DNA from: a virus
Length of the DNA: 33,772 nucleotides
Reading direction: 5' to 3' (one strand)
IMG/VR virus record: IMGVR_UViG_3300001450_000128
Span: 1-33,772 of that record
The position numbers were made by a program, and so were the translations under genes. Shown here piece by piece: positions 1-33,772 of this stretch (its first letter is position 1; every line of letters begins with the position of its first letter). Below the pieces are notes generated by a model. The model was given only the letters and a program-made list of their open reading frames with translations, was not told the origin of the DNA and searched no databases.

Positions 1-270
1 TCAAAACCAGCTACCAACCACACATACACTCCTGACTTCAAACTTCCAAATGGAATTTTTATCGAGACAAAGGGTAGATTTGTATTAGCAGATAGGCAAA
101 AGCATGTCTTAATAAAAAGCCAGCATCCTGAATTGGATATAAGGTTTGTGTTCCAAAATGCAAACAACAAAATTAGAAAGGGATCAAAAACCACATACGC
201 AGATTGGTGTGTAAAAAATAACTTTATTTACAGTAACAAAGAGATACCAAATAGTTGGTTAAACGAATAG
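1..270 (+). CDS. T7-type endonuclease I (Holliday junction resolvase), 5'-truncated by the window edge
   Basis: The reading frame is open from base 1 and ends with TAG at 268-270, giving the last 89 residues of a protein. The translation closely resembles phage T7 gene 3 endonuclease I, a homodimeric structure-specific nuclease that resolves branched DNA before packaging. Visible family landmarks are YTPDF, LPNGIFIETKGRF, KSQHPELDIRFVF and KGSKTTYADWC. The Asp of PDF and the Glu and Lys of ETKG have the spacing (10 and 12 residues) of T7 catalytic Asp55, Glu65 and Lys67. T7 endonuclease I is 149 residues, so about 60 N-terminal residues lie outside the window, including the equivalent of Glu20. 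The primase gene follows after 19 bases. T4 itself uses the unrelated endonuclease VII (gp49) for this step. Confidence 0.9.
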   Translation, partial: SKPATNHTYTPDFKLPNGIFIETKGRFVLADRQKHVLIKSQHPELDIRFVFQNANNKIRKGSKTTYADWCVKNNFIYSNKEIPNSWLNE

Positions 271-289
271 TTTTCCGTATATTTAGTCT

Positions 290-1213
290 ATGAATGTATC
301 ACAAACTGAGGTTGTGATGAAGGTACTACATGGACATTTAGGAAGATCTACGCCACATAAAAATGGAGAAAAGAGCTTTCACTGTCCATTCTGTAATCAT
401 CACAAAAAGAAGCTGCAAGTTAATGTCTTGACGCAAAAATGGCATTGTTGGGTATGCAATGCGCGTGGTCAGACTGTGAACTCACTTCTAAAGAAAAGCA
501 AAGCTCCTGAGTATGTTTTCCCTAAAATACGAGAAGTCTATGGTGATGTAAAGGTTACAACACAAAAGAAGAAATCCAACAAACTATACTCTTTGCCAGA
601 GCAATACAAACCACTACACAACCAAAGGAACACTCCACACTATAGAAACGCTATACATTATGCAGTACATAAGAGAGGGCTTTCTCCTATTGATATAGTC
701 AAGTATGAGATAGGATATTGTGAAGATGGCCCTTATGGAGGCATGTTAGTAGTGCCTAGCTTTGATGAAGATGGATTCCTAAACTACTATGCTGGTAGAA
801 GCTTCTATGATACAGACCATAAACACAAGAATCCTCCAGTATCAAAGGATGTTATTGGATTTGGTAGCCATATAAACTGGAAAGAGCCTATTGTAATAGT
901 GGAGGGTGCATTCGATGCAATATCAACAAAGCGTAACGTGATTCCATTGTTTGGTAAAAAGATACTTCCAACACTAAGATCACGTATTTTAAGTGAGCGA
1001 CCTCCTAAGCTTTACCTAGCCTTGGATCCAGACGCATATAAGGATAGTCTGGAAGAGATAGAGTACTTCATCAACAATGGCATAGAGGTGTACTACACAG
1101 ACTTGAAAGATAAAGATCCAAATGAAACTGGACACAAAGGCATGCTAAGCATGTTAGAGCAAGCTCAACAGCTTAGCTTTTTTGATTTGATAAAATATAA
1201 AATGAACATATGA
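290..1213 (+). CDS. DNA primase, zinc finger plus TOPRIM (T4 gp61-like)
   Basis: This 307-residue protein probably synthesises RNA primers for lagging-strand DNA synthesis together with a replicative helicase not seen in this window. An N-terminal zinc finger is visible as C32-x2-C35 and C53-x2-C56 (CPFC and CWVC). The TOPRIM catalytic core follows, with the conserved Glu in IVIVEGAFDAIS (about residues 201-212) and the acidic LALDPDAYKD motif (about 243-252) that binds metal. T4 gp61 is 342 residues with the same two-part layout, so the length fits. The ATG at 290 has no Shine-Dalgarno sequence, but the zinc finger begins about 30 residues in, as expected. The gene ends in an ATGA overlap with the gp47-gp46 fusion, suggesting translational coupling. 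Confidence 0.88.
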   Translation: MNVSQTEVVMKVLHGHLGRSTPHKNGEKSFHCPFCNHHKKKLQVNVLTQKWHCWVCNARGQTVNSLLKKSKAPEYVFPKIREVYGDVKVTTQKKKSNKLYSLPEQYKPLHNQRNTPHYRNAIHYAVHKRGLSPIDIVKYEIGYCEDGPYGGMLVVPSFDEDGFLNYYAGRSFYDTDHKHKNPPVSKDVIGFGSHINWKEPIVIVEGAFDAISTKRNVIPLFGKKILPTLRSRILSERPPKLYLALDPDAYKDSLEEIEYFINNGIEVYYTDLKDKDPNETGHKGMLSMLEQAQQLSFFDLIKYKMNI

Positions 1214-4200
1214 GCCAAGGAATTACACTACCCAACAATGTTGATTACATCTTTCACATCGCTGATGTACACATTAGGAACTGGAAACGGCACAAAGAGT
1301 TTAAGCAGGTGTTTGACAGAATGTTTGAGGAATTAGACAAGTGTTCTCCTAACACCATCGTAACAGTTGGAGGTGATATTGTGCATGCTAAAACAGAGAT
1401 GAGTCCAGAGCTTATCAGCATGGTATCCTACCTATTCAAAAGATTGGCAGATAGAAGACCCACATTTGTGATCACAGGAAACCACGATGCAAACCTAAAT
1501 AATCCACACAGATTAGATGCATTAACTCCAATCGTTCAAGGACTGAAACATCGAAACCTTTGGTACCTAAGAGACTCAGGATTGTATGATATATACACAC
1601 CAGATCAGAAAATAGGACTCAGTGTATTTTCTTTATTAGGTGAAACTGACAAATATATCACATACGATAAGATAGATAATCCAGACCAATACGATTTACT
1701 AATGGCTTTGTATCATGGCACAGTTGCCAATAGTAAAGTGGATAGTGGTATGAATATTGAACATGGATTGAGCTGGGATACGTTTGCTGGTTTTGATGTA
1801 GCACCACTAGGAGATATACATAAACGTCAAACATTATCTACAGCAAATCCGTTGATGTTCTATCCAGGCTCAACTGTACAACAAAACTTTGGAGAAGCGT
1901 ATGAAGGACATGGATATGGTATCATTGATGTACGAGACCGAAAAGATATCAAATGTGAGTTTCACGATTTACCTAACGAATACGGGTATTATACGTTAGA
2001 GATTACTGATGGTGTATTGCCAGACAATCTACCTATCACAAAGCACACAAGACTACGCATCAAGACAATGAAAACAGATGCGGCTCAGATGAAGCGTGTT
2101 CTTGCAACGATACGTAAGAAGTACAAAAACCGAGATGCAATAGTTATCAAACTCGACAAAGGTGGCCGGAACGGTGATGAACATCTAGGTACACAACTAG
2201 ACCAAGGAGACGTACGTAACATACAATACCAGAACCAACTACTAACAGAATACCTAACCGATGAAGGTGTAGATGAAGACTCGATTGCCAAAGTTTTAGA
2301 AATCAATAAGAAGCTTAATGGTGAGTTGCAGCAGCCTGAGGTAGCTCGCAGTGTAATCTGGAAACCTAAGAAGTTCGAGTTTAGCAACATGTTCAGCTAT
2401 GGAGAGGACAACACCATTGACTTCAGCACTAAGATGGGTACTTGTGGTATATTTGCACCTAACCATGCCGGCAAGTCTGCCATATTAGACGCTCTATGCT
2501 TCTGCCTCTTCGATCACTCGTTCAGAGCTAGTAAAGCTGACCAAGTACTTAATCGCAAGAAAGAATCATTCGAGTGTACCTTCAACTTTGAGCTCGAAGG
2601 ATTGGACTATTTCATTCACAAAAAAGCCTTCAAGTACCGTAGTGGTGCGTTAAAGGGTAGATTGCGTGTGGAGATTGACTTTTGGTACATCAACGAGGAT
2701 GGAAACAAGGTGTCACTGAATGGTGAGATGAGACGTGACACTGGTAAGATCATACAATCCTATGTAGGTACGTTTGATGACTTTATCCTAACTGCATTAT
2801 CACTGCAACAGAACAACTCCAACTTTATTGACAAGACTCAGAGCGAAAGAAAGGATCTGCTAGCCAACTTCTTAGATGTTACTATATTTGATCAACTCCA
2901 TGACCTTGCCAATAGAAGCAATAGAAATGCATCAATTATACTAGAAGAGTACCAAAAGCAAGACTTTGAAACTAAACTAGGTGATGCAGAAAAGTCTTTA
3001 GATGAATACACTATAAAGCATGACGATGCTATAGCGGTGCATAAAAAAGAGAAAGCTATACTTGATGATCAGATCGATAAAATGTTAGTGTTATCTGAGC
3101 AATTGGAGCCGTGTGAAGAAGATAGTATAGATATTTCTGATGTATCAGAATCACTTGAAGAATACGAACAAGAATTGACATCTTTGCAAGAAGACAAAAA
3201 AGTATCGACAAAGAAGTGGGAGGAGTCTAAGAAGAGATTAACTGGATTAGAGTATGATAAGGAGCGTGCATTGAACAGCTTTGATCAGGATCTATACACT
3301 ACCCACAAAGCAAAGGTACTAGAAAAGATTGAGCTAGATACGGAGTTGGGAGAGTTAAAGATTACAATCAAAAACAAGTTGTCAAAACTTGAAAAACTTA
3401 ATAAACATGAGTATGATCCGAACTGCAAGCACTGCGTGTCAAATGTGTTTGTACAAGATGCAATGAAGACGAAACTAGAGCTTGAGGAAGATAAAACAAC
3501 AGTAGCTGACTTTTTACAAAAGCGTATGCGAATCGTTGATTTTATCGAAAACAATAAAGAAATACAAGCACAAGCGGACTACATAAGAGACATTGCAACT
3601 GACTATAATAGCGCACGAGCTGATAAAGGTGATGCTGAGTCTGAGTATGAACGTCTTAATAAAGACATAGCAGCATGCGAAGTCAATATTGCAGAAACCG
3701 AATCGCAAATCAAACAATACAACAAGGCTGTAAAAGTCATAGAACGTAACAATAAAACGAATGACAAGTTAAGTAAGTTGAACATAGAAAAAAATAAACA
3801 AACTATAGTCGTACAGAAAACTAACAAGTCTGTACGTGATTTCTATGGTAAAAAGTGTGTAGCTGAGGAGACAATTGAAGAGAGTACAAAAACAATCCAA
3901 CACATGACTCAGTTAGTAGAAGATCAAGCAATATATGATATCTACTGCAAAGCTATGTATAAGGATGGCATACCATTTCAGCTTATATCAAAGGCTGTTC
4001 CATTCATAGAGCAACACGCCAACACTATACTAAATCAGATAATTGATTTTGAGATTGCATTAGAAACAGATGGCAAGAATATAAATGGATTCATATGTTA
4101 TGAAGACGAAAAGTGGCCGTTAGAGTTGAGTTCTGGGATGGAAAAATTCTTATCTTCTATAGCTTTGCGTATAGCATTAATTAAGATCACAAACCTACCG

Positions 4201-4401
4201 AAGCCTGATTTTATTGCTATTGATGAGGGATTAGGTGTTTTAGATAGCACCAATCTAAACTCAATGCACACACTATTTACTAATATGAAGGACACTTTCA
4301 GGTTTAGTTTAGTTATCTCACACATTGATGTAGTAAGAGATATGGTTGACAATATTATAACAATAGACAGAAAAAACGAATTGTCGTATATAAACTGTTA
4401 A
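1210..4401 (+). CDS. Fused gp47-gp46 recombination nuclease/ATPase (SbcD-SbcC / Mre11-Rad50 type)
   Basis: One 1063-residue chain carries both halves of the Mre11-Rad50 complex, which resects double-strand ends for recombination-dependent replication. The N-terminal calcineurin-like nuclease shows DVH (19-21), GGD (54-56), GNHD (90-93), H169 and GDIH (201-204). The Rad50-like half begins near residue 385. It has Walker A GIFAPNHAGKS (413-423), long coiled-coil arms, a zinc hook CKHC (739-742), the ABC signature LSSGMEKF (973-980) and Walker B FIAIDEG (1001-1007). In T4 these are separate genes 47 and 46, so the single frame is unusual. There is no internal stop, and the linker region around 340-385 is helical and charged. 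The ATG overlaps the primase stop (ATGA). Confidence 0.92.
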   Translation: MSQGITLPNNVDYIFHIADVHIRNWKRHKEFKQVFDRMFEELDKCSPNTIVTVGGDIVHAKTEMSPELISMVSYLFKRLADRRPTFVITGNHDANLNNPHRLDALTPIVQGLKHRNLWYLRDSGLYDIYTPDQKIGLSVFSLLGETDKYITYDKIDNPDQYDLLMALYHGTVANSKVDSGMNIEHGLSWDTFAGFDVAPLGDIHKRQTLSTANPLMFYPGSTVQQNFGEAYEGHGYGIIDVRDRKDIKCEFHDLPNEYGYYTLEITDGVLPDNLPITKHTRLRIKTMKTDAAQMKRVLATIRKKYKNRDAIVIKLDKGGRNGDEHLGTQLDQGDVRNIQYQNQLLTEYLTDEGVDEDSIAKVLEINKKLNGELQQPEVARSVIWKPKKFEFSNMFSYGEDNTIDFSTKMGTCGIFAPNHAGKSAILDALCFCLFDHSFRASKADQVLNRKKESFECTFNFELEGLDYFIHKKAFKYRSGALKGRLRVEIDFWYINEDGNKVSLNGEMRRDTGKIIQSYVGTFDDFILTALSLQQNNSNFIDKTQSERKDLLANFLDVTIFDQLHDLANRSNRNASIILEEYQKQDFETKLGDAEKSLDEYTIKHDDAIAVHKKEKAILDDQIDKMLVLSEQLEPCEEDSIDISDVSESLEEYEQELTSLQEDKKVSTKKWEESKKRLTGLEYDKERALNSFDQDLYTTHKAKVLEKIELDTELGELKITIKNKLSKLEKLNKHEYDPNCKHCVSNVFVQDAMKTKLELEEDKTTVADFLQKRMRIVDFIENNKEIQAQADYIRDIATDYNSARADKGDAESEYERLNKDIAACEVNIAETESQIKQYNKAVKVIERNNKTNDKLSKLNIEKNKQTIVVQKTNKSVRDFYGKKCVAEETIEESTKTIQHMTQLVEDQAIYDIYCKAMYKDGIPFQLISKAVPFIEQHANTILNQIIDFEIALETDGKNINGFICYEDEKWPLELSSGMEKFLSSIALRIALIKITNLPKPDFIAIDEGLGVLDSTNLNSMHTLFTNMKDTFRFSLVISHIDVVRDMVDNIITIDRKNELSYINC

Positions 4402-4407
4402 CAATAC

Positions 4408-4415
4408 TATTTATT
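4408..4415 (+). promoter_or_regulatory. Candidate late promoter core, TATTTATT variant
   Basis: This octamer lies 5 bases before the ATG at 4421, in the short gap after the gp47-gp46 fusion. It belongs to the nine-site family described in the findings and differs from the TATTTATA form in the last base. Like most members it is preceded by C (ACTATTTATTA). Promoter function is inferred from recurrence only. Confidence 0.45.
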
Positions 4416-4420
4416 AGTAT

Positions 4421-6547
4421 ATGAGCTTTGTTTCTTTTTATAAAAAACCACAACCGAGAGGATACTCAACGAGAGATTATCTTATAGAAGATACGAGTCC
4501 TGACTCACCTAACTACTTTCAGATCACAGAGTTTTCTGACACTTTAGGTGGTGGTCGCTACATAATGAGATTAAAAGGAAACGGTCTAAACCTTCGAGCA
4601 GATAGTGATATCGATATAGAGGTGATTGATGCAAATGGTGATAATATGTTTGCAGAAGTTACAAATTATGTAGATCGTTTTAACGATTATTACATAACTA
4701 TCGAAGTGTACGATATTACTGCAAAAGGTCTAGCAGTTGTGTATTTGGTAGGTGAAGCTGTGGTTGATTTGGAAGGTAATCCAATCCCAAAAACAGTCAA
4801 CAGAGATTACAATGTTAGATGGTCAAGAGCTGTTAATATTGTTCCGATGGAAAGAAACACTTCTAAGTTGGTGTTTAACGACCCACCATTAATTGACATT
4901 GTACAAGTACAAACACCAGAAAGAGAGTTTACAAACGCTGCGGCTTTGAGTGGTAGTCAGTTTTTACAATACACGTCTAGTGCAGATGATTTTACAATAC
5001 TGACACCTAATTTTAAAGGATACGACTTAGATTTCCAATCAAGCGAAGAGATTTTAGATGTTAATCTTCAAAGAATATTACTCAACCCACTACAAAAACC
5101 ACGAACAGTTAATAGTGTGAACTCTTCACTACGATCAGAAATTTCTGAAATCCAAAACGGATATCGTAGAGATTTGACAACTAGATTTAGTACGACGGTT
5201 AAGTCTGCAAATAAGTCTATACAAAAAGATTTTCTAGGAGGCACATTTCAATTTTTTGATGCCGCCAGTACACCTGCAGAATTTAAACCAACACTACCAT
5301 CCCACTTTGCTATATCAGGCAGCACATCAGATCAATTAACACTGTTCACAGCCAACATTGTAGAAATAATGACTGACACAGAAATGAGAATTAGCAAACC
5401 AATTGAGTTGGTTGTACTTAACGCTAATGCTTTAAGTGGTGGATCAACAACAATTCAACGAATTCGTGAAACAAGCAAATTTACTGCAAGCATTGCGTAT
5501 TTACCGTCTGATCAAGAGTTTGTAACTAGCTCAACTGTAAACATGAATTATTTAGAGACTACGTTTTCTGATATGAAGCCTATAGGTGGAGATGTTTATA
5601 GAATTAAAACATCCTATCGAAAAGGAACTTCTACTGGAGATTTTAAGGTGATATATGACTCTATAATTAAGCCTGTCGAATACTTGACAGATGCAGCATT
5701 CCCAAACCAAACTACATATGCAAAAAGGGATTCAGACTTTAGACTAATAGGTCACTTCACATCTCAGCAAATTGCAGATAGTTATTGGTCCTATCTTGTA
5801 GAAACACCAAACGCTATATATCAAGGAACAATTCCATCAATTAACAGCTCATCGTTGCACGAGAGTGTACAGATAGAAGCTGATTTTACACACTCTGGTT
5901 TGTTTACAACACAATTTGATCAAAACTATAATTTAGAACAATTATATACATTAGGTTTTAACCTAACCTTAGAACCTAATACAGAACTTGAAGTGTATAT
6001 GAATAGTGATCCTTTAAACACAAACACAGCAATTCCAAACGCATCTCCTAAAGCATTTCTAAAAGATATCAATCTTGAGAAGGATAGATACGGAGGAGGA
6101 GTTAATCGTTTTGGAAAGTTTGTTGGAAGGGTGCAAAACAATAGAGATGTTAAGAAAGGTTATGGTAGAGTTGAGTTTGATTTTAAAACAGACTCGTCTG
6201 GATTAGGAGGACCAGTCTTTAGAGTTAAACCTATAGATTTTGTTAATGTGACTGGAAGTGCTTATTGCAGTGAGATTAGCATAAAACCCTTAGCTATAAA
6301 TGGATTTTCACCAAACTTAGTACAATTTCAAATTCCAATGAATACAGAGATTGGCGACATACTTTCTATATCACAGTCCCTTGATTTTAAAATAGAGTAC
6401 TTTAACTTTACAGGAGAGCAATCAGAATATACAACGTTTTTAAATGATCTATCGGTTAATGTGAAAGCTGAAATACCATCAAACACTTGTCAAACTAACC
6501 ACTTTATATTCCAATCTTTTAAGTCCATAGAGAGTGGATCGTTTTAA
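4421..6547 (+). CDS. Unrecognised 708-residue protein, probable virion structural protein
   Basis: I do not recognise this family. The protein is rich in Asn, Thr, Ser and aromatic residues, has no obvious membrane segment or enzyme motif, and alternates like a beta-rich protein. Residues about 45-140 read as a beta-sandwich-like module (IMRLKGNGLNLRADS, YITIEVYDITAKGLAVVYL). Residues about 215-270 look more helical (NSSLRSEISEIQNGYRRDL), which could be an oligomerisation region. It starts just after a late-promoter-like octamer and is followed 12 bases later by another probable structural gene. That context, size and composition suggest a tail, baseplate or fibre component, but the exact role cannot be read from sequence. 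The ATG at 4421 is the first in frame after the upstream stop. Confidence 0.7.
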   Translation: MSFVSFYKKPQPRGYSTRDYLIEDTSPDSPNYFQITEFSDTLGGGRYIMRLKGNGLNLRADSDIDIEVIDANGDNMFAEVTNYVDRFNDYYITIEVYDITAKGLAVVYLVGEAVVDLEGNPIPKTVNRDYNVRWSRAVNIVPMERNTSKLVFNDPPLIDIVQVQTPEREFTNAAALSGSQFLQYTSSADDFTILTPNFKGYDLDFQSSEEILDVNLQRILLNPLQKPRTVNSVNSSLRSEISEIQNGYRRDLTTRFSTTVKSANKSIQKDFLGGTFQFFDAASTPAEFKPTLPSHFAISGSTSDQLTLFTANIVEIMTDTEMRISKPIELVVLNANALSGGSTTIQRIRETSKFTASIAYLPSDQEFVTSSTVNMNYLETTFSDMKPIGGDVYRIKTSYRKGTSTGDFKVIYDSIIKPVEYLTDAAFPNQTTYAKRDSDFRLIGHFTSQQIADSYWSYLVETPNAIYQGTIPSINSSSLHESVQIEADFTHSGLFTTQFDQNYNLEQLYTLGFNLTLEPNTELEVYMNSDPLNTNTAIPNASPKAFLKDINLEKDRYGGGVNRFGKFVGRVQNNRDVKKGYGRVEFDFKTDSSGLGGPVFRVKPIDFVNVTGSAYCSEISIKPLAINGFSPNLVQFQIPMNTEIGDILSISQSLDFKIEYFNFTGEQSEYTTFLNDLSVNVKAEIPSNTCQTNHFIFQSFKSIESGSF

Positions 6548-6559
6548 TAAATATAAAAT

Positions 6560-8026
6560 ATGAGTTTTACAGATTTAAAAAATAAAAGAGTGACATATAG
6601 TCATGCATTTGATTTTTATTATAAGTGGTGTCCTACTGGCAGCAACAAAATAGTTGGAGGATGGCCTAATAACATGGCAAATGTAAACGAAGATTGGGAT
6701 GGACAAAATCGAAGTATATCAAATGCTTATTACAACAACGCCATTGCCACCTCGCTCGACTTTGACACTCTCACAGCTCTTACACGAGAACCTGCAATTA
6801 TATCTGGTAGTGCAGGAGCATTGCCGTGGGGATCTCCTGCAGCAGATTATTTATGGAATTGTCTTGTACCAACTCAATCTGGATTTAGTATTGACTCAAC
6901 AGCCAGAGGTGGTGGTAGTTTTAACAATACTATGATTTTTACTTTTACCTATAACAGTGCTAGTTTTTTTAGAGGTGACTTACGAGGTGATTATGGCTTT
7001 GTAAAATATCCAATAACTTCAAGCTGGAAAGCTGTAGAGCCTTTAATGACAGCTTCAAATATGATATATAAAACATTTGCTAGTAGTGTTGGAGGTGGAA
7101 CCGTAGAATATCCAGCTACTATTAACAAACCAACACCCTCGGACGTTTACGCTCAACCATCAGCGTTTAGTGCAGGTATTCCTAAATACACTGAAGTAGG
7201 AGGTGTAACTCTAGGAGGAGGTGTTCCATTAGCAAACGGAACTAATCCAGGCATGATAACATTTGGAGATGCTTCAACTGGATCGTTTGATGGAAGGTTC
7301 TACGATCTTGCAGGAGGTATTGGAATTTCAAGACAAGATGTGAGTGCATCCTTAGCTGGATATGCTTCACAATCCCATCTACAAACGTCTGCTGTTCAAA
7401 TAAACCTGTCAAACGAATTAAAACGACGACGATTATTTTTCCCCACTGTAACAGCAACGAGAGATGATTCGATTACTGCTGATCCGTCCTCAGGAGTGAA
7501 TTGGTTTTGTAGCGACATGTATCCACTTCCAAATCCAATTCAAAGTACTGGAGGTATTTTTAATACAAATGGAGGAATTTTTAATGTTAAGTTCAATCTA
7601 AAAAGAAACCTTAATATAGATATGTATCCTGACACAGGCGCAGGTAGTGAATTGTTAATTTACATTTTTAATATTCAACCAAATGTTGGTCTTATAAATG
7701 AGCGAGTAGCAGGAACAGCGGGATTTTATCCACCTGATAATAATATTGTGAGAATAAAAAACGTTAATCCAGCAATGTCTTTTATAAACCCTGCGACAGG
7801 ATTCCAATTAGAATCTTTCAATATCAACGTTGTGCAGTATGGATTAGATGCTCAAATAGTGTTTGAAGCTAGTGGTAGTTTAGATTCTGATTCTTACTTT
7901 GGATGTATTATTGATGATATTGAATTTTGCCAAGTAGGTGTAGCAACTGATCCATCCTTACTAGCACCGACAACGATTGGAGGTAATATTACAAATGAAG
8001 TGGCATTTCCAGCAGACAGATCATGA
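6560..8026 (+). CDS. Unrecognised 488-residue Gly/Ser-rich protein, probable virion surface or fibre protein
   Basis: No family is recognised with confidence. The middle (about residues 110-270) is rich in Gly, Ser, Thr and Pro (for example GGVTLGGGVPLANGTNPG), as in fibre or spike proteins. The C-terminal third (about 345-470) reads as a beta-sandwich ending in DSDSYFGCIIDDIEFCQVGV, which resembles the tail end of galactose-binding-like carbohydrate-binding modules, where an acidic I-D-D/N-I strand closes the fold. That reading is weak. The gene is preceded by an A/T-rich stretch without a Shine-Dalgarno sequence, sits 12 bases after the previous structural gene, and overlaps the next gene by ATGA. 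A receptor-binding role is plausible but is inference. Confidence 0.65.
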   Translation: MSFTDLKNKRVTYSHAFDFYYKWCPTGSNKIVGGWPNNMANVNEDWDGQNRSISNAYYNNAIATSLDFDTLTALTREPAIISGSAGALPWGSPAADYLWNCLVPTQSGFSIDSTARGGGSFNNTMIFTFTYNSASFFRGDLRGDYGFVKYPITSSWKAVEPLMTASNMIYKTFASSVGGGTVEYPATINKPTPSDVYAQPSAFSAGIPKYTEVGGVTLGGGVPLANGTNPGMITFGDASTGSFDGRFYDLAGGIGISRQDVSASLAGYASQSHLQTSAVQINLSNELKRRRLFFPTVTATRDDSITADPSSGVNWFCSDMYPLPNPIQSTGGIFNTNGGIFNVKFNLKRNLNIDMYPDTGAGSELLIYIFNIQPNVGLINERVAGTAGFYPPDNNIVRIKNVNPAMSFINPATGFQLESFNINVVQYGLDAQIVFEASGSLDSDSYFGCIIDDIEFCQVGVATDPSLLAPTTIGGNITNEVAFPADRS

Positions 8027-8562
8027 TAAATAATAATAAAGTAAGAAACACAACAACACCTTTCAAACCAATTGAAGGATTAGCAACTGGAGAAACTTTG
8101 GGTAAGATTCGCTTAAAGAATATTTATACAAGTTGGAATGGAGAGAGTGTGTCTGACATAAAAGCAAAGCATAACACTAATCCCTATCTAGTAAGAATAG
8201 GCACACCTAACACAGATGCTAAACTTCAATCCGACAACATATACTTTATTTCACACTACCTCGCTTACAATCCAATCACACAAGATCTTGAAAACAGAGA
8301 TATAATATCCAGACGAGTTATGGAAAAATTCTATGTCGGACAATCTACAATAGAGGGTGAGTATGATCAGTGTAAGTTAATTGTAAACGGAAGTGCAGTC
8401 CTAGAAGACCTTTACTTATATAAGAATGAAAATTTAAAACACAAGTCATTATCTAGTGTGATTACAAAACTGCTAGATAGAGTTGATCAGCTCACAAAAG
8501 AAGTTGCACAATTAAAGGCTAAAGTGAAAACGCAGCCTATTTATACAAAAGACTCTTTATAA
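8023..8562 (+). CDS. Unrecognised 179-residue protein with C-terminal coiled coil
   Basis: The start overlaps the previous stop (ATGA), so the gene is probably co-translated with the 488-residue protein. Residues 1-135 are mixed and beta-rich (LVRIGTPNTDAKLQSDNIYF, CKLIVNGSAVLEDLYLY). Residues about 140-168 form a clear heptad-like coiled coil (LSSVITKLLDRVDQLTKEVA and following). The pattern of an unknown head, then 'expression or placement' strands, then a short trimer-like coiled coil recalls C-terminal fibre parts or intramolecular fibre chaperones, but no catalytic Ser/Lys/Asp signature of the endosialidase chaperone is evident. The last 25 bases carry the late-promoter-like octamer that precedes the next gene. 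Confidence 0.65.
   Translation: MINNNKVRNTTTPFKPIEGLATGETLGKIRLKNIYTSWNGESVSDIKAKHNTNPYLVRIGTPNTDAKLQSDNIYFISHYLAYNPITQDLENRDIISRRVMEKFYVGQSTIEGEYDQCKLIVNGSAVLEDLYLYKNENLKHKSLSSVITKLLDRVDQLTKEVAQLKAKVKTQPIYTKDSL
8538..8545 (+). promoter_or_regulatory. Candidate late promoter core TATTTATA
   Basis: The octamer, in CCTATTTATAC context, lies inside the 3' end of the preceding gene and 17 bases before the ATG at 8563. This spacing would allow a short untranslated leader if transcription starts about 6 bases beyond the octamer, as at T4 late promoters. Confidence 0.5.
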
Positions 8563-10836
8563 ATGAACGATTTATCAAAATTTCTAGTTGATAGTATTCT
8601 CAACGAAGTTGAAGAGGGAATTACAGTAATGTTGCCTGGTGGATTTAAACCTCCACACGAAGGACACTTAATGCTTGCAAAGGGTTATGAAGATATGCCA
8701 CAAGTAAAAGAAGTTGTTATTCTAATAGGACCAAAAGAACGTGATGGTATTACTCTTGAAGATAGCGAAAAAATATGGGAAAAACTACTAGCTGGAACCA
8801 AAAAGATTAGAGTAGAGAGATCAAGATACCCAAGTCCACTACTCACTGCATACAAATATATTGAAGAGAAAGCTCAATCAGGAGAATCGTATGCTTTAGG
8901 GTCAAGCAGCAAAGGTAGTGATTACGATCGTATTCGTGGCTTTGTAGATCAACACCAAAATGATGGAAAATATTATAAAGATGGTGTGAGTGTTGTTGAG
9001 TTGCCACTTGATAAATCAAAACCATTATTCTACAAAAATAGAACTGATGATCAAAACGGTAAGCCAACCTCAGCGTCGCAGCTACGATCTGACTTAGCAG
9101 CTCAGGATTTTGAAAATTTTAAAACAAATTATCCAAGCATAAAATCTGATCAACAGCTTAGAGACATATTCGATCTATTATCAAAAAAAAAGATCAAGGA
9201 GGACCTCTCCCAATCTACTTTGGATGAGATAGAAATTCCTGCTGTCTTACGTAAACAATTTGAACAATTAAAAAGTAAGTTTGGAGCTTTTATTGACAAA
9301 CTAAAGGTTGAAAAGCAAGAAACTAAAGACGCATTTATAAAGCTGTATTCCGCGGTAAAGAAAGGTCAAAAGTTACCAAATCACGAAAGAAAAGAGATTG
9401 GCGATCAAATGAAAGATGTTTTGAAATTAGCTGGATTTACAGCAGCATCTGTGTTACCTGGAGGAGTAATCTACCTACTCTTAGCTCGTCTGCCAATACT
9501 AAAAAAAACACTAACACCCTCAGCATTTCTAGATATAGAGACTCCAGCAGAATTTATGGCTGTCAGTGAGGGTCGCAATCTTTTAAAAGAGGGAGGAGCA
9601 GCTGGACACATGGCTCATCCGTATGAAGATATGGATATGACTTTTGATGATATCGAAGATATGATTGATGCAGCTTTAACCGGAAAAGTGGAGTATGCTC
9701 AAGAGAAGTTAGATGGACAGAATCTTATGGTAACATATAAAGACGGCAAAGTGCTTTCAGCAAGAAACAAAGGACAACTGAAGAATGCAGCTGAAAAAGC
9801 AATGACTAAGAATGATATGGAAAAGTCAATGCAGCACTTACCAGATAATGTTCGTAATGCATTTCTTGATGCAATGCAAGATATGACGGATGCGATATCC
9901 AAACTTAATCCAACCGAAAAAGAAGAGTTTTTTGGAAACGGTACCAAGTTTATAAACATGGAACTCTTACATCCTTCCAGTGAAAATGTAGCTGCTTACG
10001 GAGTAACTCAACTAAGAATGCACAACGTGCAGGAGTATGATGAGAATGGAAACGTCATAGGAAGTGATAGTGAAGCACCTACTAAAATACAACAAGCCTT
10101 AGATCGAGTAGAAGCTTCTAAACAAGATACGTATGAAATAAGAGCCACTGACTTAGTGGATCTTAAACAAACTAAAGATTACGAAAAACAAAAGCAAGAA
10201 CTACTTAAAGATCTTGGTAATGTTAGAGGCAAGTACCAGCTAACTAAGGAAAGTAAGTTAGGATTATACTTTCAAAATTTTTGGTCTGCTTTTATAAAAA
10301 ATAATGCTAAAACCTACAAATACGCAGTGCCTGACGACGTATTGCAGAATATCATTAACAGATGGGCTTTTGGTCAAAAACAACCAAATCTACGAGAGTT
10401 AAAAAAATCAATAGACAATCCAGAATTCTTAGAGTGGTTTACTACTATGGATAAGGGAAGTGGTGTTAGAGATCAAAAAAAGATAGCTGTCGAACCGGTA
10501 GAAGACATCTTTCTAAAATTAGGAGTTTTTGTATTGAAAAGTTTAGAAGGATTAGTAGCAATCAACCCTAACGATTCTATTTCAAAAATGAAAAGAGAGT
10601 TGGCAAGCTCTATCGAACAATTAAAGGCAAAAGCAAACAATGATAAACTTCAAGACGATGATGCACCTTTGAGATTTCTCAAAGCACAACTTAAACGCTT
10701 GGATAAGATTGGAGGATTCGATGCAATAGTACCATCAGAAGGTATAGTGTTTAAACACAAAGGAAAATTATACAAATTAACTGGAGCCTTTGCACCAGTC
10801 AATCAAATTATAGGATACATAAAATTCGGAAGATAA
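8563..10836 (+). CDS. Three-part protein: HxGH nucleotidyltransferase, LETM1-like segment, ligase-like nucleotidyltransferase
   Basis: This 757-residue protein carries two unrelated nucleotidyl-transfer domains. Residues about 20-205 are a cytidylyltransferase/NMN-adenylyltransferase-type fold, with GGFKPPHEGH (HxGH at 32-35) and TSASQLR (169-175) in the place of the family's ISSTxxR motif. Residues about 253-322 resemble a LETM1-type domain, with ETKDAF, an ERKEIGDQMKDVLKLAGF stretch, LPGG and a hydrophobic run ending TPSAF. Residues about 344-757 look like the covalent nucleotidyltransferase superfamily of RNA/DNA ligases and capping enzymes: motif I KLDG (382-385), a possible motif III INMELL, motif IV EGIVFK (726-731) and motif V YKLTG (737-741). 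The real substrates are unknown. NAD metabolism or RNA/DNA repair are the obvious options. LNE (13-15), IKE (211-213) and LKE (341-343) fall before and between the domains and match the gp21 protease motif. Confidence 0.75.
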   Translation: MNDLSKFLVDSILNEVEEGITVMLPGGFKPPHEGHLMLAKGYEDMPQVKEVVILIGPKERDGITLEDSEKIWEKLLAGTKKIRVERSRYPSPLLTAYKYIEEKAQSGESYALGSSSKGSDYDRIRGFVDQHQNDGKYYKDGVSVVELPLDKSKPLFYKNRTDDQNGKPTSASQLRSDLAAQDFENFKTNYPSIKSDQQLRDIFDLLSKKKIKEDLSQSTLDEIEIPAVLRKQFEQLKSKFGAFIDKLKVEKQETKDAFIKLYSAVKKGQKLPNHERKEIGDQMKDVLKLAGFTAASVLPGGVIYLLLARLPILKKTLTPSAFLDIETPAEFMAVSEGRNLLKEGGAAGHMAHPYEDMDMTFDDIEDMIDAALTGKVEYAQEKLDGQNLMVTYKDGKVLSARNKGQLKNAAEKAMTKNDMEKSMQHLPDNVRNAFLDAMQDMTDAISKLNPTEKEEFFGNGTKFINMELLHPSSENVAAYGVTQLRMHNVQEYDENGNVIGSDSEAPTKIQQALDRVEASKQDTYEIRATDLVDLKQTKDYEKQKQELLKDLGNVRGKYQLTKESKLGLYFQNFWSAFIKNNAKTYKYAVPDDVLQNIINRWAFGQKQPNLRELKKSIDNPEFLEWFTTMDKGSGVRDQKKIAVEPVEDIFLKLGVFVLKSLEGLVAINPNDSISKMKRELASSIEQLKAKANNDKLQDDDAPLRFLKAQLKRLDKIGGFDAIVPSEGIVFKHKGKLYKLTGAFAPVNQIIGYIKFGR

Positions 10837-11135
10837 TGGAATTAAAAAAACTTTTAAGCGAAAAGAAAGAAGCAATCGCAACGTCACCAAACACAAATAT
10901 GACGTTACACTACGACCCACAGTTCACTGAAGTAGGAGAGGATGGAAAACCAGAATTCTCATTTGACGTAACAATGTCGTCAGTCGGTGGTAAAGAGTTT
11001 TACAGAACAGTAGCTAATAAGGACGAAGAAAAGAAACTTGCAGAAGCTATGAAATTAGAACTACGTAGAGCTTTGAGAAAGTTTGACAAGAGAGTAGAGG
11101 CGGTGTTAGAAAAATTTAATGTAAAAGCACGATAA
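10836..11135 (+). CDS. Unrecognised 99-residue protein
   Basis: The start codon overlaps the stop of the three-part enzyme (TAATG), and the stop overlaps the next start in the same way, so this is a middle gene of a coupled operon. The protein starts MELKKLLSEKKE, a short Lys/Leu leader with LSE at residues 7-9. It continues with a probable beta portion (MTLHYDPQFTEVGEDGKPEF, SFDVTMSSVGGKEFYRTV) and ends in a charged helix (about 65-99). No enzyme motif or membrane segment is visible. Its place between the nucleotidyltransferase and the zinc-ribbon protein suggests a shared process, but function cannot be named. Confidence 0.7.
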   Translation: MELKKLLSEKKEAIATSPNTNMTLHYDPQFTEVGEDGKPEFSFDVTMSSVGGKEFYRTVANKDEEKKLAEAMKLELRRALRKFDKRVEAVLEKFNVKAR

Positions 11136-11668
11136 TGAAAAAAATTAAGGTTACGAGAAACAAATATGTCGAGCGTCATGAGGGTGATGTTTGGGAGGAA
11201 AGCGGTAAAACGTGGACAATCAAAAACGGCATAAAAAAAACAGTTACAAGAATGGATAAAGCTAGAAAAGACTTTTTAGTCCCGTTAGCATGTCCATGTT
11301 GTGGTAAGAAGATGAACAATCGATTAGATGCCAAATTTTGGAAAACTGATCGAAAGTGTTTTAATTGTGTTGTTGATGAACAACATAAGTTGAGAGCAAA
11401 AGGGTTAAAAAAAGAATTTAATGCGATGAAAAAGTATGAAAATGCTAAATCGTATTTGAGAGATGTTAAAGCCGGCTTGCAAGAGTTTAAAGAAAGCTCA
11501 GCTGAGAACACACATGTTTCAGAAAAAGGAAAAATTGAAAAATGGGCTAACCCAGACAACGCACTAATTAGCGACATGATAGATAAAGAAATCGAAAAGT
11601 TAGAAGGTGTTGTCGGTGAGTTAAAGGATAAAATTAATGAACAAAAAGAACAACCTAAAGGAGAATAA
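11135..11668 (+). CDS. Unrecognised 177-residue zinc-ribbon protein
   Basis: Two cysteine pairs, CPCC (C53 and C56) and CFNC (C75 and C78), 18 residues apart, form a probable zinc ribbon. The pattern, including NRLDAKFWKTDRKCFNC, resembles a small conserved protein of uncultured marine phages whose function I do not know. Residues before the ribbon are basic and beta-like. Residues 85-177 are highly charged and helical, probably a coiled coil. It could bind nucleic acid or a protein partner. It starts in a TAATG overlap, and its last 32 bases overlap the next gene in another frame. A late position between capsid-associated genes argues against a simple early transcription regulator. Confidence 0.72.
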   Translation: MKKIKVTRNKYVERHEGDVWEESGKTWTIKNGIKKTVTRMDKARKDFLVPLACPCCGKKMNNRLDAKFWKTDRKCFNCVVDEQHKLRAKGLKKEFNAMKKYENAKSYLRDVKAGLQEFKESSAENTHVSEKGKIEKWANPDNALISDMIDKEIEKLEGVVGELKDKINEQKEQPKGE

Positions 11669-12110
11669 AGGATTGTGGGCTAACATTAGAGCTAAAAAAG
11701 CTAGAGGAGGAAAATCATCTCCTAAAGGCTCTAAAGCGTATAAGGCTGCAGTCAAAGCTGGCAAGAAGATTAATGCCAAAGAATCCGTTGTTTACCGAAA
11801 TGAAGGTTTGAGACTTGAAATAATAGAACACTCAGAACCAGTATTATTTCAAGAAGCTAAGTATAATGGACGTACTGTTAAGCTTAACAAAATAATGCGT
11901 GGCGATGTTAAGAAATTTAAAGTACATGTAAATTCTGGAAAAAAGAATGCAGACGGTACTATAAAAGCAAAAAAAGTAAATTTTGGTCAAAAAGGAATGA
12001 AGATAAAAAAGAGTAATCCCGCAAGACGTAAATCGTTCAGAGCAAGACATAATTGTGATAATCCAGGACCAAAAACTAAAGCAAGATATTGGTCTTGCAG
12101 AAAATGGTAA
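11637..12110 (+). CDS. Unrecognised 157-residue basic protein with conserved phage C-terminal module
   Basis: The protein is strongly basic. Its N-terminus contains GLWANIRAKKARGGKSSPKG, a short motif common in marine tailed phages. The C-terminal half (about 80-157) holds a second module seen in such phages, with KYNGRTVKLNKIMRG, RRKSFRARHNCDNPGPKTKA and a final YWSCRKW. Two Cys residues in that tail could bind metal. Functions of both modules are unknown to me, and a DNA-binding or capsid-internal role would fit the charge. The ATG at 11637 lies 32 bases inside the previous gene. A TTG at 11673 preceded by AAAGGAG (11657-11663) is an alternative start that would remove 12 residues and begin at the LWANI motif. 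Confidence 0.72.
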   Translation: MNKKNNLKENKGLWANIRAKKARGGKSSPKGSKAYKAAVKAGKKINAKESVVYRNEGLRLEIIEHSEPVLFQEAKYNGRTVKLNKIMRGDVKKFKVHVNSGKKNADGTIKAKKVNFGQKGMKIKKSNPARRKSFRARHNCDNPGPKTKARYWSCRKW

Positions 12111-12118
12111 TATTTATA
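12111..12118 (+). promoter_or_regulatory. Candidate late promoter core TATTTATA
   Basis: The octamer overlaps the very end of the preceding stop region and ends only 3 bases before the ATG at 12122. With T4-like geometry the transcript would begin at or just after that ATG, so it would be leaderless or use a later start. Confidence 0.45.
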
Positions 12119-12121
12119 AGT

Positions 12122-13012
12122 ATGAAGAAGTCGTTAGGCAATACTATCAATAACATGCGTAAAGATATTTTATCTGAAGCGGATGTATTCAACAATCCAA
12201 AAGCAGTTGGGCTAAGTAAGATGGATAAAGATCTAGCAGGAGATGCAGTTGGAGGTGGATTAGAGGATGGCGACAAAGAGGATGATATTATTAATGGTGG
12301 TCCAGATGCAGTCCCAGTAAGCCAGCTCAAGCCTGCACAAAAGGAAGTAATTGTTTCAAAAGCAGTAGCATTTGCTTTAGGATATGCGTTTAATGACTTT
12401 AAAGAAGCAAAGGCAAAAAACGGCGCTCCTGACTTAGCAAATATGGAAGCTATAGTTTCTAATGACGATTTTATTATGGATGGACACCATAGATGGGCAG
12501 CAGCAACTCTTCTTTATCCAGGAGCTAAAGTAGCTATAACAAAGTTAGACTTACCAGGCCAACAACTTATAACAGCACTCAACGCAATGACGAAGGGTAA
12601 GTTGGGTATTGATGTAGGAAACAAAGGAAAAGGTGACGTAGCAAACTTTACTGGAGATAAAGTACAAAATGCAATTAAGTATGCTTTGAAAGATGGTACA
12701 GAACAAGGTTTAAAACAATGGCCTCATCTGTCATCGGAAGAAGTAAAAGTAGCATTAGGAAAGGTTCCAGGAGCTGATGGAGATTCGGAAAAAGGAATGG
12801 CTATTATGGCAGACAATGCCGGAAAACTTGTAAAACAAAAAATGCAAGGTGCTCCAGAAAGAAAGGATATGCCGGTTATTGATGCAGAAAAGGTGAATGC
12901 GGTTGTAAAATATTTAGAAAAAGGAACAGCAGATGTTCTTCCACCCTACAGTAAAGATGTAGAATCACACTTAAAAGAAACATTCCAACATAGAGCTGGA
13001 ATTAAAAAATAA
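12122..13012 (+). CDS. ParB/sulfiredoxin-like fold protein, 296 residues
   Basis: The motif DFIMDGHHRWAAATLLYPGA (DGHHRW at 120-125) is typical of the ParB/sulfiredoxin superfamily, whose members include ParB CTPases, nucleases and small-molecule kinases. Residues 66-145 contain the matching pattern (VPVSQLKPAQKEV, then the DGHHRW loop, then KVAITKLDLPG). The C-terminal 150 residues are helical and not recognised. I chose ATG 12122 rather than the upstream in-frame ATG at 12089 because 12122 follows the TATTTATA octamer, avoids overlap with the preceding gene and gives a leader (MKKSLGNTIN then NMRKDILSEA) like those of neighbouring proteins. LSE at 17-19 fits a prohead-protease site. Whether it binds DNA or a nucleotide cannot be told. 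Confidence 0.72.
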   Translation: MKKSLGNTINNMRKDILSEADVFNNPKAVGLSKMDKDLAGDAVGGGLEDGDKEDDIINGGPDAVPVSQLKPAQKEVIVSKAVAFALGYAFNDFKEAKAKNGAPDLANMEAIVSNDDFIMDGHHRWAAATLLYPGAKVAITKLDLPGQQLITALNAMTKGKLGIDVGNKGKGDVANFTGDKVQNAIKYALKDGTEQGLKQWPHLSSEEVKVALGKVPGADGDSEKGMAIMADNAGKLVKQKMQGAPERKDMPVIDAEKVNAVVKYLEKGTADVLPPYSKDVESHLKETFQHRAGIKK

Positions 13013-13015
13013 AAT

Positions 13016-13423
13016 ATGAAGCTTAGAGATTTAATGCCCTTACAACAAATTAATGAAAACGACGGAACAGAGTGGTTAGATTATGTTCGTAAGTTTGGCG
13101 AACTTAGTGACGGATACGACGTACTATTTGATTATGTTGGTGTAAAGGATGATGTAAAAATATACACAGCCGATCTTACCAATTTTGGAGATATGAGCTT
13201 GGTAGTATCTAAAGCATATATTGTTGCTAAATGTTCTAAGAAGCAGTGCATGTTTGGATTAGTGTATGTTCTTAATGGATTAGAAAAGCTAGATGCAACA
13301 ATCTGTAAGATTAAGCGAAAAGAAAAAGATGGACACGCCACTCTTGAAGGCATAATGTTCGACTCAGAAGACAAAAAGAACTTCTCAGGAGATGATGTTA
13401 AATTTAAAAACGTAATTAAATGA
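13016..13423 (+). CDS. Unrecognised 135-residue protein
   Basis: This small protein starts 3 bases after the ParB-like gene and overlaps the next start by ATGA, so it belongs to the same transcript. The N-terminus MKLRDLMPLQ then QINENDG has the same look as neighbours: a short amphipathic leader with INE at 12-14. The rest appears beta-rich with an internal CSKKQCMFGLVYVL segment. Two Cys residues 5 apart are not an obvious metal site. There is no signal peptide, membrane helix or enzyme motif. Function unknown. Confidence 0.65.
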   Translation: MKLRDLMPLQQINENDGTEWLDYVRKFGELSDGYDVLFDYVGVKDDVKIYTADLTNFGDMSLVVSKAYIVAKCSKKQCMFGLVYVLNGLEKLDATICKIKRKEKDGHATLEGIMFDSEDKKNFSGDDVKFKNVIK

Positions 13424-13824
13424 AGCGTACAAAAAAACAACTACAACAAGCCTTAATTAGAGAGCTCGTAAAACGAGAATTGCACAAAGCTCTTATGGAA
13501 GGAGCAGGCGGTGCACCACCCGAAGAGGAAGAGGAAGAAGCAGCAGCTGACGTTTCTGATGAGCCGGATGCTAAACCTGAAGAACCGACTGAGGAACCGA
13601 CTGAGGAACCGACCGAAGAGCCGGAAGAAGAGGAAGAGCCAGGTCTTGATGAGGAACTACAAAATCTTACTGATCTTTATATTAAGAAACTCAAAGACGC
13701 CACTGCTGAAGTGGATCAAACTGACATAATTGCAATAGTGGTTGACATGTTAGAGAGTTTTGGTTACGGAAACCAGGACAAGCTAACAATCCTACAAAGA
13801 ATAAAAGAAGACAGCTTACGATGA
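13420..13824 (+). CDS. Unrecognised 134-residue acidic protein with EEPT repeats
   Basis: The first 27 residues are basic and helical (MKRTKKQLQQALIRELVKRE) and end in ALMEGAGG. The middle (about 30-75) is almost entirely Glu, Pro and Ala with three EPTE units, encoded by a 12-base tandem repeat. The last 55 residues form a helical domain. A basic leader, then LME before GAGG (25-27), then an acidic low-complexity stretch recalls T4 prohead-core and internal proteins, where gp21 cuts after L-X-E and acidic peptides stay in the head. This is analogy, not homology. It overlaps both neighbours by ATGA. Confidence 0.65.
   Translation: MKRTKKQLQQALIRELVKRELHKALMEGAGGAPPEEEEEEAAADVSDEPDAKPEEPTEEPTEEPTEEPEEEEEPGLDEELQNLTDLYIKKLKDATAEVDQTDIIAIVVDMLESFGYGNQDKLTILQRIKEDSLR
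13582..13617 (+). repeat. Three tandem 12-base repeats encoding EPTE units
   Basis: Two identical GAACCGACTGAG copies are followed by one copy with two changes (GAACCGACCGAA). They sit in frame inside the acidic protein, so copy-number changes would keep the reading frame. Confidence 0.85.
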
Positions 13825-14849
13825 AAAAACTGGACAAACTAATAGAAAGCACAGTCAAAGCAATGACACCTCTAAAAGAATATACAGACGATGACTTCTC
13901 CGGAGCAAAGGTCATAGCAGATGCTATGCAGAAGAAGCCTGACAGCGAAGATATGGAGTTTATTACAAAATATTTTCCAAACGCTGTAAAGAGCATGTCA
14001 AAAGCTGAAGCGAATTTGAAAGCTTCTGATGCAAGTCCTATCAAAAAAAGAATGGGACAATATGCTCCAATGTTTGTACATGTTCAATATCACACATTTA
14101 CGGAAACTTCTGGACAAACATTCGCAGTACATCAAACTCAATATTACAACTCTAACTTCAAGGATAAGCCAGGAGGAGAAAAATTCAATCCAAGAGTGAC
14201 TGAGCTTAACTTTTATAGTGGCGAAAATCAAAAGGATAAGATGGGAGTGATTCTTGCAGCAACGGATGAGTATATAAAAGATTTAAAAGACTTAGACAGA
14301 TTAGGAATGTTGGGAAAGAGAATTAGTGAGTCTCTCAACGAGGGTAAAGGTTTAACCGAAGCATCTAAACTCATTAAAAATTTACGAGAAAAAGTATATA
14401 GAAATCTTAACGATCAAGAATTAGAAGAATTTAAAAAAGAAATAATGAATCATCTAGGAGGCACTATGAACGAAGCAATAGATCCAAAATACAAAACATT
14501 TTACGATCAAGTATATAAACATGTTAATGAGCTTGATAGAATTTTAGGAGCAAACAAACCACCAAAAGTACCAGAAGAAATCTGGAGTAAAGTATATGGA
14601 TTAGTAGGACAGATGGCGGATAAAATTGACTTTTTAGACGACAGACTTTTGAAAAATCTTAAAGAAAACGACATGAACACAAAAACAGAATCAATCGTAA
14701 ACCGATTAAAAGAAGATACCGAATACCAAAAGTTTTTCAAATCGGCAATGGACAAGTTTGGCGTAAAATCACCAAAAGGTTTGAGTGATAAGAAGAAGAA
14801 AGAATTCTTCAACTACGTTGACAAAAACTACAAAGCCAAAGGCGAGTAG
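13821..14849 (+). CDS. Unrecognised 342-residue late protein with conserved C-terminal phage module
   Basis: The start overlaps the previous gene by ATGA. The N-terminal leader MKKLDKLIES then TVKAMTPLKEYTDD ends in LKE (18-20). Residues about 55-165 form a mixed domain (YAPMFVHVQYHTFTETSGQT) with no recognised motif, followed by LNE-GKG and LTE-ASK. Two helical regions follow (about 185-275). The C-terminus, about residues 297-342, is a compact module (EYQKFFKSAMDKFGVKSP, then KKEFFNYVDKNYKAKGE) that I recognise as recurring at the ends of different marine-phage proteins, function unknown. An RLKEDTEYQ junction puts an LKE directly before that module. This is the last gene of the late block before the membrane-protein pair. 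Confidence 0.68.
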   Translation: MKKLDKLIESTVKAMTPLKEYTDDDFSGAKVIADAMQKKPDSEDMEFITKYFPNAVKSMSKAEANLKASDASPIKKRMGQYAPMFVHVQYHTFTETSGQTFAVHQTQYYNSNFKDKPGGEKFNPRVTELNFYSGENQKDKMGVILAATDEYIKDLKDLDRLGMLGKRISESLNEGKGLTEASKLIKNLREKVYRNLNDQELEEFKKEIMNHLGGTMNEAIDPKYKTFYDQVYKHVNELDRILGANKPPKVPEEIWSKVYGLVGQMADKIDFLDDRLLKNLKENDMNTKTESIVNRLKEDTEYQKFFKSAMDKFGVKSPKGLSDKKKKEFFNYVDKNYKAKGE

Positions 14850-14863
14850 AAATAAAACAAGTT

Positions 14864-15220
14864 ATGACTCTAAATAGATTCCACCTTATCTTCCTGGCAC
14901 TATACACAGTCGTTGTGGTATTTGCCGTATGGTATTTTGTCAAACCGCAACCTACAAGCAACACCGGATTAACAAAAGAAAATCAGCAACTTGTAGACAG
15001 TCTTTCAAATGCAATTTCTGTTTTAGAATATCAACAATTTGAAAAAGATAGCCTAATAACAAGCTTCCAGCAAGACATATCTTTACTTGACGTGGAGATA
15101 AATGCTACTGAAACTCAAATCATACAAATACAAAAACAACATGAAGAAGAGCTTAATGATATTGAGCGTTTTACTGTCACTGACCTTGACCAGTTTTTCG
15201 CAGACCGATACCCAAAATAA
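14864..15220 (+). CDS. Membrane-anchored coiled-coil protein, possible inner-membrane spanin
   Basis: The 118-residue protein has one N-terminal membrane helix (about residues 5-25, FHLIFLALYTVVVVFAVWYF) and then a long Gln/Glu-rich coiled coil (about 40-105), ending DLDQFFADRYPK. This is the layout of Rz-type i-spanins, which sit in the inner membrane with a periplasmic coiled coil and help disrupt the outer membrane at lysis. A short C-terminal FF-x-x-RY motif also occurs in similar small proteins of Bacteroidetes phages, from memory. The next gene begins inside its 3' end in another frame, as Rz1 does in Rz. No endolysin or holin is in the window, so the lysis role is inference. Confidence 0.6.
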   Translation: MTLNRFHLIFLALYTVVVVFAVWYFVKPQPTSNTGLTKENQQLVDSLSNAISVLEYQQFEKDSLITSFQQDISLLDVEINATETQIIQIQKQHEEELNDIERFTVTDLDQFFADRYPK

Positions 15221-15563
15221 CGAAGATTCTGTCGTAGTTTTACCATACAGTACAGCACAACAAATAGCAGAAGATCTAATTAAGTATGATCAGTGTGTTG
15301 AAATGTTTGACTACACTTACTTGCTTTTAGAGCTAGCTAATGAAAAAATAGCAAAGCAGGATAGTCTAATACAACATAGCACAGAAAAATCAATATTATG
15401 CAGAAAGCAGGTTAATGCTCAATCTCAACAAATCAACATATATGTTACTGGACTAGAAGATTTGCAAAGACAAAATGAAAAACTTAAACGCAATCAGCGT
15501 TGGTTAGGAGCAGGTTGTGGAGCAGCAATTTTAACAACTATTCTAGTACTATTTATAAAATAG
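15141..15563 (+). CDS. Signal-peptide and C-terminal-anchor coiled-coil protein, possible spanin partner
   Basis: I place the start at ATG 15141 (140 residues) because it opens a typical signal peptide, MKKSLMILSVLLSLTLTSFS, likely cut before QTD. An upstream in-frame ATG at 15102 would add 13 residues and bury it. A central coiled coil (about 45-115) follows, then a C-terminal membrane helix (about 119-139, WLGAGCGAAILTTILVLFIK). The first 80 bases overlap the previous gene in a different frame. Unlike classical Rz1 it has no lipobox cysteine, so it would be anchored in the inner membrane by its C-terminus. The pair may pair through coiled coils, but which membrane each touches is uncertain. 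A late-promoter-like octamer overlaps its end. Confidence 0.6.
   Translation: MKKSLMILSVLLSLTLTSFSQTDTQNNEDSVVVLPYSTAQQIAEDLIKYDQCVEMFDYTYLLLELANEKIAKQDSLIQHSTEKSILCRKQVNAQSQQINIYVTGLEDLQRQNEKLKRNQRWLGAGCGAAILTTILVLFIK
15550..15557 (+). promoter_or_regulatory. Candidate late promoter core TATTTATA before terminase
   Basis: The octamer (ACTATTTATAAA context) is inside the last codons of the preceding membrane-protein gene and ends 6 bases before the terminase ATG. With T4-like geometry the transcript would start at or next to that ATG. Confidence 0.5.
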
Positions 15564-17126
15564 ATGAGTGTAGATTTAAAAAAGCTAATAAGGACTGAGT
15601 ACGTAAAATGTGCTAAGGATCCAGTATACTTTATGAAAAAATACTGTCTAATCCAGCATCCATCAAAAGGAAAGATACCATTTAAGTTGTATCCCTACCA
15701 AGAAGAGCTTACCAATGACATGCAAGACAATGACAGGGTTATCATACTCAAGTCACGTCAGCTAGGAATATCAACATTATCTGCAGGATACTCTTTGTGG
15801 ACAATGTTATTTCATAGCGATAAAAACATTCTTGTTGTTGCAATTGACCAAAACACATCTAAAAACCTTGTAACAAAGGTTAGTGTAATGTTTGAAAACT
15901 TACCAAGTTGGCTGCGATTAAAGACAACAGAAAAAAATAAACTGTCACTACGATTAACAAACGGATCACAAATCAAAGCTGTTGCCAGCTCAGGAACATC
16001 AGGACGTTCAGAAGCATTATCATTAGTAATAATTGATGAGGCAGCATTCGTTGATAATGCAGAAGAGTTGTGGGCATCCCTACAACAAACCTTAGCAACT
16101 GGAGGTAGAGGCGTTATATTAAGTACACCAAACGGTACCGGTAACTTCTTTCATAAGATATGGATGAAATCAGAAGAAGGAGAGAATCAATTTTTTACCA
16201 AAAGACTTCCATGGCAAGTACATCCAGAAAGAGATCAGGAGTGGAGAGATAGGCAAGATGATGAGTTAGGAGCTAGGCTAGCTGCACAAGAGTGTGATTG
16301 CGATTTCAGTACATCAGGTAATACTGTTGTACATCCAGACATGTTAAACTTCTACAGACAAACCTACATGCAAGATCCAATTGAAAAACGAGGATTTGAT
16401 AGTAATTTACATGTGTGGGAGATCCCAAATTATACAAAGGATTATGTGGTAGTAGCTGATGTTGCTCGTGGAGATGGAACAGATTACTCAGCATTCCACG
16501 TGTTTGATTTAGAAGAGGCAACACAAGTAGCTGAATATAAAGGGCAAGTAACAACAAAGGATTATGGCAACATGCTGGTGTCTATTGCTACAGAGTATAA
16601 TGATGCACTGCTTGTTATTGAAAATGCAAATATAGGATGGGCAACTATACAACAAGTAATTGATCGTTCATATAAAAACCTATATTACACACCAAAAGAT
16701 ATAGGATTAGATTCAGATAGATATCTAGCTCGAGCAACAGATGTACAACGTACCAAAGATCAGGTAGCTGGCTTTACAATGTCTTCAAAAGTACGACCAT
16801 TAATTATTTCCAAGATGGAGTTGTATATGAGGGAAAAAAGTTGTATAATAAGGAGTAGAAGGCTTCTTGATGAACTTGGCGTTTTCATATGGAGAAACGC
16901 AAGACCTGAAGCACAATTAGGATACAATGATGATTTGGTAATGAGTTGGTGTATGGCATTGTGGGTAAGAGACACAGCATTAAAGCTACGTCAAGCAGGA
17001 ATCGAGCTAACAAAGAGAGCTTTAGATCATGCAAAATCAACCGCAGTGTATAGAACATCTCACAAAACTGATTCATGGAAAATGGATGTAAAAGGCAAAG
17101 ACGAAGACTTAAATTGGTTATTGTAG
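15564..17126 (+). CDS. Terminase large subunit (T4 gp17-like packaging ATPase/nuclease)
   Basis: This 520-residue motor protein pumps DNA into the prohead and cuts it at the end. The ATPase domain has a deviant Walker A, KSRQLGIST (63-71), in which the usual second Lys is Ile and a Lys stands at the front, as in lambda-type terminases. Walker B is LVIIDEA (154-160), and the coupling motif is LSTPNGTGN (186-194). The RNase H-fold nuclease domain follows, with D299 in VVVADVARGDG, E353 in LLVIENANIG and the acidic pair D456-D457 in YNDDLVMS, matching the T4 gp17 triad D401, E458, D542. T4 gp17 is 610 residues, and this one is shorter mainly at the N-terminus. The ATG directly follows the previous stop. 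No small terminase subunit was identified. Confidence 0.95.
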   Translation: MSVDLKKLIRTEYVKCAKDPVYFMKKYCLIQHPSKGKIPFKLYPYQEELTNDMQDNDRVIILKSRQLGISTLSAGYSLWTMLFHSDKNILVVAIDQNTSKNLVTKVSVMFENLPSWLRLKTTEKNKLSLRLTNGSQIKAVASSGTSGRSEALSLVIIDEAAFVDNAEELWASLQQTLATGGRGVILSTPNGTGNFFHKIWMKSEEGENQFFTKRLPWQVHPERDQEWRDRQDDELGARLAAQECDCDFSTSGNTVVHPDMLNFYRQTYMQDPIEKRGFDSNLHVWEIPNYTKDYVVVADVARGDGTDYSAFHVFDLEEATQVAEYKGQVTTKDYGNMLVSIATEYNDALLVIENANIGWATIQQVIDRSYKNLYYTPKDIGLDSDRYLARATDVQRTKDQVAGFTMSSKVRPLIISKMELYMREKSCIIRSRRLLDELGVFIWRNARPEAQLGYNDDLVMSWCMALWVRDTALKLRQAGIELTKRALDHAKSTAVYRTSHKTDSWKMDVKGKDEDLNWLL

Positions 17127-17128
17127 CC

Positions 17129-17136
17129 TATTTATA
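17129..17136 (+). promoter_or_regulatory. Candidate late promoter core TATTTATA before portal
   Basis: The octamer lies in the 24-base gap between terminase and portal, 14 bases before the portal ATG. It shares the extended form CTATTTATATAAA with the site before phoH. Confidence 0.55.
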
Positions 17137-17150
17137 TAAAATAAACAAGA

Positions 17151-18992
17151 ATGGCAGAAGAGAAAAAACCTAACTTATTTGGCAGACTACGAAAATTATT
17201 TAGTACTGATGTAATTATTCGTAATGTTGGTGGAAAACAACTTAAAGTGGTTGACACCGACAATCTTCAATCTGTAGGAAACTTACAGAATAATAGTCGT
17301 ATTGATCGATTCAATCGAATGTATGGAACTGGTATTACTACCGCATACAATCAAGGTGAAATATTACAAGCTACTAGAATTGAGTTATTCAAAGATTATG
17401 AAGCAATGGACTCTGATAGTATCATATCTTCAGCATTAGATATTTATTCAGACGAGTGTACCGCTAAAGATGAATTTGAAGATACACTTACTATCATGAC
17501 AAACAATGATAAGATTCACAAAGTACTTCACAATCTATTTTACGACATTCTTAATGTTGAATTTAATTTATGGCCATGGGTACGTAGTACGTTGAAATAT
17601 GGTGATTTTTACCTACACCTAAACATCACCGAGAAGTATGGAATCACAAACGTGGAACCAATCTCAGCTTATGAGATGGTACGAGAAGAGGGTATGGATC
17701 CACAAAATCCAAACAAAGTCACTTTTAAAAGAGACATGATGTCAGGGATTGCTACAACTACAATACATCGTAACTCAACCGAAGAATATGATAATTATGA
17801 GATTGCTCACTTTAGATTATTAAATGATACTAACTTTTTACCATACGGTAGATCTTTATTAGAGCCAGCAAGAAAGGTATGGAAACAACTCACACTAATG
17901 GAAGATGCAATGTTAATTCATCGTATCATGAGAGCTCCAGACAAACGAATTTTTAAAATAGATATTGGTAACATACCACCAAACGAAGTTGACGCTTTTA
18001 TGGAAGGTATGATTAACAAAATGAAAAAGGTTCCATTTATAGATGAGAGTACGGGAGATTACAACCTCAAGTACAACATGCAAAATATTCTTGAAGACTT
18101 CTACTTACCAGTTCGTGGTGCAGAAAGCGGAACAATGATTGAAACCACTCCTGGACTACAAATGGATTCAATTCCTGACATTGAGTATTTGCAGAATAGA
18201 ATGTTAGGTGCGTTAAAAATTCCAAAAGCATATTTAGGATATTTAGAAGATACTACTGGAAAAGCCTCATTAGCATCACAAGATTTCAGATTTGCAAGAA
18301 CAATTGAAAGAGTACAAAAAATTATTGTAAGCGAGCTTACTAAGATTGCAATTGTACACTTATATTCTCAAGGATTTACTGATGAAGAGATTGTCGATTT
18401 TTCATTAAAACTAACACCACCGTCTACGTATTACGAAAGAGAAAAGTTAGAGTTGTGGACATCTAAATCTACGTTAGCAGGAGATCTAGTTGAAAAGAAA
18501 CTATTCAGTAGATTTTGGTGTTACGAACACTTATTCAACATGCAACCAGAACAGTGGATGGAAGAGCAAGATCGTATTGCAGCTGATTCAAAAGAATTCT
18601 TCCGATTAGAACAGATCAAGACTGAAGGTAATGATCCAAAAGAGAGTGGTCAGTCATTTGGTACACCACACGACATAGCCAGCTTGTATAAAGGAGATGA
18701 GGGAGTGCCAAAAGGATATGATGAAAAAGAAGTACCTGAGGGTGGATGGCCTGGAGCAGGAAGACCTAAAGAACCTGGCACATTTGGCAAACACACACAT
18801 CCATTAGGGTGGGATCCAGCAGGTCACAAACAAAACAAATCTGCAGGTCGTGTAATGTATGAAGCACAAAACCTTGGCAATTACAAAGGATTAAAAGACA
18901 ATCTTAACAAAGCTGCTGCATTACAAAGCACATACAGTAAAGATAAGAAAAAACCTGGTCTTCTCAACGAAGAAAACCTGTTAGATGAGTAG
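17151..18992 (+). CDS. Portal vertex protein (T4 gp20-like)
   Basis: The 613-residue protein forms the dodecameric ring through which DNA enters and leaves the head and on which the prohead is nucleated. Recognisable gp20 family stretches are the N-terminal IRNVGGKQLKVVDTDN, the SALDIYSDECTAKDE segment, RIMRAPDKRIFKIDIGNIP, and the highly conserved MIETTPGLQMDSIPDIEYLQ and MLGALKIPKAYLGY region around residues 325-365. T4 gp20 is 524 residues. The extra length is a C-terminal Gly/Pro/Lys-rich tail (about 505-613) that may be disordered, ending in LLNEENLLDE, where LNE would suit prohead-protease trimming. Position directly after terminase is as in other T4-like phages. Confidence 0.93.
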   Translation: MAEEKKPNLFGRLRKLFSTDVIIRNVGGKQLKVVDTDNLQSVGNLQNNSRIDRFNRMYGTGITTAYNQGEILQATRIELFKDYEAMDSDSIISSALDIYSDECTAKDEFEDTLTIMTNNDKIHKVLHNLFYDILNVEFNLWPWVRSTLKYGDFYLHLNITEKYGITNVEPISAYEMVREEGMDPQNPNKVTFKRDMMSGIATTTIHRNSTEEYDNYEIAHFRLLNDTNFLPYGRSLLEPARKVWKQLTLMEDAMLIHRIMRAPDKRIFKIDIGNIPPNEVDAFMEGMINKMKKVPFIDESTGDYNLKYNMQNILEDFYLPVRGAESGTMIETTPGLQMDSIPDIEYLQNRMLGALKIPKAYLGYLEDTTGKASLASQDFRFARTIERVQKIIVSELTKIAIVHLYSQGFTDEEIVDFSLKLTPPSTYYEREKLELWTSKSTLAGDLVEKKLFSRFWCYEHLFNMQPEQWMEEQDRIAADSKEFFRLEQIKTEGNDPKESGQSFGTPHDIASLYKGDEGVPKGYDEKEVPEGGWPGAGRPKEPGTFGKHTHPLGWDPAGHKQNKSAGRVMYEAQNLGNYKGLKDNLNKAAALQSTYSKDKKKPGLLNEENLLDE

Positions 18993-19010
18993 TAATAAAA
19001 AAAACCGCCA

Positions 19011-19018
19011 TATTTATT
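19011..19018 (+). promoter_or_regulatory. Candidate late promoter core, TATTTATT variant
   Basis: It lies in the 44-base gap after the portal gene, 18 bases before ATG 19037, in CATATTTATTAT context. Confidence 0.45.
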
Positions 19019-19036
19019 ATTAGGTAATTACATTAT

Positions 19037-19867
19037 ATGAAGAAGTCGACACACTCGAAGATAAAGAACACCGGAATTCTTTTTGAGTTGCTAACGAGAC
19101 AAATTACAGCAGACACAATGACTGGCGTAAAAAACTCTCCCGCACTCAAGATAATAAAGGAATATTTCGCAGCAAAAACAGCTTTAGCGAAGGAATTGGT
19201 ATTATATCAAACACTGCTAAACGAACAGTTTAAAGAGCCTCAAAAAGCTACTATGCTTCTGAACACGACAATTAAGATGCGCAGAAAGCTAAACGAAAAA
19301 TCTCTTAATGATTCAAAATACAACTTAATCAAAGAGATCAAAAACAAGTACGATCTAAAAGATTTTTTTAAGTCAACAATAAGCAACTACAAAATATACG
19401 CTTCTGTTTACAGAGTATTTGAAGGTGCATCAATAGCACAAGCTGCTGACGTAGTTAGAAGTAGAGTTGCTATTACAGAACACATAACCAAAACAACTGA
19501 AAGACCGGTAGCAAAGAAAGTTGAATTTCTTAAGGAAGATGAAGAAGTCAGAGTGTTAGCATACAAATTAATGTTAGAAAAGTTTAACACTAAGTATGCT
19601 AAATTATCCGAAAGCCAGCAGATAGTTTTACGAGAGTATATAAACAATATCAGCAACACAACTAATCTTCGCGACTTTGTAATAAAAGAAAGCATTAACC
19701 TGCAATCTCAATTATCAAAAAAACTTTCAAAAGTTAAAGACCAAGTTATATCTATTAAACTGACAGAGGTAATGTCGCTACTCGACAACAACAAAAGAAT
19801 AAAACGCGTTAAAGAAGATCACGTTCATTCATTATTGTTGTATCACGAACTTCTTAAAGAACTATAA
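19037..19867 (+). CDS. Unrecognised 276-residue helical protein in head operon
   Basis: The protein is almost wholly charged and helical, with no membrane segment. Its N-terminus, KIKNTGILFELLTRQITADT, matches a conserved family I have seen between portal and prohead-protease genes of marine T4-like phages. I know of no assigned function. The position suggests a role in prohead core assembly or portal attachment, comparable in place but not in sequence to T4 gp67/gp68. A candidate late promoter precedes it, and the next gene follows after one base, so the two are likely co-expressed. Confidence 0.72.
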   Translation: MKKSTHSKIKNTGILFELLTRQITADTMTGVKNSPALKIIKEYFAAKTALAKELVLYQTLLNEQFKEPQKATMLLNTTIKMRRKLNEKSLNDSKYNLIKEIKNKYDLKDFFKSTISNYKIYASVYRVFEGASIAQAADVVRSRVAITEHITKTTERPVAKKVEFLKEDEEVRVLAYKLMLEKFNTKYAKLSESQQIVLREYINNISNTTNLRDFVIKESINLQSQLSKKLSKVKDQVISIKLTEVMSLLDNNKRIKRVKEDHVHSLLLYHELLKEL

Positions 19868-19868
19868 C

Positions 19869-20624
19869 ATGGGATTGAGCTTAGAAGAAAAGGAAGAGTT
19901 AAAGAAGTACATCAAAGAGCAGGCTGCTCAGATGAAAGAAAACACAACAGCAAATGTTGGCTCCTACGATACACCAAACGCGTTTACTGGCGATGAGGAT
20001 GATGACGGAACACAATCGGTTGATTTAACTGATCCAGAATATGCATACTCAATCAAAGGACCAAAAAAACGGAATCCTAAATATTCGGTAAAATTAAACG
20101 AAGTATCATATAAAGCTTTTAAACGAGACGAATCACGATCGACAGTACAAAAGGTAAACGCAAACATCTTAGAAGTAAACAAGAATATTAGAGAGTTAGC
20201 AAGAATGCTTCAACACAGCATTAAGTTAAAAAATGAATCTAAGATGGATAACAATATCCATTGGAAACGTACAAACGAAGCTTTAGCTAAAATGCATCAA
20301 CGCATATCGGTATTATCTGAAAAAGCTAACCAACTATATAACTTAACAGAAGCGACTGCACAGCAAGCTCAAGGAGATCTACTATCACTACTTAATAGTG
20401 TTGGTGATCCGCAGTTTGACGCTATACGATCTACCGACATAGACCACAACCCTATAGGTGCTGATCATTTCGAATTTGACGTTATGCTTAACGGAGAACC
20501 AGTCGCTATTGATTGGGATAAAGGAAACTTAACGTACCAAGATTACAGTGAAGAAATACCATTAGGAAACATCGATAATCCTGAAGAAGTCATTGCTAAC
20601 ATACAAAAACACATGATATCATGA
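19869..20624 (+). CDS. Unrecognised 251-residue protein in head operon
   Basis: The first 25 residues are a charged helix (MGLSLEEKEELKKYIKEQAA) containing IKE. Then comes an acidic, probably flexible stretch (about 30-60) rich in Asp, Gly and Thr, a helical coiled-coil region (about 85-160), and a C-terminal acidic beta-like domain (about 185-251, FEFDVMLNGEPVAIDWDKGN). No family is recognised. The gene begins one base after its neighbour and ends in an ATGA overlap with the protease gene, so it should be made together with head-assembly factors. Confidence 0.68.
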   Translation: MGLSLEEKEELKKYIKEQAAQMKENTTANVGSYDTPNAFTGDEDDDGTQSVDLTDPEYAYSIKGPKKRNPKYSVKLNEVSYKAFKRDESRSTVQKVNANILEVNKNIRELARMLQHSIKLKNESKMDNNIHWKRTNEALAKMHQRISVLSEKANQLYNLTEATAQQAQGDLLSLLNSVGDPQFDAIRSTDIDHNPIGADHFEFDVMLNGEPVAIDWDKGNLTYQDYSEEIPLGNIDNPEEVIANIQKHMIS

Positions 20625-21235
20625 AAAGAGTATTAGTAGATTATATAGGATCAATCCAAGTAACACCTACACAGATCAACGAATCCATGAACAAAAACAA
20701 TGGAAAGCTAATCGTGTCAGGAATTATGCAGAGAGCCAGTACTGGCGATGATGAAAACTTTAACCAAAATGGAAGGAGCTATCCTTTACCTATTTTGAAA
20801 AAAGAATGTGAAACTTACAAAAACACTTTTGTAAAGGAGCGTAGAGCGTTAGGCGAATTAGATCATCCAGATTCTCAAGTGGTAAACCTATCAAACGTGT
20901 CTCACAATGTACTTGATTTGTGGTGGCAAGGGACTGACTTAATGGGAAAGATTGAGATATTATCTACACCCTCAGGAAACATTGCAAAGGAGTTAATGAA
21001 ATCTGGAATCAGATTAGGCATCAGCTCAAGAGGAATGGGATCTGTTAAGGAGTTAGGAGAGGGAAAGGTAGAAGTACAAGACGACTTTGAAATCGTATGT
21101 TGGGATTTGGTCAGTAATCCATCTACACAAGGTGCTTTTATGAATTCATCTTTAAACGAAAACACCAATTCAAATAACAACAACAAACACACTAGAATCC
21201 ATTCACTAATAAGTGAGATAATATCAGTAATGTAA
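20621..21235 (+). CDS. Prohead maturation protease (T4 gp21-like)
   Basis: This 204-residue serine protease digests the prohead core and trims capsid proteins before DNA packaging. Family features are KLIVSGIMQRAST, then RSYPLPILKKE, RRALGELDHPD with the catalytic His82, LGISSRGMGSV with the catalytic Ser (135 or 136), and DDFEIVCWDLVSNPST, which supplies the third acidic residue region (D154/D155 or D162). Two sequences fitting its own specificity flank the domain: INE at 19-21 and LNE at 178-180. Cutting at both would leave a mature enzyme of about residues 22-180, consistent with the known self-processing of T4 gp21. The start overlaps the previous gene (ATGA), and the stop overlaps the next (TAATG). 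Confidence 0.92.
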   Translation: MKRVLVDYIGSIQVTPTQINESMNKNNGKLIVSGIMQRASTGDDENFNQNGRSYPLPILKKECETYKNTFVKERRALGELDHPDSQVVNLSNVSHNVLDLWWQGTDLMGKIEILSTPSGNIAKELMKSGIRLGISSRGMGSVKELGEGKVEVQDDFEIVCWDLVSNPSTQGAFMNSSLNENTNSNNNNKHTRIHSLISEIISVM

Positions 21236-21618
21236 TGAAGACAAATATACTAAAACAACTTAGCGAAGCAATGGATAATGCCGGCGCCTCAAAAATGAAG
21301 CTTAATGAAAAAGCTCAAGTGCTTGAAGAAATTAAAGAGTACGGAAACTTTGAAGAAGCAATCTATCGTAGCAAAGGATTAAAAGAAGCTGCTAACAGAA
21401 TCTCTGAAATTGTAGAAAAAGCAGAACGCGTTGCTTTACAAGAAACCGAAGAGTGGTTTGATGAAGTGACCGTGAAGAGAAACATGAAAGAGCTTAACAA
21501 CAACAATAAAGAATTCACTAAAACAGTAGCTGAAGTATCTAAACTACAGCAACGCTTAGAGTCTTTGTACGAAGAAATGGGTAACAATCTATCTCGCTAC
21601 TATGAAGTTGGTCACTAA
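21235..21618 (+). CDS. Unrecognised 127-residue helical protein in prohead operon
   Basis: The small, charged, wholly helical protein begins MKTNILKQLSEAMDNAGASK, a leader with LSE at 9-11, and has a coiled coil over about residues 75-120. It sits between the prohead protease and scaffold genes, where T4-like phages carry small prohead-core proteins. The start uses a TAATG overlap, and the last 17 bases overlap the next gene in another frame. A core or scaffold accessory is a fair guess. Confidence 0.68.
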   Translation: MKTNILKQLSEAMDNAGASKMKLNEKAQVLEEIKEYGNFEEAIYRSKGLKEAANRISEIVEKAERVALQETEEWFDEVTVKRNMKELNNNNKEFTKTVAEVSKLQQRLESLYEEMGNNLSRYYEVGH

Positions 21619-21973
21619 CAAAAACACACTTGTTGATATATTAGGTGAGTTAATGCTTGAGTATAGGTTGCTTGAGAATCCATTCGCTGCTGCTGCTGAA
21701 AAAGAGGGTGGTGGAGATGCTGGTGGTGACAAAGGTGAAGAAGGCGGTGACAAAGGTGAAGAAGAAAAAAAAGACGACAAAAAGGGTAGTGGTGAAAAAG
21801 CATTAAAAGTGTTCTTCGATCCATCTGCAGTCAAAAAATATAACACCAATACTGATTGGAGAGCTGGAGAGGGTGAAGTAAAAGCAATAACAAAAAAAGG
21901 TTTAGAAGTAGATGTTGATGGATACACAATTCAAGTAAATTTTAGTGACCTTACTGAAAACAAAAAGAAATGA
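21602..21973 (+). CDS. Unrecognised 123-residue protein with Gly/Asp/Lys-rich repeat
   Basis: The N-terminus has a helical leader (MKLVTNKNTLVDILGELMLE) followed by RLLENPF, giving an LLE candidate cut. Residues about 38-66 are a flexible Gly, Asp, Glu and Lys repeat (two GGDKGEE units). The C-terminal half (about 70-123) is a compact beta-like domain (KVFFDPSAVKKYNTNTDWRA, then a TIQVNFSDL strand) that resembles small SH3/KOW-like barrels in pattern only. It overlaps the previous gene by 17 bases and the next by ATGA. Likely a prohead-associated or packaged protein. Function unknown. Confidence 0.65.
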   Translation: MKLVTNKNTLVDILGELMLEYRLLENPFAAAAEKEGGGDAGGDKGEEGGDKGEEEKKDDKKGSGEKALKVFFDPSAVKKYNTNTDWRAGEGEVKAITKKGLEVDVDGYTIQVNFSDLTENKKK

Positions 21974-22803
21974 ATAAGCCAACATTAAGTTTATCTGAAA
22001 TAACATACAGAATTTTGCGAGAGCGTAAATTCAATAAGATGATAGCTGAAATTACAGTAGCTATGAAATCGTCATCTAAAATGCTTAAGGAGGCTGGAAT
22101 ACCATCAGGTATCGATCAAGGCATCTTAAAAGTGTCTAAAGAGGTAGAAAAGGATGGGGAGGATATGGATGACGAAGAGGTGCAAGCAGCAATGATGATG
22201 GCTGCCCTTGAAAAGGGTGGTGATATCTCAAAAGTTAAAGCATCCGATGTTGAAAAAGAATTACCTACAGTTGATGAAAGACGTCAGTCAGTAAATGAAA
22301 GCGGTGGAGGACTTTTGGATTCCATCCTTACAGTCGTATCACTTGTTCTAGGAAACATGGCATTTATCGAAGCTATCTGTGCGGCTATTGAAAAGATAAC
22401 GGGGAAAAAGATGGATCCAAAGATAGTCAAAACAAAACTAGGAAAATTCGATGCCAGCATTAAAGGCCTTGCCGGCTGGGTAATGAAAAAAATTGGACAA
22501 GCTATTGAGTGGATCATAGGGCAAATGGGTGGTGGACCTAATGCTCAAAAGATAGGAGCTTATAGCGTAAAGTTTATCGGTGTAGTAGCTTTATTTGCAC
22601 TTGGAGTTTCGCACTTTCCTCTTGCAGGAGCAAGTGTGTTTGGTATTATAATATCAATAACTTCAATGATTGGTAAAGGGTTTGAGCTTGTAGTGCTTGG
22701 AAAGGAATTATTTAAGTACATAAAAAAAGCAATAGCAGACAATAAAGAGCTCAAGGCAAAACTGCAAGCTGGTGGAGATGCACCAGCCCCAGCAATGGCG
22801 TAA
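21970..22803 (+). CDS. Unrecognised 277-residue membrane protein in prohead operon
   Basis: The first 110 residues are soluble, charged and helical, with several (L/I)-X-E motifs (LSE, LRE, IAE, LKE). Hydrophobic segments follow at about 114-140 (LLDSILTVVSLVLGNMAFIE), 199-213 (SVKFIGVVALFALGV) and 218-247 (LAGASVFGIIISITSMIGKG), with an amphipathic helix between them (about 165-186). The chain ends in a Lys-rich helix and Ala/Pro tail. A membrane protein in the middle of a head-assembly operon is unexpected. It could anchor prohead initiation to the membrane, as T4 proheads start on the inner membrane, or be packaged and inserted at infection. I recognise no family. Confidence 0.65.
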   Translation: MNKPTLSLSEITYRILRERKFNKMIAEITVAMKSSSKMLKEAGIPSGIDQGILKVSKEVEKDGEDMDDEEVQAAMMMAALEKGGDISKVKASDVEKELPTVDERRQSVNESGGGLLDSILTVVSLVLGNMAFIEAICAAIEKITGKKMDPKIVKTKLGKFDASIKGLAGWVMKKIGQAIEWIIGQMGGGPNAQKIGAYSVKFIGVVALFALGVSHFPLAGASVFGIIISITSMIGKGFELVVLGKELFKYIKKAIADNKELKAKLQAGGDAPAPAMA

Positions 22804-22836
22804 ATAATACAACACTAAAACACGTTTTGAGTTTTG

Positions 22837-22922
22837 ACCATACTATATATGGTTAAATACGCTATCCTGATATGGCGTCCTAAATAAATTATTCAAATTG
22901 CAACTCCAATAGTTGTAGGACG
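22837..22922 (+). promoter_or_regulatory. Structured leader with three stem-loops upstream of the scaffold gene
   Basis: The 136-base gap before gp22 can fold into three hairpins. The first is ACCATA-ctata-TATGGT (22837-22853). The second is CGCTAT-cctgat-ATGGCG with one G-T pair (22860-22877). The third is an outer stem CGTCCTA (22876-22882) with TAGGACG (22916-22922), enclosing CAACT-ccaat-AGTTG (22901-22915). The second and third share bases 22876-22877. No TATTTATA octamer is present here. A leader controlling the high output of scaffold and capsid genes is plausible. An embedded promoter cannot be excluded. Confidence 0.5.
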
Positions 22923-22939
22923 TTCATAAAACATATATC

Positions 22940-23989
22940 ATGAACAAATTATTAAAAGATGCAATCGCAGACGCAAAAGCTGTTCGCGAAACTGCATTAG
23001 CAAACGCAAAACTTGCTTTAGAAGAAGCCTTTGCTCCTAAGCTGCAATCTATGCTGTCTCATAAAATTAAAGAAGAGATGGAAGAGGAAGAGCCAATGGA
23101 GGAGATGGAAGATGAAGAAGAAATGACAATGGAGATGTCTCACGACGAAGACGAAATGCAATCCGAAGGCGAAGGTGGAGAACCTGAAGTAGAGGATGAA
23201 GTAGAAGTTGAAGTTGAGGCAGAACCAGAAGTTTCTGATGAAGGATCTGAAGAAGAAGCATCTGCTGAAGCCGAAGAAGCTGAAATGACTGATGACGAGT
23301 TAGAAGAGATTCTAAGAGAGTTAGAAGGAGAAGAAGATGAAATGGCTGAAGGAGATTATTCTGAAGAAGATATGGAAGAAGAAGCTCACGCTGAAACCGA
23401 TGAAATGGAAGAAGGCGATCATTCTGACAAAGAAGAAATGGATGAAAAAATGTCGTCTAAAGAAAAAATGAAGAAAGGTCTTTACAAAGAAGAAGATCAT
23501 TCTGAAAAAGAGGACATGGAAGAAGGTGACGATGAAGATATCGACCTAGAAGAAATCATTAAAGCTCTTAGAGAAGAGGAAGAAGATGATAAAGAATCCA
23601 TGGATGAAGAAAAGGATGAAGATGAGTTGGAAGAAGCTTACAATGTTATCAAATTCTTACGTTCTAAGTTAAACGAAGTGAATCTACTTAACGCTAAATT
23701 ACTTTATGTAAACAAGCTATTCAAGAAAGGTGAATTGACTGAGACTAAGAAAATAAAAATCATCGAAACTTTTGACAGAGTTAAAACAGTTAGAGAAGCT
23801 AAATTAGTGTATGCTACATTAGCCGAATCAATGACTGCAAGACCTGTCAGAAAAGCTGCTCCTAAAAGAAAAGCAAAAAACCTAACTGAAGGTATCGCAT
23901 CATCTCGTTCAAAAGGAACGAAAAAAGTGATTGCTGACAGTAACGGAGTTTATAACCGTTTTACAGAATTAATTAACTACAACAAGTAA
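22940..23989 (+). CDS. Prohead core scaffolding protein (T4 gp22-like)
   Basis: The 349-residue protein should form the internal core around which the capsid protein assembles and then be degraded by the prohead protease. Residues about 45-235 are extremely acidic (runs of Glu and Asp with Met and Ser), typical of scaffolds. The diagnostic part is the C-terminal helical domain, about 238-300, with NVIKFLRSKLNEVNLLNAKL, LLYVNKLFKKGEL and KKIKIIETFDRVKTVREAKL, closely resembling gp22 of marine T4-like phages. A short N-terminal Ala/Lys helix contains LEE. The gene lies just before the major capsid gene, as in T4. It follows the structured leader described separately. Confidence 0.88.
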   Translation: MNKLLKDAIADAKAVRETALANAKLALEEAFAPKLQSMLSHKIKEEMEEEEPMEEMEDEEEMTMEMSHDEDEMQSEGEGGEPEVEDEVEVEVEAEPEVSDEGSEEEASAEAEEAEMTDDELEEILRELEGEEDEMAEGDYSEEDMEEEAHAETDEMEEGDHSDKEEMDEKMSSKEKMKKGLYKEEDHSEKEDMEEGDDEDIDLEEIIKALREEEEDDKESMDEEKDEDELEEAYNVIKFLRSKLNEVNLLNAKLLYVNKLFKKGELTETKKIKIIETFDRVKTVREAKLVYATLAESMTARPVRKAAPKRKAKNLTEGIASSRSKGTKKVIADSNGVYNRFTELINYNK

Positions 23990-24017
23990 CCTAAAAAAAG
24001 CAAAAATTATTCAAACT

Positions 24018-25649
24018 ATGAATTTATTTGAAGGAATGGGAGAAACAAACAGAAGCCACGAAAATAAGGCTTTAATCTCCAAATGGTCCAGAACGGGCCT
24101 ATTAGAAGGACTTGGTGACAAACAAGAAGAGGCAACAGTGTCTGTTCTTTTAGAGAACCAAGCAAAACAGCTTTTGAAAGAGGGGTCTGCTACAACAGCT
24201 GGTACTGCAGGTGCCGGATATGAGCAGTGGACAGGAGTAGCTCTTCCTTTGATCAGGAGAGTTTATGCGGAGATCGCAGCAAAGGAATTTGTCAGCGTTC
24301 AACCAATGAACTTACCATCAGGACTAGTATTCTACCTAGATTTCAAATACGCTAACGATAAAAATCCATTTGGATTCGCTCCAACGGAGAAAAACCAAAC
24401 TGGTACACTACAAGGTGTCACTGACACTACTGCTGATCCATCTGATGGACTTTACGGAGCAGGTCGATTTGGATATTCAATTAACAACCAAATTGCAACA
24501 ACTGGACATACAATCCACACTGGATCTGTAGGTGTTGACACTGTACTTTACGATGGTGATTTTACAGCATCAATTGCTAATTACCATACAGTAATTGTTC
24601 CTACTGCATCTCTTTCCTCTTCTAACGGAACTGGATTAGACAAAGAAGCAGTTAGATCATTCCAACTACTATCTGGTTCAGTTGAGTTAGACGTCATTGA
24701 AAAGTTTACTCAAATCGTTGGTGGAAACGTACAATTCGTTGTAGCATCTGAATCATTAGCACCAGCTACACATGTGACACTTAGTCCTTTCCGTGCAGCA
24801 ATTTCATTCTCAGTACAACCTACGAATGATGATAGAGGTGACTTCGAGGCTAAACCAGTATCTGCTACAAACAGAGACTTGGATACAGACTTGAATATCC
24901 CAAGCATTGAATTGCAAATGAGAAGTATTCCGGTAACTGCTAAGACTCGTAAGTTGAAAGCAAGCTGGACTCCTGAGTTCGCTCAAGACCTTAACGCATA
25001 CCATTCAGTAGATGCTGAAGGTGAGTTGACTTCTATGTTATCTGAGTATGTCTCTATGGAGATTGACTTAGAGATCTTAGACATGTTGATTTCATCAGCT
25101 GCTTCTACAGACTTCTGGTCTGCTAAAGTAGGTCAAGAGTTTAACTCTGCTACTAATCTATTCGAGGCATCACAATTTAGTGGTCAAGCATATATCCAAG
25201 GTACTTGGTTTGCTACTTTAGGTACTAAAGTACAGAAAGTATCTAACGAGATCCATGCTAAGACTCTGAGAGGTGGAGCTAACTTCTTAGTTTGTTCTCC
25301 AAAAATCTCAACTATCCTTGAGTCAATTCCTGGATATGCTGCGACTGACGGAACAGGCAAGATGAAATATGCAATGGGTGTAAGACAAGTAGGTGCTATT
25401 AATAACGCTTATGATGTTTACAAAAACCCTTACATGCAAGAGAATACCATCTTGATGGGATTCAGAGGAAGCCAGTTCTTAGAGACTGGAGCAGTATACG
25501 CACCATACGTGCCATTAATGCTTACTCCTCTTGTTTACGATCCAAAGAATTTTACTCCAAGAAGAGGTGTAATGACAAGATATGCAAAACTTGTTACTAG
25601 ACCAGAATTCTACGGTAAGATTAACGTTGCAGATCTAAACGTGCTGTAA
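24018..25649 (+). CDS. Major capsid protein (T4 gp23-like)
   Basis: The 543-residue protein is the main shell subunit (HK97 fold), close to T4 gp23 at 521 residues. Family stretches include the N-terminal NKALISKWSRTGLLEGL, the conserved YEQWTGVALPLIRRVYAEIA, VQPMNLPSGLVFYLDFKYAN, RKLKASWTPEFAQDLNAYHS, and the C-terminal MQENTILMGFRGS and MTRYAKLVTRPEFYG. T4 gp23 loses its first 65 residues to gp21. Here LKE followed by GSATTAG (cut after residue 55) is a good equivalent, with LLE at 28-30 an alternative. Codon use is smoother than in neighbours, as in a highly expressed gene. A strong terminator follows 23 bases after the stop. Confidence 0.96.
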   Translation: MNLFEGMGETNRSHENKALISKWSRTGLLEGLGDKQEEATVSVLLENQAKQLLKEGSATTAGTAGAGYEQWTGVALPLIRRVYAEIAAKEFVSVQPMNLPSGLVFYLDFKYANDKNPFGFAPTEKNQTGTLQGVTDTTADPSDGLYGAGRFGYSINNQIATTGHTIHTGSVGVDTVLYDGDFTASIANYHTVIVPTASLSSSNGTGLDKEAVRSFQLLSGSVELDVIEKFTQIVGGNVQFVVASESLAPATHVTLSPFRAAISFSVQPTNDDRGDFEAKPVSATNRDLDTDLNIPSIELQMRSIPVTAKTRKLKASWTPEFAQDLNAYHSVDAEGELTSMLSEYVSMEIDLEILDMLISSAASTDFWSAKVGQEFNSATNLFEASQFSGQAYIQGTWFATLGTKVQKVSNEIHAKTLRGGANFLVCSPKISTILESIPGYAATDGTGKMKYAMGVRQVGAINNAYDVYKNPYMQENTILMGFRGSQFLETGAVYAPYVPLMLTPLVYDPKNFTPRRGVMTRYAKLVTRPEFYGKINVADLNVL

Positions 25650-25672
25650 GAAGCATAACCGCATAATTAATT

Positions 25673-25699
25673 AGCCCCTCTTCGGAGGGGCTTTTTTTT
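25673..25699 (+). terminator. Rho-independent terminator after the major capsid gene
   Basis: A perfect 8-base-pair stem AGCCCCTC / GAGGGGCT with a TTCG tetraloop is followed by a run of eight T. It closes the head operon and insulates the small-gene cassette from late read-through. Confidence 0.95.
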
Positions 25700-25720
25700 G
25701 GAAAATAATTAGGTAAACTG

Positions 25721-25761
25721 TTGCATATTCGGATCTTTGTCCTGATCTTTACAATGTAAAG
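25721..25761 (+). promoter_or_regulatory. 41-base regulatory element, copy 1
   Basis: The first of three equal-length copies starts with TTGCA and ends with the dyad CTTTAC-AAT-GTAAAG. It shares TCCTGATCTTTAC with the others, but its middle differs (GGATCTTTG in place of the AATAAAG form). It ends 14 bases before ATG 25776. A promoter plus operator of a non-late class is likely. Confidence 0.6.
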
Positions 25762-25775
25762 AAAGAGAAAAAGAT

Positions 25776-26000
25776 ATGATTAGAAAGAAACAAGAACAAA
25801 AAGAAATTATAATTGATCTAACCGGACCGGATGGTAATGCATTCTCCTTAATAGCAACTGCAAAAAGATTGGCTAGAAAAATAGGATTAGATGAGTTTCA
25901 GGTAGATGAGATTGCATTAGAAATGATGGAAGGAGATTATGAAAATCTTATTCAAGTATTTGATAAACATTTTGGAACCTTTGTAATATTAGAAAGATGA
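25776..26000 (+). CDS. Unrecognised 74-residue small phage protein
   Basis: The sequence IIDLTGPDGNAFSLIATAKR, then IALEMMEGDYENLIQVFDKH and a final FVILER, matches a small conserved protein I have seen in marine phages without a known function. It appears to be one compact alpha/beta domain. It is the first gene of the cassette, is preceded by copy 1 of the 41-base element and a purine-rich GAAAGAGAAAAAG stretch that may serve ribosome binding, and overlaps the next gene by ATGA. Confidence 0.72.
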   Translation: MIRKKQEQKEIIIDLTGPDGNAFSLIATAKRLARKIGLDEFQVDEIALEMMEGDYENLIQVFDKHFGTFVILER

Positions 26001-26188
26001 ACCACCACGCAGAATTAGGAAACCAACATCGAGCATTGCTCAAACAGTTAGAGCTTGCAAAACAGTTTATGGAAAAAAAACGTAAACACTCAAAAGCTAA
26101 TCGAAACAGTGACTCAGCTCGATTTGCATTTCAAGACGCAATCGGATTAGTTAACCAATTAGAAAAAAAATTATGGAAATTTTCGTAA
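25997..26188 (+). CDS. Unrecognised 63-residue small helical protein
   Basis: A short, basic, fully helical protein (LLKQLELAKQFMEKKRKHSK) with a possible coiled-coil hairpin. The start overlaps the previous stop (ATGA), supporting co-translation. No motif suggests a function. It ends 6 bases before the TTGCA of element copy 2. Confidence 0.55.
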   Translation: MNHHAELGNQHRALLKQLELAKQFMEKKRKHSKANRNSDSARFAFQDAIGLVNQLEKKLWKFS

Positions 26189-26194
26189 AAAAGG

Positions 26195-26235
26195 TTGCAA
26201 TTACGAAATAAAGTCCTGACCTTTACTATGTAAAG
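26195..26235 (+). promoter_or_regulatory. 41-base regulatory element, copy 2
   Basis: TTGCA, then AAATAAAGTCCTGACC and the dyad CTTTAC-TAT-GTAAAG. It is followed by GGGAAAGATAATTAA, which is nearly repeated after copy 3, so similarity extends downstream. It lies 24 bases before ATG 26260. Confidence 0.65.
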
Positions 26236-26259
26236 GGAAAGATAATTAAAACAAAAGAT

Positions 26260-26529
26260 ATGCAAAACAAACCAAAATACACAATCACAAAAGAGATGAA
26301 AGGTCGAGAGACTATCGAATACAAAGGCTTATCGGGTGGGAAGATCCACTTTGATGAGATGGTGGAATATCGTGATTATGGTAACGGTCCAGAATTCTAT
26401 CAAAGATATTGGGCCAAGCATGATTGTAGAGAGTTTACAGACATAGGTCGTAATTACTTTACTTATGAGACTAGAGAGGCTTATATGAGAGCTAAGAGAT
26501 ACGCAAGAAAGAATCAAACTTTAAGATAA
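26260..26529 (+). CDS. Unrecognised 89-residue small protein
   Basis: A charged protein rich in Tyr, Arg and Glu, with a beta-like first half (YKGLSGGKIHFDEMVEYRDY) and a helical basic end (TREAYMRAKRYARKNQTLR). No family is recognised. It follows element copy 2 and is separated by 5 bases from the next gene, so both probably share one transcript. Confidence 0.6.
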   Translation: MQNKPKYTITKEMKGRETIEYKGLSGGKIHFDEMVEYRDYGNGPEFYQRYWAKHDCREFTDIGRNYFTYETREAYMRAKRYARKNQTLR

Positions 26530-26534
26530 GAGAT

Positions 26535-26768
26535 ATGACACAAGAAGATAGAATATACCATCTATTTAATAGAGTTAGAGATTACATAGAAAAAGAGTGG
26601 GGTACTACTACCAGAGGTGCAGCAGAGAACATCCAAGGTTTCATGAGAGATGAATGTATGGAGTATAACATGGATAAGTACGAATGGGAGTATATCTCAG
26701 CTACTAGAAGACTTGCTAAGCTTCGTGAGTATTTTCATACATTGAAAAATCAGAATGTTTTTCCATAA
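26535..26768 (+). CDS. Unrecognised 77-residue small protein
   Basis: A small helical protein rich in Arg, Glu and Tyr (RIYHLFNRVRDYIEKEWGTT, then a helix with YEWEYISATRRLAKLREYF). It lacks membrane segments and known motifs. It starts 5 bases after its neighbour and ends just before element copy 3. Composition resembles small phage proteins that act on host factors, but nothing specific supports that. Confidence 0.58.
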   Translation: MTQEDRIYHLFNRVRDYIEKEWGTTTRGAAENIQGFMRDECMEYNMDKYEWEYISATRRLAKLREYFHTLKNQNVFP

Positions 26769-26772
26769 AAAG

Positions 26773-26813
26773 TTGCAATCCTGGAATAAAGTCCTGATCT
26801 TTACTATGTAAAG
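26773..26813 (+). promoter_or_regulatory. 41-base regulatory element, copy 3
   Basis: TTGCA, then GGAATAAAGTCCTGAT and the dyad CTTTAC-TAT-GTAAAG. It differs from copy 2 at only a few positions, and similarity continues through AGAAAGATAATTAA. It lies 31 bases before ATG 26845. Confidence 0.65.
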
Positions 26814-26844
26814 AGAAAGATAATTAATAACAAATAATCACAAT

Positions 26845-27171
26845 ATGAACAAGAATATCAGTAACAAAACAGTCGACATTAACGACTACGAAACAAGAAA
26901 GGCATTACAAGCAATGTCGTCAGAAGAATTGAGGAGAATCAACAAGTATGTTGTTGGAATCTTAAAAACTCGAAAAGCATCTAAAATTGCAGAAGTTAAA
27001 CAAGAGTTAGTAGAAGGCTCTCCGTGTAATGTTAACCATCCAAAACTAAGCTACAGACACGATCTTATCTTAACCAAGATCAACAAGACTCGTGGAGTTG
27101 TAAAAGCAGAAGGAGCTGGTCGATTTGATCAAGGTTGGAATGTTCCATTACAAATGATCGAAATGAAGTAA
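26845..27171 (+). CDS. Unrecognised 108-residue small protein
   Basis: The first half is helical and charged (TRKALQAMSSEELRRINKYV). The second half reads as a small beta domain (SPCNVNHPKLSYRHDLILTK, then TRGVVKAEGAGRFDQGWNVP), a pattern seen in small barrel-like nucleic-acid-binding proteins, though this is only a resemblance. It is the last gene of the cassette, follows element copy 3, and is closed by a terminator 20 bases after its stop. Confidence 0.62.
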   Translation: MNKNISNKTVDINDYETRKALQAMSSEELRRINKYVVGILKTRKASKIAEVKQELVEGSPCNVNHPKLSYRHDLILTKINKTRGVVKAEGAGRFDQGWNVPLQMIEMK

Positions 27172-27191
27172 ACACCCATTCTTTATAAGAT

Positions 27192-27214
27192 AACCCTCTT
27201 CGGAGGGTTTTTTT
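27192..27214 (+). terminator. Rho-independent terminator closing the small-gene cassette
   Basis: A perfect 7-base-pair stem AACCCTC / GAGGGTT with a TTCG loop runs into seven T. Its core CCCTC-TTCG-GAGGG is the same as in the terminator after gp23. Confidence 0.93.
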
Positions 27215-27226
27215 ATATCCCACAAC

Positions 27227-27234
27227 TATTTATA
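27227..27234 (+). promoter_or_regulatory. Candidate late promoter core TATTTATA before phoH
   Basis: It lies directly downstream of the cassette terminator and 20 bases before ATG 27255, in the extended form CTATTTATATAAA. The position just after a terminator is what a fresh promoter for the next operon would need. Confidence 0.6.
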
Positions 27235-27254
27235 TAAAACAACAATGTTACACC

Positions 27255-27953
27255 ATGACAGATTATAATCGCACAAACGAAGCACAAGAGACTTTTAAAG
27301 CAAAGCGTAAACCAAAGAACCCAATCAAGTTCAACATCCAACTAAACGAAGAGCAAAAACTAGCTAAGGATAGCATTTTTAACAACACCGTGACTGTACT
27401 TAAAGGTAGAGCAGGATCTGGAAAGTCGTTATTAGCTGCCAACGTAGCTTTAGATCTTTTGTTTAGAAAAGAAGTAGAGAAGGTCATTATAACAAGACCA
27501 CCCGTAGGCGCAGGTCCTGATATAGGATTTCTTCCAGGAGACATCAATCAAAAATTAGCACCCTTTACAGCACCAGTTTACGAAAACATGTATAGACTGT
27601 ATAAAAAAGAAGCAATCGAAAAGTGTGTAGAAGATGGAAAGATTGAAATACTTCCAGTAAACTTTATGCGAGGTCGTAATTTTACTAATTGCTTAGTAGT
27701 TGCAGATGAATCACAAAACCTTACAGACACACAAACTGAGTTAATACTAACGAGAATATGCTCAGGAAGTAAAGTGATCTTTTGTGGAGATAATGCTCAA
27801 ATTGATCTTCGAGAAAAGAAAACCTCAGGATTTGACTTTATGTGTAAACACCTTGTTAATATTAAAAGCTTTAATGTGATACAACTACTAAAAAGCCATA
27901 GACATGGAATTGTAGACTCGATTATTGACGTCTATAAAAACTTCCGCAGTTAA
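27255..27953 (+). CDS. phoH: PhoH-like ATPase
   Basis: The 232-residue protein contains a P-loop GRAGSGKS (51-58), the PhoH-typical RPPVGAGPDIGFLPGD (81-96), and Walker B plus the following Gln-Asn in VADESQNLT (149-157). PhoH proteins are cytoplasmic ATPases related to the N-terminal part of RecD-type helicases. They are common in marine phages, but their role in infection is not settled. I chose ATG 27255 as the first in-frame start; an ATG at 27245 is out of frame. The gene sits between the small-gene cassette and the neck genes and is preceded by a late-promoter-like octamer, so it may be expressed late. Confidence 0.93.
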   Translation: MTDYNRTNEAQETFKAKRKPKNPIKFNIQLNEEQKLAKDSIFNNTVTVLKGRAGSGKSLLAANVALDLLFRKEVEKVIITRPPVGAGPDIGFLPGDINQKLAPFTAPVYENMYRLYKKEAIEKCVEDGKIEILPVNFMRGRNFTNCLVVADESQNLTDTQTELILTRICSGSKVIFCGDNAQIDLREKKTSGFDFMCKHLVNIKSFNVIQLLKSHRHGIVDSIIDVYKNFRS

Positions 27954-27977
27954 CATACCTCAAACCAAATTCGTAAC

Positions 27978-27985
27978 TATTTATA
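27978..27985 (+). promoter_or_regulatory. Candidate late promoter core TATTTATA before gp13
   Basis: It lies in the 50-base gap after phoH, 18 bases before ATG 28004, in AACTATTTATAGG context. It would drive the neck and connector operon. Confidence 0.58.
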
Positions 27986-28003
27986 GGTAAAAGCTAGTAA
28001 CTT

Positions 28004-29185
28004 ATGAGTAGTGTACCAATATGGCCCGGATCGAGCTCGTTTACAACAGTCTCAGCATCTTATTATGACAGTCCATCAGTAGGACCAAAACCAACTCCCT
28101 TTGGTTTCTACGATAACGATCCAACATTTAAAACACAAGCAGATGGTGTAGCAGATTACTGTGCTAAGAGTCTTGGATATCCTATTATGGATGTTGAACT
28201 TCAAGACCTTAACTTCTTTGCAGCCTTTGAAGAATCTATAACAAAGTTTAGCTCAATGGTTAATATGTATAATGCTAAAGATTACATACTAACTCTACAA
28301 GGCACATCAACAGCATCTAATGCTAGCAGCAGAACTGTAACACCTAACCTCGGACGTACAATTGCAATGGCTAAAACTTATGGTTCAGAGATTGGATCAG
28401 GTGGTGATGTAGATTGGAAGCGTGGACATATAGAGGTTACAGCAGCATCACAGAGTTATGATCTAAATGCACTGTATGCAGATGTGAGTGAGTCTGGAAA
28501 AAAAATAGAAATCAAGAGAGTCTTTCATAATCCACCTCCAGCAATCACAAGATACTTTGATCCACAAACTGATACCGGAGCTGGATCGCAAACTATGTTA
28601 GATGGCTTTGGTTGGGGGTCATACTCACCAGCTGTATCTTTTTTAGTGATGCCTATATATGCCGATTTATTGCGAATGCAAGCAATTGAGATGAATGATC
28701 AAATTAGAAAATCCGGATATTCATTTGAAATACAAAACAACAAACTTAAAATATTCCCAATTCCAGAATCAACATATACATTGTTTTTTGATTATGTCTT
28801 AGTTGAAGATAGAAACAATCCGCTAAAAGAGCCTACAGGGTCGGTTAGTGATCTAGCAAATGTACCTTACAATCGAATACGATTTGGCGATATAAGAGAT
28901 GTAGGGGTTCAATGGATATATGAGTATACTTTAGGCTCTTCTTTGACTACTTTGGGATTGGTTAGAGGAAAATATACAACTGTACCAATTCCAGGATCTG
29001 AAACAACACTTAATGGAGCTGATTTAATATCACAAGGAACGGAAAGAAAAACACAACTTATAACAGATTTAAAAGAAATACTATTAGCAATGGGTCGTGA
29101 GACTTCGATGCAAGCAGAAGCAACAATTGCTACAGCAATGTCAACTACATTGGCAAAGGTTCCAAATCACATTTACATAAAATAA
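28004..29185 (+). CDS. Neck protein, T4 gp13-like
   Basis: The 393-residue protein probably joins the portal vertex to the neck as part of head completion. Family-like stretches are VADYCAKSLGYPIMDVELQD (residues 45-64), then FFAAFEESITKFSSMVNMYN, and a C-terminal region with YADLLRMQAIEMNDQIRKSG and FEIQNNKLKIFPIPESTYTL, as in gp13 of marine T4-like phages. T4 gp13 is 309 residues, so this version is longer, mostly in a Gly/Thr/Ser loop region. The two following genes look like gp14 and gp15, giving the expected 13-14-15 order. One base separates it from gp14. Confidence 0.75.
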   Translation: MSSVPIWPGSSSFTTVSASYYDSPSVGPKPTPFGFYDNDPTFKTQADGVADYCAKSLGYPIMDVELQDLNFFAAFEESITKFSSMVNMYNAKDYILTLQGTSTASNASSRTVTPNLGRTIAMAKTYGSEIGSGGDVDWKRGHIEVTAASQSYDLNALYADVSESGKKIEIKRVFHNPPPAITRYFDPQTDTGAGSQTMLDGFGWGSYSPAVSFLVMPIYADLLRMQAIEMNDQIRKSGYSFEIQNNKLKIFPIPESTYTLFFDYVLVEDRNNPLKEPTGSVSDLANVPYNRIRFGDIRDVGVQWIYEYTLGSSLTTLGLVRGKYTTVPIPGSETTLNGADLISQGTERKTQLITDLKEILLAMGRETSMQAEATIATAMSTTLAKVPNHIYIK

Positions 29186-29186
29186 T

Positions 29187-29690
29187 ATGGCTTTATTTGG
29201 AAGACAGAGAGATATCGATATGTTAGTCGGAATTAACCGAGAACTACTCAACGACGTAATTGAGCAGCAAGTAGATTTCTATAAACCATACCTACCTGAC
29301 ACAAAGTCCAAAGACACTGCTAACTTGTATGGAGAAGCTTCAGCTCAAAAAACATGGCATCGTCCAGTTAGACTAAACAGCTTAGTAACATATGAACCAG
29401 ATAGCCCAATACAAGATGACCAGTTTTTGGATTTTAACAGACCAGTAACTTTTGCATTCTTGCGAGATGATTTAACGCCTATGAACCTAGTAATGGAGTT
29501 AGGTGATATTATAGAATACAGAAACAAATACTTTGAAGTGGATGATATCAACGAAGGTCAGTTTATTTTAGGTAAAGATAAAAACCATCCAAAGAGTGTT
29601 GGCACCGATTTTGGTAGAAGTATTTCAATCTTAGCTGTTACACACCAAACAAACCAACAAAGATTACAAATCGCTAAAGCAAGATTATAA
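29187..29690 (+). CDS. Neck protein, T4 gp14-like
   Basis: The 167-residue protein starts MALFGRQRDIDMLVGINREL. Its best family signal is ELGDIIEYRNKYFEVDDINE followed by GQFILGKDKNHP, a segment characteristic of gp14 in marine T4-like phages. In T4, gp13 and gp14 form the neck to which the tail attaches. T4 gp14 is longer (256 residues), and the short size here matches marine relatives as far as I recall. The stop codon overlaps the next start region (TAATG at 29688), suggesting coupling to gp15. Confidence 0.72.
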   Translation: MALFGRQRDIDMLVGINRELLNDVIEQQVDFYKPYLPDTKSKDTANLYGEASAQKTWHRPVRLNSLVTYEPDSPIQDDQFLDFNRPVTFAFLRDDLTPMNLVMELGDIIEYRNKYFEVDDINEGQFILGKDKNHPKSVGTDFGRSISILAVTHQTNQQRLQIAKARL

Positions 29691-30892
29691 TGTATACAAA
29701 AAAAAACCTACCTACATCACAATACGAATTATCTAAAGGCGTTGAGAATAAAGCATTTGGACGCTCTAACGATACACGTAGAGATGATGATAAGATTAAG
29801 GATCTTCAGATAGGCTTGTATGATTTAGATTATTGTATAAAGTGGTACTTTGATAACACCATTAAGCCTCGTGTAGATGATTTTGGACGAGTGGCAGAAG
29901 TACCAGTCGTCTACGGTGGCGGAGAAAAGTGGAAGCAAATACAAGAAGATGGATATCTCAGAGATGTTGGAGGAAAGATACTAAAACCTATTATTTCATA
30001 CAGAAGAACAAACATTGTAAAAAATAGAAATCTTGGAAACAAGATAGATGCTAACTTTCCACAGCTATACAAAGCTCAAGAAGTAAAGTATAATTCTAGA
30101 AACAGATACGATCAATTTAGCACACTCACAAACCTTAAACCAGCACGAAGTTTTGTCAACACTGTAATTCCCGAATACGTAGATTTAACATACGAAATAG
30201 TAATTTGGTCAGATTTTATAGAACATATGAACAGCATCGTTGAATCTGTAATCTATTCAGAAGGTGCATACTGGGGAGAACCAGAACGATTTAAGTTTAG
30301 AACAAAGATAGACGATTTTCAAAACACTACTGATCAGATGGCTGATGCAGATAGGGTTATTAGAACGTCATTTTCATTAACGTTGTTTGGATATATTGTA
30401 CCGGATGTTTTAGTAAAACACCTAAGCAAAAAACTTTCTGACAAAACTAGATCAGTACAACAACTCAACACAGAACTTACTGTAGATGCAGATAGCTCTA
30501 TATTTACAGAAATACAATCTGAAGGAGTTGGAGCAAGTATTGATACAACAGACAGCGTACAGACAGAGTCTTCTCCAGTACCAATAAGTACCGAAATCCC
30601 AGCAGCAACATTAGCATTCTTAGGAACCAACGTAAGTGTACTTGCTACAAGCCAAACTTCAGATACAGCAACATTCCCAGGTAGCTTCTTGACAGCTCCA
30701 AGCGGATTACCTGCAACTAGCAAAAACGACTTTATATTCTTTGTTAATGGCGTAAACTGTGAACCAGCAGCAATATCAAACTTTGTTGATAATGGAAACA
30801 ACACATGTACTGTTACCTTCAACACTTCTGAATTAGGATTCACAATAGCTGCAACTGATGAAGTAGTAGGAACCGGAAAGTTTAACACGTAG
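29690..30892 (+). CDS. Tail sheath stabiliser / tail completion protein, T4 gp15-like, with C-terminal extension
   Basis: Residues 1-265 resemble gp15, the hexameric ring that caps the tail tube and sheath: VPVVYGGGEKWKQIQEDGYL, ISYRRTNIVKNRNLGNKIDA, a central YEIVIWSDFIEHMNSIVESV and RFKFRTKIDDFQNTTDQMAD. T4 gp15 is 272 residues. The extra 130 residues here are Thr/Ser/Ala-rich, followed by an Ig-like beta domain at about 300-400 (FPGSFLTAPSGLPATSKNDF, FIFFVNGVNCEPAAISNFVD). Such a domain could protrude from the neck as a decoration. Assignment as gp15 rests on weak motifs plus gene order. Confidence 0.65.
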   Translation: MYTKKNLPTSQYELSKGVENKAFGRSNDTRRDDDKIKDLQIGLYDLDYCIKWYFDNTIKPRVDDFGRVAEVPVVYGGGEKWKQIQEDGYLRDVGGKILKPIISYRRTNIVKNRNLGNKIDANFPQLYKAQEVKYNSRNRYDQFSTLTNLKPARSFVNTVIPEYVDLTYEIVIWSDFIEHMNSIVESVIYSEGAYWGEPERFKFRTKIDDFQNTTDQMADADRVIRTSFSLTLFGYIVPDVLVKHLSKKLSDKTRSVQQLNTELTVDADSSIFTEIQSEGVGASIDTTDSVQTESSPVPISTEIPAATLAFLGTNVSVLATSQTSDTATFPGSFLTAPSGLPATSKNDFIFFVNGVNCEPAAISNFVDNGNNTCTVTFNTSELGFTIAATDEVVGTGKFNT

Positions 30893-30894
30893 AT

Positions 30895-32154
30895 ATGCCA
30901 ATAATTAATCCAGGACAATTAGCAACAGGATCATATAGTCTAAGCGGATCGTTTAGTGGATCGTTTGCTGGTAACATTACCGGAACAATAACTGGTACAG
31001 CAACATCTGCATCCTATGCCCAAACAGCTTCGTTTGCAGTATCAGCATCTCACGAAATTACACACGAGATTTCTTCATCATATGCACAAACAGCATCTAT
31101 TGCTGCAAATTTATTTGGCAATCCAAGCATATCAGCATCAGCATTAACTGTTAGTGGGCCTGCACCTACAGTTGTAAAGTTTGGTGAAACCTTTACTTTT
31201 TCAAACCCTACATCTTCAATACAATATTCAGGATCATTTAACAATACCGGTTCTTTTAGCAATACCGGTCCTTTTAACAATACTGGATCGTTTACCAATA
31301 CTGGTAGTTTATTTATATCAGGTAGTATTGTGGTTAATGGAAGTGGTGTAACTACAAGTAATCAAACCGGATCATTTGTAAATAATTCTCAAACTGGATC
31401 ATTTGCAACAAATTCTCAAACTGGATCATTTGCAACATCTGGATCTAATAATTTTAGCGGCAATCAATCTATAACTGGATCACTAACGGTATCAGGCAGC
31501 ACTACAATAACTGGATCTTTAACAATATCTGGTAGTAACACATTAACAAATATAGGACCATTTAATCAAACTGGTGACTCAAATTTTGTAGGACATATAA
31601 CAGCCTCAGGTAATATAAGTGCAAGTGGTAATATATTAGCTGAAAATGTGTTCCTAGCAGGCGCCGGCAAAATATCTTTTGATAGTTCGCAGGACGGGTC
31701 AGATCAATTTATCTCAGGAGTTGATAACCAAATTGCTATTGATGGAGATAACTTCGTAAAAGTATCTGCAGATAAGTTTGTTACATTCTATAATTCTAGT
31801 GCGGAAGACCATTTTACAATACAACACGAATCAGGATCGATAGTAACAGATTACCATATATCAGCATCGGGTAACATAAGCACAAGCGGAGTAGTACAAT
31901 CATCAGGATTAGAAACTGCTGGAACAACGCGTATTCTTTACACAACAGCAAGTATGGTTTATAGCGGTAGTAGTGTTACACAAGTAACTCAAAGCTTTGG
32001 TGCAACACAACAAATAACCAATATAATATACTCAGCATCTAATTTTGAAGACGGCAATCCAATAAGTGTGTCAGTTACTGGATCAGATGGAATAAACAAA
32101 CTATACACGCTCACTTATAGTGCAAGCGTAATATCGCAAATAACACAAAGTTAA
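30895..32154 (+). CDS. Repeat-rich fibre-like structural protein
   Basis: The 419-residue protein is dominated by Ser, Gly, Thr, Asn and Ala. Residues 10-70 hold SGSF, TGTA and ASYAQTAS repeats. Residues about 115-140 are hexapeptide repeats N-N/T-T-G-S/P-F, and 156-181 are three nonapeptide repeats around NSQTGSFAT. Later come ITGSLTVSGS and SASGNI repeats. Such short regular repeats usually form triple-stranded beta-helical shafts, so a trimeric fibre or whisker is likely. The C-terminal 150 residues (about 265-419) are non-repetitive and may form a head domain. No chaperone motif is visible. It starts 2 bases after the gp15-like gene and is followed by an adhesin-like gene after 3 bases. 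Confidence 0.7.
   Translation: MPIINPGQLATGSYSLSGSFSGSFAGNITGTITGTATSASYAQTASFAVSASHEITHEISSSYAQTASIAANLFGNPSISASALTVSGPAPTVVKFGETFTFSNPTSSIQYSGSFNNTGSFSNTGPFNNTGSFTNTGSLFISGSIVVNGSGVTTSNQTGSFVNNSQTGSFATNSQTGSFATSGSNNFSGNQSITGSLTVSGSTTITGSLTISGSNTLTNIGPFNQTGDSNFVGHITASGNISASGNILAENVFLAGAGKISFDSSQDGSDQFISGVDNQIAIDGDNFVKVSADKFVTFYNSSAEDHFTIQHESGSIVTDYHISASGNISTSGVVQSSGLETAGTTRILYTTASMVYSGSSVTQVTQSFGATQQITNIIYSASNFEDGNPISVSVTGSDGINKLYTLTYSASVISQITQS
31237..31437 (+). repeat. In-frame short tandem repeats in the fibre gene
   Basis: About four 18-base units encode NNTGSF-type hexapeptides (around 31237-31310), and three units encode the 9-residue NSQTGSFAT type (31360-31437). The last two of the latter are nearly identical 27-base copies. 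Between them is an internal TATTTATA at 31310-31317, which I take as chance. Confidence 0.8.
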
Positions 32155-32157
32155 CAT

Positions 32158-33609
32158 ATGTCTATAGCATTATTCAAACATGAATCTACTCCACATTGGC
32201 CTTTACATGAACAGGTAAATGCAATATATTCATCTTCGGTTACAGCAACCGGTCCTCAATTCAGTAGTACTGCTAATTATGGACCTGAATGGGTCAGAAA
32301 AGGTTCAAGCACTTTAAACGGCAAACAATACGCTAAAGACTTAGGGTTTTTTGATAATCATTATAGATGGAATGCCACCACCGGACAAGCTTATTTAGGA
32401 GATACAAACCCTGTAGGTGATCCAATTGGTCTTAATTTTGATCTTGACAATGGGATAGGTTATACAGCTAGTTTAGATAGTTTTATATTTACCGATGCAT
32501 CAAATAATAATTTCTGTGGTACAGGATATCAAATTAGTGCCTCAAACGATGCTACTAATTGGACAGGATTAGTTGCACTAGATAAAGGTAGTAATATTCA
32601 ACACGACACTGATGCGACATGTGTAAATAACGATTATTACAGATACTATAGACTTTTAATTGTAACTGGATCTGCAGGGAGTGGATATAGAGGATTAGCA
32701 GGGTTCGCAGCATGGGATTCTTCCCAATACATAAAGAATGTTAATCTATTAGATCCAAGCACAACAAATGTCACCGGAAGTTTTGAGGGAGGAAGTAACA
32801 CCAGTTTAACTAAATTAACTTCTCCTCAAAGAGAAAATTATGGTTGGTATGCAAATGCTGATATTGGTAGTTTAGATTTAAGTTTTGGTGATGGACCAAA
32901 ATTATTCAGATCTATGCTAATGTCCGGATACAGTAACGCTACCTACTACCCAGGATCATTTCAAGTATGGAAATCTGATACCGGAAATTACAATGACTGG
33001 ACATTAGTTGCTTCAGTAGATCATGAGAATACACAGCAACATGTGTCTCATACTTATTATACTTTAGATTTTTGTACTCCAATAAAAACACAATATTTAA
33101 GAATAGTATTAAATGAAGAGGGAGATGGGAACACTGTAAACTTGTTAAGTTATCATGCCTGGATGTATGAATTAGTTTCAGTTGATACACCTCCCTTACC
33201 TACTGCCGTTACTGCTTCAGCTGTAACCAATAACGTATTTCTATCATGGGCTCAAAACTCAGGATCAGATAATAGGCTCGAAGATATCATGTATAATATA
33301 CAACGTGATGATGGAAGTGGTTATACTCACATAGCAACTCTATCTGGCTCTTCACCATCTGCTGCAAATACTGCTTCTTTTGGTAGTTTCGTTCCAACGG
33401 TATTTGCAGATCTAGAATTACCAGATGGTACTTATAATTACAAAATTCAGTCTAAAAATCAACACCACCTAACAACTAGTAGTTTTGTTACTTCTACTTC
33501 TGTAACAGTGCCTGCTACAAGTGGCGGTGGAACATCTAAAAAAATATACACCACCAACAAAGGTAATATTCTTATCAATCCTAATGACACAACTCTTATA
33601 GAATTGTAA
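32158..33609 (+). CDS. Adhesin-like protein with discoidin-like and fibronectin III-like domains
   Basis: The 483-residue protein seems to contain two F5/8 type C (discoidin)-like beta-sandwiches, about residues 30-190 (GLNFDLDNGIGYTASLDSFI, YQISASNDATNWTGLVALD, YYRYYRLLIV) and 195-340 (FQVWKSDTGNYNDWTLVASV, KTQYLRIVLNEEGDG). The pattern of 'S-N-D-x-x-x-W' followed by 'Y-x-R-L' is typical of these carbohydrate- or lipid-binding domains. A fibronectin III-like domain follows at about 345-450 (PPLPTAVTASAVTNNVFLSW, GTYNYKIQSKN). The tail is short and Lys/Thr-rich. Position after the fibre gene suggests a virion-surface adhesin that contacts host or environmental glycans. Domain calls are by eye. 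Confidence 0.68.
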   Translation: MSIALFKHESTPHWPLHEQVNAIYSSSVTATGPQFSSTANYGPEWVRKGSSTLNGKQYAKDLGFFDNHYRWNATTGQAYLGDTNPVGDPIGLNFDLDNGIGYTASLDSFIFTDASNNNFCGTGYQISASNDATNWTGLVALDKGSNIQHDTDATCVNNDYYRYYRLLIVTGSAGSGYRGLAGFAAWDSSQYIKNVNLLDPSTTNVTGSFEGGSNTSLTKLTSPQRENYGWYANADIGSLDLSFGDGPKLFRSMLMSGYSNATYYPGSFQVWKSDTGNYNDWTLVASVDHENTQQHVSHTYYTLDFCTPIKTQYLRIVLNEEGDGNTVNLLSYHAWMYELVSVDTPPLPTAVTASAVTNNVFLSWAQNSGSDNRLEDIMYNIQRDDGSGYTHIATLSGSSPSAANTASFGSFVPTVFADLELPDGTYNYKIQSKNQHHLTTSSFVTSTSVTVPATSGGGTSKKIYTTNKGNILINPNDTTLIEL

Positions 33610-33627
33610 CTTTCAAAAAAATCAACA

Positions 33628-33635
33628 TATTTATA
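33628..33635 (+). promoter_or_regulatory. Candidate late promoter core TATTTATA
   Basis: It lies in the 41-base gap after the adhesin gene, 15 bases before ATG 33651, in CATATTTATAAT context. It is followed by AAAGGAAAA, one of the few Shine-Dalgarno-like sequences in the window. Confidence 0.5.
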
Positions 33636-33650
33636 ATAAAGGAAAATGTT

Positions 33651-33772
33651 ATGAAGATTACAGATGAAGAGATGCAAAGCATCAAGACCATTCAAGAAGA
33701 ATACACACAAGTAGGCGTTCAGTTTGTTCAATTAAAGCTAGCAAAAAACTCTAGCGAAGAGTATTTAAAAAA
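33651..33772 (+). CDS. Unrecognised protein, 3'-truncated by the window edge
   Basis: Forty residues are visible, beginning MKITDEEMQSIKTIQEEYTQ and remaining open to the last base. They form a charged helix, likely a coiled coil, similar in feel to small conserved coiled-coil proteins near structural genes in marine phages. A late-promoter-like octamer lies 15 bases upstream, and GGAAAA sits before the ATG. Function cannot be judged from this fragment. Confidence 0.6.
   Translation, partial: MKITDEEMQSIKTIQEEYTQVGVQFVQLKLAKNSSEEYLK

Follow-up and report, generated by a model that had tools for sequence, protein, structure and literature searches.

Predicted capsid-targeting leaders and prohead-protease sites in a late-gene block of a T4-like phage

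Six of the eight genes in a late-gene block (positions 8,563–14,849) most probably encode head cargo that is made as precursors, an arrangement that would extend the capsid-targeting leaders and gp21 sites of T4 to module-swapping polyproteins that are cut, packed, and ejected. The window analyzed here is the whole 33,772-nt stretch, positions 1 to 33,772 of IMG/VR virus record IMGVR_UViG_3300001450_000128, and every feature of it given below lies on the plus strand. In the proposed mechanism, a short N-terminal helix would dock each precursor onto the prohead scaffold core, and a gp21-type protease would then cut after (L/I)-x-E and remove the leader. Within the capsid, cuts at E213 and E343 of a three-part enzyme would separate its nucleotidyltransferase from its helical module and the latter from its RNA-ligase-like enzyme, and a second multi-part protein would probably be cut further at E20, E174, and E298. 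The mature enzymes would be packed alongside the DNA and enter the host on ejection; a role there in RNA repair and NAD support at the onset of infection is plausible. We regard conservation among homologues as good evidence for the predicted processing sites; packaging, actual cleavage, ejection, and host function are what we infer from them.

Head genes of the same genome

The window encodes the head proteins that such a mechanism would use. A gp21-type prohead protease (20,621–21,235) matches phrog_207, head maturation protease, with E 3.2e-51, and a gp23-type major capsid protein (MCP; 24,018–25,649) matches phrog_138 with E 2.3e-73. The intervening gp22-type scaffold protein (22,940–23,989) has no family match and is assigned from its position before the MCP, its acidic composition, and synteny, as immuto, Mel-JY01, and others have related ORFs at the corresponding position. 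The MCP sequence carries a predicted cut at LLKE55/GSATTAG (P3–P1, 24,174–24,182; a slash marks the predicted cut), and relatives' MCPs have VKE/G, IKE/G, IDE/A, ISE/A, or VSE/A at the same position, with V as well as I at P3. Two genes between protease and scaffold (21,602–22,803) have leader-like N-termini in their sequences (LLE25/NPF and LKE/AGIP), and both strings are identical in genome G002.

A three-part enzyme bounded by predicted cut sites

All (L/I)-X-E motifs named in a preliminary description of the block were present where it had placed them when the block proteins were checked. The first gene encodes a 757-residue protein whose residues 1–15 (8,563–8,607; MNDLSKFLVDSILNE) form a predicted capsid-targeting leader ending in the gp21 site LNE15. 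Full-length homologues keep this site as [LI]xE in 13/13 cases, x being N, K, A, Q, T, S, or R. Module 1 (residues 16–213; 8,608–9,201) has, in the predicted model, an HxGH-type nucleotidyltransferase fold that is NMNAT/PPAT-like and carries a PHEGH motif. The VIA comparison aligns model residues 18–218 with NMN adenylyltransferase 2r5w (Z 13.7, rmsd 3.5, 168 aligned), and among the matches listed most of those to PPAT span approximately residues 18–212, that is, between E15 and E213. Fold comparison generally performed better than PDB sequence searches, which gave weak matches for this module, and Pfam returned CTP_transf_like at E 0.17 only.

The second predicted site, IKE (residues 211–213; 9,193–9,201), retains its P1 Glu in 9/9 aligned homologues and is strictly [LI]xE in 5/9, as P3 drifts. 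LDE222, located in the same linker, is retained in 4/6 aligned homologues, and the position of the first inner cut is therefore uncertain. The helical middle module that follows (residues 214–343; 9,202–9,591) is swapped among homologues: it is absent in L173–L175, helical in others, longer in L169 and L170, and replaced by a HAD phosphatase in L178, and every variant is then followed by [LI]xE/GG. A HAD of the L178 type also occurs as a stand-alone gene with a class-A leader. A LETM1 identity of the middle module is weakly hinted at: LETM1_RBD matches homologue L171 only (E 0.057, below the cut-off) and is not listed for the module in the window.

The third predicted site, LKE (residues 341–343; 9,583–9,591), forms the ligase border and is [LI]xE with variable x in 13/13 full-length homologues. 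In a wider set of ligases the border is LxE in 57/83 and LLM in 26/83. One phage with an LLM border has IDE/A in its own MCP, so the border would be lost or unused there, and LxE is also absent from the ligase border of LR756508. In the model of the complete enzyme, pLDDT falls below 50 at residues 1–8, 11–15, 210–229, and 312–348, and the E15, E213, and E343 sites all lie inside these segments, which are predicted to be disordered.

Module 3 (residues 344–757; 9,592–10,836; GGxxGHM...EKLDG) has, in the model, an RNA-ligase-type nucleotidyltransferase fold with a K-x-D-G motif. Foldseek matches it to RNA ligase 8ucg (E 1.6e-3, prob 0.98) and to T4 Rnl1 9do4 (E 1.9e-3). None of the Foldseek matches reaches E ≤ 0.001, and TM is low over the whole 757-residue chain. 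The motif residues K382, D384, and G385 are invariant in alignment A4. Pfam RNA_ligase appears in homologues L170 (E 0.13) and L178 (E 0.11) only, below the cut-off, and a PDB sequence search with the ligase part returned nothing useful. Matches to the nucleotidyltransferase take up the VIA list obtained with the 757-residue model, so the ligase call depends on the Foldseek matches together with the KxDG motif. The modeled nucleotidyltransferase and RNA-ligase folds sit in one late-gene chain, encoded upstream of TerL and portal, and this chain has no match to a peptidase family in Pfam or PHROGs. Stand-alone leadered ligases are found in LR756500 (MKFLKSYEEFLNENLILE/GG) and in L201. As a separate observation, gp88 of immuto carries the string HEMIHH.

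A predicted second multi-part precursor

The last gene of the block (13,821–14,849) encodes another candidate multi-part precursor, with a leader ending at LIE9. Full-protein alignment with three full-length homologues shows LIE9 in 3/3 and, at the next border, LKE20/YTDDDFSG (13,872–13,880), a site kept before YTDxNFSG in all three as LKE, LKE, and IKE. The preliminary description had named LKE20 among its motifs, and this result upholds it. In L002 and L004, other modules are inserted between LIE9 and the site preceding YTDxNFSG. The border LNE174/GKGL (14,334–14,342) is found in the 2/2 homologues that have the module, which L004 lacks, and RLKE298/DTEYQKFF (LKE298 at 14,706–14,714) in 3/3. 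L172, L174, L176, and L177 encode the final domain on its own, as a leadered gene with RLKE/ or RLQE/ before DTAYQEFF.

Other genes of the block

Four further proteins carry predicted leaders. The small 10836 protein (10,836–11,135) begins MELKKLLSE/KKEAIA, and its homologue alignment places LxE directly before a conserved KK[EQ]A[IV] in 14/14 homologues. Leaders of unequal length in this family end at one and the same body residue: 12/12 distinct leaders of 8–19 residues end there with LxE. A ParB-like protein with a DGHHRW motif (12,122–13,012; ...KDILSE/AD, LSE19) has [LI]xE at the leader end in 5/6 homologues, L178 deviating; an in-frame ATG upstream of this gene would lengthen the leader. 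The leader of the 13016 protein (13,016–13,423; MKLRDLMPLQQINE/ND, INE14) ends in [LI]xE in 9/9 homologues as INE, LQE, LKE, or LRE. An acidic protein (13,420–13,824) has a 27-residue leader (...HKALME/GAGGAP, LME27) whose P1 Glu is present in 6/6 homologues and whose strict [LI]xE is present in 4/6, with VNE in L002 and MME in L172; the L174 alignment covers the C-terminal half only.

The remaining two genes were dropped as cargo, the second provisionally. The zinc-ribbon protein (11,135–11,668), which the preliminary description had counted in the ejected set, lacks an [LI]xE leader, as do the 16 homologues listed. In the basic 11637 protein (11,637–12,110), the leader ending at LKE9 is doubtful, as [LI]xE stands just upstream of the GLWxNIRAKRARG body in only 5/13 homologues (L002, L127, L170, L176, and L177). 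A Pfam search of the window proteins gave few matches, and PHROGs gave mostly unknowns.

Shared leaders and a predicted Ntn-hydrolase outside the window

Judged from sequence, near-identical leaders of the MIKLKDILxE type are common to many unrelated bodies. MIK[LF]K[DN]xLxE leaders occur in 84 proteins whose bodies form 56 clusters, figures that rise to 98 and 60 when variants are counted, and 40 leader peptides are encoded by 82 distinct DNA versions. Matches to the leader pattern lie at gene starts in 84–87/89 viral cases versus 17/77 for bacterial and archaeal genomes, and a scrambled-order control pattern finds 2 stretches versus at least 120 for the true one. By eye, this genome has approximately 19 leadered genes; a loose rule gives 28/195 versus 10.7 expected. 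Besides the nucleotidyltransferase, RNA ligase, and Ntn-hydrolase, the leadered set includes matches to Nudix, Zeta-toxin-type kinase, exonuclease, ATP-grasp, HAD, and cell-wall hydrolase families. Glu10 with L/I8 did not exceed the shuffle maximum in 2/4 genomes (W01 and W02), and W01 did not exceed it under a broader leader rule either. Among the class-A contigs, phrog_207 was found in only 12/20, and 6/20, including one of 207 kb, have no protease, MCP, or portal match.

A sister protein, also predicted to be cargo, lies outside the window. The model has an Ntn fold (C45/AAT type) whose nucleophile must become N-terminal, and [LI]xE directly precedes the predicted nucleophile Cys in 22/22 homologues, behind leaders of 7–14 residues. 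In the VIA comparison, this Cys is the first aligned residue in 40/50 rows and is matched to the nucleophile of IAT, NAAA, acid ceramidase, BSH, or PVA. The profiles NCBIfam C45_proenzyme (E 9.2e-9) and Pfam AAT (E 4.6e-4) are both below the cut-off, and a PDB sequence search returned nothing useful. Without a cut this enzyme would have no active site. We infer that gp21 is the cutter; as this cut would expose the catalytic residue, the prohead protease would then also serve to activate cargo.

Alternative explanations

The preliminary description cautioned that the motif could be a product of chance in Glu-rich proteins, a reading to which we assign very little probability. [LI]xE is frequent in this genome (G005), occurring within the first 30 residues in 69/195 genes and in 331/1,397 interior 30-mers, and the 757-residue enzyme alone contains seven matches, so lone matches say little and the homologue test carries the main weight. 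The shuffled-sequence control that the description had proposed favors its reading, as 7/8 block proteins have the motif in residues 1–30 (the zinc-ribbon protein is the eighth) versus 2.70 ± 1.25 expected from residue shuffles, and 4/5,000 shuffles reach seven. The comparison across homologues that it proposed likewise shows the motif conserved while x and flanks differ, for example at E15 and E343 (13/13 each), versus 1/13 for the interior control motif IWE73 and 2/13 for LRE612; interior IEE102 is kept in 2/3 aligned homologues. A chance origin is already contradicted at E15, at E343, and for the leaders of the 10836 and 13016 proteins; it holds for interior matches and perhaps for LKE9 of the 11637 protein. 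It is also improbable, if less so, that the leaders are docking helices of another kind (binding a membrane or polymerase, for example), with (L/I)-x-E being a compositional by-product of Glu-rich amphipathic helices. The leaders do resemble short amphipathic helices, and a prohead protease match is absent from some class-A contigs; however, the motif abuts the predicted Ntn nucleophile in every homologue, the 10836-family leaders end at one body residue despite their range of lengths, and the architecture equals that of T4 IPII and IPIII, which begin MKTYQEFIAE/.

A more serious alternative, though still an unlikely one, is that the leaders are real and removed by gp21 while the three-part enzyme stays one chain, its inner strings belonging to a linker or to the N-terminal edge of the ligase (xLLxxGGAxGHM). 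This would account for the looseness of the first inner border at P3 and for the LLM borders, which retain the hydrophobic pair and GG. Against it, the E343 site is invariant with variable x in the close homologue set, and on the tree P1 changes 4 times versus 23 for P2. The disorder of residues 312–348 means that the border string is not modeled within the ligase core, and the LxE or IxE/GG edge persists where a leadered gene encodes the ligase by itself. The 13821 protein shows equal border conservation despite module insertion. The proposal that leadered precursors are cut at leader ends and domain borders thus passed its sequence tests, within limits set by the zinc-ribbon protein, P3 of E213, and the LLM borders.

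Relation to known systems

T4 gp21 is described as cleaving after L/I-X-E (PMC9026906), and T4 internal proteins (IPI, IPII, IPIII, and Alt) likewise have short N-terminal leaders ending in L/I-x-E, with one leader on different bodies and with the gp21-type protease and the gp23-type capsid encoded alongside them, according to PMC9026906 and PMC3012670. T4 has few such proteins, whereas the leadered genes here are more numerous, have other leader sequences, and include precursors of several modules that are predicted to be cut at the module borders. We consider it on balance likely that aquatic T4-like phages commonly use an import code of swappable leaders and (L/I)-x-E cuts, with tens of head-carried enzymes per virion, enzyme modules reshuffled between the cut sites to give polyproteins separated in trans by the head protease, and Ntn activation. 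Which proteins a phage injects is difficult to establish, and the answer is available for few phages. Leaders and cut sites, if they are legible in sequence, would make the injected sets of many uncultured phages predictable. Virion proteomics for this phage or its homologues was not found in the literature searched; the accessible part of the MA9V-1 paper gives virion proteins by SDS-PAGE only. Nor did that literature (open-access, in the parts available) contain leadered RNA-ligase or nucleotidyltransferase cargo.

Polyvalent proteins also place several enzymes on one late-gene polypeptide, for which packaging and injection have been proposed, and their repertoire overlaps the present one (ParB-like, ART, GNAT, and metallopeptidase domains); the portions of PMC5512222 available include none with an RNA ligase. 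Their proposed release is by an embedded peptidase (PMC5512222), for which the 757-residue protein has no match in Pfam or PHROGs. Modules bordered by prohead-protease motifs would instead be cut in trans, and head-protease processing of a polyprotein, if true, would be a delivery solution distinct from self-cleaving polyvalent proteins. In phiKZ and SPN3US, a prohead protease trims head-protein propeptides, some proteins are ejected, and two paralogues have identical N-termini, akin to the common leaders here; however, phiKZ cleaves after S/A-X-E, SPN3US propeptides often exceed 100 residues, and module-by-module release does not appear in the parts of these sources available (PMC5694885, PMC9026906). 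A parallel for a large protein is P1 DarB, in which, as PMC9024508 describes in its accessible part, an N-terminal signal of 10–30 residues directs a defence protein into the head, although no common leader sequence is reported there for the Dar proteins.

Motif occurrence in the late-gene block

The window is the late region of a T4-like phage. Profile searches identify TerL at 15564, a portal gene at 17151, a prohead protease at 20621–21235 (phrog_207, E 3.2e-51) and a major capsid protein at 24018 (phrog_138, E 2.3e-73); a scaffold-like gene (22940–23989) was named from synteny. By capsid match the highest-ranking isolates are Flavobacterium phage immuto and Microcystis phage Mel-JY01, at about 52% identity. 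Genome context was taken from G005, an IMG/VR contig of 165,609 bases whose three-part enzyme and protease are 100% identical to those of the window.

The preliminary description proposed that the late-gene block at 8563–14849 may encode head cargo with leaders cut by the prohead protease at [LI]xE, the T4 gp21 motif, and every motif it listed is present in place. Seven of the eight block proteins carry [LI]xE within residues 1–30, compared with 2.70 ± 1.25 in shuffled sequences (4 of 5000 shuffles reach seven). Lone matches are weak evidence, because in G005, where 69 of 195 genes have the motif in their first 30 residues, it also occurs in 331 of 1397 interior 30-mers.

Conserved sites and exchangeable modules in the three-part enzyme

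The 757-residue product of the 8563 gene was aligned with 13 full-length homologues (L001, L002, L004, L169–L176, L178 and L179; L177 was omitted as nearly identical to L176). The motif is conserved at LNE15 and LKE343, each kept in 13/13, but not fully at IKE213, where the Glu is present in 9/9 aligned homologues and the strict motif in 5/9. LDE222, in the same linker, is kept in 4/6, and among interior motifs IWE73 is kept in 1/13, LRE612 in 2/13 and IEE102 in 2/3. The x residue is N, K, A, Q, T, S or R at the leader site and S, K, N, T, L or M at the ligase border. In an AlphaFold2 model (mean pLDDT 80.7, pTM 0.57, 40 rows), pLDDT falls below 50 over at least three residues solely in segments 1–8, 11–15, 210–229 and 312–348, and these predicted low-confidence segments contain all three proposed cut sites. 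Foldseek groups the modelled N-terminal part with PPAT/NadD enzymes and suggests RNA ligases for the C-terminal part (8ucg, E 1.6e-3; T4 Rnl1 9do4, E 1.9e-3; no match reaches E ≤ 0.001). VIA gives the model a Z of 13.7 to an NMN adenylyltransferase, and most of the PPAT matches it lists cover about model residues 18–212, that is, between E15 and E213.

The segment between nucleotidyltransferase and ligase varies: it is a helical module in the window, L001, L002, L004, L171, L172, L176 and L177, a longer version in L169 and L170, a HAD phosphatase in L178 and an apparent HAD remnant in L179, while L173, L174 and L175 have nothing there. Regardless of the upstream module, [LI]xE/GG (slash, predicted cut) closes the pre-ligase chain in this homologue set. 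The same HAD is a stand-alone leadered gene in G005 (MIKLAEILNE/KQLGKRLVIFDFDDTL) and L104, as is the ligase in LR756500 (MKFLKSYEEFLNENLILE/GGSYGHL) and L201. Across a wider set of 83 loci the ligase border reads [LI]xE in 57 and LLM in 26, with 4 changes on the tree at P1 (the Glu), 23 at P2 and 7 at P3. We read LLM as a lost cut rather than a new specificity, because an LLM phage (L216/L255) nonetheless has IDE/A in its capsid protein. The motif is absent from the ligase border of LR756508. Immuto gp88 (L008:3132–5855, 907 residues) has another nucleotidyltransferase-like domain at its N-terminus, followed by TLAE/ALDDGSEVVALYAGGFKPPH; it carries the string HEMIHH near its C-terminus and would be a further fusion whose border bears the motif.

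Leaders in the other block genes

Fourteen homologues of the 10836 protein carry 12 distinct leaders of 8–19 residues, all ending in LxE immediately upstream of KK[EQ]A[IV]. The leader motif is conserved in 9/9 homologues at 13016 and 5/6 at 12122; at 13420 the border Glu is present in 6/6 and the strict motif in 4/6, with L174 aligned in its C-terminal half only. Alignment with three full-length homologues identifies 13821 as a second multi-part protein, in which the LIE9 leader, the site preceding YTDxNFSG (LKE, LKE, IKE) and RLKE298 are each found in 3/3, and LNE174 has counterparts (LNE, INE) in the two homologues possessing that module. In L002 and L004, more than 100 residues of other sequence are inserted between LIE9 and the YTDxNFSG site, and L172, L174, L176 and L177 encode the domain downstream of RLKE298 as a gene of its own, with a leader (RLKE/ or RLQE/). 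Both insertion-bearing homologues (L002:15247–16650; L004:15234–16775) run from the LIE9 leader through a KAVSKxQQxFxG module and (V/L)xE to the shared YTDxNFSG part, and appear to join further modules by the same border type.

At 11637 the leader motif is found in 5/13 homologues. The GLWxNIRAKRARG body (window 11637–12110; L127:9140–9757) has a class-A leader (the ten-residue MIK[LF]K[DN]xLxE type) in L127 and little or none in most relatives, suggesting that a leader was acquired or lost by this single body. The zinc-ribbon protein (11135) must be withdrawn from the proposed cargo set, as neither the window protein nor any of the 16 homologues listed has a leader.

A candidate zymogen

G005 also encodes a leadered acyltransferase-like Ntn-hydrolase (L020:18124–18996; Foldseek 2x1c, E 1.8e-8; NCBIfam C45_proenzyme, E 9.2e-9, below cut-off). 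Ntn-hydrolases act with a nucleophile at the N-terminus, and 40 of the 50 VIA matches listed start at model residue 14, the Cys following LNE. VIA aligns this modelled Cys14 with residue 103 of isopenicillin N acyltransferase, 126 of human NAAA, 143 of human acid ceramidase, 2 of bile salt hydrolases and 1 of penicillin V acylases; titles of the matches listed name the mutants C126A, Cys143Ala, C2A and Cys1Ser. A Glu with L/I at P3 directly precedes the Cys in 22/22 proteins (all 21 loci found and Chryseobacterium phage MA9V-1), whose leaders, 7–14 residues long and often dissimilar, comprise 11 distinct strings, with seven copies of one and five of another among the 21 loci. Self-cleaving relatives are not known to need [LI]xE, so its constancy points to cutting by an outside protease of gp21 specificity. 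With Cys14 as its predicted nucleophile, the enzyme may be a zymogen that the prohead protease activates.

One leader on many bodies

Nine consecutive same-strand genes with different bodies occupy G005 151,172–157,001 (reversed orientation), seven of them starting with ten-residue M[IM]KLxxILxE leaders and the other two with similar ones. Viral contigs scanned with a codon-degenerate form of this leader type gave at least 120 matching stretches, and a scrambled-order control of equal degeneracy gave 2. The 80 loci kept hold 89 matches, 87 at gene starts and 2 interior (84 at starts once three proteins truncated at contig ends are excluded, as was done for the bacterial and archaeal set). Bacterial and archaeal genomes gave 77 matches, of which 17 lie at gene starts, another 17 are interior and the remaining 43 fall in frames of <50 residues. 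The 89 leaders represent 40 peptides encoded by 82 distinct DNA sequences, and therefore it is the peptide that is conserved. Clustering of bodies (E 1e-3, single linkage, incomplete and short proteins removed) places 84 strict-leader proteins in 56 clusters, or 98 in 60 with variants from four phage genomes added; their Pfam matches include Zeta toxin, NUDIX, RNase_T, RimK, Hydrolase_2 and DUF2608/HAD.

Glu10 with L/I8 occurs in 12/195 genes of G005 (shuffle mean 2.2, maximum 10; 2000 shuffles) and 10/133 of G002 (1.6, 7), and lies within the shuffle maximum in W01 (7/229; 2.3, 8) and W02 (5/212; 2.5, 9). A broader leader rule gives 28 in G005 (shuffled 10.7 ± 3.0), 29 in G002 (7.8 ± 2.6) and 34 in W02 (11.5 ± 3.2); W01, with 19 against 11.3 ± 3.1, stays below its shuffle maximum of 21. 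T4 IPII/IPIII begin MKTYQEFIAE/, the ten-residue layout of class-A leaders. PMC9026906 assigns IPIII residues 4 and 7 to targeting and 8 and 10 to processing, and describes the two as separable in T4.

The nine-gene run (L013:8609–14438) includes a HAD, weakly GNAT-like and ART-like proteins and a HELEH-string protein. Near the protease, LR756508 (L009, 10213–32784) has more than ten small genes that start with a third leader type, MKxxxxxLRxxIRxE.

Protease association and proposed route

Twenty class-A contigs were selected by size; phrog_207 is found in 12, phrog_138 in 11 and either in 13. A portal is found in one more of the 8 without phrog_207, and 6/20, including a 207-kb contig, have no protease, MCP or portal match. 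Many class-A contigs are fragments, so these figures are weak evidence in either direction. In G028, G031, G038 and G043, matches to the protease profile extend across in-frame stop codons, perhaps through the placing of the match ends or because these contigs use a different code.

Most likely, the leader would bind the scaffold, gp21 would cut the precursor after docking, and the pieces would remain in the head and then exit with the DNA. Together with the separate leadered HAD phosphatase of G005 (weak match to a PNKP phosphatase profile, E 0.0072), the nucleotidyltransferase and ligase look like an RNA-end repair/NAD-supply kit, whose host function we infer; it could be present ahead of any phage gene expression.

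CTS leaders and gp21 cutting are already known in T4, and polyvalent proteins are described in PMC5512222 as multidomain injected proteins from which embedded peptidases release domains. The portions of the literature consulted hold no account of module-swapping polyproteins with prohead-protease border sites, of one leader on dozens of families outside T-evens, or of a cut that would expose a catalytic N-terminus.

Scaffold relatives (L252, L254, L255, L007, L008 and L009) end in R[FMW]xKLAxI-type peptides after their last [LI]xE, and a second cargo-leader class in G002 and immuto opens with a similar string, which suggests a core-binding motif common to both. The window scaffold itself ends in NRFTELINYNK.
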